Under the pieces are notes generated by a model. The model was not told the DNA's origin. It made no database searches and saw only the letters and a program-made list of their open reading frames with translations. 64,000 nucleotides of DNA. Source: Promethearchaeota archaeon. Lineage in GTDB: Archaea > Asgardarchaeota > Lokiarchaeia > Sigyniarchaeales > SOKP01. Made by a program: the position numbers and the translations under genes. Below, piece by piece: positions 1-64,000 of the stretch. How positions within the stretch are numbered: position 1 is the first letter of the stretch; each line of letters opens with the position of its first letter. Location: positions 260,192 through 324,191 of the forward strand of contig JAUWGH010000002.1 in assembly GCA_030606485.1 (NCBI GenBank). The letters are read 5' to 3'.

Positions 1-180
1 TTTAATACGATTTTTGGAATTAATTTCATTTATTTTTTTATAACCTTTCAAACATAAACCATAAGTATCTAAAATTTCATTATTTTTGGAAAATACGATT
101 TGATTATCATCACAATATAATGAACATCCAGGACATACAAATCTCTGGATTCTTTCTTGATTATTTGTTCTCTGGGTCAT
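1..180 (-). CDS. fwdB: Formylmethanofuran dehydrogenase subunit B, N-terminal fragment (runs off the window)
   Basis: Only the first 60 codons are present, starting at ATG 180-178 and continuing past position 1. They contain the motif VCPGCSLYCDD followed about 20 residues later by GLCLKG. This Cys-x2-Cys-x3-Cys...Cys pattern is the N-terminal 4Fe-4S site of FwdB/FmdB, the molybdopterin (W/Mo) catalytic subunit that reversibly reduces CO2 or oxidises formylmethanofuran. The Fe-S protein gene at 231-734 lies 50 bp upstream on the same strand, so the two are probably co-transcribed. In Asgard archaea this enzyme belongs to the methyl branch of the Wood-Ljungdahl pathway. Other molybdopterin oxidoreductases share a similar cluster, but the CPGCSLYCDD wording is characteristic of FwdB. 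Confidence 0.75.
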   Translation of the reverse strand, partial: MTQRTNNQERIQRFVCPGCSLYCDDNQIVFSKNNEILDTYGLCLKGYKKINEINSKNRIK

Positions 181-230
181 TAGCATTACTCCATTAATTT
201 AAATTATTATAATTATTTAATTTGAAGAGG

Positions 231-734
231 TTATTTGGCTGTATAATACTTAATTTCTATTGCATCCCGTGGGCAATACACTTCACATACCCGGCATTCA
301 CGCTCTCGTCCTTCTGCTTCTAACCTTCTACAATATTCCAAATTTAAAAGTTCGGATTTTCCGTTTTTTATTTGAAATAATTGATATTCATTAGGAGGGA
401 AATCTGGTAATTTTCCACTTAAAGAATTAGGACAATATCGAGCATTAACAGGACAAATGATCACACATACGCCGCACCCATCACATTTTTCAGTATCAAT
501 ATCAATATGTAAGTCTTTTCCCCCCACTCCTACCCCTTCAAATAACTCATTTAATTTATCTAAACTTTGTTTATACTTAGGTTTGAGAAGTGGAGGACAA
601 TCTTTTGGCTGTTTCTCACCCTTAACCAATGCTAAGGCAAACGCCATACATGTAGGCAAATCACATTCCTTACAATTAGTTTTCGGCAATAATTTGTAAA
701 TATCCATAAAGTTTAGTTGCGACATTCTTTCCAT
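231..734 (-). CDS. Fe-S cluster and ferredoxin-domain protein next to fwdB
   Basis: This 167-residue protein has three Cys-rich parts. Near residues 20-47 is a Cys-x2-Cys-x4-Cys...Cys four-Cys domain of the type in corrinoid Fe-S proteins and Fe-S reductases (KTNCKECDLPTCMAF). At about residues 84-98 is a 4Fe-4S ferredoxin motif (CDGCGVCVIICP). At about residues 134-152 is a second incomplete ferredoxin site ending in CRVCEVYCP. No membrane segment is visible, so a cytoplasmic electron carrier is expected. Its position directly upstream of fwdB suggests that it delivers electrons to or from formylmethanofuran dehydrogenase, like FwdF/FwdG polyferredoxins. An alternative start is Met at 725; the annotated Met is at 734. 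The electron-transfer role is a family inference. Confidence 0.8.
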   Translation of the reverse strand: MERMSQLNFMDIYKLLPKTNCKECDLPTCMAFALALVKGEKQPKDCPPLLKPKYKQSLDKLNELFEGVGVGGKDLHIDIDTEKCDGCGVCVIICPVNARYCPNSLSGKLPDFPPNEYQLFQIKNGKSELLNLEYCRRLEAEGRERECRVCEVYCPRDAIEIKYYTAK

Positions 735-886
735 TTAATAAAAACGTTTTTTAAGATTAAAAATCTTGGAAAATATTTTATAAATTGATTTATTATTCTT
801 TTAAATAAAATAAAGAATTTAATAGATTAATTTTTTATAATATCCTTAGTAAATTTTTTAAATTAAAATTTATAAGTTGAAATTCT

Positions 887-1774
887 ATGACTAAGAAGAA
901 AAAAGAAAAAAAAGAAGAAAAGAAAAAAGAGAAGAAAGAGAAAAAAGAAAAAAAAGAAGAAAAGGTTGAAACCAAAAAATCTTCAGATAAGGTTTACAAG
1001 CGTATTGAAGTCGACTTTTGGAGAACTTCTGCTCATATGAGCGAGTTAGGACTCCATAAAAGTTTAAAATATTCGGCTAAATCTAGATATTTTACAAAAC
1101 AATTTGAAATCGAAGGAGATATTACTATTGATGGAGATTCAGATAAAAGACAAGTAATTGCATATAATGAGAAGTCTTGGAAAGAAAAAAATTTAGCAGA
1201 CCGTGATTTAAAGATAAGAACATTTACCCCTATTAAAGATGATAAAGGTGGAAATTTTACAGGCGGAATTGAATTAAGTACAACAGAATCCTTGATCCAA
1301 TCATATCACATAAAAGGTGATCCAGGCGTTATTTTAATTGTTAATTTACCTCAGAATAAAAATTTATATAGAATTATAAGATCGAGACGATTAAAAGGAT
1401 GGAAATTTGCTTTCCCTTTACTACCAGAGAAAGATAATGAATCATTAAGGGTTTTTGAAATTAAAGGGAAAGTTGGGCTCGGTCTTGATTTCGAAGTCAC
1501 TGAAAAAGAAAGAAAGATCGTTGACATTGATGGAAAAAAGCTTAATCTTGGCGGGAAATGGGAGATTGAAATTTTTGATGAAGAATTAAGCAAAAATAAA
1601 ACTTTCACTAAAATTCTCACTTTATTTGCATGTGCTTGCAAATTTTTAGAGGTTTCTGAAAAAACAGTAAAAGAACTTTTTAAAAAATTTGATGACCCTA
1701 AATCTGATTTTAAATTCAGCCCAGATAAAGAAGAACTCGACCTCTTTAAGAATCCCAGAAGACTTAAAGCATAA
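887..1774 (+). CDS. Unknown protein with a Lys/Glu-rich N-terminal tail
   Basis: The first ~35 residues of this 295-residue protein are almost only Lys and Glu, a flexible charged tail. The rest is a soluble domain without membrane segments, beginning around VYKRIEVDFWRTSAHMSELG and ending in a charged DLFKNPRRLKA. I see no catalytic motif and do not recognise the family. Codon use and base composition resemble the neighbours. It stands alone, with an oligo-T stretch after the stop at about 1791-1803 that could end transcription. Lys/Glu tails of this kind are common on ribosome- or nucleic-acid-associated archaeal proteins, but that is only a hint. Confidence 0.7.
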   Translation: MTKKKKEKKEEKKKEKKEKKEKKEEKVETKKSSDKVYKRIEVDFWRTSAHMSELGLHKSLKYSAKSRYFTKQFEIEGDITIDGDSDKRQVIAYNEKSWKEKNLADRDLKIRTFTPIKDDKGGNFTGGIELSTTESLIQSYHIKGDPGVILIVNLPQNKNLYRIIRSRRLKGWKFAFPLLPEKDNESLRVFEIKGKVGLGLDFEVTEKERKIVDIDGKKLNLGGKWEIEIFDEELSKNKTFTKILTLFACACKFLEVSEKTVKELFKKFDDPKSDFKFSPDKEELDLFKNPRRLKA

Positions 1775-1893
1775 ATAACCCAAATTCCATTTTTTTTTCT
1801 ATTTTTTAAAAAATGTGTTTAATTAATTAATGCTAATTAAATTATACTCATCTCAAAAATTTTTAAAAAATTAAGTGATTAAGAGGAAATTCT

Positions 1894-3678
1894 ATGGTAA
1901 AAACAATGACTCCTAGAGAAGTGGAATTTTTAAATCGATTTATGCAAAAAATGACACAAGTGCATCAAAATCCTAATCAAAGTATTGGCATTTGCATTGA
2001 ACAATTAGCGAAGGATAAACCGAGAGATATAGCCTTATATTTTCAAAATGATTCTTGGACTTGGCAAAATTTCAATACGGAAAGCAATAAAATCGCTAAT
2101 TATTTTCTAAATTTAGGGCTAAAACACTACGATACTGTTGCAATAATGTTGGAAAATTCTCCTGAATATTTATTCCTTGCGACTGGGATAAATAAAATTC
2201 AAGGAATTACTGCATTAATTAACATTCATCAAAAAAGGCAAGCCTTAACTCATGCATTAAATATTGTGGAACCTAAGTGGATTGTTGTTGATGGAGATAG
2301 TTTACCATCCTTAAACGAGATTGTGGAAATTCTCCCATACAAGAATGAACAAATTTTTGTTGTTAATAATCCTAAAAATATTCATCATGATTTCATAGAA
2401 TTACCAAACGAACTTAAACATATATCAAAAACTAATCCTAACACCACGCATAATTCAGTAGTAAGGGAGACTGTATATTATATGTTTACCTCAGGCACAA
2501 CTGGACTCCCAAAAGCAGTGATTATACAAGGCTTTAAATTATATACTCAAGGATATATATTAGGTATTGCTTTAGCTCAAGTAGATTTTCGTGACATCGT
2601 CTATATCGCAATGCCTTTATATCATAATGTTCCAATAGGAATCGCATGGATGACTGCGATTCTTGCAGGTGCAGCAACGGTATTAAGAAAACGATTTTCC
2701 GCATCTGAATTCTGGAAAGATATTCAAAAATATCAAGTGACTTTTACAACATATGTAGGAGAAATGCCTCGATACCTTCTCAATCAACCGTCTTCTGAAT
2801 ATGAAATGATTCAAAAACAAAAAAAAACACTTAAAAAAATGCTGGGACTAGGACTTCGAAAGGAAATTTGGGAACAATTTCAGTCTCGTTTCCAAATTGA
2901 GCATATTTATGAATTCTATGGTTTAACTGAGGGTCATCGATCATTATACAATGTGGAGGAAGTTCCTGGAATGATTGGGCGAAATAATCAAGGAGGGGTT
3001 GAATTAGCGAAAGTTGACCCAGAAACAGGCGAATTCTATAAAAATAAAAGTGGTTTTTGTGTAAAATGCAAACCCGGAGATATTGGAATGGCTCTTATTA
3101 AAATAGATAAAAAAACATTTTTTACAGGATACAAAGATAGAGAAAAAACTCAAAAGAAAATAATACATAACGTTTTTAAAAAGAATGACAAGTATTTCAA
3201 TACAAGTGATATGTTAAAGCTCCATGAAGATCTCTGGGTGTCTTTCGCTGATAGATTTGGAGACACATTTCGATGGAAAGGGGAAAATGTTTCCACTTTA
3301 GAGGTTGAAGCAATTTTAAACTCCTATAAAGCAATACATATGTCTGCTGTTTATGGTGTGGGAATTCCCAATACGGAAGGGAGGACGGGCATGGCAGCTA
3401 TCAAATTAAATCCATCAATTAAATTTGAAATTGATGATTTTTCTAGATTTGTTATCGAAGTATTACCAGGTTATTCTATCCCCAAGTTTTTTAGGTTATG
3501 TGATGAACTTGAGACTACTGGACCAGAAAAAATGAAAAAAATAGATCTTAGAAAAGAAGCATATAATATTGAAACAATTAAAGAGCCACTTTTTTTCTGG
3601 GATTCAAAGAAGAAGCAATATATGACACTCGACAATTCGGCATATCAAAAAATAAAGGAAGGAAAAACAAGATTTTAG
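1894..3678 (+). CDS. Long-chain acyl-CoA synthetase, FATP/SLC27-like AMP-binding enzyme
   Basis: This is a 594-residue adenylate-forming enzyme. Residues 196-208 carry the P-loop signature YMFTSGTTGLPKA of ANL enzymes. A second motif EFYGLTEGH lies near residue 347, and the TSDMLK...FADRFGDTFRWKGENV region near 435-470 matches the hinge and A8 motifs. The C-terminus (FFRLCDELETTGPEKMKKI) follows the very-long-chain acyl-CoA synthetase / fatty-acid transport protein pattern. It would activate fatty acids with ATP and CoA in the cytoplasm, for beta-oxidation or lipid handling. It is monocistronic, with a near GAGG-type sequence just before the ATG. Chain-length preference cannot be told from the sequence. 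Confidence 0.85.
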   Translation: MVKTMTPREVEFLNRFMQKMTQVHQNPNQSIGICIEQLAKDKPRDIALYFQNDSWTWQNFNTESNKIANYFLNLGLKHYDTVAIMLENSPEYLFLATGINKIQGITALINIHQKRQALTHALNIVEPKWIVVDGDSLPSLNEIVEILPYKNEQIFVVNNPKNIHHDFIELPNELKHISKTNPNTTHNSVVRETVYYMFTSGTTGLPKAVIIQGFKLYTQGYILGIALAQVDFRDIVYIAMPLYHNVPIGIAWMTAILAGAATVLRKRFSASEFWKDIQKYQVTFTTYVGEMPRYLLNQPSSEYEMIQKQKKTLKKMLGLGLRKEIWEQFQSRFQIEHIYEFYGLTEGHRSLYNVEEVPGMIGRNNQGGVELAKVDPETGEFYKNKSGFCVKCKPGDIGMALIKIDKKTFFTGYKDREKTQKKIIHNVFKKNDKYFNTSDMLKLHEDLWVSFADRFGDTFRWKGENVSTLEVEAILNSYKAIHMSAVYGVGIPNTEGRTGMAAIKLNPSIKFEIDDFSRFVIEVLPGYSIPKFFRLCDELETTGPEKMKKIDLRKEAYNIETIKEPLFFWDSKKKQYMTLDNSAYQKIKEGKTRF

Positions 3679-3739
3679 AATTCGATTTTTCAATCAATAG
3701 CATATAATATAATCAGATAAGAAGAGACATATATAAATT

Positions 3740-4534
3740 TCAAAAAAATTCTAAAATAGAACTAAAGGAATTAATGATCTTATAAGGTTTTATTAACATT
3801 TCTGAGGGTGTTATAAATTGGCCTTTCCCAGTTTTTACTAACACACCTTTAATACCGGCGTTGTTTGCTCCTTGGATATCAGATTCAAGATCATCACCAA
3901 TAACAATAGTTTCATTTGCAGCAAGATTAATTTTTTTTAAAGCATTACTGAAATAATCTGCTGATGGTTTCCCAAATATCCTTGGAGTTACATTAGCTGC
4001 ACTAGCTAGCATTTGTACGAAAGAACCTGTATCAATAACTGGCTCACCATTACGATCAAGATAATATCGATTTCCCTGCGTTCCCAGAAGTTTTGCACCC
4101 TTTAATATATATTTAAATGCTTTATTGAGTCGGCTAACGTTCCAATCATCATGAAAATCGCTTATGATAACAAAATCAGCTTTTTCAGACCCTTTAACTT
4201 GAGCAATATCATGAAATTCCATTTTAACCTCTCTAGTAGTTACCAAATAGGATTTTTTATTGGGATAATTTGATAAAAATTCTTTTAAAGCAATAATTGG
4301 AGTAAAAACTTCTTCATCTTTAATATTAAAACCATATTCTTGAAGGGTTCTTATTACTGTTCGTGGTGATTTACTGTCTGTATTCGTTAAAAAAATAAGT
4401 TTAATACCAACATCACGAAGTCTGGAAACAGTTTCTATTGCTCCTGGAATTGGAACCCCTTTAAAATAGAGTGTTCCATCTATATCTGTTAATATTCCTT
4501 TGACAAAATCAAATTCCTTATTGTTTTTTTTCAT
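3740..4534 (-). CDS. HAD-superfamily (IIA) phosphatase, NagD/LHPP-like
   Basis: A 264-residue cytoplasmic hydrolase with all HAD motifs. Motif I is DIDGT at residues 17-21 (Asp nucleophile and acid/base Asp). Motif II is LTNTDS near residue 50. Motif III Lys lies in FGKPSADYF. Motif IV is GDDLESDIQGANNAG. The cap sits between motifs II and III, which places it in subclass IIA with NagD, LHPP and phosphoglycolate-type phosphatases. The substrate is likely a small phosphate ester and is not predictable. The gene is transcribed toward the acyl-CoA synthetase (convergent, ~60 bp gap). Confidence 0.85.
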   Translation of the reverse strand: MKKNNKEFDFVKGILTDIDGTLYFKGVPIPGAIETVSRLRDVGIKLIFLTNTDSKSPRTVIRTLQEYGFNIKDEEVFTPIIALKEFLSNYPNKKSYLVTTREVKMEFHDIAQVKGSEKADFVIISDFHDDWNVSRLNKAFKYILKGAKLLGTQGNRYYLDRNGEPVIDTGSFVQMLASAANVTPRIFGKPSADYFSNALKKINLAANETIVIGDDLESDIQGANNAGIKGVLVKTGKGQFITPSEMLIKPYKIINSFSSILEFF

Positions 4535-4670
4535 AATAAGTCAATAATTATTATATTAATTTAGCTTAATTTCTGATATGATTAATTTTAAATAAGAAAC
4601 AGAAATAAAAAAAAGAGAATGAAATTTTATATTTTTATATTATATTTATTTCGACTTCAGTAGTTTTATT

Positions 4671-5063
4671 TTAAGAACTTTCAGAGGTTTCATATCCTTT
4701 TATTATAATCATCACTCCACTTCCAATTGCCCCACCTAATGCACCAAACAAAGTTCCAACCAGTAAAACAATAATAAAAATTAACCAGCCAAACCCAGGT
4801 CCAATAAGAAGCGCTCCAAATTGATCCATTAATGTGTAAGCATTAATTGTTATCATACCGTAGATCATGATTATTAGCCAACAAACACATACTCCCGCTG
4901 CACCGCTTAAAGTTCCTTTCTTCATTGTTCGATTCAATAATCCAGCTAATATTCCAGCAATAAGAACCAAGTGCCACAACGGAATCAAACTTAAGATTCC
5001 AGCAAGAACTGCACCAACTAAGATACTTAATAAAAAATATTTCTCTTTTTCAATTACTTCCAT
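4671..5063 (-). CDS. Small four-TM Gly-rich membrane protein
   Basis: A 130-residue protein with about four hydrophobic segments (roughly residues 9-30, 32-45, 52-75 and 85-120) rich in Gly and Ala. Several GxxxG packings are visible, for example VGTLFGALGGAIGSG. Such small, tightly packed archaeal membrane proteins (DUF5518-like) have no known function, and the family resemblance is tentative. Its start codon lies only two bases after the stop of the penicillin-acylase-type gene, so both are almost surely on one transcript. It could be a partner or anchor of that secreted hydrolase, but nothing in the sequence proves it. Confidence 0.7.
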   Translation of the reverse strand: MEVIEKEKYFLLSILVGAVLAGILSLIPLWHLVLIAGILAGLLNRTMKKGTLSGAAGVCVCWLIIMIYGMITINAYTLMDQFGALLIGPGFGWLIFIIVLLVGTLFGALGGAIGSGVMIIIKGYETSESS

Positions 5064-5065
5064 AT

Positions 5066-7627
5066 TTAAGCTCCTCCTGCTGTAAAATATATTCTTGATT
5101 CTATAGAACTCGTTGGAAAGTTAGTGGGAGTGTTTGTGAAATATTGAACATGATATTTTCCAAGAAGAAACAAATTCTCCACTTGATCCGAATAATGTTT
5201 GCTATTAGAATGACCTCTTTGTCCCGATGGAATTACACTTATCGTATTATTTAAGTTGCTGAAATCAACAATTAATCTCTCTGATGCTCCACCTCTCGCT
5301 ATTCCAACTCCACTTCTAATGCTTACTCCAGAAGGAGTTATGCAATATCCACTTCCAGACCATTCAAAAGGACCTACACTTAACGCTTCTAATCCAGTTA
5401 AATGACCATAGTAAACTGTATGGATATCTCCCCACCTCCATGTTGTCGGATCGCTTGAATCATAGAAGTTTTCGAGCCAATCAATTGTGTCATCTAATGC
5501 AGTTAGAATGATATTATCCCGGTTTTCAACATATGATGTGCTCATATCATCAAACCAGTGAGAATTTGGAACTTCTTTCATTAAATACTCTAAGATATTT
5601 AAACCTGGCCCACTGGCAGCTTTATATATTTCAATTTCATCATCAAAAGTATAATCATCAAAATAATCGCGCCACTTTCTATAAATAGTGGGAGCTGCTG
5701 AATCTTTGTCCATGACGTATGTCCAATCTTTTAACACTGTAAGAACGTTTCCAATTTTCTCTGGAGGGCTAGAACCATATTTAGTCTCAATAGCATTTAT
5801 TAAATATGGAGTAAATGCTTGGGCAGCGCTTGAATTGACATCCGTTTGAATTTCAATCATTTTCTCTACACTGACAGTCCCATCAGGAGTTTTACTTAGC
5901 AATTCATTAATTCTTCTGGCTCTATAACCGCTAGCATATGAATTTTGCAAGAAATAATTAACATATTCAGGACCAGTAGCTATTTGATTTGCGCTTGCTA
6001 AATAATGCTGAGAAGGATCTAAGGAATTAGGTAGTTCTTCGAATGGAATATATCCAGTCCATTCTCCTTCACCCGCGGAACCATTGTAAGGGAAGGTTCC
6101 ATCTCCTACTCTTATAGGAACTAATCCTGTTGGACGGATAGCTATATGGCCATCAATATCCGCGTAGACTATATTTTGAGCAGGATTTTGAAAATATTTT
6201 GATGCTTCATCGAAATCAGCCCTATTATGTGCATGACCAAAATTATATAGAGCCAAAAACTCAAGAGTCACATTATTTGCAGTCCATCTAGGCGCCAATA
6301 CAACATCTCCAAAAGCTTCTGTGATACTACTGCCAAGAAAATCGTTTAAAACAGGTCCATGGACTGTTTCTTTTACTGTAAATTCTTCTGGATCTTGCCC
6401 TTTAACATTGATGGAATAACTTCTTGTTGTATAAGCAGTCGATGTACCGTCGTAAATATAATGATCTTCATCGATTGAATTATAATAATACCAGTCCATA
6501 ACATCAGCCCCAACATTCGTAAATCCCCATGCAACATGTTCGTTATGTCCTACAATTGGTACATTAACACCAGCGAGAGTGAAACAGTAGATATTCAAAT
6601 CGGTATCGGAGGAGACTAAATGAGCCTCATACCAAATACCTGGCATATTCCATGCTAAATGCATATCATTACAGAGTATTGGTTTTCCAGTATTACTTAG
6701 TGTCCCATCTACAACCCAATTATTTGAACCTATTATATTTTCATTCTGAAATTCAATCAATTCTCTTTGTGAATCAATTTTTTTTATTTCAGTTAAAAAG
6801 TTCGAAAATACAGAGCTCATCGAAGAACTTGGAGTATATCCTGACCAAAAACCACTAGGAGGAGCGTCATACTCGCCATAATTAGGACAAATTGGGATTT
6901 GATAAGGTGTAGGTAAGCCGAAAATCTCAGTATAATTAATAGCACCAAAAGCTTCGAAATTTATTGCTCTATATAAATCACTATATTGCCATGTTAGCAT
7001 TTCAGACATATACTTCGAATAAACCATAGAATCCAAGGCAGTCCATTCAGTTGGTTCGAAACCTAAAAGATAGTATTCCAATGGTTTTTCATTTCTTAAT
7101 CTTTGTTGTTCTAGATAATAATTTACTCCTTCAACATAACTATACAAACTATCTAACATATCAATCTCTCCAGCTTCATCCATTTGAATTAATGCTTGGA
7201 GTGATTGATTTGCCCAGTATTCCTTTCCAGTTGCAAGATTAAATTTATCCATATTTAAAGCAGAGGGACCAATAATTTCTGATAACCTCCCGCGGACAGA
7301 TCTCCTTGCCATATCCATCTGGAAAAATCTATCCTGTGCATGGCAATATCCAAGAGCAAAACTCATATCATTTTCATTAGAAGCATAAATATGTGGTACA
7401 CCCCATTCATCTCGAATAACAGTGACATCAGCGGACAAACCAGGAATTGTATATGTTTCTACTGCTGGGACTTCCCCCGGTACTTTCCATAGTCCATTAC
7501 CTGGAAATAAAAGGCTTCCAAGTGGGGGAATTATTCCTAAGTCCAGAGAGAAAAGAGACATTCCGAAAATTGTAATCACGATTACAGTCGTAAGTTTAAT
7601 AATCAACTTTTTTTCTATATTTCTCAT
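5066..7627 (-). CDS. Secreted penicillin acylase-family N-terminal-nucleophile hydrolase
   Basis: An 853-residue S45-type amidase. It begins with a hydrophobic signal or anchor segment (residues ~8-27), then a short leader and the alpha chain (GVPHIYASNENDMSFALGY...QDRFFQMD motif at ~77-107). The mature catalytic Ser is Ser301 in IIGSNNWVVDG, where autocatalytic cleavage would free the beta chain. The downstream GHNEHVAWGFTN motif is also conserved. Members cleave amides such as penicillin G, acyl-homoserine lactones or acylated peptides; the true substrate here is unknown. It would act outside the cell, on or near the membrane. It forms a two-gene unit with the small membrane protein directly downstream. 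Size fits the family and no key residue is missing. Confidence 0.88.
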   Translation of the reverse strand: MRNIEKKLIIKLTTVIVITIFGMSLFSLDLGIIPPLGSLLFPGNGLWKVPGEVPAVETYTIPGLSADVTVIRDEWGVPHIYASNENDMSFALGYCHAQDRFFQMDMARRSVRGRLSEIIGPSALNMDKFNLATGKEYWANQSLQALIQMDEAGEIDMLDSLYSYVEGVNYYLEQQRLRNEKPLEYYLLGFEPTEWTALDSMVYSKYMSEMLTWQYSDLYRAINFEAFGAINYTEIFGLPTPYQIPICPNYGEYDAPPSGFWSGYTPSSSMSSVFSNFLTEIKKIDSQRELIEFQNENIIGSNNWVVDGTLSNTGKPILCNDMHLAWNMPGIWYEAHLVSSDTDLNIYCFTLAGVNVPIVGHNEHVAWGFTNVGADVMDWYYYNSIDEDHYIYDGTSTAYTTRSYSINVKGQDPEEFTVKETVHGPVLNDFLGSSITEAFGDVVLAPRWTANNVTLEFLALYNFGHAHNRADFDEASKYFQNPAQNIVYADIDGHIAIRPTGLVPIRVGDGTFPYNGSAGEGEWTGYIPFEELPNSLDPSQHYLASANQIATGPEYVNYFLQNSYASGYRARRINELLSKTPDGTVSVEKMIEIQTDVNSSAAQAFTPYLINAIETKYGSSPPEKIGNVLTVLKDWTYVMDKDSAAPTIYRKWRDYFDDYTFDDEIEIYKAASGPGLNILEYLMKEVPNSHWFDDMSTSYVENRDNIILTALDDTIDWLENFYDSSDPTTWRWGDIHTVYYGHLTGLEALSVGPFEWSGSGYCITPSGVSIRSGVGIARGGASERLIVDFSNLNNTISVIPSGQRGHSNSKHYSDQVENLFLLGKYHVQYFTNTPTNFPTSSIESRIYFTAGGA

Positions 7628-7807
7628 ATTTATTTCATTTTTTGATAAATTCTATTTAGATTTAGATTTCAAAATATTTAGATAGAATAAGAATTGATCA
7701 CTTGTATTATTAAAATATTCTTGTTTTAAATTATAAAATAAATTTATCTTGAAGCGTAAATCAAAAATAACTTATCTGTTAAAATTGTACCAAAATAATT
7801 TTTCCTT

Positions 7808-8047
7808 TCATCTGTATCTCTTTAAATCATTATCGCTATATAAATCAGGTTCATTCTCGAGAAAATCTTTTAGTGATAGTTCAGATAATTTTATCATTGA
7901 TTCAATTTCTTTATTATTATCTGCATTTTCTAATTTTTCGAGATAATTTTTTACAGCAGTCCGTACAATAGTTTCCCATTTAATTTCGGGATATTTTTTC
8001 ATCCTTTTTAATAATTCTTCAGATACAGAAAATGAGAAATCGGTCAT
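7808..8047 (-). CDS. Orphan ribbon-helix-helix antitoxin-like protein
   Basis: A 79-residue protein whose start (TDFSFSVSEELLKRMKKYPEI) fits an RHH strand followed by two helices, with an acidic C-terminal tail such as VapB-type antitoxins use to bind their toxin. No PIN, RelE or other toxin gene follows: the space downstream (7628-7807) is empty and the next gene is the penicillin acylase on the same strand. It may regulate a distant gene, pair with an unlinked toxin, or be the survivor of a broken module. The gene is divergent from the flavoprotein gene at 8175. Confidence 0.65.
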   Translation of the reverse strand: MTDFSFSVSEELLKRMKKYPEIKWETIVRTAVKNYLEKLENADNNKEIESMIKLSELSLKDFLENEPDLYSDNDLKRYR

Positions 8048-8174
8048 ATTTCTTCAATAAGGTATTTGGCTGTACTATTATTTATATCCGCATTAATAAA
8101 TTCGTTTTGAATTTTAAACCGAAATATAATTTAATTATCTGTGATAGAATAAAATAATTAAAAAAGGTGATTAT

Positions 8175-8759
8175 ATGGAAAAGCCAATAAAGGTTGTATT
8201 GTTTAATGGAAGCCCTCGAGAAAAGGGGAACACTTATCTCTGCCTTCGAATGGTAATGAACGAGCTCGAGCAAGAACAAATTAAGTGTGAATTAATTTGG
8301 ATTGGTATGGAGAAATTGAGCCAATGTAGGGAGTGTTATCTTTGCGATGAAAATCAAAATAAAAGGTGCAGTATTGAGGACGATAAAATGAATGAGTATA
8401 TTGCTAAGATGCTTGATGCAGATGGAATTATTATAGGGTCTCCAACATTTTTCAGTAATGTAACAGCTCCAATAAAAGCTTTAATTGACAGAGCAGGGCT
8501 AGTAGCTAAGGTAAATGGTGATATGCTTAAAAGAAAAGTGGGTGCATCTGTTATTGCCGTAAGAAGAGCAGGTGCTACAACTGTTATGAGCGCTATTAAT
8601 TATTTCTTTTTAATAAACCAAATGATAGTGCCAGGTTCAAGCTATTGGAACATGGGTTTCGGATTAGAACCGGGTGAAGTAGAAGATGATAAAGAAGGTA
8701 AAAAAACTTTTGAGAATTTAGGGAAAAATATGGCTTGGCTGTTAAAAAAACTTAATTAA
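8175..8759 (+). CDS. Iron-sulfur flavoprotein / NADPH-dependent FMN reductase family
   Basis: A 194-residue flavodoxin-fold protein. The start KVVLFNGSPREKGNTY carries the FMN phosphate-binding GSPR loop at residues 12-15. The segment CRECYLCDENQNKRC provides the compact Cys motif seen in archaeal iron-sulfur flavoproteins (Isf), which bind a 4Fe-4S cluster. GIIIGSPTFFSNVTAPIKALIDRAG is the second FMN-contact region. These proteins shuttle electrons from ferredoxin to O2, peroxide or unknown acceptors. The ATG is preceded by AAAAGGTGA, a good ribosome binding site. The physiological partner is not evident; the gene is monocistronic. Confidence 0.85.
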   Translation: MEKPIKVVLFNGSPREKGNTYLCLRMVMNELEQEQIKCELIWIGMEKLSQCRECYLCDENQNKRCSIEDDKMNEYIAKMLDADGIIIGSPTFFSNVTAPIKALIDRAGLVAKVNGDMLKRKVGASVIAVRRAGATTVMSAINYFFLINQMIVPGSSYWNMGFGLEPGEVEDDKEGKKTFENLGKNMAWLLKKLN

Positions 8760-9321
8760 AAATTCGATTTTTTAACTTTTTTTTCATATTAATTGATATT
8801 TATTTTCTACTTTTCACACAATCACTTCATTAAAGACTATTACACTAAGGAAAATTTTTAAATTTGATAATCGATAGAGGGAATTGTAAAATTAATATTC
8901 CATTTATAGCGTATTCATTTCTCTCTTATTAAATTTCCATATAATTTTTTCATTAAATTTTATAATGTCTTGCAGCCATTTTCCATTTTTATTATGATTT
9001 ATTTTAATTCATGTTTAATATTTGATCTATTTCGATCATTTTATTATGAAGATATCTTAATTTAACAAGAAATGATTAATTTATTAATCAGAATTCTTAA
9101 AAGTTTGTGATCCAGAATATTAAAATTAGATATAAATTCGAAATGTTTTATTTTGATCTTGAACAATAATAAGAAGTGACAAAAAGTAGGAAAATAAAAT
9201 TCTTATTTAAAGAAATTGCGAAAAATGATCATATTTAAATACTCATTTGTCGTAATATATCATTAGTGAAAAATTGTGATTTTAATATCACAACAAAAAA
9301 AATTTTAAAAATGATGTAAAA
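8760..9321. other. Non-coding stretch, nothing recognised
   Basis: 562 bp of very AT-rich sequence between the flavoprotein gene and the first of the two small Cys-rich genes. No ORF with plausible coding character, no clear hairpin and no RNA gene was seen. The last ~60 bp (about 9235-9320) probably contains the promoter of the Cys-rich pair. Confidence 0.5.
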
Positions 9322-9492
9322 ATGTGTAATAATTGTTATTGTGAAAATCAAGAAAAATGTTCCGTAGTCGGTTACCAACCTTATGGATTTTGTTGCAACT
9401 TATGCGTTTATTACGATGCAACACTTCCTTCGAAATGTTCAAGAGGAATCGAGAAAACAGTAGATCAATTTCTAGACATTTTCGAATCTTAA
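9322..9492 (+). CDS. Miniature Cys-rich protein, first of a tandem pair
   Basis: A 56-residue ORF with eight Cys, starting MCNNCYCENQEKCSVVGY and followed by GFCCNLCVYYD. It is clearly paralogous to the next gene: the pattern MCNNCxCxNxxKCSxVGxxPxGFCCxxCxxYD is shared almost residue for residue. The Cys spacing suggests a small zinc- or Fe-S-binding fold. Its C-terminal part differs from the longer paralogue, which adds a beta-rich tail. The same reading frame, identical start context and 86-bp spacing to the second gene support it as a real gene despite its length. Function unknown. Confidence 0.65.
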   Translation: MCNNCYCENQEKCSVVGYQPYGFCCNLCVYYDATLPSKCSRGIEKTVDQFLDIFES

Positions 9493-9578
9493 ACAATTTA
9501 TCTTGAGCAGGGAAATACGTACTAAAGGAACAGAAAAAATAAGAGAAATTCATCATAAGTAAAAGAGGAGTAAAAAAA

Positions 9579-9857
9579 ATGTGTAATAATTGTAATTGTG
9601 ATAATTACGATAAATGTTCAATAGTAGGACATATGCCAATTGGATTCTGTTGTTCAAAATGTTACCTTTATGATGAAGAGCATACCTGTTTAGCTAATAA
9701 GGGAAAGCTCACAACGGGAACGAAATCTGAAAAGAAAAAAGCCCCTATTCTTCCAATTAGTACAACCATTGAGGATGGACTATTAAAAGTAGTTATAGAA
9801 GAGAAAGGGAAAGAAATTCCGATTTATATTGATCTCCAAAAGCAATTAGATTCTTAA
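9579..9857 (+). CDS. Small Cys-rich metal-binding-type protein, second of a tandem pair
   Basis: A 92-residue protein. Residues 1-40 hold nine Cys in the pattern MCNNCNCDN...KCSIVG...GFCCSKCYLYDEEHTC, shared with the 56-residue protein just upstream, so the pair arose by duplication. The C-terminal half (VVIEEKGKEIPIYIDLQKQL) is not Cys-rich. A strong ribosome binding site, AGAGGAG, precedes the ATG. A zinc-ribbon or small Fe-S protein is likely by Cys spacing. I do not recognise a named family. The convergent neighbour is another Cys-cluster protein, which may be coincidence. Confidence 0.72.
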   Translation: MCNNCNCDNYDKCSIVGHMPIGFCCSKCYLYDEEHTCLANKGKLTTGTKSEKKKAPILPISTTIEDGLLKVVIEEKGKEIPIYIDLQKQLDS

Positions 9858-9881
9858 AATTTTGTTTTCTATTTTTTCTTT

Positions 9882-10265
9882 TTATTTGATAAAATTATAT
9901 TTTTTTAAATATTTCATTAACTTTTCACTTGTACGTCGTCGTTCTCTCCAGTCCAGATAAAAGTTATTACGTCTTGGGCAATCGGTGTCAAGGGAGCATA
10001 TACCAATATCTTCAAGATAAATTAGAGGATAATACCGACATCCTTCAGGTCTAAACTTATAAATACTGCATAATTTGGTTTTTTCATCAAAAAAGTAGCA
10101 ATGTTTATTCACATTTTTTAATTGCCAGTACCCATCTTCATTTTTAAATGTAAAATCATCGACTTTTAAAGGTGCATTGTAATTATTAAGAATTATTTTA
10201 ATATCATCATCGGTTATTAACATTTCAGTTTTAAAGCAGCAAATTCCACAGTCTTTACAGAGCAT
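9882..10265 (-). CDS. YkgJ-family cysteine-cluster protein
   Basis: About 127 residues from the preferred start at Met 10265, with the sequence beginning MLCKDCGICC; a longer reading from 10298 adds 11 non-conserved residues. The Cys pattern CKDCGICC...CYFFDEKTKLCSIYKFRPEGCRYYP...C...CPR is the hallmark of the YkgJ / UPF0153 family, thought to bind a zinc or Fe-S centre. Function is not established for the family. It converges with the Cys-rich gene at 9579 and has no operon partner. Confidence 0.82.
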   Translation of the reverse strand: MLCKDCGICCFKTEMLITDDDIKIILNNYNAPLKVDDFTFKNEDGYWQLKNVNKHCYFFDEKTKLCSIYKFRPEGCRYYPLIYLEDIGICSLDTDCPRRNNFYLDWRERRRTSEKLMKYLKKYNFIK

Positions 10266-10428
10266 TTTTAACTCAATAAAATATAATCTAAAAATCATTA
10301 AATTCTTTTTTAGATAGGTTCTTCTTTGATTCTAATTTTTTACTTGAAAGTAAACATTTATATAAGTTAAAGTAGAGAAATAGACATTTAAAATTAAAAT
10401 AATTTTTAAAAAAAAAAGGTGAAATTTA

Positions 10429-10839
10429 ATGTCTGAAGATGTTAATGTCCGGTGGGGTTTTTTAAAGTTTATGTATGCATATGCTGGTATTTCAGTAGCT
10501 GGTTTTGGATTGATAATACTTATCATTCCAGACCAATTCAGTTCCTTATTAGGAGCTCCCAGTTTTGAACCAGTCGTTTGGGGTATTTGTGGTAGCGTTT
10601 GGACTGGGCTAGGGCTACTCTGTTTTTTAGGTTTACGAGATCCACTCAAATTTCTACCACTTCTCTTATTTCAAGTTGTTTACAAATCGATCTGGTACCT
10701 TGCTGTTTGGCTACCCCTTTTAATTATGGGACAATTTCCAGCATGGGGATTATTAACTGTGTTATTATTTTGGACCTATATTGTTGGAAATATAATCGCG
10801 ATACCTTGGTCATATCTCTTTAAAAAATCATCTGATTAA
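10429..10839 (+). CDS. Four-TM membrane protein of unknown function
   Basis: A 136-residue protein with four hydrophobic segments (about residues 15-38, 47-65, 72-93 and 100-125), short loops and no charged catalytic motif. An AAAAGGTGAAATTTA leader gives a clear ribosome binding site about 7 bases before the ATG. It lies on the same strand just upstream of the MFS carrier gene (111-bp gap) but separate transcription is likely. I do not recognise its family. Confidence 0.72.
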   Translation: MSEDVNVRWGFLKFMYAYAGISVAGFGLIILIIPDQFSSLLGAPSFEPVVWGICGSVWTGLGLLCFLGLRDPLKFLPLLLFQVVYKSIWYLAVWLPLLIMGQFPAWGLLTVLLFWTYIVGNIIAIPWSYLFKKSSD

Positions 10840-10950
10840 TAGATGTTGAAGCCACTGAAATTGATTAAACATAATATTTAAATAAAAATTAAATCATTCT
10901 TTTTTTCTTTTTAAAATAAATTTTAAATAAAATTTAGGCAAAATAATCTT

Positions 10951-12258
10951 ATGGAAAAAAATGAAAGAATTAATGAGTTAGAGTTAAAGAGTAAATCACC
11001 TACTTTTCAAATCGTAATAATTGGTATAATAACTGCGGGCTCCTCTATCTTTGGATTTTACGAATTTTCTCTTTTTAATACTTATATTGAACATATTCTT
11101 AATTTAGAATATATCTATATTTCGATAATGGTGAGCGTAAGCGCTATAATGGGACTTATATTTAATATAGTATTTGGAATTTTGAGCGATAATACTCGTA
11201 CAAAATACGGTCGGAGAAGGCCTTATTTACTATTTGGAATTCTTGCTGGAATTGCCATGTACCTTTACGCGTTTTCGCCCAATTTTTTGTGGTGCTTTAT
11301 CTTAGACGCAATCATAATAGGAGTTGTTTCAAATGCTTTTTATGCGGGTAGTTATGTATTAATTCCTGATTTAGTTGGTATGGAGCGCAGAGGTAGGGCA
11401 AATGGAATAGTTCAAATTTTTTCTTTGGTTGGTTCAATGCTACCTACTGCATTAATTTTATACGTGAATGAATTTTATTCAACGCAAAGTGTTGAAGGCA
11501 CGATCATAACCCAAGAAGGATACATTCTTTCGTTAGCATTTGGAGCATTAGCAATAATTATTGTCTCCATTTTAGGTTTTTTATTAATAAGAGAGAAACC
11601 CGTTTCAGAATTGCCCCCTAGAAAAAAATTTTTGGTTGATTTAAAAGATACTTTTCAATATAAAGAATTAAAAAAACATAAACATTTCTTTAGAATTATT
11701 ATTGCCCTCACTGTCTTCAATATTGGGACAAGAATTATTTTACCTTTTATATGGAATTACTTCTTTAGTCTATCACTCACTACATTAGGTCTCATTTTAC
11801 TATTTGGAATCTCTCTCCCAGTATCTATCATAATAATGTATGTTCTTGGAAAAATCGTAGATAAGTATGGCAGGAAAAAGTTTTTAGCCCCCCTCATTTT
11901 GATATCTTCAATCGGGTTTTTTATAATTCCTTTTTTCTCGCCAGATACTATTATTACTTTTATTATTTATGTAATTGCATTCACTTTAATATTAATTGCA
12001 TTAATGGGGCTTGCTGTTCCACTTATTACATGGCGGCATGATCTCCTTCCTGAACATGAAAGAGGAAAGTATACTGGGATTCAGAATATAATGGACACGA
12101 TTTCTCAAATTCCCGGGGCTATAATTGGAGGGTTAATTGCTGATGCTTTTGGAATTCAATGGATTTTTATTGTTGTTCCTATTTTTTTGATAGGTTCAAT
12201 CCCATTTTTCATGACCGTGAGAGAAACTCTATCAAAAAATGTAATAGAAGAAAAATGA
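10951..12258 (+). CDS. MFS carrier of the glycoside-pentoside-hexuronide (GPH) type
   Basis: A 435-residue, ~12-TM transporter. The loop after TM2 reads GILSDNTRTKYGRRRPYLLFG, the signature of GPH cation symporters and SLC45-like sugar carriers; a second basic loop DKYGRKKFL occurs at the pseudo-repeat after TM8. Substrates of this family are sugars or sugar derivatives moved with H+ or Na+. It converges with the glucosamine-6-phosphate deaminase gene 22 bp away, next to a family 4 glycosidase, so uptake of a glycoside or amino sugar is a reasonable inference. The specific sugar cannot be read from sequence. Confidence 0.82.
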   Translation: MEKNERINELELKSKSPTFQIVIIGIITAGSSIFGFYEFSLFNTYIEHILNLEYIYISIMVSVSAIMGLIFNIVFGILSDNTRTKYGRRRPYLLFGILAGIAMYLYAFSPNFLWCFILDAIIIGVVSNAFYAGSYVLIPDLVGMERRGRANGIVQIFSLVGSMLPTALILYVNEFYSTQSVEGTIITQEGYILSLAFGALAIIIVSILGFLLIREKPVSELPPRKKFLVDLKDTFQYKELKKHKHFFRIIIALTVFNIGTRIILPFIWNYFFSLSLTTLGLILLFGISLPVSIIIMYVLGKIVDKYGRKKFLAPLILISSIGFFIIPFFSPDTIITFIIYVIAFTLILIALMGLAVPLITWRHDLLPEHERGKYTGIQNIMDTISQIPGAIIGGLIADAFGIQWIFIVVPIFLIGSIPFFMTVRETLSKNVIEEK

Positions 12259-12280
12259 TTCAGCTTAAAGAAATATTTTT

Positions 12281-13030
12281 TTATAAAAGCGATGCGGAAT
12301 CCTTATCTAAATAACAATATGCATTATTATGTACCTTCAAAATTGAAGCTGGATGGATTGGAGTTATGGGGGAACTCTCTAATAAGCATTCACGAACTGC
12401 CTTAGCCTTTCTCTTTTCTGGGCAAGTACAAATTATATTTTTCGCTTTTAAAATCTGATTTATAGACATAGAAATTGCTTTTTCTGGAACTTCTTCAATT
12501 GAATTGAACCATCCTTCACCTACTTGTTGTTTTCGACATTGTTCGTCTAACTCTACTATTAAGTAAGGGGCTTTAATTTCAAAATCCGCAGGAGGATCAT
12601 TAAAAGCTAGGTGACCATTTTCTCCAATACCGATGAACGCTATATCAATTATCTTTTTTGAAATGATTTCGCTTATTCTTTTACATTCTAAAGCAGTATT
12701 AATCGCATCTCCTTTAATAAAATTAATTTTACCAGGATGAATTTTTTCGATAAGACGCTTATTTAAATAGTAGCGAAAACTGGCTGGATGTGTAGCTGAA
12801 AGTCCTATGTATTCGTCTAAATGAAACATTTCCGTTCTTTTCCAATCTATTTCGTCGTGTTTACAAAGTGATTCAAGAAAGTCAAATTGAGATGCTCCCG
12901 TTGCTGCAACAAAACATACGGTCGATTTAGTATCGAGGGCTGATTGAAGAATTTTTGCTGCTCTGTCTGCTGCCGCATTACTCGCTTCAAGTTTTGTAGG
13001 AAAAACATTAACATTTACCAAATCAATCAC
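12281..13030 (-). CDS. nagB: Glucosamine-6-phosphate deaminase (NagB-type isomerase)
   Basis: A 249-residue Rossmann-like protein of the NagB/6-phosphogluconolactonase superfamily. FHLDEYIGL contains the proton-abstracting Asp. GIGENGHLAFNDPP is the ring-opening motif (His with flanking acidic residues; E. coli has DGH...E where this has NGH...D, a variant also known in other NagB-like proteins). It would convert glucosamine-6-phosphate to fructose-6-phosphate and ammonia in the cytoplasm. It follows the family 4 glycosidase gene on the same strand across a 186-bp gap. Substrate identity is likely but not certain, as paralogues act on other amino-sugar phosphates. Confidence 0.83.
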   Translation of the reverse strand: MIDLVNVNVFPTKLEASNAAADRAAKILQSALDTKSTVCFVAATGASQFDFLESLCKHDEIDWKRTEMFHLDEYIGLSATHPASFRYYLNKRLIEKIHPGKINFIKGDAINTALECKRISEIISKKIIDIAFIGIGENGHLAFNDPPADFEIKAPYLIVELDEQCRKQQVGEGWFNSIEEVPEKAISMSINQILKAKNIICTCPEKRKAKAVRECLLESSPITPIHPASILKVHNNAYCYLDKDSASLL

Positions 13031-13216
13031 CCAAATTATTTAAGAAGACCTACTCTTTAAATTAATATTTAATTTTAGATTTAAATTTAAGGAATCCTTT
13101 GCATAATAAATTTATTACCAGAAGAGAGGTTTTGTACTAACCCGATTACAAGATTATATTTAGAACGGCTGAATGGAAAATCCATGAAATTTGTGTTTTC
13201 TAACTCTTTCATAAAA

Positions 13217-14539
13217 TTATTTGAAATTAGGCAAATATTTTTTCTGGAGCTCGGTCATTTCGTTATATATTGCTTCAGCCATTTCAAAACTACCACAGTT
13301 TACATCCATTGCCAAACAAGCAATTGCTAAATCCTTAGATTCTTTTAAAATTGCTTCAACGCAAACATCTTGAATTGAAGCTTCAATGCGGAGTATGGAA
13401 GCAATATTTTTTGGAATATTACCTAATTTTATACCGTGCACACCGTCTTTATTTACAATAGCAGAACATTCTATTACTAAATCCTGAGGTAGATTGTTAA
13501 TAATTCCATTATTTGGAATATTAACTGCAACTTCATGGGAATTTTTATCTTCTATTATTGCTTCAATAATTGGTATTCCCCGCTCTCCAGACCCACCTCT
13601 GCTAAACATGCCTCTTTTAGGATATCTCCCTTTTTTAAGTCTACTGTAATATCTAATAAGCTTATCATTTCCTCCCTTATTTGTCTGCTCCATTCTTGCA
13701 ATCCAGTCTATTAAATCCTGAACCTTTGTGTATTTAGAACCAATCTGTAAATATTCGCAAAGATGGTTGTCACCAACATAAGGAAAGTATCCAAACCTTT
13801 TATACACCTCGAATGTTAGATCTGCGAAATTAAACCTGTCCCATTTGTTCTTGAAGTATTCCATACATTTTGAATTAAATTCCTGCATGAGATCTTCACC
13901 GTTAGTTAAATCCTTCAGTCCAAGTAGAAAAGCAAAATGGTTTAATCCTCCAGTTGTTAATTGTAAATCTTTAAATTTTCGATTTAACATTCTTGGTAAA
14001 TGAGGTAATAATAAGTGTATTTGATGACAAAGACCGACGAATTTCAGGTCAGGAATTGCTCTTTTGAGCGCTAAACATATGCGAGACATGGGATTAGAGT
14101 AATTTATAAAAAAAGCTTCAGGACAAGTTTTTTTAACATCCTTAGCAATTCTAACTATCTCTGGAATTTGGCGTGCTGAGTGAAAGAAACCTCCAGGCCC
14201 ACCATTTTCGGCCATCATTTCCGTTGAACCGTGTTTTCTGGGGATTGTATTATCTTGCCATCTCAACTCGAACCTGTCTCCCTTTTCAATCGAGGAAATT
14301 ATGAAGTCCGCATCTTTAATTGCCGTTGCTCTATCAGTTGTTTGTTCTATATTGTACTTATTTCCGAGTGTCTTATTATCTTGAGCAACGATTTCATAAA
14401 CCATTTCCAATTTATCTTTATTAATATCGTGAAGAACTATTGTAGAACCGGTTAGAACCTTGCTTGCATTAAGATCGATTAATGTAGCTGGTCCAAATGA
14501 TGCACTTCCCGCCCCAATTAAAACGATTTTCTTATCCAT
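13217..14539 (-). CDS. NAD+- and metal-dependent glycosidase, family GH4
   Basis: A 440-residue enzyme with the N-terminal NAD-binding glycine motif VLIGAGSASFGPATL at residues 6-20. Metal ligands typical of GH4 are Cys171 in GLCHQIH and His201 in GGLNHFAFLL. The ENGGPGGFFHSARQIPEI block and FINYSNPMSR block are further family motifs. GH4 enzymes cleave alpha- or beta-glycosides by an oxidation-elimination mechanism. The subgroup (alpha-glucosidase, alpha-galactosidase, 6-phospho-glycosidase or other) is not decided from sequence. Divergent to an Lrp-like regulator; its start abuts two copies of a 14-bp repeat that may be an operator. Confidence 0.87.
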   Translation of the reverse strand: MDKKIVLIGAGSASFGPATLIDLNASKVLTGSTIVLHDINKDKLEMVYEIVAQDNKTLGNKYNIEQTTDRATAIKDADFIISSIEKGDRFELRWQDNTIPRKHGSTEMMAENGGPGGFFHSARQIPEIVRIAKDVKKTCPEAFFINYSNPMSRICLALKRAIPDLKFVGLCHQIHLLLPHLPRMLNRKFKDLQLTTGGLNHFAFLLGLKDLTNGEDLMQEFNSKCMEYFKNKWDRFNFADLTFEVYKRFGYFPYVGDNHLCEYLQIGSKYTKVQDLIDWIARMEQTNKGGNDKLIRYYSRLKKGRYPKRGMFSRGGSGERGIPIIEAIIEDKNSHEVAVNIPNNGIINNLPQDLVIECSAIVNKDGVHGIKLGNIPKNIASILRIEASIQDVCVEAILKESKDLAIACLAMDVNCGSFEMAEAIYNEMTELQKKYLPNFK

Positions 14540-14542
14540 TAT

Positions 14543-14571
14543 TTTTAACCGTTTAAATTTTAACCATTTAA
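14543..14571. promoter_or_regulatory. Tandem 14-bp repeats at the glycosidase start, candidate operator
   Basis: Two copies of TTTTAACCRTTTAA (14543-14556 and 14558-14571), 15 bp apart, sit within 32 bp upstream of the GH4 start codon, in the gap shared with the divergent Lrp-like regulator gene. The position would block or stimulate transcription of the glycosidase. Assignment to that regulator is inference from proximity. Confidence 0.45.
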
Positions 14572-14765
14572 GTTAAATTGTATATGTAATGCTTAAAAGT
14601 TAATTATTTTTTAAATAATTTTCAAAATTCACGAGCATTATGTTATTCAGTAATTCTTCCGATTATTCCAGAAGTATAAATAATATTTCTTTAATACTAA
14701 AAAATTTAATAAATTTGATGAGAAAATTATATATCTATATAATTGATACAATTCTAGTAAGAATT

Positions 14766-15650
14766 ATGGATGAAATTGACTTAATCATTCTGACAAAATT
14801 ATTAGAAAACTCTCGCCTGACATATCGAGAATTAGCGGAAATGACCAATATGTCAATAAGCGCAATTCATAAACGTATTAGAAGCCTCGTAGACGGTGGG
14901 ATTATCAATGCTTTTATTGCACGACCAAGTGTAATGGCATTAAAATGTCTATGGGTTTTGATTTTTGGCACTTCTAATGCAAAATCAATAGATGCAGTTA
15001 GTAAAGAACTTGGGCAACATGAGAGCATTTATTTCATTGGCATAGCAGGAGGTAAATTTCTATATATTGTAGCTTTTTTAAGGGATATATCAGAGCTTCA
15101 AGATTATACCACTTATGTTTCAAAAACAAGTCAAATTAGTGAGCCAACAATAGGAATTATAAATGTGCCTTATTTGACTTTACCAGAACCACTAACAACT
15201 TTAGATTATAAAATATTAAAGACTTTAAATAGAGATGCAAGGAAACCTATAACAGATATTGCAGATGATGTTGGGCTCTCTGCCAAAACTGTTAGAAAAC
15301 GATTAGATCGAATGATTGAGAATAAGTTAGCTACGTTTACCATTGAATGGACGCCGTTGTACGAAAATAGTTTTATAACGGTTTTTCATCTAATTTTAAA
15401 CGAGGGAACTAATATGAATTCTACAATTCAACAAATATATAAGGTATATTCTCAAAATGCTGCTTATTGCCTAAGGTATAGTAATATTCCTAACTTTATT
15501 ACAATGCACACATGGACAAAAACTTCAAGAGAATCCCAGAAAATTCAAGAAAAACTACAAACTGAAGGATTCAAAGATATAATTCCACGAATTGTATTAT
15601 CTGCAAATTATTATGATTGTTGGGTCGACCAATTACTTAGAACTAAATAA
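14766..15650 (+). CDS. Lrp/AsnC-like regulator with two winged-helix domains
   Basis: From the chosen ATG at 14766 the protein has 294 residues; a longer open frame from 14640 adds 42 non-conserved residues. The chosen start puts MDEIDLIILTKLLENSR at the N-terminus, as in Lrp/AsnC proteins. The first HTH (about residues 3-50) reads LTYRELAEMTNMSISAIHKR. A second, LDYKILKTLNRDARKPITDI...VGLSAKTVRKRL, follows near residues 145-195, each with a ligand-binding-like stretch after it. Duplicated-HTH Lrp proteins are common in archaea. Divergent orientation to GH4 suggests control of sugar genes, with the repeats at 14543-14571 as possible sites. Confidence 0.83.
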   Translation: MDEIDLIILTKLLENSRLTYRELAEMTNMSISAIHKRIRSLVDGGIINAFIARPSVMALKCLWVLIFGTSNAKSIDAVSKELGQHESIYFIGIAGGKFLYIVAFLRDISELQDYTTYVSKTSQISEPTIGIINVPYLTLPEPLTTLDYKILKTLNRDARKPITDIADDVGLSAKTVRKRLDRMIENKLATFTIEWTPLYENSFITVFHLILNEGTNMNSTIQQIYKVYSQNAAYCLRYSNIPNFITMHTWTKTSRESQKIQEKLQTEGFKDIIPRIVLSANYYDCWVDQLLRTK

Positions 15651-15942
15651 TTTAATATTTTCTATTCCATCCCAAATCTCAACCAAATAGAAAAAATATT
15701 GGTATTTTTTGTGTCAATTCATATCCATTTCAGTGTAAAGAAGTGAATTTTATTGATATTTTAGATTATTTTTTTATTTTAAGATTTTATAATTTCGATG
15801 ATAAATTCCATTCTTTCTATTTAATGACTATAAGCCCCCGTTGTTAATTTTTTTCCTTATCAGTGAACATGCTCTTATTAGAGTCCTAATCTGTATTATA
15901 ATTAACAAATAAAAATATAAATAAAAAAAAATCATTTGGAGA

Positions 15943-16170
15943 GTGGAAGATTTGTATAATTATAAAAAATTAGTTGGCGAACTGTTAGGCGCAGCTATAG
16001 CAGTTGTTTGGATATGTTTTGCTCTACTCTATAGTTTTTTGGATATTATGGGGGCTCGGGTGTTTCTCGTTGTTGCCATTTCCCTTACTATATTGTTGGG
16101 TGTATTATCTGGAGGTTTTCTTAAGCTAAGCAAAAAAGATAAAGAAAGCGCTAAAACTAAAGAAAGCTAG
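15943..16170 (+). CDS. Small two-TM membrane protein
   Basis: About 75 residues with two hydrophobic segments (~14-36 and ~40-60) and a Lys-rich end. The open frame begins with GTG at 15943, but a GGAG at 15938-15941 is too close to that codon; TTG at 15952 lies 10 bases away and may be the true start. An unusually long oligo-T tract follows the stop. The family is not recognised. One copy of a 61-bp repeat lies about 50 bp downstream, so this gene marks the left boundary of a probable insertion. Confidence 0.6.
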   Translation: MEDLYNYKKLVGELLGAAIAVVWICFALLYSFLDIMGARVFLVVAISLTILLGVLSGGFLKLSKKDKESAKTKES

Positions 16171-16184
16171 GAACTTCTAATCTA

Positions 16185-16213
16185 TTTTTTTTTTATTTTT
16201 TTTATTTTTTTTT
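16185..16213 (+). terminator. Oligo-T terminator
   Basis: Three near-continuous T runs (about 10, 8 and 9 Ts, separated by single A bases) start 15 bp after the stop of the small membrane protein. Poly-T tracts of this kind end transcription in archaea without a hairpin. Confidence 0.6.
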
Positions 16214-16221
16214 ATAAATCC

Positions 16222-16282
16222 TTACCCCTTTTTACTATTGAATTCTCTCTCTAAACTAAATTAAGACAAAAATAAATATGAG
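16222..16282 (+). repeat. 61-bp direct repeat, left copy
   Basis: The segment beginning TTACCCCTTTTTACTATTGA and ending AAATATGAG is repeated at 17839-17899 with a single mismatch by hand count. The unit distance is 1617 bp. Similarity stops abruptly on both sides. The pair brackets a structured-looking non-coding stretch and a membrane protein gene of different base composition. Confidence 0.9.
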
Positions 16283-16746
16283 TCAAATTTTTAACTATTA
16301 GATAGACAAATTCTGAAATATATTGGAAATTTTTTAAGGAATCAAGGTCATCTCCTCAAAGACCGCAAATATAGGAGTATTATAAGACTGGGCTCAATAT
16401 TTTTTAAAGAAGGTAATTACGCAAGTAATTTTACCTCGTGGGATGCAGAATTAACCGAAAGGATACTCAGTGGTAATTCGTTTAAAGTTCTAGGGAATTG
16501 AAATGAGAATAACTTGTCACACATTTAGAAAATAAAGGGTTGCATGTGGAAAATCGGAAAATTTTATTCAACAACAAAACTGGAGAGGTAAATTCAGAGT
16601 CTGATTTCCATGAAAATTTCTTTGAAAAGACGAAGTCGCGTAATTATTTGGCACCCTAGAAGAATTAAGAGTTTTAAATCTAAAAGAATGATCACATTTA
16701 TATTATTAAATGACAAAGTATTCCACTGTAATTTAAAAAAAAGAAG
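16283..16746. other. Non-coding stretch with strong hairpins, possible structured RNA or decayed element
   Basis: 464 bp without a convincing gene, richer in G and C than normal intergenic DNA here. It holds a long hairpin at 16411-16436: arms AGGTAATTAC and GTAATTTTACCT close a GCAA loop of the stable GNRA class. Shorter hairpin candidates are GGTC/GACC near 16346-16364, CCGAAAGG near 16456 and GACGAAGTC near 16630. A 68-codon open frame at 16295-16501 has no start codon. It could be a functional RNA, the leader of the downstream gene, or the relic of a mobile element. I cannot decide which. Confidence 0.4.
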
Positions 16747-17808
16747 ATGATAAAAATTTTATTACAAAATTTCAACACAGCTTGGGCATGGCCTTGGTAT
16801 ACGGTTATGGTGACTATTAACGTCCTGGGCCTGGTGTTTTGTGCAGTTGTTTACAAACGATCCCTGATTCCAAGGGATGGAAAGGATTCAACATATAGGA
16901 AACGGATGCGAATTATGGGGGTAATCTTTACGTTAGTTTCTGCATATCGAGCGATTGGTGTATGGTCTTTACCATATACTTTCCGACTACCGAACACGGT
17001 AGCGGAAGTTTCATTCAGTGGGTTAATTGCGTATGCGATGTTACGATTCAATACTTATTTGCCTGCTACCGACGACGCACGTGCTAATAAATTCAAGTCA
17101 TTCATAACAAAGACTCCCTATATCCTAGTAGGATGTATAGTTATATCACAATTCATTGACACATGGGGGGGGATCACCCATTTTGCAATAAGGGGTGCAT
17201 TCGTGGAGACATTATGGGGGATTGGGTTCCTGTCAGTACTCCCACTTGCTATTATACAACTGCGCCGTGTTTTCTCGATAAAAGATAAGGAGGCAGTAGA
17301 ACGGTTACGAATACTGAAGTATTCTGCGATAATAATTGCAGCTTGGTGCGTGATTTATTGTATGTACAGGTGGGTCTTTACTTTACCGGGAATGTGGGGT
17401 AGGGCGTTATATATATTAGAAACGGGGTTACCTGAACTTGAAACTGGCATACAAGCGATAATTGATGCCTTGGGAATTAGAACGCGAACATCGCTAGAGT
17501 ACCGCGATTGGGGTTTTAGTTTTCTAATATGGCACTCTGCCTACTTTAGCATCTTAACTTGGATTTCAATATTCTTAATGAAAGCGCCACGACCCCGGGA
17601 AATTTCCGGGAAACATAACGCTAAGCTAACGCTAATAACGCTAGCGCTAATAACGATAGCGCTAATAGCGCTAATAACGATAATTGGCTTACCAGCTGAC
17701 ATTGATGAGATAATTATTCTTTTGGTTTTGGGAGGCTTATTTCTCGTACCAATTGCCTACATTTTCGTTTTGGAAATCAAGCGTGTTAAGTTAAAGACTA
17801 TAGAATAA
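16747..17808 (+). CDS. Polytopic membrane protein of atypical composition
   Basis: 353 residues with about nine hydrophobic segments (first near residues 15-36, last near 325-348). No transporter or enzyme motif is recognised. Codon choice is distinctly more GC-rich than the neighbours (many CGG, CGC, GCG, GGG codons), the clearest sign of foreign origin in the window. Its eighth segment is encoded by a short-period repeat, with CGCTAATAACG-like units at 17617-17683 giving an alternating Leu/Ile/Thr/Ala helix. The gene sits between two 61-bp direct repeats and is followed by a T15 tract. Probably gained by transfer; function unknown. Confidence 0.7.
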   Translation: MIKILLQNFNTAWAWPWYTVMVTINVLGLVFCAVVYKRSLIPRDGKDSTYRKRMRIMGVIFTLVSAYRAIGVWSLPYTFRLPNTVAEVSFSGLIAYAMLRFNTYLPATDDARANKFKSFITKTPYILVGCIVISQFIDTWGGITHFAIRGAFVETLWGIGFLSVLPLAIIQLRRVFSIKDKEAVERLRILKYSAIIIAAWCVIYCMYRWVFTLPGMWGRALYILETGLPELETGIQAIIDALGIRTRTSLEYRDWGFSFLIWHSAYFSILTWISIFLMKAPRPREISGKHNAKLTLITLALITIALIALITIIGLPADIDEIIILLVLGGLFLVPIAYIFVLEIKRVKLKTIE

Positions 17809-17815
17809 ATTTTAA

Positions 17816-17830
17816 TTTTTTTTTTTTTTT
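17816..17830 (+). terminator. T15 terminator tract
   Basis: Fifteen consecutive Ts lie seven bases after the stop codon of the polytopic membrane protein, a strong archaeal-type poly-T termination signal. Confidence 0.6.
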
Positions 17831-17838
17831 CTCAATCA

Positions 17839-17899
17839 TTACCCCTTTTTACTATTGAATTCTCTCTCTAAACTAACTTAAGACAAAAATAAATATGAG
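17839..17899 (+). repeat. 61-bp direct repeat, right copy
   Basis: Right-hand copy of the repeat at 16222-16282. It lies just upstream of the acyl-CoA synthetase gene at 17954, so it probably overlaps that gene's original promoter region; the left copy would then be a promoter duplicate made during insertion. Confidence 0.9.
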
Positions 17900-17953
17900 A
17901 TTAATCATTAACTAATATAAATTAATGAAAACCACAATAATGTTCTGGTTAAA

Positions 17954-19417
17954 ATGAATTTAGAGAAGTTATTTAAACCGAAATCTATGGCAGTTGTTGG
18001 AATTTCAAAGAGAAATCATCTTAGTCCAGGTCGTATTATTTTACTTAAAAATGAATTCGAAATGAATGTGAAAGTTTACGGGATTTATCCAGATGGAGGA
18101 CAAATTGAAGGAATTAAGCTATATGACCGTTTGGATAAATTGTCAGAAATTCCTGATATGTTAGTATTAGCAATCGGGCCGGATGACACGCTAAAATATA
18201 TACAAGAATGTGCGGATTTAGGAATTCCCGCGAGTGTTATCATTGGAGGCGGTTTTGCAGAAATTGGAGGAGAAGGAATAATACGCCAAAAGAAATTAGA
18301 GAGAATTGCCTTTGAAAATGATATAGCTGTTCTTGGGCCGAATTGCCTTGGGGTTTACGCACCTCCATTAGTTGATACGATATTTTTACCTACAGAACGT
18401 ATCACAAGACCTCCGAAAGGTTCTGTAGCGTTAATAAGCCAATCGGGAGGCGTGCTCGTAGATTCGTTTTTTAATAAATTTTTCGAAAGAAATATAGGAG
18501 TTTCTACCGCGGTTTCTATTGGTAATCGAGCAGTTGTTGATGAGGTTATGTTATTAGAATATTTTAGCAAAATTGATAAAGAAACAAGTAATATTGCTTT
18601 TTATTTAGAAGGATTTAAAGAAGGTAAAGCAAGAGATTTTTTAAGGCTGGCAAAGGAATCAGAAGATACGGTTATTACATTTTTTGGAGGTAAAACGAGC
18701 GAGGGAAAAGTTGCAACTCAGTCTCATACCGCCAGTTTGGCAGGAGACTTTAAAATCATTTCAGCTGCGTTAAGGCAACATCAAATAATTCAACCAAATT
18801 CAGAAAGAGAGTTATTAACGTGTTTAAAAGTTTATGATGTCCTTTCCCATCGAAAAAACCCTTTTGGTAAAAATGTAATAACGTATGGAGATGTTGCGAT
18901 AGTATCCGTTTCTGGTGGTCATGCTGTGTTAGCGAGCGATATGTTAAAGAAATACGGGTTGAACGCCGTAAAATTTACAGATCAAGAGAAGAAAGAGTTA
19001 AAAGGATTAATGAATCCTGTAGCTCAAAAAATTGCTTCTTTTAATAATCCTATTGATTTAACTGGGTCGGTTCTCGATAAAGATATTGAAGATATTATCC
19101 GTTATCTGTCTGATATTGAAAGAATTGAATGTATTATATTATTATTGCTCCCTTATCCGCCTAATATTTCATTCCAAATCGGTAGAAGAATTGCTAATAT
19201 AGTATCAACTAAAAATAAGCCATTGGTTTGTTTTATACCATATGTTTCGAAGTATTCTTTAATAATCGAGTCTTTAGAACTTGCTAATATACCTGTTTTT
19301 CATTCGATAAAAGAATCTGTCCAAGCAGTTTCTGCGCTTAAGCATCGAACTAGAATAGAAAATATTAAAAGTGGAAACATTTTCTGGGAAAAAAAACTTA
19401 GTTTCTTAAAAAAGTAA
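17954..19417 (+). CDS. ADP-forming acyl/acetyl-CoA synthetase, alpha-type subunit
   Basis: 487 residues. An N-terminal CoA-binding Rossmann domain (FKPKSMAVVGIS at residues 7-18; GPNCLGVY near 131) is followed by succinyl-CoA-ligase-like domains with ALISQSGGVLVD near 160. TQSHTASLAGD near residue 256 carries the conserved His that is phosphorylated in ADP-forming acetyl-CoA synthetases. The length fits the alpha subunit; no ATP-grasp domain is present, so a separately encoded beta subunit is required. It converts an acyl-CoA, ADP and phosphate to acid, CoA and ATP, the energy-conserving step of peptide and sugar fermentation in archaea. No beta gene is adjacent. Confidence 0.85.
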   Translation: MNLEKLFKPKSMAVVGISKRNHLSPGRIILLKNEFEMNVKVYGIYPDGGQIEGIKLYDRLDKLSEIPDMLVLAIGPDDTLKYIQECADLGIPASVIIGGGFAEIGGEGIIRQKKLERIAFENDIAVLGPNCLGVYAPPLVDTIFLPTERITRPPKGSVALISQSGGVLVDSFFNKFFERNIGVSTAVSIGNRAVVDEVMLLEYFSKIDKETSNIAFYLEGFKEGKARDFLRLAKESEDTVITFFGGKTSEGKVATQSHTASLAGDFKIISAALRQHQIIQPNSERELLTCLKVYDVLSHRKNPFGKNVITYGDVAIVSVSGGHAVLASDMLKKYGLNAVKFTDQEKKELKGLMNPVAQKIASFNNPIDLTGSVLDKDIEDIIRYLSDIERIECIILLLLPYPPNISFQIGRRIANIVSTKNKPLVCFIPYVSKYSLIIESLELANIPVFHSIKESVQAVSALKHRTRIENIKSGNIFWEKKLSFLKK

Positions 19418-19546
19418 GTTAAATATTTATTAATAGACAGATTACTCTTTTTTTAAATATAGCAACATACTTTTAACTATTTTTTTATTAAAAAATAGAT
19501 TTTTTAAACCTTTTTTAAAATTTAATAAATTAATGAAATTCGATGT

Positions 19547-19811
19547 TTATGCTGAATAATTTATTTTTATTGATAAAGGAAGATCCCGTGAAGACGAACC
19601 GGCCCAAATCGTAAAGCTTCCAGTTTCAGCTTTGAATTTATGCTCTTGTTCCGAATAGAATTCGAATGCTGATTCATTTAATGTGATTGAAACAGTTTTT
19701 TTCTCTCCAGGTTCTAAATAGACTTTTTCAAAGCCTTGCAGTTCTTTTGGTGGGCGATCTACTGAACATTCATCATCACTAAGATAGGCTTGAACAATTT
19801 CCGCTCCCAGT
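19547..19811. repeat. 265-bp direct repeat (left copy) bracketing the exporter operon
   Basis: Same orientation as 25071-25335, constant offset of 5524 bp, about 13 mismatches by hand count. Between the copies lie the PadR regulator and both ABC exporter genes. Confidence 0.85.
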
Positions 19812-19833
19812 CTTCCTTCGAGCTTTTCAAAAT
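19547..19833 (-). pseudogene. Truncated 3' end of a GH3 beta-glucosidase gene
   Basis: Read on the minus strand this encodes about the last 95 residues of a GH3 glycosidase (LGAEIVQAYLSDDECS... to the final SIKINYSA-type ending), the fibronectin-III-like domain only. It matches the 3' end of the intact gene at 25071-27131 at about 95% by hand count over 265 bp, with no indel. There is no start codon and a TGA lies upstream in frame, so it is not functional. Similarity ends at about 19811. Confidence 0.85.
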
Positions 19834-19920
19834 TGGTTCAATCTTTTCTAAATTATTAAACATTTCGTTAACTGCCGATTCTAAGCCTTGTTTAGTATCG
19901 ACTATAAACACTTCTGTCAT
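19834..19920 (-). pseudogene. N-terminal fragment of an unidentified gene joined to the GH3 relic
   Basis: An ATG at 19920-19918 (minus strand) opens a frame reading MTEVFIVDTKQGLESAVNEM and continuing through LEKIEP before running out of frame into the GH3 relic and stopping. The segment resembles a genuine protein start (possibly DUF362-like, weak). It suggests that two genes were fused and truncated at a recombination breakpoint near 19815-19835. Confidence 0.4.
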
Positions 19921-19991
19921 TCTTTAAACACCAATTATATTTAGTAGCAATATTGTTTATTATAATATTTATAATATTTCATAACAAAATT

Positions 19992-20014
19992 TATATATCA
20001 ATAATCGATATATA
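19992..20014. promoter_or_regulatory. Inverted repeat upstream of padR, candidate operator
   Basis: Arms TATATATC and GATATATA (8 bp each) are separated by 7 bp, ending 65 bp before the padR start. PadR repressors bind dyads near their own promoters, so autoregulation of the exporter operon is plausible. The AT-rich context weakens the case. Confidence 0.4.
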
Positions 20015-20079
20015 TCCATAACTGAGATATTATATAATTTATATTTTCTTATAAACTATTTTTTTAAAGGTTTAACGCG

Positions 20080-20667
20080 ATGGTTGAAGAAATTACAAAG
20101 AATTTTGAAAAAGCAATGAAAAAAGGCTTTATTAGCGCGCTTATATTGTTAATTCTCGAGAAGAACCCCTCATACGGTTATAAAATTAGCAAAGACATGA
20201 CTAGCCGAACTCTCGGAATATGGTCCCCTCCCGCATCTACAATGTATACAGTGCTTAAAGAAATGACTAAAAATGGCTTAATTACATACATAGAGCAACA
20301 AGAAGAAGGGAGAACTAGGAAAATTTACGAAGTAACAAAAAAAGGAGAAGAAACACTAAAATTGATGCTTGAAAAGCAACAAATAATTAATGAGTCAATA
20401 GAAACACTAATGGCGGCAACAATAGGCTCAGATAAGAAATTATCAGGACATTTTTTTCCAAGACATGGGCCATTTAACTTCTTTTTCGAAAAACTTGAAG
20501 AAAAATCCGAAGAGGAGAAATTAAAATTATTAGAGTTTCATAAATTGAAACTTTCGGGAAAAATCAAACGATTAAACGAACAATATCAGAAAATTGAGGA
20601 AGTAATCTTACAATTAAAAAATAAAGCGTTTGATAAAAACTCAGAGGAGGAGCAAAAAGTAGTATGA
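20080..20667 (+). CDS. PadR-family transcriptional regulator of the ABC exporter
   Basis: 195 residues. An N-terminal winged helix (about residues 14-100) has the PadR hallmarks NPSYGYKISKDM and PPASTMYTVLKEMTKNGLI, then GRTRKIYEVTKKGEE for the wing. A coiled-coil tail (about 145-190) serves for dimerisation. Its stop overlaps the start of the first ABC gene by four bases (ATGA), so all three genes form one operon. PadR proteins often repress multidrug exporters and release DNA upon binding the drug, as in LmrR; that role is inferred. An inverted repeat lies in its upstream region. Confidence 0.88.
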   Translation: MVEEITKNFEKAMKKGFISALILLILEKNPSYGYKISKDMTSRTLGIWSPPASTMYTVLKEMTKNGLITYIEQQEEGRTRKIYEVTKKGEETLKLMLEKQQIINESIETLMAATIGSDKKLSGHFFPRHGPFNFFFEKLEEKSEEEKLKLLEFHKLKLSGKIKRLNEQYQKIEEVILQLKNKAFDKNSEEEQKVV

Positions 20668-22451
20668 ATACTTTTAAAATGATTTTAAAATATTGGATGA
20701 AATCTAAGAAGGATTTCATTCTCGAAATAATCTATTTATTAATGTCTACGCTGTTTTTAGTAATCATCCCAATATTAATAGGAAGAATGATTGGTGGTTT
20801 AGATCCGAATCTTTCAGTGCTTTCTAATGCTAGTGAGCTAATCATTTCATTTAGCTTAATTCTTATGTTTGGTTTTCTAGCCTTTATGTTGGAAAGAGCC
20901 GCGCGATTAAGAGGAGCTGAGGTTTCCTCAAGAGCAGTTTATTATCTTCGCACAGATATCAACAACGCCATTTCTCGACAATCTTTTTCTTATTTTGATA
21001 AAACTGAGACGGGTCAATTAATTTCACGAGCTACAAGTGATGTGGAAGAAAGCGAACAAATCTTTGGTATGGGGTTGAATTTAGGACTTAGATCCATTCT
21101 CCAATTAGGAGGTGTCACTATCGGGTTCATTTTTTTTAGCATAGAATTATCTTGGTTATTGTCAATAGCCATTGGAAGTTCTCTTTTATTATCGTATTAT
21201 CTTGCTAAAAAGTTAAAACCAATATTTTTAGAGACTCGGAATAGTTTTGGGGAATTAACTAATACAATTAGAGAAAATATAGTGGGCGCTCAAGTAGTAA
21301 GGATGTTTAATACTCAAGGTAAAGAACGTCAAAAATTTTCTAAAAACAATGAGCGGTTTTATAAAGCTAGCGTTCATTCAGTAAAATTGAATTCACTCTA
21401 TATGCCAAGCATATACATAATAATCGGCTTCATGACCGTATTCACATTATTAGTTGGTGGAATTTGGGTAATAGAAGGGGTAATGACGTTAGCTACCTTG
21501 ATTACTTTACAATCATTTATCGCGACTCTTGGATTCCCTTTAGTTATGTTAGGACAAATTATGTTGATGTACATTCAAGCCGATGCAGCTTTAACTCGCG
21601 TGAGAGATGTTTTAGAATCAACTCCAGAAGTTAAAGATTTACCAGACGCAACCCCAATTGAACATATGAAAGGTGATGTAGAATTTGAAAACGTTTCTTT
21701 TGGTTACACTTCTGACCATAGGATTTTAAAAAATGTGTCATTTAATATTGCTTCTGGAAAACAATTAGCAATCCTCGGAACGACAGGTTCGGGAAAATCT
21801 ACAATTATCAATTTAATTCCTCGGTTTTATGAAGTAAATGATGGCTTAATCAAAATTGATCAAGAAGATATCCGGAAGTATCGTCTAGAGGATTTAAGGA
21901 AAAATGTTGGGATTGTCTCTCAAGAAACATTTTTGTTCAATAAAAGCATTGCTGATAATATTTCGTATGGCAAAGAAAACGCAACTATGGAAGAAATAAT
22001 TGAAGCGGTTAAAATTGCCAATTTACATGATTTTATCATTTCTTTACCAAAAGAATATGATACTATAGTAGGTGAACGTGGTACAAGGCTGTCAGGGGGT
22101 CAAAAACAACGTCTTTCTATTGCTCGTGCGTTAATTATAAAGCCAAAAATTCTAATTTTTGACGATTCTACCAGTTCTGTAGATGTTGAGACTGAATTTG
22201 AAATTCAAAAAGGATTAGAAAAAATCACTAAGGGAACTACAACTTTCATTATTACTCAACGAATTTCGACTATTCGTAATGCTGATAAGATATTAGTTTT
22301 AGATAAAGGAAGGGTAATAGGTTTTGGTATTCACGATGATTTAATTAAAACTAATGTGTTATATAGACAAATTTATGAAACATTATATTACAAACAAAAG
22401 TCATTACCAGATTTTAAACAAAATACTAGTAATAAAGGTGATCTTCCATGA
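20664..22451 (+). CDS. ABC exporter half-transporter A (degenerate-site subunit)
   Basis: 595 residues: a six-TM type IV exporter domain (~20-310) then a nucleotide-binding domain. Walker A is GTTGSGKST at 372-380 and the signature LSGGQ at 476-480. Walker B ends FDD, so the catalytic Glu is Asp501, and the switch His is Gln532 (TQR). Both changes mark the non-catalytic subunit of heterodimeric exporters such as TM287/288. It overlaps the next ABC gene by four bases. Together they would form a lipid or drug exporter in the cytoplasmic membrane. Confidence 0.9.
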   Translation: MNTFKMILKYWMKSKKDFILEIIYLLMSTLFLVIIPILIGRMIGGLDPNLSVLSNASELIISFSLILMFGFLAFMLERAARLRGAEVSSRAVYYLRTDINNAISRQSFSYFDKTETGQLISRATSDVEESEQIFGMGLNLGLRSILQLGGVTIGFIFFSIELSWLLSIAIGSSLLLSYYLAKKLKPIFLETRNSFGELTNTIRENIVGAQVVRMFNTQGKERQKFSKNNERFYKASVHSVKLNSLYMPSIYIIIGFMTVFTLLVGGIWVIEGVMTLATLITLQSFIATLGFPLVMLGQIMLMYIQADAALTRVRDVLESTPEVKDLPDATPIEHMKGDVEFENVSFGYTSDHRILKNVSFNIASGKQLAILGTTGSGKSTIINLIPRFYEVNDGLIKIDQEDIRKYRLEDLRKNVGIVSQETFLFNKSIADNISYGKENATMEEIIEAVKIANLHDFIISLPKEYDTIVGERGTRLSGGQKQRLSIARALIIKPKILIFDDSTSSVDVETEFEIQKGLEKITKGTTTFIITQRISTIRNADKILVLDKGRVIGFGIHDDLIKTNVLYRQIYETLYYKQKSLPDFKQNTSNKGDLP

Positions 22452-24988
22452 GTAATGCAGAAGAAAAAAAAGAGAGAAATGAAGAAAAAAAAATCAATCA
22501 GCCGTCTTTAGGTTTTCATCGGCGTCCCTCGTTTGGAGAAGGTAAACCAGACTTAGAACATCCTAGCAAGGTTCTGTGGAAATGGATGCTTTCATATCTA
22601 AAATCGCTTAAATGGAAATTTGTGCTGTATACTATACTTCTATTATTAGGGACCATAATTTTAACCATAAGTCCGCTAGTTTCTGCGACTTTAATAGATA
22701 ATGGGATTATAGCAAAGGATCCATATTACGTAATAATCATGAGTGTAGTGTTTTTAAGCCTACTCGTCTTCATGGCAATCACAACTTATATTTCTCAATA
22801 TGGTATGGGAAAAATATCGCAAGAAGTTACATACAAAGTAAGAAATGATCTCTTTTTTAAATTGCAAGACATGTCTCTTAATTATTTTGATCAACGTCCA
22901 TCAGGAGATATAATCTCAATTACAACTAACGACGTTACTCAACTAAACTTACTAATAGGAGGGCAATTTGTACAGATAATAACCAATATTGTATCCATTA
23001 GTATTACTATATTAATTATGTTCTTGCTCAACGTCTATTTAGCCTTAATCAGCTTGATAATAATTCCGATATTTTTTGTTTTGGCATTTTTTATTCAAAA
23101 AATTATAATAGGTGTTTTTAAGAAGGCTAGAGAAACGATTGGTCAAGTTACAACTTCAATTCAAGAGAATATTGCAGGAGCGAAGATAGTAAAAGCATAT
23201 GGGCAAGAAAAAAGAGCATCCTCCGAATTTGATCAAGCAAATACAGCTAATTATAAGATAATGGTTAAGATTAGAAGAATCATGGCGACAATTTTCCCTC
23301 TATTTACCTTAATAGTTACGGTTCTCACAGTGATTATACTATTACTTGGAGGCTTTATCGCAATTGGAGAAATTAATGTTTTTGGTATAACTGTTTCGAT
23401 TGGAGTTCTAGTTGCCTTTATTTCGTTACTTTCTCAATTTTTCCGCCCATTCATGATGTTATTACAGATGCAACAGATTATAGGAAGCGCTTTGGCAGCT
23501 TCAGATCGTATATTATCTGTATTGGAAGAGAACGTAGAAATACCTGAGCCAATAAGTGCGAAAAATTTTTCCGAACCTAAAGGAAGTATTGAGTTTATTA
23601 ACGTTAGTTTTGGCTACATTTTAGATAATAATAAGGGAAAACAATCACCCGAAATTACATCTGGATCTCAAGCACCTGACGCACGAAAACTCATGTTGCA
23701 AAATCCAATGATTAAAAAAGCAATAGAAATGATGAAAACTTTCCCGGAACCATATTCCTCTTTCATGCTTAAAAACAGTATGGACATGCCTCAAAATGTT
23801 CGACAGAAATTGTTCATGAGCTTAATGGGAGTTAAGCCCGAGGAGGTCCCTAAGATAATTGATGAAATTTTAGACGAATACCATTATGCCGTTCCAAATA
23901 CAGATTTAGCAGAAAAACATCCTGAATATGACACATCCTTTAAAAATAAAGATGGCGATCTAAAGAAAGGCATGCCTTCAAAAGATCAATTGTCAATGGG
24001 GCAAATAATTCCTCCCAAAATGATCGAAATGATGGTTAAAAACTTAGAAAAAATGCTTCGCTCAAAATCAGGTTTTAAACAACCAACTAGTGGTGGAATG
24101 GGGGGAGACAGTCAAGGACTAATGGGCGTTGGCGCAATGCAGATGCCTCCTCAAGCAATCCTCGAAACACTTGCCAGCATATCAATTCCTCCGGAGATCT
24201 CAAATAAGATTCCAAAAGTAGTGAAAGATGCTATAGAAGAAAAAAAGATATTAATTAAACGCCAACAATCTAAAGGTTACGTATTAAAAGATTTAAATCT
24301 TAAGGTACCTCCTGGCGCTACTCTGGCGATTGCTGGTGAGACTGGCGCAGGAAAAACAACGTTAGTAAAACTTCTCGCTCGATTTTACGACGTAAATATC
24401 GGAAAAATACAAGTTGATGGGATCGATATTCGGGAAGTAAACAAAAAGGACTTACGAGGATTAATAGGATTTGTTCCTCAGGATGCCTATCTTTTTACGG
24501 GAACTATCAAAGAGAATTTACTCTATGGCATTGATAATCCCACCCCTGAAATCGAAAATAAGATGTTTGAAGTTTCTAAATTCTTAGGATTACACAATTT
24601 TGTTGAAACTTTAAACAAGAAATACGATAAAAGAATAAAAGAAAATGGGTCTAACATTTCTATAGGACAACGCCAATTAATAGCTTTTGCTCGAGCTCTA
24701 ATTACTGACCCTAAAATTTTGATTTTAGACGAAGCAACTTCTTCTGTGGACCCATATACCGAGACTTTGATCCAAGACGCTTTAAATAAAGCCCGTAAGG
24801 GTCGTACCACCATTATCATCGCACATCGCTTATCAACGATAAAGAATGCAGATCAGATAATAGTTCTAGGTTCTGATAAACATGGTATCGTAGAACAAGG
24901 GGACCATGAAAGTTTATTAGCTTTAAACGGTAAATATAAACGTCTTTTAGAAATGCAACGCCGAGATATTGAAATTAACAATCAATAA
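22448..24988 (+). CDS. ABC exporter half-transporter B with a ~215-residue insertion in its ATPase domain
   Basis: 846 residues, much longer than the usual ~600. Six TM segments (~55-345) precede the ATPase domain. The domain starts normally (IEFINVSFGY, A-loop Tyr390) but about 215 residues (392-606), rich in Met, Pro and Lys, separate it from KGYVLKDLNLKV. Walker A is GETGAGKTT at 630-638. The signature is the degenerate NISIGQ at 736-741. Walker B has the catalytic Glu762 (ILILDE) and a normal switch His. So B supplies the catalytic Walker B, and its poor signature pairs with A's degenerate site, as expected for a heterodimer. Confidence 0.9.
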   Translation: MSNAEEKKERNEEKKINQPSLGFHRRPSFGEGKPDLEHPSKVLWKWMLSYLKSLKWKFVLYTILLLLGTIILTISPLVSATLIDNGIIAKDPYYVIIMSVVFLSLLVFMAITTYISQYGMGKISQEVTYKVRNDLFFKLQDMSLNYFDQRPSGDIISITTNDVTQLNLLIGGQFVQIITNIVSISITILIMFLLNVYLALISLIIIPIFFVLAFFIQKIIIGVFKKARETIGQVTTSIQENIAGAKIVKAYGQEKRASSEFDQANTANYKIMVKIRRIMATIFPLFTLIVTVLTVIILLLGGFIAIGEINVFGITVSIGVLVAFISLLSQFFRPFMMLLQMQQIIGSALAASDRILSVLEENVEIPEPISAKNFSEPKGSIEFINVSFGYILDNNKGKQSPEITSGSQAPDARKLMLQNPMIKKAIEMMKTFPEPYSSFMLKNSMDMPQNVRQKLFMSLMGVKPEEVPKIIDEILDEYHYAVPNTDLAEKHPEYDTSFKNKDGDLKKGMPSKDQLSMGQIIPPKMIEMMVKNLEKMLRSKSGFKQPTSGGMGGDSQGLMGVGAMQMPPQAILETLASISIPPEISNKIPKVVKDAIEEKKILIKRQQSKGYVLKDLNLKVPPGATLAIAGETGAGKTTLVKLLARFYDVNIGKIQVDGIDIREVNKKDLRGLIGFVPQDAYLFTGTIKENLLYGIDNPTPEIENKMFEVSKFLGLHNFVETLNKKYDKRIKENGSNISIGQRQLIAFARALITDPKILILDEATSSVDPYTETLIQDALNKARKGRTTIIIAHRLSTIKNADQIIVLGSDKHGIVEQGDHESLLALNGKYKRLLEMQRRDIEINNQ

Positions 24989-25070
24989 TTTTAATTTTTT
25001 TTAATTCTTAAGTGAAAAAACTAAATTAATTTTGATGCGACTTTTTTTAGAAAAACAGTTGGAAAAAAAT

Positions 25071-25335
25071 TTATGCTGAATAATTTATTTTTATTGATAA
25101 AGGAAGATCCCGTGAAGACGAACCGGCCCAAATCGTAAAAGTCCCAGTCTCAGCTTTGAATTTATGCTCTTGTTCCGAATAGAATTCTAATGCTGATTCA
25201 TTTAATTTGATTGAAACAGGTTTTTTCTCTCCAGGTTCTAAATAGACTTTTTCAAAGCCTTGAAGTTCTTTTGGTGGGCGATCCACTGAACATTCATCAT
25301 CACTAAGATAGATTTGGACAACTTCCGCTCCCAGT
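25071..25335. repeat. 265-bp direct repeat (right copy), within the GH3 3' end
   Basis: Counterpart of 19547-19811. Here it is part of an intact coding region, so this copy is probably the native one. Confidence 0.85.
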
Positions 25336-27131
25336 TTGTCTCCAATGTTCTTTACATCTACAGAAACCGTAAATGTTCCCTGTCCTTGGAGATTGGATTT
25401 GTCTAATTGAATATTGGACATTTCAAAAGTTGTGTACGATAGGCCAAATCCGAATGGGAAGAAGGGTTCAACTTGATGTTTATCGAAGTATCGATATCCA
25501 ACGTATATGCCTTCATCGAAGTAAATTTTCAGTTCCTCTAAATCACCGGGGAATCGTTTTTTAGATTTATGTGCCGGGTGATCTTCGAGTTTCTTGGGAT
25601 AGGTCACCGGTAATTTACCGGATGGGTTTATCTCTCCAAATAATACTCGAGCGATTGCATCTCCACCCATCATCCCTGGATACCACGCATTAAGAATCGC
25701 AGGTACATCCTCAAACCATTCTGACAAATCAATAGGACTGCCAGCTATTAATATAACTACAGTATTCGGGTTTTTCGCCAAGGTTTCGCTTATTAATTTC
25801 TGTTGTTTATCGGGCAGAGCATAATGGGTACGGTCTCTACCTTCGGTATCCCCCTCCCTTTTAGTGAGGAATAGCCTTAATATATTTCCTCCATGGTTAA
25901 GACCCAAAATCAAGAACACGACATCAGCATCCTCTGGATTGGATATTATTTCAGACTTTCCAGAAACATAATTAACTATCCCGTCGTATGGTGATATAAA
26001 TTTAGGTGGAACTACTGCGGAGCTCCCACCTTGCAATGGTTTACCAAATATTTTTTTTGCATTTGGACCTAAAATTGCTATTTTCTTAACTTTATCTGCT
26101 TTTAATGGCAAGAAATTTGAATCATTTTTAAGTAATACCATTCCCTCTTCAGCGATCTGTTGGGAAATTTTCTGATGCTCTGGTATATCCAATACTTTCT
26201 TAAAATGTTGTTCTGTCTTTTCAAATAATCCTACACGCATAAAAGTCCGGAGCAAAGGTCGCACGATATAATTTAAATCGTCTTTATTTATATCTCCTGC
26301 ATCTAATGCCTTCTGAACATTCTTGGGCGTCATTTTTTTAAATAAAAAGAAGCCTGGCATTTCTAAATTTAGTCCTGCTTTAATGCATCCTGTTGCACCA
26401 GATGTACGTCGTGCAGCACCCCAATCTGTAACTACATGACCTGTAAATCCGAGTTGATCCCTTAAAACATCCCGAAGAATATATTTATTTTCTGCTCCAT
26501 GAATTCCATTAATTTTGTTATAACAAACCATTATACCCCAAGGGTCGGCTTTTTCAATTATTCTTTTATAATTTTTTATATAAATTTCTTGTAATGCCCG
26601 TTCACTGATTTCGGTGCTTATTTTCATTCGTTTCGTTTCTGAATTATTCGTTAGATAATGTTTTACACAAGAAGCTATTTTTTGAGATTGAATCCCTTTT
26701 ACCACTTCAGCAACAATATCGGATGATAGTACAGGATCTTCACTTAAATATTCGAAATTTCTGCCACATAATGGAGATCGAATGATATTAACCCCCGGTC
26801 CGAGAATTTGATGACGGCCTGATAATTTCACTTCTTTACCAATCGCTTCCCCCATTTTATAAGCTAATTGTTTGTTCCAAGTCGATGCAAGCCCGATTGT
26901 GGCAGGGAATCTCGTTCTATGCCCTCTATGACTTGAATGCCATGCGACCCCAAGAGGACCATCAGTCATACCAAAAGAAGGTATCTTCAACCGTTCGATC
27001 GGGTTGGTGGTCCAAAAATCACGTCCTCGAATTAAAAGAATTTTTTCTTCAATCGTTAGGCGGTTCAAAAGGTCTTCCACGCGATTTTCCTCAGTAGCAT
27101 TTTGATCTAGATATAGGATATTTTTCTCCAT
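25071..27131 (-). CDS. Beta-glucosidase-type glycoside hydrolase, family GH3
   Basis: 686 residues in the three-part GH3 plan: N-terminal barrel (to ~320), alpha/beta sandwich (~330-560) and C-terminal fibronectin-III-like domain (~585-680). The nucleophile is Asp236 in GHVVTDWGAA. CVKHYLTNN and GPGVNIIRSPLCGRNFEYLSEDP are substrate-site motifs. There is no signal peptide, so the enzyme acts in the cytoplasm on imported beta-glycosides. The gene converges with the ABC exporter operon. Its last 265 bp are duplicated at 19547-19811. Confidence 0.9.
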   Translation of the reverse strand: MEKNILYLDQNATEENRVEDLLNRLTIEEKILLIRGRDFWTTNPIERLKIPSFGMTDGPLGVAWHSSHRGHRTRFPATIGLASTWNKQLAYKMGEAIGKEVKLSGRHQILGPGVNIIRSPLCGRNFEYLSEDPVLSSDIVAEVVKGIQSQKIASCVKHYLTNNSETKRMKISTEISERALQEIYIKNYKRIIEKADPWGIMVCYNKINGIHGAENKYILRDVLRDQLGFTGHVVTDWGAARRTSGATGCIKAGLNLEMPGFFLFKKMTPKNVQKALDAGDINKDDLNYIVRPLLRTFMRVGLFEKTEQHFKKVLDIPEHQKISQQIAEEGMVLLKNDSNFLPLKADKVKKIAILGPNAKKIFGKPLQGGSSAVVPPKFISPYDGIVNYVSGKSEIISNPEDADVVFLILGLNHGGNILRLFLTKREGDTEGRDRTHYALPDKQQKLISETLAKNPNTVVILIAGSPIDLSEWFEDVPAILNAWYPGMMGGDAIARVLFGEINPSGKLPVTYPKKLEDHPAHKSKKRFPGDLEELKIYFDEGIYVGYRYFDKHQVEPFFPFGFGLSYTTFEMSNIQLDKSNLQGQGTFTVSVDVKNIGDKLGAEVVQIYLSDDECSVDRPPKELQGFEKVYLEPGEKKPVSIKLNESALEFYSEQEHKFKAETGTFTIWAGSSSRDLPLSIKINYSA

Positions 27132-27428
27132 TTTTACCTCACAAATATAAATTTACGTATTTATACACAGAATTAGTTTCTTATGAATATTTCAATAAAT
27201 ATTGATAAAATGATACTAAAAATTTTATAAACAAATCTAATTTTGGGTAATAATTAGTTTCTTGAAAATATAAATTTTATATTAAATAATAGAAAGATAT
27301 CTCTCTTTTTAATTACAAATTCTTGTTTTTTAAATAAAAAAGCAAAAATTTTTGTAAATATTTAAAAACCACATCTATAAATATTTAATATACTATTTTA
27401 ATCTAAAAAGGCAACGTTTGTATAGACA

Positions 27429-27785
27429 ATGAATGAAGATAGTGAATATGTGAAAAAGTTGTATAACTGTCCAGTGTGCAAGGAAACACACACTGTAAAT
27501 CTTCCTAAAAATTTAGCTGATAATCGAACAAAATATCCATTTACTTACGTTTTTCTGCATGGAGAATTAAAGGACTTATTAACTACACTTTATATTGATA
27601 AAAATTTGCAAATCCGTGGAGAACGTGTAATAAAATTGATGGATGATAATATATTTTCTAAAGATCAAGTTTTAAAGATTACACAACAATTAATGAATGA
27701 GATTGTTAATTTACAAAATGAAAATACTCACCTTCGATATGAACTAGATAAATTGAAGAAAAGTAAAATCACTGAAATTCATTAA
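27429..27785 (+). CDS. Small protein with N-terminal Cys pair and C-terminal coiled coil
   Basis: 118 residues. YNCPVCKETHTV at the start gives one CxxC and a nearby His, perhaps half of a zinc site. Residues ~88-112 (NEIVNLQNENTHLRYELDKLKK) form a leucine-zipper-like coiled coil suited to dimerisation. I do not recognise a named family. The last 28 codons and the 190 bp after the stop are copied at 29075-29349, so this family has been duplicated or the gene served as an integration target. Confidence 0.65.
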   Translation: MNEDSEYVKKLYNCPVCKETHTVNLPKNLADNRTKYPFTYVFLHGELKDLLTTLYIDKNLQIRGERVIKLMDDNIFSKDQVLKITQQLMNEIVNLQNENTHLRYELDKLKKSKITEIH

Positions 27786-27976
27786 ACTAAGAATAATGTA
27801 GATATCAATCTTTTTTTTAAAAGAGAATTACTTATTAAGCTTCTTAATTTAAGTAACATTAAAAGATCTTTAAGAAAATACAAGTTTTTAGAGTCTAATT
27901 TAATAGAATTTTGCAAAGAGATAATTTAATAAAGTTATCTTTATATTATTCTTAAGAAATTTAAAGTTCTAAAAAA
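27702..27976 (+). repeat. 275-bp direct repeat, left copy
   Basis: Starts inside the 3' end of the coiled-coil gene (IVNLQNEN...) and continues about 190 bp past its stop. It matches 29075-29349 with about 17 substitutions and no indel (about 94% by hand count; offset 1373 bp). Confidence 0.9.
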
Positions 27977-28000
27977 TAATTGTTTTCTCGAATGATACTT

Positions 28001-28050
28001 AATATTATTTAATCTTATTGAATCTTATTGAATATTATTTAATATTATTT
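28001..28050 (+). repeat. Five tandem 10-bp repeats (iteron-like)
   Basis: Five consecutive decamers of the form AATMTTATTK, in perfect 10-bp register, lie ~300 bp upstream of the RHH gene. Period equals about one helical turn, so bound proteins would line up on one face. They could be iterons or a partition/operator site, but simple AT-rich repetition cannot be excluded. Confidence 0.5.
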
Positions 28051-28350
28051 AATATTGAACAAATATGGAGAGATTTATTTATCAATTCTTCTCTTGCATA
28101 AAATCTAACTAGACTTCGTGGATTGAACTCTCCTATTTTTGATCAATACATTTTTGTCATTAACTACATAATTTTGTAGGTATCATCATCAAGCTGGATT
28201 GGGTTGTTAATCTTTGCTGAAATATGTAAATATTCAAATATATATTTCAATATTAATCCCATGATAAGTAACTTTAATAACAAACACATCCTATATTTAT
28301 TTAATGAATAAAATACATTATAATGATTTTAAAAAAGGAAGTGAATAAAA

Positions 28351-28515
28351 ATATCAGAAAAAAAAGAAGAGAAAGAAGAAATAAAACACATTTTAGTTAC
28401 TAATTCAATTCGAAGAAAACTGAAAGTTAAAGTTGCTCAGAAAGACAAATCAATAGTTCAAATAGTAGAAGAATTAATTTATAGGGATAAGAATAAAAAT
28501 GCCCAAGAAGAATAA
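28351..28515 (+). CDS. RHH-type DNA-binding protein, possible ATA start
   Basis: A 54-residue frame, (M)SEKKEEKEEIKHILVT followed by NSIRRKLKVKVAQKD and a second helix VQIVEELIYRDK. The strand-helix-helix layout fits CopG/Arc-type repressors. No ATG, GTG or TTG exists in frame after the upstream stop; an ATA at 28351 follows GGAAGTG at a good distance and may serve as start. Otherwise the gene is inactivated. It overlaps the next gene (ATG 28499). Confidence 0.5.
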   Translation: MSEKKEEKEEIKHILVTNSIRRKLKVKVAQKDKSIVQIVEELIYRDKNKNAQEE

Positions 28516-28657
28516 AGAAGGGATAATTAAAAGTCTATTGGAATTAGGAGAAATCAAAATCCAAGAAGTATGGGGAATATATGAAGAAATTGAGAGAATA
28601 AAGAATAATAAAAAAATTGAAAAAACTGCATACAAGTTGCATACAGGAGAATATTAA
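28499..28657 (+). CDS. 52-residue charged helical protein
   Basis: Reads MPKKNKEGIIKSLLELGE and continues as one long charged helix rich in Glu, Lys and Ile. It overlaps the RHH-type gene by 17 bases and its TAATG stop-start overlaps the following gene, so translation is probably coupled. No known family; too short for function calls. The coupling to its neighbours is the main support. Confidence 0.5.
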   Translation: MPKKNKEGIIKSLLELGEIKIQEVWGIYEEIERIKNNKKIEKTAYKLHTGEY

Positions 28658-28932
28658 TGAAAATTTCAGGCACATATAAATTTCAGGTTAGCTTGAAAGA
28701 GAAGGAGGATTGTGATTTATGTGAATTAGTTATGAATCACATAGAAGAATGTATGGAAAAAGATTCTCGGAAACGCCAAGGAAATAACATTTTTGTTAGA
28801 AGAAGCGGTAAAATAACAAATAGAGATATTCTTATTTGTTTAATGAACTATTATAAAAGATATGAAATGAAGAAGAAATCAGAATATTCTGATGATGTTA
28901 AGAGAATTGCTGAAAAAATGAATAATCCATAA
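28657..28932 (+). CDS. 91-residue unknown protein of the small inserted unit
   Basis: Soluble and basic, with CDLCEL near residue 18 and a helical C-terminal half. Its ATG overlaps the preceding stop (TAATG). I do not recognise a family; its setting between RHH-type gene and repeats suggests a small plasmid- or virus-derived gene. Confidence 0.55.
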   Translation: MKISGTYKFQVSLKEKEDCDLCELVMNHIEECMEKDSRKRQGNNIFVRRSGKITNRDILICLMNYYKRYEMKKKSEYSDDVKRIAEKMNNP

Positions 28933-29074
28933 AGAGTAAAAAAGAATATCTTATATCGAGTTGTCTTAACTTTTATGTTTCGTAAAAGTTTAATTTTATC
29001 ACTTTCATACTAATTGTATCCTAACTGCTTTCTAATTGCATCCTCAAAGGATACATCTTGTATAGATATATATA

Positions 29075-29349
29075 ATTGTTAATTTACAAAATGAAAATAA
29101 TCACCTTCGAAATGAGCTAGATAAATTAAAGAAAAGAACAATCACTGAACTTCATTAAACAAAGAATAATGTAAATATCAATCTTTATTTGAAAAGAGAA
29201 TTACTTATTAAGCTTCTTAATTTAATTAATATTAAACGATCTTTAAGAAAATACAAGTTTCTAAAGTCTAATTTAATAGAATTTTACAAAGAGATAATTT
29301 AATAAAGTTATCTTTATATTATTCTTAAGAAATTTAAAGTTCTAAAAAA
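29075..29349 (+). repeat. 275-bp direct repeat, right copy with gene remnant
   Basis: The first ~82 bp still read IVNLQNENNHLRNELDKLKK then RTITELH and stop, the C-terminus of a second coiled-coil protein lacking its N-terminal part. Substitutions relative to the left copy largely keep the heptad pattern, so the copy came from a related functional gene rather than from fresh duplication. Confidence 0.85.
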
Positions 29350-29421
29350 ATAGAATTCTTAAAGTTCTAAAAAATAGAAACATAATATATTTTATGCATA
29401 TCTTAAAAAATTTTGATTAAA

Positions 29422-30450
29422 ATGACTAAAAAAGGAATTGATAAGGAAAGAAAAAATAGAGAAGAGAGTTCGGAAGAGAAAATACTGACAGAGGAATATG
29501 TGGATAAATTTAAAATAATAGCAGAAAATATTCATAAAACATATCTTCTTGGTACTACAGCGGTTGCAGCCTTGAGAGGTGTAGATCTTAATGTCAAAGA
29601 TCAAGATTTTGTAATCATTATGGGTCCAAGTGGAAGCGGAAAAACAACGTTATTAAATCTTATAGGGGGATTAGATACTCCAACACGGGGGAAGATCTTT
29701 TTAGAAGGCCAGAATATAAGTATGCTTTCTGATAATCAGTTAGCTGATATTAGAAGAGATAAGATTGGTTATGTGTTTCAATTTTATAATTTGTTACCCC
29801 AAATGACAGCTTTAGAAAATATTATGGTCCCGCTTCATTTTGCAGGTAAATTTAGCCGTAGGGGTAAGCAAAAGAGAGCTATGGATTTACTTGAAATGGT
29901 TGACCTTGATGAACGAGCACATCATACACCTTCAGAGTTATCTGGTGGAGAACAGCAGCGGGTTGCAATAGCACGGGCATTCGCAAATGATCCAGCAATA
30001 TGTGTCCTAGATGAACCTACGGGTGATTTGGATAGTAAGACGGGTCAGATGGTAATGAATTTATTACGAGATTTAAATAAGAGGGGTGCAACATTTGTTG
30101 CAGTAACACATGATGCGAAAGTAGCAGAATTTGGAACAACAACACTTCATATGCTTGATGGCAAGATTGTAGAAGAAAGAATTGCGGATGGGCTCAAAGA
30201 AACAAGAATGATGAAAAAGATACGACAAACTGAAGCAGAAGCAAATAAATCTAAGTGTGAGTCTCATATATTTAAATATCTTTTTAAAAATCAAGGGCAA
30301 ACCGAGTATACTATTTCCATAATAAAGCAATCAATTCCGAAACCAATTCTTGATAATATTCCTTTGCATTTTAATGATATTCTCCAAGGAATGATAGATG
30401 ATGGAAAATTGCCCGGAAAGGTTCAAGGTCAAATGCTTATATTTGGATGA
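29422..30450 (+). CDS. LolD/MacB-type ABC ATPase of the surface-protease cluster
   Basis: About 342 residues from ATG 29422 (a TTG at 29413 is also possible). The ATPase core has Walker [11 protein letters not shown] (residues ~68-77), Q-loop [10 protein letters not shown], signature LSGGEQQR, Walker [13 protein letters not shown] and switch His in VTHDAK. This wording is that of LolD, MacB, FtsE and YbbA, the ATPases of mechanotransmitting (type VII) ABC systems. A ~90-residue C-terminal extension (from ~255) is unusual for the group. It precedes the first FtsX-like permease by 85 bp. Confidence 0.9.
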
Positions 30451-30535
30451 TTTATATTTTTCATTAAAACTAACTAAATGTTATATTTAATTCTTAAACT
30501 AAAAAATCGAATGATGAATAAAGAATAGGAACATA

Positions 30536-33523
30536 ATGACAAATATTAAGACAATTTTATCTTATAGCTTTAGAGACCTTCGCCGTCAGAAAGTTCGGGC
30601 TTTTTTAGGTATTTTCGGTGTTATGATTTCTGTAGCTTTACTTACTATAGTTTTATTTTTATCTGATAGTATCTCAACATCTTTTATTGATTATCTTACT
30701 ACAGATGCAGGGAATCAAGATATTAATATTTCAGTGCGTCACTATGACACCGAACCAGAAAATAGATCTAGCTATTTCAAGTATGCTGAAATGAGCGAAA
30801 ACATCTTGAAAAATGTTTCAAAAATTAAGAACTGTATTCCAAGATTTGAATTATATTCAGAAGTTAATGAAACGGCAAATTTCTCTACAATGGAAACAAT
30901 CAATGTCAGACGTGGAGCAAGGATTATTGGAATTAATTTCACACTTGAAAATGAGATAAAATTTGGTTCTTTTGAAAAAGATGAAGAACCAATGATAATT
31001 GAAGGATTAGAGCTTTATCATTTCATGGTTTATGAGACATTTAATGAAAATTTAAGATTAATAGGAGGGGACACAGTTAATTTCACGATATTTTATGATA
31101 ATGGATCAGATTGGATAGAAAAAAATATCACTTTAATTTTTGACGGTATTTTTAATTTTGAAATAAAATTTCCATCAAATTATCGGGGGCATACTATAAT
31201 TTTAAGCCTTGAAACAGTTTATGCAATGCTAGGTGAAGAAGATTATGAGGGACAATGTTCCCAATTAATTTGTACTTTTGAAGAGGGAGAAATTATATAT
31301 GATATTAGGGATGTAGAGACTTCATATTATAATGTAAAAACAATAGCTGAAGATATCCAATATCTTGTCGGTTTTGATTATTATATAGATTTACCGAAAC
31401 TTGAATATCTAGGATTTAGTGAATTTCTTTCAGTTGCTCTTTCTATAATTTTCGTTTTTATCTCCATTATATCTATGCTTATAGCTGGCATATTAATAAA
31501 TGGAATTTTATCAACTTCTGTGGAAGAAAGAATAAGGGAATTTGGCGTTTTCCGAACTTTAGGCGCACATAAAGTATTTAATCTATTTATTGTTTTAGGA
31601 CAAGGACTTATATTATGCCTTATTGGAACAACTTTAGGTATTATATTAGCGATTTTTGGAACTCAATTAATGTTAATTATAGTCAACATAATTTTTTCTG
31701 ACTTAGTTGGGTCATTTTTAGCTGGTGGATTGGTTTTTTCATATTCTATTAATTCCATTTTAATATCGTATATAATGGGGATAATTGTTAGCTTAATGGT
31801 TAGTATAACTCCTGCAATTAAAGTTATGAAATTACAAATAGTTGAGGCAATAAATCCTTACCGGAGAGAGGATGTTTTATATCATTTAAGAAAAAAATCC
31901 TCAGTTAATTATAAATTAATATTAGTAGGCATTATATTAGCATCAAATGGTGGATTTATATATTTAGTCATACCTCAATTACTTCTTACTATGGATTTTG
32001 CTCTTATAGCAGGAGTTCTAATCGCAATTTTATTACTCTTTTTAATAGGGTTAACATTAGCCGGTTTGGGGTTAATGCCAGTAATATTAAATATTGTAAT
32101 CAATCTTTTTAGACCTCTTTCAAGAAAACTCCATTATATTATTAAGATATTTGTTAATAGATTTCAAAGGAGAAACAGTAACACTGTTGTAATGTTCGCC
32201 TTTTCATTTTCTTTTGTCATATTTACATCTACCTTATTAGGATCTTTACAGGGTCAAATTGCAGATATGCAAAAGATCAATACCGGAGCAAGTTTAGTTG
32301 TGAGAACAACTACTTTTAGTAGCGAAGGTGGAGGTGGAGGTATGTTTGGAGGCGGGGGTATGTTTGGAGGCGGAGGTTTTGGCTTATTTACTGAAACAAA
32401 TAATGTTCATGGAATTCATATTTCTAACGAGATTGATCCAATAAGCACACTTACAACGGAATTTCAACAAGAACTTATGACAATAGAAGGAATTGAACGA
32501 ACATCTTCAGTAATCGTAAGTCCAAATCAATTATCGCAAGTTTATGTGGAAATTGGTAAGGAATTTGATGCAGATATTGCTGATTATGTTGGTTTTCAAT
32601 CACATACGATAAGTTTATATGGAATTGATGAACATTACAAATCTACTATCTTTATAGAGGAAGTAAAATTTTCACAAGGGGATATTTCTAGTTTTGATAA
32701 ATTGTTTGAAACAGATAAAAACTATTGCATAATATCTGAAGCCATAGTACAATCCTTAGATTTTAGATTAGGAGAAGAAATTAGAATCACTTTTACAAGA
32801 GGAGATGAGATTGAATATGTTCCTTTTTTCATTGCAGGAATCGCCAATACTATGCCAGGTTTTTCAAGATTTAAATCTTCAGTGTCAGCAGCAAACCGTG
32901 GAGGTGTTTTGATAGCTCAAGAAAATTTTATTGAATATATGGATATTCCTGAGCCTGCATTTATTGATAAAATATTTATTAAACTTACTGATAAAAAATT
33001 ACCCCAAATAGATCAAATTGAAGTAGAAATCGAAAACAAATTTGAATCAAATTATGATTTCTATATTACAAATGTAGAACGATCTATAAGAAATCAAGAA
33101 CAGACCTTTAGGTACCTTAACATGCTTTTCCAATTAATAACAATGGCGACGGTTGTAATCTGTTTATTTGGATTGCTTTCTGCATCATATTCTACAATCT
33201 TAGAAAGAAAGAAAGAGATTGCAATAGTAAGAACCTTAGGATTAAAAGGTAATAGTGTTAATCGAATGTTCATAATTGAGGCATTTATTATAATGATTTC
33301 TTCTGGAGCTATTGGAGTTTTAGTGGGTTGGCTTACAGCATGGTTATTGACATCAAATATGACAACATTTACTGATATGCCATTTCATGGTTCTTTCCCA
33401 TGGGATTCATTATTTTTAGTTTATGGATTGTGCTCAATTGTTACTTTTATTGGAATGCATATTTTATTAAAAAAGGTCCGAACGGGAAATATTATCGAAA
33501 TTTATAGAGAGTCAGGGGTATGA
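30536..33523 (+). CDS. Ten-TM permease with two FtsX domains, first copy
   Basis: 995 residues. TM1 (~20-45) is followed by a ~250-residue outer domain, then a three-TM FtsX module (~298-435) with the conserved EERIREFGVFRTLGA cytosolic turn. After two or more central TM segments (~460-530) and a further TM (~548-570) comes a second outer domain and another FtsX module (~865-985, RKKEIAIVRTLGLKGNSV). This duplicated plan is that of YbbP-like permeases. The second outer domain begins with a Gly-rich stretch of three GGGGMFG-type repeats (~597-617). It works with the upstream ATPase; the substrate is unknown. Confidence 0.88.
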   Translation: MTNIKTILSYSFRDLRRQKVRAFLGIFGVMISVALLTIVLFLSDSISTSFIDYLTTDAGNQDINISVRHYDTEPENRSSYFKYAEMSENILKNVSKIKNCIPRFELYSEVNETANFSTMETINVRRGARIIGINFTLENEIKFGSFEKDEEPMIIEGLELYHFMVYETFNENLRLIGGDTVNFTIFYDNGSDWIEKNITLIFDGIFNFEIKFPSNYRGHTIILSLETVYAMLGEEDYEGQCSQLICTFEEGEIIYDIRDVETSYYNVKTIAEDIQYLVGFDYYIDLPKLEYLGFSEFLSVALSIIFVFISIISMLIAGILINGILSTSVEERIREFGVFRTLGAHKVFNLFIVLGQGLILCLIGTTLGIILAIFGTQLMLIIVNIIFSDLVGSFLAGGLVFSYSINSILISYIMGIIVSLMVSITPAIKVMKLQIVEAINPYRREDVLYHLRKKSSVNYKLILVGIILASNGGFIYLVIPQLLLTMDFALIAGVLIAILLLFLIGLTLAGLGLMPVILNIVINLFRPLSRKLHYIIKIFVNRFQRRNSNTVVMFAFSFSFVIFTSTLLGSLQGQIADMQKINTGASLVVRTTTFSSEGGGGGMFGGGGMFGGGGFGLFTETNNVHGIHISNEIDPISTLTTEFQQELMTIEGIERTSSVIVSPNQLSQVYVEIGKEFDADIADYVGFQSHTISLYGIDEHYKSTIFIEEVKFSQGDISSFDKLFETDKNYCIISEAIVQSLDFRLGEEIRITFTRGDEIEYVPFFIAGIANTMPGFSRFKSSVSAANRGGVLIAQENFIEYMDIPEPAFIDKIFIKLTDKKLPQIDQIEVEIENKFESNYDFYITNVERSIRNQEQTFRYLNMLFQLITMATVVICLFGLLSASYSTILERKKEIAIVRTLGLKGNSVNRMFIIEAFIIMISSGAIGVLVGWLTAWLLTSNMTTFTDMPFHGSFPWDSLFLVYGLCSIVTFIGMHILLKKVRTGNIIEIYRESGV

Positions 33524-33572
33524 AATTCTAAAATTAATATAAACAAAATGAGAGGAAGGTAATAGGAATAAA

Positions 33573-36500
33573 GTGATGTTTAAAAACAAAAAGAATCGAA
33601 TATTAGGGTTTGCATTGGTTATTTTAATGTTAAATATACCTAATTTTATTCTTTTTGGAACAGTTGATAGTTATTATAATAATGAAAATATTGCAGATAA
33701 GCATTTCAACGATGATAATATTCAAGATTTAAAAAAATCAGATGTTGCTGGTTCCGAATTATATTCCGAACAGATAAATGCATATGTGGCAGGGGCTAAA
33801 AGTATAATCCAACAATCTCTCTTTACTAATGATAGTAATATTTTTCCAAACATGGATTTTAATGATCCAGCTTTTTATCTCTGCACCATGATGTTAACTG
33901 CTTCAAATGGAAAAGTATCCGAAATATTTCCTTCTATTTTAGGTGAAAATGTTTTCAGTTCTCAACTTTCACTATCCCATAATTCATTTTTTGGTTTTTT
34001 ATTTTATGAGGAAGAAATTGAACATGAAGATGCACAGAAAAGAGCAGAGAGGGCATTCAAAATTATTAAAAATTTATTTGAAATAGATTTATTTAGAATT
34101 GATACCTCTGAAAAAAACTTTTTCCCCTTTATCGGGTATTATCCCAATTGGGAAATTGTATTAAATAGACTTTATGCGAATCTTCCGAAGGACGGTTACT
34201 GGAAAGCGCTTGATTTAGATCGCTTATTGAGTAATGAATATTTAGAAAAACAACACTTAAGTTTCTCAATTCTTTTATTAAATTCGTTGGAAATCTATAA
34301 TGAAGGTATTAATATCACATCATCTCAATTTAATTACGATATTTCTGATTATGCTTTACCGTTCTTAGAAACATTTAATATGGGTGAATCTAATGAAACT
34401 ACAGAAGGATTAGAAGGTCTGTTCGGTGGATTTGGAGAATTCTTAGGTATTGAAGATCTTAATCAGACTTTTTTGGAGGGTTTTGATGCAATTTTAGGAT
34501 CAGGTGGAGGAATGTTGGATGAAAACAATCGATATATAACGATGAAAATCCAATATGAAGGAAACCCTGAAGGAATTGAAAAAATTACTGGTTCTAACAA
34601 TTATACTTTTGATTTATTTAAAGCAATGGGATATAATGAAACCACTTTATATCCTAGTGAGAAAATGTTTATCGCCATTATTGGAACTTTCATGAGTGAA
34701 ATTGAGGTTAATATTCTTTCCACAGACATAATAGATGTATCTCCTAAAAATTTTCAATTTTCGGATGATCTGATTGAAGACCTCGAAGAAATAATTTGGT
34801 TAACAGATGTAGATTTTGATATAAATTCATTAAAAAATTATGAATTTATTCCAAACTGGGTAAATATTTTAGGAGTTAATAAACTATACACGCTTCCGAT
34901 TAACCCAGTAAATGAATCAGATATTATTAATTTCTTAGATATAATTGGATTTGATGGATTACCTTATATCTTGACAGGTTTGTTAAATCCAATTGAATCT
35001 ATAATTGTTAGTTATTCTGTTGCAAATTCAGAACCGAATTTAAGAATTACAAAAATTGTTGAAAATGCTTCCTATGGGATTGATCGTACATTTCAAATAA
35101 ATATTACTGCAGAAAATGTCGGAAACACTACTGCATGGGGTGTACCAACTAAATTACCTGTAGATTACGAAGAATTACTCAATGCAGTTTTTTTTTTACC
35201 AGGTAGTAGGGAGGATATAGAAGATTATTTTGAAGAAAGTTTGATAACACTTCTAAATTTAGATGAAGATCCAAGACTGTTTCACTTTGATTCTTCTAGT
35301 ATTGGAACAACAGATACTTTTTATCCTAATATAACCAATCTTTTACCATATAATGAAGAATTCGTTGAATATTTAGTAGATCATCCACCCTATAACATTT
35401 ATGCTCCTTTTTTTAATAATTCTGATAGTATTTTCAATGAAGAAAATTGGAAACTGGAACCAGGAGAATCAATTTCTTACACACTTACTAACATATCAAT
35501 TGAAAATTTAGATACATATACACCATTTGCAACTAATAATTTTATTGAAAACGAGGAAATTCCACTTCCTGCAATAAATTATGGATCAACTCATATAGGC
35601 ACTAAACCAAATAATGCTCATACTCAAGATGGAATTGATTGGATCATAGATTCGGAGGAAAAAATTGTAGATTATCATATTATTGATATTGATTTTGTAT
35701 TTGAAAACAAGTCTTTTATTGATCTAACAAATAATATATTAAATAGTGTTAGAATTTATATGAATGCTACTTCTGATGGTTTTTCCGAAGATGTTTCTTT
35801 TAATTTTTATAATTTTACATCAGAACGACTGGAAAATATTACAGAGATTTCAAGTGACAATAACACATATATTTTCGGATTTATCGATGATGAAATTAAT
35901 GGATTATTTGATCCCGCATCAAATAATCACACCCTATTTTTTAATTTAAAAATTATATCCAATGATACTTTTAATTTATCAATTGATAGTATTTACGTTA
36001 ATTTTTCATTTAGAGAAATTGTTCCTTACCTCGTACAATCTGCAAAAGTATCTTATAGTAGTGAATTGGGACTAGTTACTTATTCTGCTACTTCAAATAA
36101 TTTATATCTTAGCACATATAATATGTCTTCAATTTTAGCAATTGCATCCTTGGAAAATTATGCATCATATCCTGGTCAAGAAAATACATATTTTGTGGAG
36201 CTCACAAATATTGGAAGTATGAATGCTGAGAATGTTTATTTTTCTATGCCTATACCAGGGATAATTAAAAATAAAAATTCTTTTCAAGTAAAGAATGGCA
36301 CAATAACTCAAAAAATGACAGAAATTAATCCAGGTCAAACAATTAAATTAAGTTTTACATTTTATTCTCCAAATTCAATAAATATTTTGAACAGTACTGT
36401 TGTTTTTAAAAATCAAAAAATTATGAATGAAAGCCAATCTTCATTGACTATCCATTCCAACGATGTTTATATTTCAGCTCCTATTGATTATGAGAATCGT

Positions 36501-37415
36501 TATCCTTTTTTGCACATAATTAAAATCAATTATTCAACAAATAATACTCACCCTAAATTAAACGATTTTATTAATTTATCTATACAAATTGAGAATCAAG
36601 GACCCGCAAATTTTGATATTCCTGATATCTTAATTGAAATATCTGACAATATCGAAGGATTAAAACGTTTAGATAATGATACTTTAGATATTACTGACTT
36701 ATCTTGGAAAGAAACTAAAGTAATGTCGATGATCTTCCAAAAGACATCTTATAGAGGATATTATTACCCACCGATAAATGTTATTTTAGGCTCCGAATGC
36801 TCCACTTTACGAATTATTACATCTATACCAATTATATTAGGCTATTTTGATTTTGAGATTAATAAGAATGTTTCTGAAGAACAAGTGATTATTGGTAAGG
36901 AAATATATGTAACGGTTGAAATTATTAATATGGGGAATATTGCAGCACAAAATGTTTCATTAGATGATATGAATAGTTTTTTTCAACAGCAATTTTATTT
37001 GATTGAGGGCACCTTGGTTCATTTCATTCAAGTTCTTGAGCCAGGAGAAACATTCACATTTTCTTACACAATAATAGGAAAAGAACAAGGAGAACATAAT
37101 CTATCCGCTGCTTGCATTGATTATTATTATTTAATTAAGAGACCCGTTGAATCTAATTCTATTCAAATGAAAATTATTTTAGATCCAAATATGCAGAGAC
37201 TATCTATAATCATTCCATGTGTAATTGTTCTATTTTTTATCGGATCTTACGGATTTCTGAAAAAACGGTATAGATCAAATATGCTTGAGAAAAAAAGAAA
37301 TGAAGATGAGATTTTAAATGCAACTAAATTTACGACTATTTTAAGGCATAAAGAGACTTTAAATGATTCATTAGAAAGAGTGAATACACTCTACGGAGGT
37401 AAATCAAGAAAATGA
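33573..37415 (+). CDS. 1280-residue membrane-anchored surface protein
   Basis: GTG 33573 or ATG 33576 is the start. A signal or anchor helix (~10-28) precedes a ~1180-residue outer region with many N-x-S/T sequons. Four stretches look like Ig-like/DUF11-type repeats, each with phrases such as VENVGNTTAWGV, LTNIGSMNAENVYFSM, IENQGPANF and IINMGNIAAQNVSL and a following LEPGET/INPGQT-type turn. A TM helix (~1206-1226) and a basic cytosolic tail of about 55 residues close the protein. It overlaps the subtilase gene by four bases. It may be a scaffold or receptor for the protease/ABC assembly; no enzyme motif is seen. Confidence 0.78.
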   Translation: MMFKNKKNRILGFALVILMLNIPNFILFGTVDSYYNNENIADKHFNDDNIQDLKKSDVAGSELYSEQINAYVAGAKSIIQQSLFTNDSNIFPNMDFNDPAFYLCTMMLTASNGKVSEIFPSILGENVFSSQLSLSHNSFFGFLFYEEEIEHEDAQKRAERAFKIIKNLFEIDLFRIDTSEKNFFPFIGYYPNWEIVLNRLYANLPKDGYWKALDLDRLLSNEYLEKQHLSFSILLLNSLEIYNEGINITSSQFNYDISDYALPFLETFNMGESNETTEGLEGLFGGFGEFLGIEDLNQTFLEGFDAILGSGGGMLDENNRYITMKIQYEGNPEGIEKITGSNNYTFDLFKAMGYNETTLYPSEKMFIAIIGTFMSEIEVNILSTDIIDVSPKNFQFSDDLIEDLEEIIWLTDVDFDINSLKNYEFIPNWVNILGVNKLYTLPINPVNESDIINFLDIIGFDGLPYILTGLLNPIESIIVSYSVANSEPNLRITKIVENASYGIDRTFQINITAENVGNTTAWGVPTKLPVDYEELLNAVFFLPGSREDIEDYFEESLITLLNLDEDPRLFHFDSSSIGTTDTFYPNITNLLPYNEEFVEYLVDHPPYNIYAPFFNNSDSIFNEENWKLEPGESISYTLTNISIENLDTYTPFATNNFIENEEIPLPAINYGSTHIGTKPNNAHTQDGIDWIIDSEEKIVDYHIIDIDFVFENKSFIDLTNNILNSVRIYMNATSDGFSEDVSFNFYNFTSERLENITEISSDNNTYIFGFIDDEINGLFDPASNNHTLFFNLKIISNDTFNLSIDSIYVNFSFREIVPYLVQSAKVSYSSELGLVTYSATSNNLYLSTYNMSSILAIASLENYASYPGQENTYFVELTNIGSMNAENVYFSMPIPGIIKNKNSFQVKNGTITQKMTEINPGQTIKLSFTFYSPNSINILNSTVVFKNQKIMNESQSSLTIHSNDVYISAPIDYENRYPFLHIIKINYSTNNTHPKLNDFINLSIQIENQGPANFDIPDILIEISDNIEGLKRLDNDTLDITDLSWKETKVMSMIFQKTSYRGYYYPPINVILGSECSTLRIITSIPIILGYFDFEINKNVSEEQVIIGKEIYVTVEIINMGNIAAQNVSLDDMNSFFQQQFYLIEGTLVHFIQVLEPGETFTFSYTIIGKEQGEHNLSAACIDYYYLIKRPVESNSIQMKIILDPNMQRLSIIIPCVIVLFFIGSYGFLKKRYRSNMLEKKRNEDEILNATKFTTILRHKETLNDSLERVNTLYGGKSRK

Positions 37416-40400
37416 GAAATATTAAAAAATTCATATTAACTTTCTTGTTCATATTTTTTTTCCTACTTTCTACATTCAATCCGAACTTTTATACTTCAAG
37501 TATTAATGAACAGCAAAATAGCACGGAAAGTAATAATTTAGAAATTCCAGTATTATCAAATAGCGAAGTTTTAGTAAATATCATTGTTTCCTTTAACAAA
37601 GAATCATTTAATCAAACTGTCATAAATAAATTTGAAGAATTAGGGGGAATTATAAAGGATGGGCCTTGGAATAAGACATTTTTAACAATTTCTGGATTCT
37701 CCGGGATTTTTCCATCAGAAAATTTAACATATTTTAAAAGCTACTATCCAGAAGCAAATATTGAATCTAATGAATTAATTGAAGTACAAATGAATTATGT
37801 AGTGGCTCAATCCAATGCAATGAATAGTACTTGGAGTCTAAATGGATACACTGGGAATTCGAATTGTTCAACTGCAGTTTTAGATTCGGGAATTGATTCA
37901 AATAATACTTTTTTCCCAACAGGAATTAATCCAATAAATCTCACAGGAAATATCATAAGTTGGAAAGATTTCATACATGAATTGCCAAATCCGTATGATG
38001 ACAACGGACATGGAACATTCATATCATCTATCATTGTAGGGACAGGAACTGAACCCTATAATTCTACAAACAAAATCAATATGACCTTTTCTGGTAATTA
38101 TTCTCATATGGATACGTTTGATGAGTATATGATTGGAAGTAACTTTACTTTTAAACTAGCTACTTTTAATGTATCAAAAGAAAATTCTCAGGTTTTTGTG
38201 AATTCGAGTTGGAAAGAAATTATAGCGGGAATTGATGAATTTTGGATCGAGCTACATAACGAAACCTCATTGGTAAATAAATCTAAAAATATTAAAAATG
38301 AAACATTTTATCAAATTTATCATAATAATTCTTTGAGTGGTATTGGTTTATATGATATTTTTATAAAATATCACAAATTGAATTATGTAAAACCAGAATT
38401 TTCCTTAGACCTGGAACTCTCTTTTTTTCCCGAATATTATATTGTAAATAAAACCCATTTTACAGGAATTGCAAATGCATCAAAAATTGTTAACTTTAAA
38501 ATTGTAAATGCAACTGGTTTTGGAAATGTGTCAAGTTTAATTTCTGCTATGGAAAATGTTTTTCTAAATAGATCTAAATTACATATAACCGCGATTTGCC
38601 TTAGTGTTGGAACTTTAGGCGATGAAGTGTCAACAATAAATGAAGTTATAAATGATATTATTGATAATGGAACTCTTGTTGTTATTGCAGCAGGAAATAA
38701 TGGTTTAGAACCAAATTCATTAAATAAATTAGCTTCCAATAAAAAAGCAATTGTAGTTGGAGCAATAAATGATAGAGATCAAATTACAACATATAGTAGC
38801 ATTGGAAAAATAATAGATGAAGATCAACCCAATGAGGTAATAAAACCTGATTTAGTGGCTCCTGGTGGCAGTAAAATAAAAGGGTATAGATCTATTGTTG
38901 GCACGAATTTAGAAAATGAAACATCTGCCTACTTTGGCACTTCTATTGCCACAGCGGTAGTTAGTGGAGCGATTCAATTATTAATTGAAGCGAAATGGAA
39001 AAATTGGACATCTTGGAACTCCTTAAATACTACTGAATTAGCAAAAATTGTTAAAGCAACATTATTAATGACTGCAACCGAAACACAATTAAATAGAGAA
39101 GAAGATCCTGAAACCGATGAAATAGAGAGTAACTATTCACCTAATACAAATTACGGTGGTAAAGATATTCATGAAGGATACGGACGATTGAATGTTGAGG
39201 CTGCAATCGACGCATTGACAAAAAATATAAGCACAGGGATAATTAAATCTACCTTCAATTTAACATCATCAGAAATAAATCCTCTAGGAAAACATGTATA
39301 TGCCAGAAAAATTACACTAGAACCGAAAAAACAGTATTTATTTAATTTAACGGTAGAACAATCTTCAGCCACTATTGATATGTATTTATACTCTAATGAA
39401 ACTAACAAATTTGGAGAACCTATATTATTTTCTTGTGCTTATGAAACTAGACCATTTTATACAAATTTACTTTACTTTTCTCCCAGAATGAATGAAACAA
39501 AATGCATTTTAGTAATCAAGGCTCTGAGTGGAAAGTCTAATTTTACTTTAAATATTAGTGAGGTTGAAAACAATTATTCTCCAAGTTTAAGCAACTGCTT
39601 TGTTGAAAGCACTAATCCTGATTGTAATTATACTTTAAATCGATATAATTTCTATGTTAATTATACAGATAATGATACTTCTAACTTTCCAGCTCAATTT
39701 GTATACTTAGAAATTAAAGAATTAAATCAAAACTTTACTATGAATAAAGATCCTAACGATTTTAATTTTACAAATGGAGTAGAGTATTCTATTACGAATT
39801 TTGAATTTAAAGAAATAAAACTTTATCATTTTATCTTCTGGGCAAGTGATGGATACAATATAACTCGATATCCTCTGGGGGGTAATCTCACTATTGAAGT
39901 AAAGCCTTTTTATGCTATTAATATCCCATATTACGAAAACTTTACGAGTATTACTCATAACTGGGCTGTAGAAGGTACTGGATGGAAAAGACTAGGACAA
40001 GAAAACTTCGATCTTATGGGTCAGCCTTTTGATGATAGAAATAGGATATTTCCTTCTAATGATTTTAATCCTGATTGGTATTGTTTTTATTATGGTAATA
40101 CTAGCACACCACTTACTCCTTATTCATATGAACCTTTAGAATTAAATGGAGATGGAATTAATAGTTCGTTAATAAGTCCAATAATAGATCTAACTGAAAT
40201 AGATGAGAGCTATGATCTAATAGCTAAATTTGGCCTTAGAGTTAGTATAAATGCATTAGATTTCATATACCTACAAATTAATATCAATTGTTCTATGAAT
40301 TGGGTGACACTCAGAACCTACACAAATATGGAACGAGAATGGTTTATGGAAGAGATTGGTTTATCACCATACTTGAGTAATTATGTTCGTTTTAGATTTT

Positions 40401-42145
40401 ATTCTGATCTTAATGAACAGAGAGATTTACAGAATTATAAGGGATTTATGGTAGATTATGTAGCAATTGAAAATTACTCCAATTATTATGATCCTCAAAT
40501 AATAACTCAATTTACCGAGATAGTATCTCCTGGAATTGATGAAGTCCAATATGAGTATGATATCTATACATTCTCAATTGATGTATATGATAATGATAAT
40601 AATTATCCAGCCTATGTGTATGTTGAAATAAATGATAATAACTATACGATGAATAACATTTACGGAGATTGGAACATCTCATCAAATATTTCAATAGAAG
40701 ACACAGGTATTCGATTTGAAAAGGGATTATATATTGAAGACTTTGACGATTTGACATTTAGATTTCACGTATATGATGGGAATAATATTAATTCAACCGA
40801 ATGGTATAATACGGAAGAGAACCCCCTAATTGAATTTTCTAATCCAATACCTTATAATTACTCCTCGGATTTTGGGTACGAATTTAATGTTCAGTCTTTT
40901 GATGAGTTTTATATAACAGGCATTCCAGAACCGAGAGAATATACAATTTGGCTTTCAGCAGATGATACATGGCATTATATGAATTCCTCAATATATTGCG
41001 GAATTGGCCAAACGAATATAATAACTAGTGATAATGGATATGGAGAAAACTGGAATGCAAAATTAATAACTCACCCGCTGAATTTAGGAACAAAAAGTAA
41101 GAATTATATTCAATTTTTTCAAAATATAACTTTAGAAAATGAGAACGCGACATTCTATGAGGGAAATGATTATGATCAATGCAATATTTCAATATCAACC
41201 GACTTCGGAGCAACTTGGCATGAATTAAATAAATATACCTATTTGAACAATAGTGAAGGTTATTATTATATTGATATCTCTAACTTCAATGGTGAGATTG
41301 TTATGGTTAAGTTTGAACTAGATTCAAATAATGAAACAAATCCATCCGGACTTGGATGGTTTATAAAAGATTTATTTATCGGTTATAGCGTCTTAATTGA
41401 TTTTGTGAATCCGATAAATGAAATTGTTGTAAATGGTGTTCAAATAATTAATATTTCTATATCTGAGAAGCATGGATATGATTTAACACAAATTAAATTA
41501 TACATTAATGATACATTAGTTAATGCTACCTATGAAAATGGAACATTGAATTTTGTTTGGGATACTTCATTATATTTAGATGGGGAATATATAATAGAAA
41601 TTGTCGTATATGATAATTACGATAATAAGATAGATACTTCAATTGTTATAATAGTGGATAATATACCTATTTGGATTGATTGGCTTCCCTGGATAATTCT
41701 TATTGGTGTGTCGATAAGTTTATCAATAATTATAGGATTAATTACTGTTAAAAGAGGTAAAGTTTTGATTGATGGAATTAAAGCAAATCGCAGTGAAATA
41801 AAGAAAAGAATTAGACTGTTTGATGAAGATAAAGAAAAAATCAGAAAAAGAGTTGATAGTTTGACTAAAGAAGAATTAAAAGAAAGACCTTATACATATT
41901 TCTGTAAGAATTGTAAATCTTGGTTTGTCGATAATTCTGGTTTTAAATGGATGTGTCCAGCATGCAATACAGATCAATTATATCTTGCATATCAATGTCC
42001 TATTTGTAAAAATTGGTATTTTAAAGATGATCCAAGAGATTATAATTGTAAAAAATGTAAAATAAAAATGGTAAAGCTATCAATGGAAGAAATTAAAAAA
42101 GAATTAGTTTGGAAATCATTTGATGAATTAGGAGAAAAATCCTAA
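37412..42145 (+). CDS. Membrane-anchored subtilisin-like protease with cytosolic double zinc ribbon
   Basis: 1577 residues. A signal helix (~7-22) and pro-region lead to an S8 domain with Asp158 (AVLDSGID), His200 (DDNGHGTF), oxyanion-hole Asn in VIAAGNNG and Ser511 (FGTSIA). A ~140-residue insertion lies between the His and the core strand near 355. C-terminal to it are a PPC-like domain, Ig-like repeats and two sandwich-like domains. A TM helix (~1424-1447) is followed by a helix and four CxxC pairs (CKNC, CPAC, CPIC, CKKC; ~1498-1555) forming two zinc ribbons inside the cell. It would cleave proteins at the cell surface. All catalytic residues are intact. Confidence 0.88.
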   Translation: MRNIKKFILTFLFIFFFLLSTFNPNFYTSSINEQQNSTESNNLEIPVLSNSEVLVNIIVSFNKESFNQTVINKFEELGGIIKDGPWNKTFLTISGFSGIFPSENLTYFKSYYPEANIESNELIEVQMNYVVAQSNAMNSTWSLNGYTGNSNCSTAVLDSGIDSNNTFFPTGINPINLTGNIISWKDFIHELPNPYDDNGHGTFISSIIVGTGTEPYNSTNKINMTFSGNYSHMDTFDEYMIGSNFTFKLATFNVSKENSQVFVNSSWKEIIAGIDEFWIELHNETSLVNKSKNIKNETFYQIYHNNSLSGIGLYDIFIKYHKLNYVKPEFSLDLELSFFPEYYIVNKTHFTGIANASKIVNFKIVNATGFGNVSSLISAMENVFLNRSKLHITAICLSVGTLGDEVSTINEVINDIIDNGTLVVIAAGNNGLEPNSLNKLASNKKAIVVGAINDRDQITTYSSIGKIIDEDQPNEVIKPDLVAPGGSKIKGYRSIVGTNLENETSAYFGTSIATAVVSGAIQLLIEAKWKNWTSWNSLNTTELAKIVKATLLMTATETQLNREEDPETDEIESNYSPNTNYGGKDIHEGYGRLNVEAAIDALTKNISTGIIKSTFNLTSSEINPLGKHVYARKITLEPKKQYLFNLTVEQSSATIDMYLYSNETNKFGEPILFSCAYETRPFYTNLLYFSPRMNETKCILVIKALSGKSNFTLNISEVENNYSPSLSNCFVESTNPDCNYTLNRYNFYVNYTDNDTSNFPAQFVYLEIKELNQNFTMNKDPNDFNFTNGVEYSITNFEFKEIKLYHFIFWASDGYNITRYPLGGNLTIEVKPFYAINIPYYENFTSITHNWAVEGTGWKRLGQENFDLMGQPFDDRNRIFPSNDFNPDWYCFYYGNTSTPLTPYSYEPLELNGDGINSSLISPIIDLTEIDESYDLIAKFGLRVSINALDFIYLQININCSMNWVTLRTYTNMEREWFMEEIGLSPYLSNYVRFRFYSDLNEQRDLQNYKGFMVDYVAIENYSNYYDPQIITQFTEIVSPGIDEVQYEYDIYTFSIDVYDNDNNYPAYVYVEINDNNYTMNNIYGDWNISSNISIEDTGIRFEKGLYIEDFDDLTFRFHVYDGNNINSTEWYNTEENPLIEFSNPIPYNYSSDFGYEFNVQSFDEFYITGIPEPREYTIWLSADDTWHYMNSSIYCGIGQTNIITSDNGYGENWNAKLITHPLNLGTKSKNYIQFFQNITLENENATFYEGNDYDQCNISISTDFGATWHELNKYTYLNNSEGYYYIDISNFNGEIVMVKFELDSNNETNPSGLGWFIKDLFIGYSVLIDFVNPINEIVVNGVQIINISISEKHGYDLTQIKLYINDTLVNATYENGTLNFVWDTSLYLDGEYIIEIVVYDNYDNKIDTSIVIIVDNIPIWIDWLPWIILIGVSISLSIIIGLITVKRGKVLIDGIKANRSEIKKRIRLFDEDKEKIRKRVDSLTKEELKERPYTYFCKNCKSWFVDNSGFKWMCPACNTDQLYLAYQCPICKNWYFKDDPRDYNCKKCKIKMVKLSMEEIKKELVWKSFDELGEKS

Positions 42146-42184
42146 CATTAATTATATCATAATTTAAAAAATTTATAATTTAAA

Positions 42185-45139
42185 ATGAAATTAAAAAAAA
42201 GATTAAAGAGAACATCTAACTTTCAATGGCTGAAACATTCCTGGGTGGATCTCAAACGAAACAAAGCTAAGACCCTATTCGGAGTCATGGGGATTTCAAT
42301 CTCAATTGCTTTGTTAACTGGTATAGGAATGGTCAATGACACAATGAATTTTAATTATATGGATATGGTCACTAATCAAACAGGATCCGCCGATATCTGG
42401 ATAATGAAGACACTCAGCACTGACATGAGTTTTGATCTATATTTCAACCATAGTTATGTAGAAGATGTCCTAAAAGAAATAGAAGAAATTGAAGAAATGT
42501 TCCCTCGATTGCAGATCTTACCTGTTGATGTGAATAATCTTGAGAACAATATTAGTGGAAGTATAATGCTTTATGGAATCGATTTTGAAAGAGAAAAGGA
42601 TTCCAGGATTATTGGAGATCTTATAATTTATGATGAAAATTTAACTGAGACTGATGAAATTTACGAAAATGTACCAGAAAAAGGACATTGTATAATATTA
42701 AAAGCAACAGCCGTTAAATTAAACGCGTCAAAAGGAGATACATTACATTTGGTTTATCAGAATAAAGAGATCGACTTAGTTATTGATGAAATTTGTGTCC
42801 AAGATTTAAAATTTAATGAATATGAAAATAATCAAATTATTATGGATATTGAACATGTTCAAGATTGGCTAAATCTGGGTGACCAAGCATCTATGGTTAT
42901 GGTCTTGTTAAGAGATAGAGAATTTATTTATGATTCAAGTGATATTAAAGGTACAAAACTAACATTAAGAGATATTGGAGAAGAAATCCAAAAAATCCTT
43001 ACAATTGAAGAGTATCAAGTTATGCTTCCAAAATTAGAAGAATTAGAAATGTCCGAATTTTCAATGATGGGACGGACAATTATGTTCTGGTTTGTGACTT
43101 TATTATCTATGTTGATAACAGGTATCCTAATAAATGGTATATTATCAACTTCAGCAGAAGAAAGAATTAGAGAATTTGGGATAACACGAGTTTTGGGAGG
43201 AAAGAAAGTTTATTCAATTAAAATGGTTTTATTTGAAGGATTTTTATTAGGGACATTTGGAACTATAATTGGAATTATTGCAGGAGTATTTATTACACCT
43301 CCATTTGTCAATTCACTATTTGATTTTTTCATTAGACGATATGGTGAAAACTTTGAATATATTATCAGCCCTCAAACGATTATTTTGGCTATTATAATTG
43401 GAATTGTAGTATCTGTTGGTGTTGCATTAATACCTGCATTAAAAGTATCACGAATCAAATTAATAAAAGCTATAACTCCTTTTCAAACTAAAGAAGAAGG
43501 ATGGGAAGTAGCTAAAGAAGGCTCCATGAATGTTAAAGGATTTTTAGTAGGAATCTCAATTGCGCTTATTGGTTTGTTAATTTTTATATTACTACCCCGA
43601 ATATTTACTTCAATGGATATAATGTTAATAGCAATTTTTTTTATTGGACTATTAGCAGCGATTGTACTTGGATTGGTCTTTGCATCTCTGGCAATTATAC
43701 CTTATATACAAACATTTATGGTGTATATATTAAAGCCTTTTTTTCGAAAATATATGAATATAGTTAAAATATCTTTAAAAAGATACCAGAGAAGAAATTC
43801 TGGGACAATTTTAATGTTTGCAATATCATTCTCATTCATATTTTTCATAACAACTTCTTCTGAAATTGAAAAACAAACTTGGTCTTTAAATTTTAAATTT
43901 CAATATGGAGCAGATTTAGTACTTGCTAATTATGGAACTTCAGAAGAAGGAAATGCTTTTACTATAGAGTCCGTAGAGGAGCTAAAGGAATTGCAAGGTG
44001 TGGAAGAGGTTGCACCGGTATTACACAATTCATTTGATCTTACTTCCTTCTTGTCTTTATTAGATTTTAGTTCTGAATCAGGATTAGACTTTAATCCAGA
44101 GCAAATTCAAACTGTTATGAGACAAGCGGCAACATTTAGTCAATATGGAGAGAGTAAATTTTCAATAACTATTTCTGATGTCGTAGATTTTGCTTCTGTC
44201 GATGTAAAAATAGTTGGAGTTGACGAACGATATCTTAATCTAGTAGATCGAAATTTATTTATTTGGAAATCTGCAGGGAGTGGATTTGATGCATCATTTT
44301 CTGCAATTTTGGATAGAAATGATGCGATTATAATCTCTAAAGCAATAGCAGCAAAAATAGGTGTAAAAGAAGTTGGGCAAAAAGTAAGATTGACTGTTAG
44401 AGATCCAGAAAAGGGTGGAACTGGAAATCTCTCATTATTTGAAGTTGTTGGAATTTCTGGAGGAGTGCCGGGTTTTATTAATTTTAAATCTTCAGAAATG
44501 ACGGCGGAAGATGGTGGGATTATGGTTTCTATGGATACATATATTGAACTTATGAATTGGCCTAATGGTGGAAAAGATATGATTGTTGATAAAATTTTTA
44601 TTAATTTAGCTGATCCAAGTGAAGAAAATATTAGAGATACAAAACAATTGATAAACGATATGTATATGAATAATTTTTTTACTCTTGATGATGCTATTAC
44701 TAAAATTAAATTTGTTGAAGAGATGAATGAACAATTTTCTTCACTCTCAGAAATTCTTCTAACATTTACTGTCATTATTTGCATTTTTGGGTTAATCTCA
44801 TCGATGTATGCAACAATTCTTGAAAGAAATTTAGAAATTGGAATATTACGAGCACTCGGAATGAGAATAAAAGAAGTAAGAAATATGTTTCTATTGGAGA
44901 GCATGATTTTAATGATTTCGGCTGGTTTTATGGGGGTGTTAATTGGCAGCTATTCGGCTTACTTGATGGAGAGCAATTTATCCCTCATGACAGAATTACC
45001 AACAATATTTTCTATCCCAATAGATACAATAATTAGAGTATTTGGTATAAGTGTTATTATTGGGATAATAGGAATGTATTTAATATTATTAAGACTGAGC
45101 AGACAGACTTTAATGGATATCTTTAGACAGACCTTTTAG
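42185..45139 (+). CDS. Ten-TM permease with two FtsX domains, second copy
   Basis: 984 residues, with the same architecture as the permease at 30536. TM1 is near 30-53. The first FtsX module near 287-435 has EERIREFGITRVLGG. Central segments occupy ~450-550, with the second outer domain after that, and a last FtsX module near 855-980 has RNLEIGILRALGMRIKEV. It lacks the Gly-rich GGGGMFG stretch. Sequence divergence from the first copy is large, so the two may form a heterodimer served by the single ATPase, or act alternately. It ends the cluster, 39 bp after the protease gene. Confidence 0.88.
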   Translation: MKLKKRLKRTSNFQWLKHSWVDLKRNKAKTLFGVMGISISIALLTGIGMVNDTMNFNYMDMVTNQTGSADIWIMKTLSTDMSFDLYFNHSYVEDVLKEIEEIEEMFPRLQILPVDVNNLENNISGSIMLYGIDFEREKDSRIIGDLIIYDENLTETDEIYENVPEKGHCIILKATAVKLNASKGDTLHLVYQNKEIDLVIDEICVQDLKFNEYENNQIIMDIEHVQDWLNLGDQASMVMVLLRDREFIYDSSDIKGTKLTLRDIGEEIQKILTIEEYQVMLPKLEELEMSEFSMMGRTIMFWFVTLLSMLITGILINGILSTSAEERIREFGITRVLGGKKVYSIKMVLFEGFLLGTFGTIIGIIAGVFITPPFVNSLFDFFIRRYGENFEYIISPQTIILAIIIGIVVSVGVALIPALKVSRIKLIKAITPFQTKEEGWEVAKEGSMNVKGFLVGISIALIGLLIFILLPRIFTSMDIMLIAIFFIGLLAAIVLGLVFASLAIIPYIQTFMVYILKPFFRKYMNIVKISLKRYQRRNSGTILMFAISFSFIFFITTSSEIEKQTWSLNFKFQYGADLVLANYGTSEEGNAFTIESVEELKELQGVEEVAPVLHNSFDLTSFLSLLDFSSESGLDFNPEQIQTVMRQAATFSQYGESKFSITISDVVDFASVDVKIVGVDERYLNLVDRNLFIWKSAGSGFDASFSAILDRNDAIIISKAIAAKIGVKEVGQKVRLTVRDPEKGGTGNLSLFEVVGISGGVPGFINFKSSEMTAEDGGIMVSMDTYIELMNWPNGGKDMIVDKIFINLADPSEENIRDTKQLINDMYMNNFFTLDDAITKIKFVEEMNEQFSSLSEILLTFTVIICIFGLISSMYATILERNLEIGILRALGMRIKEVRNMFLLESMILMISAGFMGVLIGSYSAYLMESNLSLMTELPTIFSIPIDTIIRVFGISVIIGIIGMYLILLRLSRQTLMDIFRQTF

Positions 45140-45184
45140 ATGAAAAATTCAATAAATATGCAAAAATTTTTTCAAATTCTTTTT

Positions 45185-45787
45185 TTATAAATTTTGTTTA
45201 AGAAAATCCTCTAATTTGTTAAATGCTTGACTTCTATGAGATATTTTATTTTTTATTTCAATCGAAATCTCAGAAAAGGTTTTATCTGGAAACGTATCAG
45301 GTAAAAAAATAGGATCAAAACCAAAACCATGGTTTCCCCTCATCTTTTTAGCAATTTTACCACTAACTTCACCTTTAAAAATTTTAATTTCATTAATTGG
45401 TTTGAAATAGAGTGCAATAACGCTCTCGAAATGCGCACAAGTTTTGGACTCTTCTCCAATTAACTTAAGAATCCCTTCATTTCCTATGGTTTTATGAACA
45501 TACGCCGAATAAACTCCCGGAAATCCATTTAAAGGCTCATCAACGAAAAATCCAGCATCTTCAACAAAACAAGATTCATTTAATTTATTCTTAACACTTT
45601 TAATTTTAAAGACAGCTACATCTCTTAAATTATCGGCTTGTATTTCAATCGGTTCGAGGTTAGAATGAAATAACTTATATTTTTGATTTAAATTAGATTT
45701 ATTAAAAATTTCTGAAACTTCATTAAATTTATGAATATTGCCGGTGATAAAATGAATGTATTTTTTTCCTCCTTTCATATTAGCCAA
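45185..45787 (-). CDS. XTP/dITP diphosphatase (HAM1/RdgB family)
   Basis: 200 residues; starts at 45787 or at Met 45778. Motifs of the family are FITGNIHKFNEV near the N-terminus, ADNLRDVAVFK, CFVEDAGFFVDEPLNGFPGVYSAY and GNHGFGFDPIFLPD, ending with SHRSQAF. The enzyme removes non-canonical purine triphosphates (ITP, dITP, XTP) to their monophosphates, cleaning the nucleotide pool. It is monocistronic and converges with the permease gene. Confidence 0.92.
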   Translation of the reverse strand: MANMKGGKKYIHFITGNIHKFNEVSEIFNKSNLNQKYKLFHSNLEPIEIQADNLRDVAVFKIKSVKNKLNESCFVEDAGFFVDEPLNGFPGVYSAYVHKTIGNEGILKLIGEESKTCAHFESVIALYFKPINEIKIFKGEVSGKIAKKMRGNHGFGFDPIFLPDTFPDKTFSEISIEIKNKISHRSQAFNKLEDFLKQNL

Positions 45788-46017
45788 CTTAAAATTTAAT
45801 AGTTGAAATAGAATTTATTTGTGTATAAATGTTTTTAATTAAATACTAATTAATTTTAATAGTTAAAAAAATAATTTTCGATTAATCTTTAGTTATTAGT
45901 AGTCAATGGGAAAAAAAAAAGTGTTTTAAATCTTGATTCCTATAAATAGAATCATTCAATGTAAATTCATAAACATATGAAAAATATACATTTTTAAATT
46001 TTAAAACTTGAACTTAA

Positions 46018-46608
46018 ATGTTTCATAATATTCCAGAAGTTGTAAAAAAGAGAATGAAATACTTAGAAGAAATAGATAGGAGAGATAGGCTTGATGGAAC
46101 ACCTAGAATAAAAAGACTTCGTCAAATTCCTCATGAAACAGGGAAATTTATTTCAATTTTAGCAGCTTGTGCTCCAAAAGGGGAATTTTTAGAAATTGGA
46201 ACAAGTGCGGGTTATTCTACACTGTGGATAGCGCTAGCATGTCAATTAAATGAAAATAAAATAACAACTTTTGAAATTTTAAAAGAAAAAGCTAAATTAG
46301 CTAGAGAAACATTCCAAATAACTAATTTAGAGAAAATTATCGAACTAATAGAGGATGATGCTCGAAATTATTTAACTCGTTATACGAATATCTCATTTTG
46401 CTTTTTAGATGCAGAGAAAGAAATTTACGGCGAATGTTACGAATTAATAATTCCAAATATGGTTAAAGGAGGGATATTTATTGCTGATAATGCAATTAAT
46501 CATTATAAAACGTTGAAACCTATGTTAGATAAAGCTATGGCAGATGATCGAGTAGATTCATTAATAGTGCCAATTGGAAAAGGTGAATTGGTGAGTAGAA
46601 AAATTTAA
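46018..46608 (+). CDS. Class I SAM-dependent O-methyltransferase
   Basis: 196 residues. [16 protein letters not shown] (near residue 58) is the SAM-binding motif I and [14 protein letters not shown] motif [19 protein letters not shown] gives the metal-binding Asp region of catechol/caffeoyl-CoA-type methyltransferases. It is a cytoplasmic enzyme whose acceptor is unknown. The FAD oxidoreductase gene follows within 15 bp on the same strand, so the two probably share a transcript. Confidence 0.82.
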
Positions 46609-46622
46609 TTAGGAAAAAAAAG

Positions 46623-47927
46623 GTGTTTAAAATCACAGTAAATTTTGATTATATTGTTATTGGTGGAGGAATTGCAGGATTACACATTGGTGCTTTACTA
46701 AATCAGCACGGAAAGGTAGTTGTTCTCGAAAAAACGAATGAAATTGGCGGTCGAGCAAAAGTTGTTGAAAAAGATGGATTTAAGCTAGATTTTGGAGCGC
46801 ATCCCATAAGATTTGGACCTAAATCAGATCTTGGTGAATCTCTTGAAGAAATAGGAAAACCTATTGAATTCATTAAACCAGGAAAAGTATTGGCGTTCTT
46901 GGACGATGGTTCTATAACTACATATCCCTCGGGAGGTATTATAGCAGTTCTAAAAAGTAAATTGGTTCCTTTTTTCAAGACTTTAAAATTAATGATAATG
47001 ATAAAAAAAATGGCTGAGCAAGAGTTTATAGCTCTTTATGATATGTCTTTAGAAGAATGGTTTAATATGGAGAACATTATACCTAAAATTCGAGAATTTT
47101 TAACCATGGCAAGCGCCACTCTCCAAGTAAATCCCTTTATAGAACGATCATCAGCCGGGGAAACTCTACAAAATATTAGAAAAGTTCTCGATATTGGAAG
47201 TGTATATTACCCAAGAGGTGGATGGAATGAAATCTTTTCAAGATTTTCTGAAAAAATTAAAGAGAATGGAGAGATCAGATTAAAAAGCGAAATAGCGGAA
47301 ATTATAGTTAAAGAGGGCAAAGCAATAGGAGTTAAAATTGGAGCTGAAATAATTAAAGGTAAAAAAATCATTTCTACAATTCCTGTCCAGCAACTTTTTA
47401 CTATATTGGATGAAAATCTATGCGATAAAGATTATATTAATAAATGCAAAAATCTAAGGCCAACAGCAGGAGTTTCCATTGATTTTTGTTTATCTAAACC
47501 AATTAGTGATATTGATGGAGGTATTATGCTCGAGAACCCGCTGGGTTTTGGTTTTATTCCATCTAATATTTCACCAGAAGTTGCTCCGGAAGGAAAATCT
47601 TTAATGACTTTTTTTACAATAACTAATGTTGAGGATATTAAAGATAAAAATAAATCTAATGAAATTTATCAACATCTCAGGAGTGCAATCTTAAGATTCT
47701 TCCCGGAGATTGAAAATAACCTGGAATTTGAAAGACCGTTATTTCATGATATGATTGATGGAGTTGAGGTTAATATAGAACAACATCGATTAAAGAGACC
47801 GGGAAATGAAATTAAAGAAATCTCCAATTTATTTATTACTGGAGATTCTGTAGGAGGTGAAGGCGCTGGGGGCGATATCGGACATACTAGCGTTCGAAAC
47901 TGCTATGAAATAATTATTGGAAAATAA
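46623..47927 (+). CDS. FAD-dependent amine oxidase / phytoene desaturase-like protein
   Basis: 434 residues from GTG 46623. DYIVIGGGIAGLHIGALL (residues ~9-26) is the dinucleotide motif, VVLEKTNEIGGRAKV the second FAD motif, and LFITGDSVGGEGAGGDIGH near the end closes the FAD site. These fit the phytoene desaturase / protoporphyrinogen oxidase / amine oxidase group. Substrate is not given by sequence; isoprenoid side-chain saturation or desaturation is one option in archaea. It is probably co-transcribed with the methyltransferase. Confidence 0.82.
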   Translation: MFKITVNFDYIVIGGGIAGLHIGALLNQHGKVVVLEKTNEIGGRAKVVEKDGFKLDFGAHPIRFGPKSDLGESLEEIGKPIEFIKPGKVLAFLDDGSITTYPSGGIIAVLKSKLVPFFKTLKLMIMIKKMAEQEFIALYDMSLEEWFNMENIIPKIREFLTMASATLQVNPFIERSSAGETLQNIRKVLDIGSVYYPRGGWNEIFSRFSEKIKENGEIRLKSEIAEIIVKEGKAIGVKIGAEIIKGKKIISTIPVQQLFTILDENLCDKDYINKCKNLRPTAGVSIDFCLSKPISDIDGGIMLENPLGFGFIPSNISPEVAPEGKSLMTFFTITNVEDIKDKNKSNEIYQHLRSAILRFFPEIENNLEFERPLFHDMIDGVEVNIEQHRLKRPGNEIKEISNLFITGDSVGGEGAGGDIGHTSVRNCYEIIIGK

Positions 47928-48093
47928 TTGCTTAAATAAGTTATGACTTGGCTTAAAATAAATTCCGTTTGAGATAAATATTTTAATAAATCCAAAATTT
48001 TATTTATTTTATTTCTTTATACTTTTTAAATTATATCTGAACAAGCGTTAATCATATAATTTAAATTAAGAGAGTTGGTTTAGCATCGCACGA

Positions 48094-48540
48094 ATGCACA
48101 GCAGAAAAAAAGGAAAAAGTGGCTCGACGAGACCGGCAAGGTTGGAAAAACCTAGTTGGTTAACAATATCAGCTGAACAAATAGAAGATTTAGTCGTAAA
48201 ACTTTCACGAAAAGGAAATTCTAAGAGTATGATTGGTACGATTTTAAGAGACGGTTTTGGAGTCCCACTTGTTAAAATTGTTACTGGAAAAAAAATTAAT
48301 CAGATTCTGGAGGAAGCCAAAATCGAGGAAGATTTACCAGAAGATTTACGAAATTTGGCCAAAAAAGCTGTAAATTTACGGAAACATTTAGAAACAAATA
48401 AAAAGGATTTAGATTCTAGGAAAGGATTGCAAAGAACGGAATCTAAAATTTACAGATTAATTAAGTATTATAAAAAGAAAGGAGTATTAGAAAAAGACTT
48501 CAAATATTCTCCCGAAGATATTAAAACATTATTAATATAA
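48094..48540 (+). CDS. rps15: 30S ribosomal protein uS15
   Basis: 148 residues with the archaeal N-terminal extension MHSRKKGKSGSTRPARLEKP and the S15 core (LSRKGNSKSMIGTILRDGFGVP, then LRKHLETNKKDLDSRKGLQRTESKIYRLIKYYKKKGVL). It binds the 16S rRNA central domain. The eS1 gene follows 19 bp later on the same strand; the two are neighbours in many archaea, usually with a RecJ-like gene close by, which is missing here. Confidence 0.95.
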   Translation: MHSRKKGKSGSTRPARLEKPSWLTISAEQIEDLVVKLSRKGNSKSMIGTILRDGFGVPLVKIVTGKKINQILEEAKIEEDLPEDLRNLAKKAVNLRKHLETNKKDLDSRKGLQRTESKIYRLIKYYKKKGVLEKDFKYSPEDIKTLLI

Positions 48541-48559
48541 TCATCAAAAAGGCGTAATT

Positions 48560-49390
48560 ATGAGTTCAAAAGGAAAAAGAGAAAGGAAAAAGGCCGATAC
48601 TTGGAAAGAAAAAATTTGGTACGATGTTTATGCTCCTAAATCTTTTAAAAATCAATATATAGGTAAAATTGTAGGAAAAAATCCAGATTTTATTTTAAAT
48701 CGAACAATAGAGACGTTATTATATGATTTTACGGGAGATTTTCATGATATTACTACTATCTTGCGCTTTAGAGTTATAAAAGTTGAGGGAAATAGATGTG
48801 AAACATATCTTGTAGGGCATCAATTGACAAAAGATTTCATTCGTTCATTAATTAGAAAAGGAGTTTCAAAGGTTCAAATGATAAATAATTATAAAACAGT
48901 AGATAATTACATTTACCGTATTACTAGCGTTTGTACAACAATTAAAAAGGCTAGATCCAGTCAGATTATTACAATTCGAAAGATTACTGATGATATTTTG
49001 AATACTTTTGCTAGAGATCTAAAACATGAAAAATTTATTCGTGGTATGATATATGGAGAATTTTCAAACCAAATTAAAAGGGTTGCAAAAACGATATATC
49101 CGCTTTTCGAAGCAATAATAATTAAATCAAAACTGCTCTCCTCACCTAGTTTGGAGGATCAAGAAGCACCTCCAAAAGAAGAAGATTTTGAAATTGTTGA
49201 ACCTCAAATTAGGAGGACAGTAAAATCTCAAATTGCACGAGCTAAAAGAGTTAATGTCCAGAAGTTGACATATAAGAGGCAAAGAGCGGAAAAAAAGAAG
49301 GCTCAAATTGAAGAGAAAAAAGAACAAGAAGTATCTGATGAAAAGATTGAAGAGAAAGTCAATAAAGAAATAGTTGAAGTTGAAAAATAA
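48560..49390 (+). CDS. rps3ae: 30S ribosomal protein eS1 (S3Ae)
   Basis: 276 residues. The core (TWKEKIWYDVYAPKSF, then NRTIETLLYDFTGDFHDI, HQLTKDFIRSLIRKG) matches archaeal/eukaryotic eS1. A Lys/Glu-rich C-terminal extension of about 60 residues follows, longer than in most archaea. It sits on the small-subunit platform near the mRNA exit. It is co-transcribed with uS15. Confidence 0.95.
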   Translation: MSSKGKRERKKADTWKEKIWYDVYAPKSFKNQYIGKIVGKNPDFILNRTIETLLYDFTGDFHDITTILRFRVIKVEGNRCETYLVGHQLTKDFIRSLIRKGVSKVQMINNYKTVDNYIYRITSVCTTIKKARSSQIITIRKITDDILNTFARDLKHEKFIRGMIYGEFSNQIKRVAKTIYPLFEAIIIKSKLLSSPSLEDQEAPPKEEDFEIVEPQIRRTVKSQIARAKRVNVQKLTYKRQRAEKKKAQIEEKKEQEVSDEKIEEKVNKEIVEVEK

Positions 49391-49396
49391 ACTAAC

Positions 49397-50686
49397 TCAA
49401 TCGATTTGTTTTTTTAGGATAATATTTTTAAAATCAGCGTAATATACTGATTTTGGGGGAATATCTTCATTAACTAGAGTATTTGCGCCGATTAAAGAAT
49501 TTTCTCCAACTTTAACGCCACACACAATATTTGTACTTATCCCTGTTTTTACATTATCCCCTATAATGGTTCCTAATTTTCTTCTTTTAGTATCGATGAT
49601 TTTACCTTCTACAATCATTTTCACTGAAGTTCCCGTCAATTTTAAATTAGCAATTTTAGTTCCTGCTCCGAAGTTGACTTTTTCACCTATAATAGAATCT
49701 CCGACATAATTAAAATGTGGAAAATTGGTATTGGACATAACAATTGAATTTTTAACTTCACTTGAGTTTCCAATATGACAATTATTGCATATACATGAAT
49801 AAGGTCTAATATGTGCATTAGGTCCAATTTTATTACCTTCTCCAATATAAACTGGTCCTTCAATATATGTACCTGACATAATGCGTGTATCCTTACCGAT
49901 GAAAACCTTATTTTTTATAATTACATTGTCTTCAACAATTCCATTAATTTCCGATTCAATTTTATCTAATATGAATTTATTCGCATCTAAAAGTTGCCAA
50001 GGTAATCCAATATCACTCCAAAAGAATTGACTTAAGTCGTATCCTAAAATTTTTAATCCTTTTTTTATCATAATAGCAAAAGAATCCGTAATCTCGTATT
50101 CTCCCCTGATTGATTTTTTAGTTTGATCTATCGCGTCAAATAATTTAGAATTAAAAATATAGATTCCTGCATTTGCTAGATTCCCAACATTTAATCCTTT
50201 AATTGGTTTTTCGACAATTTCTTTTGCATATCCTTGCTCATCTAAAGAAATAATACCAAAGCTTTCAGGATTTTCAACGCTAAAAAGTGTGATTATGCCA
50301 TCACAATTACCTTCTTGAAATAATTTAAATACATCAATAAAAACTTGTTCATCAGTGATAACATCGCCATTCATCAATAAGAAAGGTTTATTTTCCACAA
50401 AATTCTGACAACATTTGGCAGCATGGGCTGTACCTAAACGCTTCTCTTGAATAACATACTTGATTTTTACTCCAAATTTGTCTTGCCCATCTCCAAAATA
50501 TTCCTTAATCATTTCATTTTTATAGCCAACAATTAAAAGAATTTCTTTAATACCAATATTTTTAATGTTATTTATAGAATGTTCAAGTAATGGAGCACCT
50601 CCAATAGGAATCAAAGGTTTAGGTCTTGTATTTGTAAGTGGCCTTAATCGCTTACCTATTCCAGCTGCTAAAATTACTGCTTTCAT
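49397..50686 (-). CDS. GlmU-like bifunctional sugar-1-phosphate nucleotidylyltransferase/acetyltransferase
   Basis: 429 residues. The N-terminal nucleotidyltransferase domain starts MKAVILAAGIGKRLRPLTNTRPKP cut here as the signature AAGIGKRLRPL with Lys in RPKPLIP. EKRLGTAHAAK and LLMNGDVITD bind NTP and metal. From ~245 a left-handed beta-helix with hexapeptide repeats (GKDTRIMSGTYIEGPVYIGE and others) forms the acyltransferase half. Likely products are UDP-GlcNAc or dTDP/UDP-sugars for glycosylation of surface proteins. It is convergent with eS1. Confidence 0.85.
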   Translation of the reverse strand: MKAVILAAGIGKRLRPLTNTRPKPLIPIGGAPLLEHSINNIKNIGIKEILLIVGYKNEMIKEYFGDGQDKFGVKIKYVIQEKRLGTAHAAKCCQNFVENKPFLLMNGDVITDEQVFIDVFKLFQEGNCDGIITLFSVENPESFGIISLDEQGYAKEIVEKPIKGLNVGNLANAGIYIFNSKLFDAIDQTKKSIRGEYEITDSFAIMIKKGLKILGYDLSQFFWSDIGLPWQLLDANKFILDKIESEINGIVEDNVIIKNKVFIGKDTRIMSGTYIEGPVYIGEGNKIGPNAHIRPYSCICNNCHIGNSSEVKNSIVMSNTNFPHFNYVGDSIIGEKVNFGAGTKIANLKLTGTSVKMIVEGKIIDTKRRKLGTIIGDNVKTGISTNIVCGVKVGENSLIGANTLVNEDIPPKSVYYADFKNIILKKQID

Positions 50687-50788
50687 TAGAAATTCACAAA
50701 TTGAATTATATAAGAAAAAATAAATTGAATACTATTAAACATAATCCTTATTAAAAAAACAGTTGTAGTTAATATTAAAAAAATATTA

Positions 50789-51685
50789 TTATTTATTTAC
50801 ATATAACACAATTTGCTCAATATCATTATTGAGAGCTCTATAAGGCTTTAAATCTCCGTTGAAATTATTTTGAAGTACTTTATATTTAGAAAAAGCGTCT
50901 AGAAGTTCATCAAATATTTTCTGAATTTGAAAATAATTTCCTATTCCTACCATTTCCACTGTATAACCATTTAATTCCCCAAAAAGAGAGTATTTAAAAG
51001 AATCTTCTTCAATATCCTTAATATGAATAGATTTCAGATGAGAATTTGCTCGAATTAATGCATTAACTGCTAAAGTTGATAATTTTGAAGAAAAATTTGA
51101 AATAAAAATCTCTTTCTTCTCATCATCAACCTTAAAATCCAAATTTTTTAATAAAGAATTGCTAAATAGTTTATAAATAATGGGAAGTCCATCGGCTGAT
51201 ATTCCACAATAGAGTATTTTATTTTCTTTAAAATCATTATACATCACATCTGCTTCAAACCATTCTTTATCTAAGAATTCTTCATATTGTTTTAAAATGA
51301 AATCAACAATATTTTCAATAATTGTATTAAATAACACCTTTTTATGAGATTGTTTCAAGATTTCTATTGAATTATAATATATCTCAACTTTATTTTGAAA
51401 GTCCCTTAATAATTCATAGCATTTTATTGAAAATTCACTAAATTCTCCAATCATGCAAAAAAATAATTGGTCTCCATTTAACACGATGTGTTTTATAATA
51501 ATAGTTTCTCTTTTAGAATGAACTGATTCCAATGTAATTTTATGTAATCGCCAAGTATTCTTAGGGTTTACATTTGTAAGCAAATCTTTTAAATATAAAA
51601 TAATCTCAAAGGTATTATATCTACACTCATCTGAGCAAAAAATAATTTTATTGTTTAAAATTATACAAAATTCAGTAAGCATCAA
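50789..51685 (-). CDS. Unknown protein, possible longin-like N-terminal domain
   Basis: 298 residues, soluble. The first ~100 (MMLTEFCIILNNKIIFCSDE..., then IIKHIVLNGDQLFFCMIGEF and a helix with KCYELLRDFQNKVEIYY) have the strand-strand-helix-strands-helix order of longin domains found in small-GTPase regulators and trafficking proteins, which Asgard archaea are known to encode. The rest is unassigned. This is pattern inference only; a structure prediction would settle it. It is on the same strand upstream of the GlmU-like gene (102-bp gap). Confidence 0.6.
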   Translation of the reverse strand: MMLTEFCIILNNKIIFCSDECRYNTFEIILYLKDLLTNVNPKNTWRLHKITLESVHSKRETIIIKHIVLNGDQLFFCMIGEFSEFSIKCYELLRDFQNKVEIYYNSIEILKQSHKKVLFNTIIENIVDFILKQYEEFLDKEWFEADVMYNDFKENKILYCGISADGLPIIYKLFSNSLLKNLDFKVDDEKKEIFISNFSSKLSTLAVNALIRANSHLKSIHIKDIEEDSFKYSLFGELNGYTVEMVGIGNYFQIQKIFDELLDAFSKYKVLQNNFNGDLKPYRALNNDIEQIVLYVNK

Positions 51686-51964
51686 AAATCTCCCAAATAA
51701 TTTTTTTTAAGAATTTAACCTTATATCCTCACAACTAAATATACTTCACATTTTATGGTAATTTAATTTTGATAAAAATTAATCAATATGTTCTATTGCA
51801 AAGAACTATCCGATTTTACTTACAATTTATATAGATCAAAATCAGCAATAATTGAAATTATGGAGATTAAATATGTAAAATTTTTTACAAAAAATTATAA
51901 AATTCATTTTTAATTCATTATGATTTATCCTTAAATATCTCTTGAAAAATCTTGGTATTAAACT

Positions 51965-53623
51965 ATGACTGAAAAATTTAAATGGTGGATGAAAACTGTT
52001 GTATATCAGATTTATCCCCGATCCTTTAAAGATACTACAGGTAATGGAATTGGAGATCTGCAAGGAGTTATTGAAAAATTAGATTATTTAAGAGAATTGG
52101 GGATAGAAACTATTTGGTTTAGTCCTTTTTTTAAATCACCTCAAGCAGATCATGGATATGATATAACAGACTTTTATGACATTGCTCCGGAATATGGATC
52201 AATGTCTGATTTTGATAAGTTGTTAAAAGAAATGCACAACAGAGACATGAAAATGGTATTAGATTTCGTTTTAAATCACACATCTATTGAGCATCCTTGG
52301 TTTAAGGAATCTGCATCAAGTAGGGATAACCCAAAACGTGATTGGTATATCTGGCGTGTTGGTAAAAAACCAGGTGGCAAGAAGCCTCCAAATAATTGGA
52401 AAACTATGACTGGAGGATCTTCTTGGTTATACTATGATAATACAGATCAATGGGTATATTTTCACTTTTTACCTAGCATGATCGATTTAAATTACCGAAA
52501 TCCTGAAGTAAAAAAGACCATGTTTAATGTCATGCGATTTTGGTTGGATAAGGGAGTTGATGGGTTTCGATTAGATATATTGCATGCAATTTACGAAGAT
52601 GAGCAGTTAAGAAATGACACTTTTACTTGGCAAATATTACCTTCCGATAAAAATACCGCTACTTTATTTAGAACGCATAAATACGATTTAAATCTACCAG
52701 AAACTTACGATTTTGCCATGGAATTAAGAAAAGTTATGGATGAATATGAACCTGAGAGATTCCTAGTGGGAGAAGTTGATGGAACCGTAGAACAATTGAA
52801 AAAATATTATGGTCCTAAAAATAATGGATTACATATGTTATTTTTATTCGAATTTACATCTACACCTTTTAATCCCCATAAATACGCAGATATAATAAAT
52901 AGAATTGAAAAAAATTTACCCTTCCCATATACGCCAACTTATGTTTTTAGCAATCATGACCGTATGAGATTTATTTCTATCCTAAATGAAAATGTACAAA
53001 AAGCAAAACTCGCTGCAACTATGCAATTAACTTTGCGTGGTGTCCCATTCATTTATTACGGCGAAGAAATTGGTATGCCAAATACTAAATTTAAGCTTAA
53101 AACGAGTCAAGACCCAATTGGTCGGAAATTTTCATGGATTCCTACTTCTCAAATCAAACGCTTGGGATTTTCATTAACACGTGATGGATGCCGAACTCCC
53201 ATGCAATGGACTGATGAACCTAATGCTGGTTTCTCTCCAGAAAATTGTGAAACGTGGTTGAGAGTATCTAATTCGTATAAAAAAATTAATGTTACTAGAG
53301 AAACAAAAAATCCAGGGTCATTGTTAAATTGTTATAGGAGATTATTGAAAATTAGAAGAGAAAATGATATATTACAAGAAGGAAAATTTAAATTCATTGA
53401 AATAAAAAATTTAAAAAAGAAGTGTTTAGCATACCGTAGAATTCATAATAATCAAGAAATATTTACATATCTCAATTTTTCAAAAGATTTCTTGAAATTG
53501 GATTGTCCTGTAAAAAAACCTACTTTATTATTTTCCACATTGGCTAATAGGGCCGCACTAAATGTGAATTCCAACAAAAATATTATGAAATTAACGCCAT
53601 TTGAAGGAATAATCTTCTCCTAA
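51965..53623 (+). CDS. Alpha-glucosidase, family GH13 (oligo-1,6-glucosidase type)
   Basis: 552 residues. All GH13 regions are visible: YQIYPRSFKDTTGNGIGDL at the N-terminus, DFVLNH (region I), nucleophile Asp204 in GFRLDI, acid/base Glu270 in LVGEVDG, and Asp332 in FSNHD. A small C-terminal beta domain follows. No signal peptide, so it hydrolyses imported malto- or isomalto-oligosaccharides in the cytoplasm. It could also be a trehalose-type hydrolase or transglucosidase. It is monocistronic. Confidence 0.9.
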   Translation: MTEKFKWWMKTVVYQIYPRSFKDTTGNGIGDLQGVIEKLDYLRELGIETIWFSPFFKSPQADHGYDITDFYDIAPEYGSMSDFDKLLKEMHNRDMKMVLDFVLNHTSIEHPWFKESASSRDNPKRDWYIWRVGKKPGGKKPPNNWKTMTGGSSWLYYDNTDQWVYFHFLPSMIDLNYRNPEVKKTMFNVMRFWLDKGVDGFRLDILHAIYEDEQLRNDTFTWQILPSDKNTATLFRTHKYDLNLPETYDFAMELRKVMDEYEPERFLVGEVDGTVEQLKKYYGPKNNGLHMLFLFEFTSTPFNPHKYADIINRIEKNLPFPYTPTYVFSNHDRMRFISILNENVQKAKLAATMQLTLRGVPFIYYGEEIGMPNTKFKLKTSQDPIGRKFSWIPTSQIKRLGFSLTRDGCRTPMQWTDEPNAGFSPENCETWLRVSNSYKKINVTRETKNPGSLLNCYRRLLKIRRENDILQEGKFKFIEIKNLKKKCLAYRRIHNNQEIFTYLNFSKDFLKLDCPVKKPTLLFSTLANRAALNVNSNKNIMKLTPFEGIIFS

Positions 53624-53690
53624 TTATTATTATCAATAAATAAAATTTAAATAAGTTATTTACTTATATAAGTAAATAGGTGATGTTTAG

Positions 53691-54428
53691 TTGAAATGGC
53701 TGCCAAAGTGGGTTGGAAAGGTATATTCGAAATTGTGGGATGAATTTAGAGAAAACCTGTTTTTTTTTGAAGATGCCAATCAGATTTTGGGAAAAACCAC
53801 CCCAAATTATTTAAGTGAGTTAAAAAAAGCTCAAGCGTTATTTATTTTTAAAAGAAAAGCAAGGAAAAGAATATATCGACTTGTTTCACCAAACTTATTT
53901 TCACTTGCTGTTGCAAACAATTTAGATTTGCGATGGCTAAAACAAGGAGAATATTCAAATATAATCTTATTGATTTTAACGAAATTGAAAGAGAATTTTA
54001 GTCAAAAATTATCATCTATAGGAATTTATGGCTCTTTAGCTAGAAATGAAGCTAAGAAAGATAGTGATATTGATTTTTTTGTAATATTTAAAGATTTGCC
54101 AGATAGTCTTATTGATAGATTGAAATCACTAAGAAAAATTGATACCTCAAAAGAAATTCAAGAAGAATTGAAATTCTTGAATTTAAATTCCATTTATCCT
54201 CGATTTAGCTATCATCCGATTAAAATAACCGAATTGGGATTAAATTTTTTTACCATTGATATTGTTTTTGATTTAAAAGTTATATATGATTCATTTAATG
54301 TGTTGAGCGATTTTATATTCGAGGTAAATAAGAAGATCTGGGAGCATAAGATTCAAAGGAAATATTTAGATAAAAATCGTTATTATTTAGATTTAAACCT
54401 TTCTTTCGGTGAGGTTTTTAAGTTTTGA
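53691..54428 (+). CDS. MNT-type nucleotidyltransferase with N-terminal HTH-like domain (MNT-HEPN module)
   Basis: 245 residues from TTG 53691, with GGTGAT about ten bases upstream. The first ~80 residues are winged-helix-like. The minimal nucleotidyltransferase motif GSLARN (114-119) with SDID (125-128) follows, the pattern of MNT antitoxins that adenylylate a HEPN toxin. The end is helical. The stop overlaps the HEPN gene (TTGA, 4 bp). In type VII modules the MNT is the antitoxin. Confidence 0.82.
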   Translation: MKWLPKWVGKVYSKLWDEFRENLFFFEDANQILGKTTPNYLSELKKAQALFIFKRKARKRIYRLVSPNLFSLAVANNLDLRWLKQGEYSNIILLILTKLKENFSQKLSSIGIYGSLARNEAKKDSDIDFFVIFKDLPDSLIDRLKSLRKIDTSKEIQEELKFLNLNSIYPRFSYHPIKITELGLNFFTIDIVFDLKVIYDSFNVLSDFIFEVNKKIWEHKIQRKYLDKNRYYLDLNLSFGEVFKF

Positions 54429-54844
54429 ATCAGATTGATTTTGCTAAAGGTTATTTAAAAGAAGCAGAGCTCAGAATAGAGACCGCAGAAACAGTTATAA
54501 ATAAAAAGGGATATGCTTATTGCGTACGACAATGTCAAGAGGTTGTTGAACTTGCTTTAAAAGGCGCGTTAAGGCTACTCGGTATTGATTTTCCAAAATG
54601 GCATGATATTGGTAACATTTTAATTAAAGAAAAGGAAAAATTTCCAGAATGGTTTAAAAAAGAAATACCTGATTTAGCTTCATATTCAACATATCTAGCT
54701 GATTTAAGAGAGTTCACAATGTATGGTAATGAAATAAAGAAAAAAGCCCCCTCTGAAATATTTAATAAATCAAATGCGGAAAATGCCCTGAAAGATGCTA
54801 AAAAATGTTTAATAAATGTCAAAGAATTATTTCGACAAATATGA
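54425..54844 (+). CDS. HEPN-domain protein, partner of the MNT protein
   Basis: 139 residues from TTG 54425, overlapping the MNT gene. Helical HEPN pattern: AYCVRQCQEVVELALKGALR, then WHDIGNIL and the C-terminal LREFTMYGNE. The usual R-x4-6-H RNase motif is not seen in that last block (Tyr where His is expected), so the protein may be a weakened toxin or one acting otherwise. It is translationally coupled to its antitoxin. Confidence 0.8.
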   Translation: MNQIDFAKGYLKEAELRIETAETVINKKGYAYCVRQCQEVVELALKGALRLLGIDFPKWHDIGNILIKEKEKFPEWFKKEIPDLASYSTYLADLREFTMYGNEIKKKAPSEIFNKSNAENALKDAKKCLINVKELFRQI

Positions 54845-54927
54845 TATGATTAATTATCTAAACAAATAATAGTGTATTTTTCTTTATGTAATTAATAATT
54901 CTAAATAAAAATCTTTTCGATGTTATT

Positions 54928-55704
54928 ATGGATAAGCAAGCAGTTTTAATATCTATCGCTAAATTAGCAAAAATGATAATCGATGCAAAACAAACAACCG
55001 TTTTGACTGGAGCTGGTATCTCAACTGAAAGTGGAATCCCAGATTTTCGAAGTCCGGGTGGTCTATGGGAAAAATATGCTCCAGAGATTTATGCTAATAT
55101 TCATAGTTTTTTAAAGAACCCTACCAAATTTTGGGAGATGGCAGAAAAAATAGCTCCAAACATTTTTAACGCTAAACCCAATCCTGCCCATTATGCATTA
55201 GCAGAGCTAGAGAAAATAAATATGATTAAAGCCATTATCACACAAAATATTGATGGACTTCATCAAAAAGCTGGGTCTGTTATAGTTTATGAAGTTCATG
55301 GAAATATCGAGCGCCTTATTTGTTTAGGTTGTAGAGCTTCTTATCCCAAAAAACAAGTCATAAAGCAACTTAAAAAAGAAAAGAATTATCCTCCAATATG
55401 TGATATGTGCGGAGCTCCTTTAAAGCCTTCAGTCGTTTTATTTGGAGAGGACTTGCCTAAGTTTGAATTTTATCAATCTCATGCACTTTCTGAAAAATCA
55501 GATTTAATGATTGTAGCGGGTTCTTCCTTAGAAGTTGCACCTGTAAGTGAATTCCCAAATTTAACTATTAAATATGGAGGCAAATTGGTAATTATCAATG
55601 ACATGCCAACACATATGGATAAAAAAGCTGAATTGGTTATTATAGGTAAATTAGGCACCGTTCTTCCACTTGTTGTTAAAAAAGTTAAGGAAAAAGTTTT
55701 TTGA
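54928..55704 (+). CDS. Sir2-family NAD-dependent protein deacylase
   Basis: 258 residues. GAGIS at 28-32 and PDFRSPGGLW bind NAD; TQNIDGLH and the catalytic His124 (VHGN) follow; the zinc site is Cys132, Cys135, Cys158, Cys161. PSVVLFGE and GSSLEVAP complete the fold. It removes acyl groups from lysines, using NAD, with possible chromatin (Alba/histone) or metabolic enzyme targets. A clean terminator hairpin follows the stop. Confidence 0.93.
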   Translation: MDKQAVLISIAKLAKMIIDAKQTTVLTGAGISTESGIPDFRSPGGLWEKYAPEIYANIHSFLKNPTKFWEMAEKIAPNIFNAKPNPAHYALAELEKINMIKAIITQNIDGLHQKAGSVIVYEVHGNIERLICLGCRASYPKKQVIKQLKKEKNYPPICDMCGAPLKPSVVLFGEDLPKFEFYQSHALSEKSDLMIVAGSSLEVAPVSEFPNLTIKYGGKLVIINDMPTHMDKKAELVIIGKLGTVLPLVVKKVKEKVF

Positions 55705-55713
55705 GCAGAAGTG

Positions 55714-55740
55714 GATGCGGAGTTTCACCGCATCTTTTTA
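55714..55740 (+). terminator. Hairpin-plus-T terminator after the sirtuin gene
   Basis: Seven-base arms GATGCGG and CCGCATC with a 7-nt loop, followed directly by five Ts, 10 bp after the stop. It looks bacterial in style, unusual next to plain poly-T terminators elsewhere in the window. Confidence 0.65.
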
Positions 55741-56148
55741 TGCTTCATAGAAATATCTTAAATCGTTCTTTTTAATTTAATTAAAGATGAAAAATATTAT
55801 TTGATTTTATAGAGTTATGCCCGATTTCCACTGTAGAGAGATTAAGCAGAGAGGAAACATTAAAGAGGAGAATGAGGTTTCTGAACCACTCAGAGAAATG
55901 CTCAGGGAAACACCCGTACCTTCAATTGGATACTGAAGTTACGACGAGATTCACATGGAAATTAGGGGGAAAAAGATGAGATGGCTATCTCAATTTTTCT
56001 TCATTTCATTTCTAAATTTTTTTATAATAGTTAGAAATAGCATTCTAGTAATTAATAACAAAAAAGTAAAGCTTTATATAGCAAAGTATGATCATTATGA
56101 TTGGCTCCAATTTCAATTTTAGAATTAAAAAAATAGAGGTTTAAAATC
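55741..56148. other. Non-coding stretch with a possible IS-element relic or structured RNA (55817-55975)
   Basis: Unlike the AT-rich flanks, 55817-55975 is relatively GC-rich. Two frames are open: a 39-codon ATG frame (55817-55936) and a second frame that ends in TGA near 55981. Short hairpins GGG/CCC (55905-55915) and CTTCA/TGAAG (55920-55938) are visible. The style recalls 3' ends of IS200/IS605-type tnpB genes with their RNA, but this is a resemblance from memory only. No intact transposase is nearby. The remaining ~170 bp before 56149 is AT-rich and probably holds a promoter. Confidence 0.35.
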
Positions 56149-56472
56149 ATGGTATTGATTATATCGACTACTCGTTTTCCAATAAGTAAAGCGCAAGAAG
56201 TATCAGAAAGATACATTGAAGTTGCAAAAAAATATCCTCCTGATAGATCTTTAGAAAAGGTTCTTGTTCGAATGGCTGCCAGGGTAATAGATGATGAAGT
56301 CGAATCAATAAGTGTATCAGAGGTTAAAGAAGGTAAACTTGAAGAACTAATAAAAAGAGCTACAGAAATACAAGTACTTTATAGAGATATCGAAGGAATG
56401 AAATTCAGAGTGGAAACCTTTTTATCAGGAGTAGAAGCTATGCCAATGATAGGTCTCAAGATGCCAGAATAA
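56149..56472 (+). CDS. Small alpha/beta protein, possible dimeric alpha-beta-barrel
   Basis: 107 residues. The alternation (VLIISTTRFPISKAQEVSER, then VLVRMAARVIDDEVESISVSEV, then a strand ending GMKFRVETFLSGVEAMPMIG) fits a ferredoxin-like dimeric alpha-beta barrel. No catalytic motif is evident. GAGG-type sequence precedes the ATG. I do not recognise the family; it stands alone. Confidence 0.65.
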   Translation: MVLIISTTRFPISKAQEVSERYIEVAKKYPPDRSLEKVLVRMAARVIDDEVESISVSEVKEGKLEELIKRATEIQVLYRDIEGMKFRVETFLSGVEAMPMIGLKMPE

Positions 56473-56877
56473 AATATTATGGAATCTCCTGAATTAAAAA
56501 AATAAATCCCTTTTTTTTGTTATATACAAAACGAAAAAAATAATCCTAAAGAAAGTAAAAAGTCGATTGATAAATTTAAAGGATTTTTGAATATTCAATT
56601 AATGAAATTAAATTTATGCTTTATATTATTCAAGTAATCTTTTTATATTATCGTTATTTATCATATAATTTTCGACTCTCTACTTAAACATTTCAAAATT
56701 AAAATAAAATGACGTTATTTAAAGAAAAAATAGGTTTTTTAAAATCTTTACAAATTAAAATCTTAAAAATCGATTTTATTTTTCTGATGAAAGATTTATA
56801 TTTGAACACAAAATTATTAAATTATTCCAATTGATTTTTATATAATTTGAAGTTAATGCATTAAGATCGAATTCCAC
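56473..56877. other. Non-coding stretch, nothing recognised
   Basis: 405 bp of AT-rich DNA, with poly-T at 56509-56518 just after the previous gene (a likely terminator) and no ORF, hairpin or RNA gene that I can support. Confidence 0.5.
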
Positions 56878-58005
56878 ATGAAAGAGAAAATTTTAACCGA
56901 TTTCATTAGAGAAGGACCTAATTATATTATCCGGCAAATGAAAAAAGAAGAAAAGAAGCAAATTCGAAAACTCGTGTGGCAAATTTTTCCTGTAACTGAA
57001 GCGTGGCCTTTTAGAATAACTCCAAACCTTTTGGTTGTTGAGCATGAAGGTAAATTAGTAGGGGGAGCCGCACTTAGAACCTTTTCTTTACTAAAAAAGC
57101 GTAAAGGGGGTTTTGTAGAATATATTTTTACCGCATCCGAAGTACAAGGAAAGGGTTTTGGTCAGAAATTAGTGGAAGCATCAATTGATCTATTAAAAGA
57201 ACTGGGTTGCGATGAACTCATGACTCAAATAAAAGGGGATAATACCAGTTCAAGCAAGTGTTTTTCAACAAGAGGATTTACAATTCTATCTCCTGGTCAA
57301 CAACTTCGAAGGTATGGAATCGGGATTGTCCCTTTATGGTTAGGTTCCATGCATATTCTTGCAAAAGGGCAGTTTCTATGGGTTCAAACTACTAAAGAAA
57401 AAGATAAGCCTGGAATACAGTGGATAGGAAGCCTTATTACAAACATACTCATATTCATGCTCTTATCCATCAGACCAGATACGGGTGTTCAGTTTAATTT
57501 AGATACTTTCTTCGCAATCTCTACCATATGGTTGTATTTCTTTAGTGTTCGATATGTTATCATGAAACTAACAGCAAAAGCGTTAAGTTTAAATTTACGG
57601 TTTCGACCAATTGAAGATTGGTTTGGAATGAGCATTATTATGGGACTTGCAGGGGGAATTTGGATACCCGTGCCTGGAAATCTTTACCCTAAAGAAGATA
57701 CATGGACCTATAGAAATATTGCTAAAAAACTAGGGATCGTGGCGTTAATGGGTTCTTCCATCGTTTTGGCAAGCACTTGGATGTTATACTTCCTTCCTTA
57801 TTTGTTAATCATTCCTGATCAATTCGTTCTATGGTACCATTATGCTCTAACAACGGGAGGTATCTTGACTTTTCTCGATACTGCATTACCTTTCTTCCCG
57901 CTAGAAGTATATAACGGGAAGAGAATATGGAATTTGAATAAGGTCGTATGGTTGATTATCACTACTCTAGGGATAACTGTCATAATTCTTGCAGTGTTCT
58001 TTTAA
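56878..58005 (+). CDS. GNAT acetyltransferase fused to a polytopic membrane domain
   Basis: 375 residues. Residues ~15-140 form a GNAT domain with the acetyl-CoA motif VQGKGFG (89-95) and the C-terminal SSSKCFSTRGF. From ~180 the protein becomes hydrophobic, with about five segments (for example 183-203, 212-230, 250-270, 285-315, 350-372). The fusion would place a cytosolic acetyltransferase on the membrane. No family match is known to me for the second half. Frame is continuous with no sign of sequencing error. Confidence 0.75.
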   Translation: MKEKILTDFIREGPNYIIRQMKKEEKKQIRKLVWQIFPVTEAWPFRITPNLLVVEHEGKLVGGAALRTFSLLKKRKGGFVEYIFTASEVQGKGFGQKLVEASIDLLKELGCDELMTQIKGDNTSSSKCFSTRGFTILSPGQQLRRYGIGIVPLWLGSMHILAKGQFLWVQTTKEKDKPGIQWIGSLITNILIFMLLSIRPDTGVQFNLDTFFAISTIWLYFFSVRYVIMKLTAKALSLNLRFRPIEDWFGMSIIMGLAGGIWIPVPGNLYPKEDTWTYRNIAKKLGIVALMGSSIVLASTWMLYFLPYLLIIPDQFVLWYHYALTTGGILTFLDTALPFFPLEVYNGKRIWNLNKVVWLIITTLGITVIILAVFF

Positions 58006-58250
58006 TTTTTTTTCTTTCCCTTTATTTTTAGAAAATATACCTTTTACAGAATCCAGATAGACAAGGGAATAATCCAGAAATAAATATTTAAGAGCACTGA
58101 AACCAGTTTTCCCATAATTGGTGTGAGGATGCTCCAGATGAACCTTTATTTATCAAATTCTCAAAAATCTTTGAGGATAAAACTTGGGGTTAAGGTATTT
58201 TTTCAATATTTTTCTTAATTTTTAAAAATCGAAAAAATTATAATTGTAAA

Positions 58251-59972
58251 TTGATTTTAGTGCTTAATAATTTAGGATCAAAAAACTTAGTATTTACAAA
58301 TAATAATATTAAAGTCAATAATATTATAATGGAATATCTTGTTGAAGAGCAAAATATTGTTAAAAAAGATTGGAGAACAATAAAATTATCATTTGCTTTA
58401 ATATATCCGAATGTTTATCGCATTGGAATGTCTAGTTATTCTATACATCTTTTATATTCATTATTAAATTCAAGAGAAGATATTGTATGTGAAAGATTTT
58501 TTCTATCTGAAAAAATTAGATATCCTGCTTCTCAAGATATAAATGTAAATATGGGGAGAATTTTCAGTATAGAAAATCGAATTTTATTAAAAGAGTTTGA
58601 TATTTTGGGATTTTCAATTCAATTTGAAAATGATTATAGAAATGTTCTTTGGATTTTGGAAGCGGCAGGAATACCTCTAAGAGCCAAAGAACGACGTAAA
58701 AGATATAAAGAAAAGGGGATAATACACCCTTTAATAATTGCTGGTGGACCTTGTGCAACTTCAAATGCTATGGTTTTATCGGAATATATTGATTTATTTT
58801 TTATTGGTGACGTTGAGCCAAATTTAAATGAATTTTTGGACTTAACAATAGAAATAAAAGAAAAGTTTATCAATTTGAATAATAACTTAGAAGTTTTTCG
58901 AAAAATCAATGGTATATTTATCCCTTCGATAAAAAATAATTGCAAAAGAGCAATCTTAATAAATTTAGATGAATCAAAAACGCCTTTATTACAAATTAAA
59001 TCAATTTTTGATCTACCAATAACCAATCTAAAAGGGCGTAAGAAACAAAAGGGATTATCTTTTGGTGATACATATCTACTGGAAATAAATCGTGGATGCC
59101 CATATAATTGTAAATTTTGTATCTCATGTCATCATAACACACCCTTTAGAAATAAAAGTTTTGAAGATATTATTAAAACGATTGATAAAGCCAGAGAATT
59201 TCAAAAGATAAAAAAAATTACTTTTATTGGCTCCTGTGTGACAAGCCATCCGAATTTTATTAAGATTTGTAATTATTTATTGAAAAATAACATAGAATTT
59301 ATGATACCATCAATTAGGATTGATCATATTACCAAGAGATTAATTGGAATTTTAGAGAAAGGAAATATCAAAACAATAACAATAGCTCCTGAAACTGGTT
59401 TCAATAATCTTAGATATTCTATAGGAAAAAAGATTTCTAATGAACAAATAATAAAAGCCGCTAAAATTATAAGAACTTCAACTATTAAGAATATAAAATT
59501 TTATTTTTTAATTGGCTTGCCAGGCGAATGGGAGAATGAAGCTGATGCTATTGTGGAATTAATGACAGTTATCAGTGAATTAGGTTTTGAAAAAAATTCT
59601 TTAAAAGTCAATGTAAATCCTTTTATCCCTAAATTAAATACTCCTTTTCAAATCTATACAGATTATTTTTTTAAAGCTAATTTAATGAGCATAAAAAGTA
59701 AATTTGAAAAAATTCAAAATGGAATTAGCAAAATACCTTCAGTAAAATTAAAAATAAAAAATATTAAAAAAATAATAAATGAAGCAGTAATACAAACTCT
59801 TTTTTCTTTGGGGGATATTGAAGTCTCAAAATTATTATTGGATTATTATCATTATGGTGCAACCTTTGGGGCGTTAAAAAGAGTGGTAAAAGAATCAAAA
59901 TTTTCATTTGATACATATTTTGAAAAGATTAAAGAAGGATACGGTCCTTTGCCACCTTCGTGTTCAATTTGA
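58251..59972 (+). CDS. Radical SAM protein with N-terminal B12-binding-like domain
   Basis: 573 residues from TTG 58251, or ~547 from ATG 58329. The N-terminal part (IYPNVYRIGMSSYSIHLLYSLLN and LIIAGGPCATSN) resembles cobalamin-binding-type radical SAM proteins. The radical SAM cluster motif is Cys283, Cys287, Cys290 in RGCPYNCKFC. The SPASM region is absent. Related archaeal proteins (TIGR03960-like) have no set function. The gene is alone. Confidence 0.82.
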   Translation: MILVLNNLGSKNLVFTNNNIKVNNIIMEYLVEEQNIVKKDWRTIKLSFALIYPNVYRIGMSSYSIHLLYSLLNSREDIVCERFFLSEKIRYPASQDINVNMGRIFSIENRILLKEFDILGFSIQFENDYRNVLWILEAAGIPLRAKERRKRYKEKGIIHPLIIAGGPCATSNAMVLSEYIDLFFIGDVEPNLNEFLDLTIEIKEKFINLNNNLEVFRKINGIFIPSIKNNCKRAILINLDESKTPLLQIKSIFDLPITNLKGRKKQKGLSFGDTYLLEINRGCPYNCKFCISCHHNTPFRNKSFEDIIKTIDKAREFQKIKKITFIGSCVTSHPNFIKICNYLLKNNIEFMIPSIRIDHITKRLIGILEKGNIKTITIAPETGFNNLRYSIGKKISNEQIIKAAKIIRTSTIKNIKFYFLIGLPGEWENEADAIVELMTVISELGFEKNSLKVNVNPFIPKLNTPFQIYTDYFFKANLMSIKSKFEKIQNGISKIPSVKLKIKNIKKIINEAVIQTLFSLGDIEVSKLLLDYYHYGATFGALKRVVKESKFSFDTYFEKIKEGYGPLPPSCSI

Positions 59973-60152
59973 AAAAATATTAGATTAAATAAGCGAAAAA
60001 TCTAAATAAATACGAATTTATAAAAATAAATGAGCTTAAGTTAAATTATACAGAATTTATCAATTTTTTGATTAATCTTCTCTATATAATTTTAGGTATT
60101 AATTAATAAATCTATACTTAAGTAATGAAATTTATTTCATAAAAAATTCTTA

Positions 60153-60644
60153 TTATATTAATTTAAAATGAAATTGACATATATTATCTCCTAATCCTAT
60201 AAATTTGTCTCTTTTTACTTGAATTTTGGGATTAAATGATTCAATAGCACTCTTATAAAGAGGAATACATATTTTCTTGCAAATTTGAGAGATTATATGG
60301 TGGCGCTCTTCATTTCTATCCATCATTGCTTTATAAGGACACTTTTTTATTTCGATATCTGCCTCTTTTTCCTCATTTTTGACAATTTCATACTCCCAAC
60401 CTTCACAACTCCATCTAAATGAGAGGATTTCAACTAAATCTTTAACAGAATCTGATTTTATGTTTAAATAACGTTTTATCCTACCAAGTATTATGTTTAA
60501 AAACTTCTGCCAAACTATTAAATCGATTTTTAACGCCGTCTCAAAATCAGTTTGATTCTCAATCTCCACTACAAATAAACCGTCAAGTGTAAAAAAATTC
60601 CTTTCAAAATAAAACAATTTATCCTCTATACTTACATCCTTCAT
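60153..60644 (-). CDS. DUF6125 / ATC-hydrolase-like protein
   Basis: 163 residues. Pattern DKLFYFERNFFTLDGLFVVE, then RWSCEGWEYEI, CPYKAMMDRNEERHHI, and the C-terminal GDNICQFHFKLI resembles proteins annotated as DUF6125 or L-2-amino-thiazoline-4-carboxylic acid hydrolase-like. The Cys near 118 is the likely conserved residue. Soluble. Role unknown. Confidence 0.55.
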   Translation of the reverse strand: MKDVSIEDKLFYFERNFFTLDGLFVVEIENQTDFETALKIDLIVWQKFLNIILGRIKRYLNIKSDSVKDLVEILSFRWSCEGWEYEIVKNEEKEADIEIKKCPYKAMMDRNEERHHIISQICKKICIPLYKSAIESFNPKIQVKRDKFIGLGDNICQFHFKLI

Positions 60645-60708
60645 TTAAATTCAAATTCATTTATTTCATTAATTTAATTAAAATAATTTAAAGAAATCAG
60701 TGTTAATT

Positions 60709-62133
60709 TTATTTTTTTTTACTTTTATATTCATAATATATACCCCGATCATAATTTTCTTTTTTTTTAGAATGCAAATTCAATAAATCGGTGTGCAATT
60801 TGTTAAGAGATTCGCCATGATATGGAAAAAAATATATGAAAATTAAACTAATTGAGTGCATCACAGAAGGTGCTACGAATAGGAGGATTTTAATCCCAAT
60901 GATAGCTTCTGCAGATTGTGATGGGGCATCCCTAAGGAAACCAAAAATAAGTAAAACGCTTGTTGCAATAATTGGTCCTATACTTTCTGCTGGTTTGAAT
61001 ATAAGGGAACTAACTCCTTGGAATATACTTTCCCGTCGACTTCCATGTTTAATTTCATCTTCATCTATTGCCAATGTTAAAAGGGTGAAATCAAAAACTA
61101 AAAATCCTGAAAACATTGAGCTAATAGATATACAAATCCAAATAATTGGAGCGGAATTAGTATTAAGAATTATTGCAAAACAAATTAAATTAACTATAAT
61201 AAGAGCACATTTAAGAATAAAAATTGTCTTTCGTATTCCCCATTTCTTAGCAACTTTCATATAGATAACTTGTGAAATATAACCAAGACCCATTGTAATT
61301 ATCATAAACAACATTGGTACAATCGGACCAGTCCCTAAGATGAATAAAAAGGCAAATAAAAATGATAATCCCATAGATCTTGCAAGGACGTTAAAGAAAT
61401 TATAACCAGTTCGTGTTAAAAACGCTCTTGACTTAAGAACATCTTTCATCACTTGCAAAAGGTTATAATCCTCTTCAATTCTTAATTCAGGTCTTTCTTT
61501 TAGAATCCGAACTGCGATAAAGTATAAAATTATTGAGATTATTGCTATAATACCATTCAAGATTTGAAATGCTTGTAAACTGTTTTCAAACAATGGTTGT
61601 GCAAGAAATACAGGTATTGCAGCAAAGAGTTGTGAGAGATTAAAAATAAAATATAATTTATTACGCATTTCAATGCTATCAGTCATTTCTGCCATTAAGG
61701 ACATATATAATCCTATTACAATAGAAAGGAGGGTATCGAAAATACATATACTTAATATAAAATGAATGAATATTACTATTTGATCGGTATAACTCCAAGG
61801 AAACCACATAAAAAAGTAAAGTATTGCCCATATAGGCCCACACCATTTGATATATATTAATCTTCGACTTCCCCATTTATCAATATTAGTACGATCACTT
61901 ATATTTCCGGTTATTGGGTCATTAATTGCATTTATTGTTGCGTAAATCACCTGCCCAATAATAAAAAGTGTTTGATTTAAACCTAAAAAATTCCAGAAAA
62001 AATTAATATACATTAAAGTAAATATTCCTGCCATCATAAAACTTGGAGATGCTCCAATTCCATAAATAAATACCTGTTTTCGAGGCAACTTCTCGATTAT
62101 TGATAAATTTTCTTTTTTTAATGGCTTTTCCAT
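60709..62133 (-). CDS. Second GPH-type MFS sugar carrier
   Basis: 474 residues, ~12 TM. The loop NINDPITGNISDRTNIDKWG with following RRLIYIKW carries the GPH (MelB-like) pattern, with the conserved Asp of the cation site in the NDPITG block. It would import a sugar or glycoside by cation symport. It is unrelated in position to the other carrier at 10951. Paralogy is distant. Confidence 0.82.
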   Translation of the reverse strand: MEKPLKKENLSIIEKLPRKQVFIYGIGASPSFMMAGIFTLMYINFFWNFLGLNQTLFIIGQVIYATINAINDPITGNISDRTNIDKWGSRRLIYIKWCGPIWAILYFFMWFPWSYTDQIVIFIHFILSICIFDTLLSIVIGLYMSLMAEMTDSIEMRNKLYFIFNLSQLFAAIPVFLAQPLFENSLQAFQILNGIIAIISIILYFIAVRILKERPELRIEEDYNLLQVMKDVLKSRAFLTRTGYNFFNVLARSMGLSFLFAFLFILGTGPIVPMLFMIITMGLGYISQVIYMKVAKKWGIRKTIFILKCALIIVNLICFAIILNTNSAPIIWICISISSMFSGFLVFDFTLLTLAIDEDEIKHGSRRESIFQGVSSLIFKPAESIGPIIATSVLLIFGFLRDAPSQSAEAIIGIKILLFVAPSVMHSISLIFIYFFPYHGESLNKLHTDLLNLHSKKKENYDRGIYYEYKSKKK

Positions 62134-62349
62134 TTAATTCACTTTTTTTCAATTTTTAATCTTTATATTTCAAATTTATGGAAAAAATTAGGCATTATAT
62201 TAAAAATATTATTTTTTACGGATAATAATAGTTTTTAAAATTAATCAGTATTGAACGATGTTAAGTTTTAATTTCTTTTGAGTACAACTTCTCTTTTTTA
62301 TAATTAAATCTTATTTAGTATTTTGAAAAAAAAAAAGATTGCTTTTAAA

Positions 62350-63771
62350 TTAAATCAAATCCATAAATCCTTTGTATCCCATATGCATGAGATTATTTTG
62401 AATAAAGAGTTTCTCTAAATCAATTAAACCATCCGATTTGAGTTTTTTAATGTTTTTCTGGAACTTATATATTTCACTCTTGATAAGCTGAGTTGGATTA
62501 ATCGGATTATAAACACCGTTAGTTTTTAATATCCATTCTCGTTGCTGTAGCGTATTAAGAACATTATTAATCTCTGTTTCCTCTACTTTCATTACCTTAC
62601 TTAACATCGAGATATCTGCATATCCTAAAGACATAAGGGTTGTATAAGTTTTTGCCTCGACCTCGGATACATTCAAAAGTTGTATAGCAGATATTACTTT
62701 CTCATCCATTTTGGTTAATTTCGACTTTTTTCTTAGAGACTCTTTCTCGACTTTCGAGAGATCAATTGTATCAGCAACGGTTATTTTCCCAGCATCTACT
62801 GCATCATTAAATAGTTTTATCCCAATATCAGAGCGAATAATTACACTATTCCAATCATCTGCAGGAGCACCGACACTTCCTACTGATATATCTGCAAACT
62901 CAGCAGTGTAGTCCTTACAATATTGACAACTAGGCCAATTATGTACTTTAGTCTCTTTTATTGGAATTTCTTTAACCGACCCATCTTTCTTATAGACTAA
63001 GAATTTACCACGTGAAATATCAATTTTTTTTACATCATTTATTGGTATTCTAAGTTCTTCTTGAACAGTTTTTCTCATTAAATCATATGAATAATTGGAG
63101 GAACAATAAAGTCCAATAATTAGGCTAAATTTACCAAATTTATCTGAGAGAGGTGGCCACAATTGGAGTTTTCTTGCCGCTTGAATTTGACAGGGCATAC
63201 CAACAAAAGCAAGTTTTTCGAGCTCATATTCATATATTGCATCTTTATATGTTAATAAACTTGATGCAATAGTATAACGGGAGCCCGCAGCAGCCAATAC
63301 TTCTTCTGGTGTTCTCGCAATAATAGGTTTTGGTTGCCAATTTTCATCCCTACCCGTAAGAAGAGCTCCATCAATTAATCCTGTATTTAGAGCGTGAATA
63401 AGTAGTGTAGTAACTACTCCACCATTTTGAGCTACCTTTAAAACTGATTCATCTGTGCTTTTTGCGACATTAGCTTTTTGATAATATCCTAACAAAGAAT
63501 TTTTACGAGTTTGACCATTGAAAAATTCTTTCTCAGCCTCTTCTTCTGGAAAATAAGTTCTTGCGCAATATTTAAAGCACATAGAACACTCCGGATCGTA
63601 TTCTAGAAGTTTTGGTTCTTTATCCTTTATATCAATGCGAGGACAAAGTGAAACACATGTTCCGCAAAGGACACAGAGATCTTTATCTAAAACGAAATCA
63701 TACAAGTCTCGAAATCCGATACCTTCAACACAAGATTGTAAATAATCAATAATTGGCTCTTTTATTTCCAT
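62350..63771 (-). CDS. FrhB-type F420/ferredoxin oxidoreductase subunit fused to a winged-helix domain
   Basis: 473 residues. N-terminal ferredoxin-like Cys motifs (Cys33, 36, 39, 43 in CVLCGTCVSLCP; 62, 65, 69 in CSMCFKYC) precede the FrhB domain: AQNGGVVTTLLIHALNTG, VGMPCQIQA, and a WPSCQYCKDYTAEFADISVG cluster site. The last ~110 residues (from ~363; LLNVSEVEAKTYTTLMSLGYAD) are TrmB-like winged helix. FrhB proteins reduce or oxidise F420 with ferredoxin. The DNA-binding-type extension is unusual and could sense redox state. Alone on its strand. Confidence 0.85.
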   Translation of the reverse strand: MEIKEPIIDYLQSCVEGIGFRDLYDFVLDKDLCVLCGTCVSLCPRIDIKDKEPKLLEYDPECSMCFKYCARTYFPEEEAEKEFFNGQTRKNSLLGYYQKANVAKSTDESVLKVAQNGGVVTTLLIHALNTGLIDGALLTGRDENWQPKPIIARTPEEVLAAAGSRYTIASSLLTYKDAIYEYELEKLAFVGMPCQIQAARKLQLWPPLSDKFGKFSLIIGLYCSSNYSYDLMRKTVQEELRIPINDVKKIDISRGKFLVYKKDGSVKEIPIKETKVHNWPSCQYCKDYTAEFADISVGSVGAPADDWNSVIIRSDIGIKLFNDAVDAGKITVADTIDLSKVEKESLRKKSKLTKMDEKVISAIQLLNVSEVEAKTYTTLMSLGYADISMLSKVMKVEETEINNVLNTLQQREWILKTNGVYNPINPTQLIKSEIYKFQKNIKKLKSDGLIDLEKLFIQNNLMHMGYKGFMDLI

Positions 63772-64000
63772 TTTTCAATCCTCTGTTATTTTTTTTTATT
63801 TATTTGATTTTAGTTTTTCTATAATCGCACATGTAATATAACCAAAATGATAATTTAAATTTTTATATTTGATAATCCTATATACCTTCTGCAATATATA
63901 ATCTATGATCTTGATAATAGAACCTATCAAATTAATAAATCTTATGAATTTAATAGATAACGTGATTTAAAAGGAAACATTTACTGATTAATTAAAAGAA

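Follow-up and report, generated by a model that had tools for sequence, protein, structure and literature searches.

A lokiarchaeal gene block joining a type VII ABC ATPase, two YbbP-like permeases, a giant surface protein and an accessory subtilase: a candidate mechanotransmission machine

Type VII ABC machines have been described mainly in bacteria, where they take part in cell division, lipoprotein sorting, efflux and lipid hydrolysis. A stretch of 64,000 nucleotides (here called the window) from the 3.75-Mb genome of a member of the Lokiarchaea, close archaeal relatives of eukaryotes, raises the question of what such a machine does when one ATPase gene is joined to two permease genes and to the genes of a giant surface protein and a protease. 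Five plus-strand genes occupy positions 29,413–45,139 of the window in the order ATPase, permease 1, surface protein, subtilase and permease 2. They are separated by 85, 49, −4 and 39 bp, the negative value being a 4-bp overlap between the surface protein and subtilase genes. Comparison with Pfam and NCBIfam assigned their products to ABC_tran, FtsX, CARDB/DUF11/TRAP_beta and Peptidase_S8; all the open reading frames described in an earlier note on this DNA were present with the sizes and gaps given there, and their identities matched. No description of this five-gene system was found within the scope of the literature searches made.

Loci related to the block were retrieved from a search of 97 related genomes and their open reading frames were mapped. 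The same gene order on a single strand and contig was found in 35 genomes, including that of the window, which represent about 10 genera of this lokiarchaeal order. These loci consist of the window and 28 others from its own family (f1), five from f2 and one from f3; contig ends truncate three of them, and in one the permease 1 gene is split. The genomes that carry the block are labelled Lokiarchaeota, Prometheoarchaeum, Harpocratesius or Sigynarchaeum, and one metagenome-assembled genome (MAG) is labelled Bathyarchaeota. Of the genomes of the order with a completeness of at least 90%, 33 carry the four large genes together, 10 have none of them and in 2 only the protease is missing; these counts come mostly from MAGs and from phylogenetically non-independent orthologues, and the Fisher tests of co-occurrence made on them ignore phylogeny. 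One of the 10, G052, has part of an ATPase gene at the end of a contig, so its apparent lack of the block is an artefact rather than a true absence. Related loci in G092 and in a Heimdallarchaeota MAG consist of one ATPase and one permease gene with no surface protein gene. One part of the block lies at 1.58 Mb and the other at 3.10 Mb in the single-contig genome G037 (L066, L067), where both the surface protein and the protease are truncated; the cause would be either misassembly or inversion.

In most f1 genomes the block lies between an RNase III-like gene upstream and a Ham1-family gene downstream. The latter is found in the window at 45185–45787 (minus strand; PF01725, 1.6e-46) as a neighbor that is not part of the machine, and the genes flanking the block in the window are ordinary and unrelated to it. 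Where the block is missing, the Ham1-family orthologue adjoins the RNase III-like gene and thereby marks the empty site; the flanking genes are about 123, 29, 389 and 389 bp apart in G018, G049, G007 and G015, respectively. The last ~20 codons and the stop codon of permease 2 are still present in the gap of G018 (alignment score of 62, compared to at most 41 among 500 shuffles), indicating that deletion removed the block as a unit in this genome. For the other genomes without the block, either loss or original absence could account for its lack. The synteny, the co-absence and the deletion scar led us to reject chance clustering of the five genes. These results support the claim of the earlier note that the five families form one linked block, and the rare co-occurrence in related genomes that it had named as evidence of an accidental linkage was not observed.

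Other features surround the block in the window. A 275-bp direct repeat (27702–27976 and 29075–29349, 94% identical) brackets about 1.1 kb with small open reading frames, one of which (about 28350–28515) appears by eye to be ribbon-helix-helix-like; this segment, which lies immediately before the block, has the appearance of a small integrated element. The small open reading frame that fills the empty site of G007 and G015 is similar to one of the window at 27429–27785, which encodes 118 amino acids with a CxxC motif close to the beginning. Farther upstream, an adjacent pair of ABC_membrane/ABC_tran half-transporter genes of the classical exporter type (20664–24988) is unrelated to the block.

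The ATPase gene (29413–30450, plus strand; ABC_tran, 1.5e-35) encodes a protein of 345 amino acids if translation starts at the TTG at 29413, or 342 if it starts at the ATG at 29422. The Walker A, Q-loop, LSGGEQQR, Walker B and His switch motifs are conserved across 40 aligned orthologues, and the protein is a LolD/MacB/FtsE-type ATPase of the type VII ABC superfamily with intact catalytic motifs. The closest NCBIfam model is that of LolD (TIGR02211), which the protein matches with 239 bits, below the 308-bit cut-off for membership in that family. A C-terminal extension of about 85 amino acids (30193–30450, plus strand) can be aligned in families f1 to f4. This conserved extension is not typical for LolD or MacB ATPases. 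Weak Pfam matches to PCI (best 4e-5, 3 of 22 members) and to the F-93 winged helix (best 0.001, 5 of 22) tentatively suggest a winged-helix/PCI-like domain, and comparison with the PDB gave no convincing match for it.

Permease 1 (30536–33523, plus strand; 995 amino acids) and permease 2 (42185–45139, plus strand; 984 amino acids) share 31% identity and are paralogues. Each contains two FtsX domains, about 10 transmembrane (TM) segments according to the TM profiles, and two ectodomains of 250–290 residues (amino acids ~43–302 and ~569–862 in permease 1), which is the one-chain pseudo-dimer with 10 TM segments and two outer domains that characterizes the YbbAP-type subgroup. Both permease groups in the tree hold members from f1, f2 and f4, and therefore a single duplication must be older than the diversification of the order. 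The domains and their layout are those of the FtsX-fold TM domain of type VII ABC proteins, with an outer domain between TM1 and TM2, and the fold was tested on a structure model of permease 2 (mean pLDDT of 73.6). The top PDB match was E. coli YbbP (9ge6/9ge7; E 5e-20), full-length over about 1000 columns, with a TM-score of up to 0.58 by target and about 12% identity, which bears out the type VII and YbbAP comparison made before; LolE (also LolC), BceB and MacB followed. The scores against the NCBI YbbP model NF041854 were 13.8–16.1 bits for a cut-off of 999, so the permeases are YbbP-like in fold and not YbbP orthologues.

The motif for docking of the ATPase is kept in all four FtsX halves. 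Both permeases thus look ATPase-competent, and each is expected to bind a pair of ATPase subunits. Since each is a complete pseudo-dimer with both docking motifs, the two could form separate complexes that use one ATPase in common. Taken further, the block might encode two ABC machines and two surface proteins that respond to one surface condition and have only the operon in common, being inherited together with no physical coupling. We regard this explanation as very unlikely, as the strict gene order, the 4-bp overlap in the window and the co-absence of the genes favor a tight coupling, although they fall short of proving it.

Some indication of how the permeases may be arranged on the cell surface was provided by N-glycosylation sequons, counted in related and thus not independent sequences. 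Ectodomain 1 of permease 1 is about 2-fold enriched in sequons, exceeding the expectation in 42 of 43 sequences, while ectodomain 2 (32240–33121, plus strand) is depleted, with an observed/expected ratio of 0.26 in f1 and values under expectation in 33 of 33 f1, 3 of 3 f4 and 6 of 7 f2–f3 sequences. Sequons are also enriched in the surface protein and in the stalk of the protease. The depletion hints that ectodomain 2, predicted to be shielded or partner-facing, is covered by a partner, and the overall pattern is compatible with an assembly at the outer face of the membrane. Within ectodomain 2, at about 32320–32400 of the window, most f1 sequences have a Gly/Phe-rich loop (GGGGMFGGGG) that none of the f2 and f4 sequences shown possesses.

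The closest structural relative offers a working comparison. The structure of YbbAP has no path through the membrane, and the proposal made for this complex is that it pulls hydrophobic molecules out of the outer leaflet and hands them to the hydrolase TesA without membrane crossing (PMC12646458). The lokiarchaeal block resembles the E. coli YbbAP-TesA system (PMC12646458; 9ge6/9ge7) in having a 10-TM double-FtsX permease with two outer domains, a separate ATPase and a hydrolytic partner on the outer side. It differs in its archaeal host, its two permeases per ATPase gene, its giant surface protein and the extra C-terminal domain of its ATPase; furthermore, the hydrolase is a periplasmic esterase/thioesterase in E. 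coli and a membrane-anchored subtilase here. The grouping of subtilase and ABC transporter genes also recalls the lantibiotic clusters, in which a subtilase accompanies an ABC exporter, and could point to export and maturation of a secreted product. This is highly improbable: the gaps between the genes are too small to accommodate a precursor gene, the flanking genes are ordinary and unrelated, and YbbAP, the closest system by fold, has no through-membrane path (PMC12646458). The likeness to LolCDE lies in the LolD-like ATPase, the match of permease 2 to LolE and LolC, and the possible extraction of membrane-anchored molecules. However, LolC and LolE each contribute a 4-TM half to a single transporter, while each permease here is a full 10-TM pseudo-dimer, and no LolA was seen within the block.

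The third gene (33573–37415, plus strand) encodes a giant surface protein of 1280 amino acids that, like the subtilase, has an N-terminal signal and a single C-terminal TM segment, here followed by a tail of about 50 amino acids. The AF2 model of its ectodomain (pLDDT 81.7) consists of an alpha/beta N-terminal region and a stack of Ig-like domains. A Foldseek search of the PDB with the N-terminal region yielded no specific match, only generic multi-domain beta-sandwich matches with TM-scores mostly below 0.15. Full-length homologues are confined to this order among the 228 genomes of the phylum searched. The membrane-proximal Ig domain (36849–37172, plus strand), which adjoins the TM segment, is similar to TRAP-beta (SSR2), a protein of Asgard archaea and eukaryotes: it matches PF05753 (2.2e-21), and TRAP-beta provided the only sequence matches of the family profile in the PDB (best 1.6e-4). 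CARDB and DUF11 match the same domain, so the similarity may be a generic Ig-like one. The possibility that the surface protein is a TRAP subunit was rejected because the match is limited to the last domain. TRAP-beta is a short single-domain translocon subunit whose solved chains have about 183–186 amino acids, whereas this protein has 1280 and is encoded inside an ABC gene block. The profile of the TRAP-beta-like domain also matches TRAP-beta-sized proteins across other Asgard genomes.

The subtilase gene (37412–42145, plus strand; Peptidase_S8, 8.7e-31) encodes a surface-anchored protein of 1577 amino acids with a signal, a propeptide-like region (amino acids ~45–122), the S8 domain (~123–605, with an insert at ~216–345), a beta-rich stalk, the TM segment (1426–1444) and cytosolic zinc ribbons. 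The residues required for catalysis, Asp158, His200, Ser511 and the oxyanion Asn429, are in place. This triad and the oxyanion residue are retained by 35 of 38 orthologues (the window protein and 34 others), which therefore qualify as S8 proteases. The remaining three (G064, G068 and G072) do not; they have Asp replaced by Gly, His by Leu or Gln, and the oxyanion Asn by Asp, and most of the propeptide region is missing (24–32% of columns filled) from otherwise full open reading frames. They form one clade that spans two genera (g13/g16). An assembly error was rejected, since three genomes of two genera share the Asp-to-Gly and Asn-to-Asp changes, the propeptide loss and the full reading frames, and since pN is 0.19 for a saturated pS of 0.76 in the G064/G068 catalytic domain. 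Judging from these sequences, the subtilase of this clade is a pseudoprotease still under purifying selection.

Other genomes lack the protease altogether. No subtilase gene is present in the otherwise intact Sigynarchaeum-type blocks of f4 (G063, G065, G067 and G069) or in G009, which belongs to f1; in these genomes the surface protein gene directly precedes that of permease 2, with about 3–115 bp between them. With f4 as the outgroup, the subtilase was either gained after the f4 split or lost in f4. Its absence from G009, where no subtilase match was found in the genome at the search threshold, is most simply explained by a later loss. Eleven subtilase homologues outside the block have about 30% identity, varied lengths and no FtsX permease neighbor; they are stand-alone genes, and recruitment of any nearby subtilase was rejected. 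The genomes with an absent or dead subtilase also led us to reject the protease as a universal core component. The constant core is the ATPase, the two permeases and the surface protein, and the subtilase is an accessory, usual yet replaceable.

This variation bears on the proposal, put forward in the earlier note, that gating of the protease defines the machine. FtsX consists of just one 4-TM unit and has one outer domain, and the partners of FtsEX are activators of cell-wall hydrolases. The block shares with FtsEX-EnvC and FtsEX-PcsB only the idea that an ATPase and an FtsX-fold membrane protein control a hydrolytic activity on the outer side (PMC12646458). An FtsEX-like gate, in which cycling of ATP toggles the subtilase and controlled surface proteolysis is the purpose, would fit with the position of the subtilase within the block, its presence in 33 of the 35 block-bearing genomes that are at least 90% complete, its usually intact triad and the cytosolic zinc ribbons, which could sense the ATPase. 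Nonetheless, the protease is dispensable here, unlike in an FtsEX-type system, where the hydrolase is a constant output; it is absent or dead in three lineages, and the core is kept in f4 and G009 without it and in g13/g16 with an inactive one. Together with the eleven homologues that have no FtsX neighbor, this makes the gate unlikely, and the proposal was not sustained.

The zinc ribbons form a double domain (amino acids 1498–1549; 41903–42058, plus strand) whose eight Cys residues are invariant across 35 aligned orthologues, the catalytically inactive ones among them. Such conserved cytosolic domains on both the protease and the ATPase, the patchy presence of the block, and the finding of BceAB(S), a system with a 10-TM type VII permease, among the structural relatives of permease 2 would suit a BceAB-like module for sensing and detoxification. 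In such a module an antimicrobial or membrane-active compound would be detected by the permeases, captured by the surface protein and destroyed by the protease, and the zinc ribbons and ATPase extension would relay the signal. We consider this function quite unlikely, as the block includes no sensor kinase or response regulator, and BceAB(S) has one dominant outer domain while the permeases here have two, as does YbbP, the better match.

The outputs of type VII ABC systems include lipoprotein release, efflux, control of cell-wall hydrolases and peptide sensing; since they are so different, the fold does not fix the function. With this in mind, we hypothesized, with moderate confidence, that the block encodes an archaeal type VII ABC mechanotransmission machine that works outside the membrane through the surface protein and has the subtilase as a partner, a reading based on sequence, structure models and analogy. 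One LolD/MacB-like ATPase would power the two paralogous YbbP-type 10-TM permeases in a physical complex, and binding of ATP would shift their outer domains. By analogy with outer-leaflet extraction by YbbAP, which involves no transmembrane transport, these domains may perform mechanical work at the outer face of the membrane, with the giant, sequon-rich surface protein acting as the putative adaptor. Most likely, a substrate embedded in the membrane, such as a lipid or a lipid- or TM-anchored surface protein, would be pulled, remodeled or released. The subtilase, as a partner of the core, would cleave the substrate presented by the machine; in one clade it would have turned into a non-catalytic structural partner, and elsewhere it would be dispensable. 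A more specific version can be offered only tentatively: a single lokiarchaea-specific supercomplex of two YbbP-type permeases, one ATPase and a stalk protein with a TRAP-beta tail, with an exchangeable subtilase (active, dead or absent), might use ATP to turn over or shed anchored surface glycoproteins.

The block is a well-conserved archaeal type VII ABC system of unusual composition in a lineage near the eukaryotes. Its natural variants, in which the protease is intact, inactivated or missing or the block is cleanly absent, allow the part played by the permease core to be told apart from that of the protease, by comparison and experiment. The TRAP-beta-like domain found in Asgard genomes may bear on the origin of eukaryotic TRAP-beta. 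If the machine remodels or sheds surface glycoproteins, it would provide a handle on the maintenance of the Asgard cell surface.
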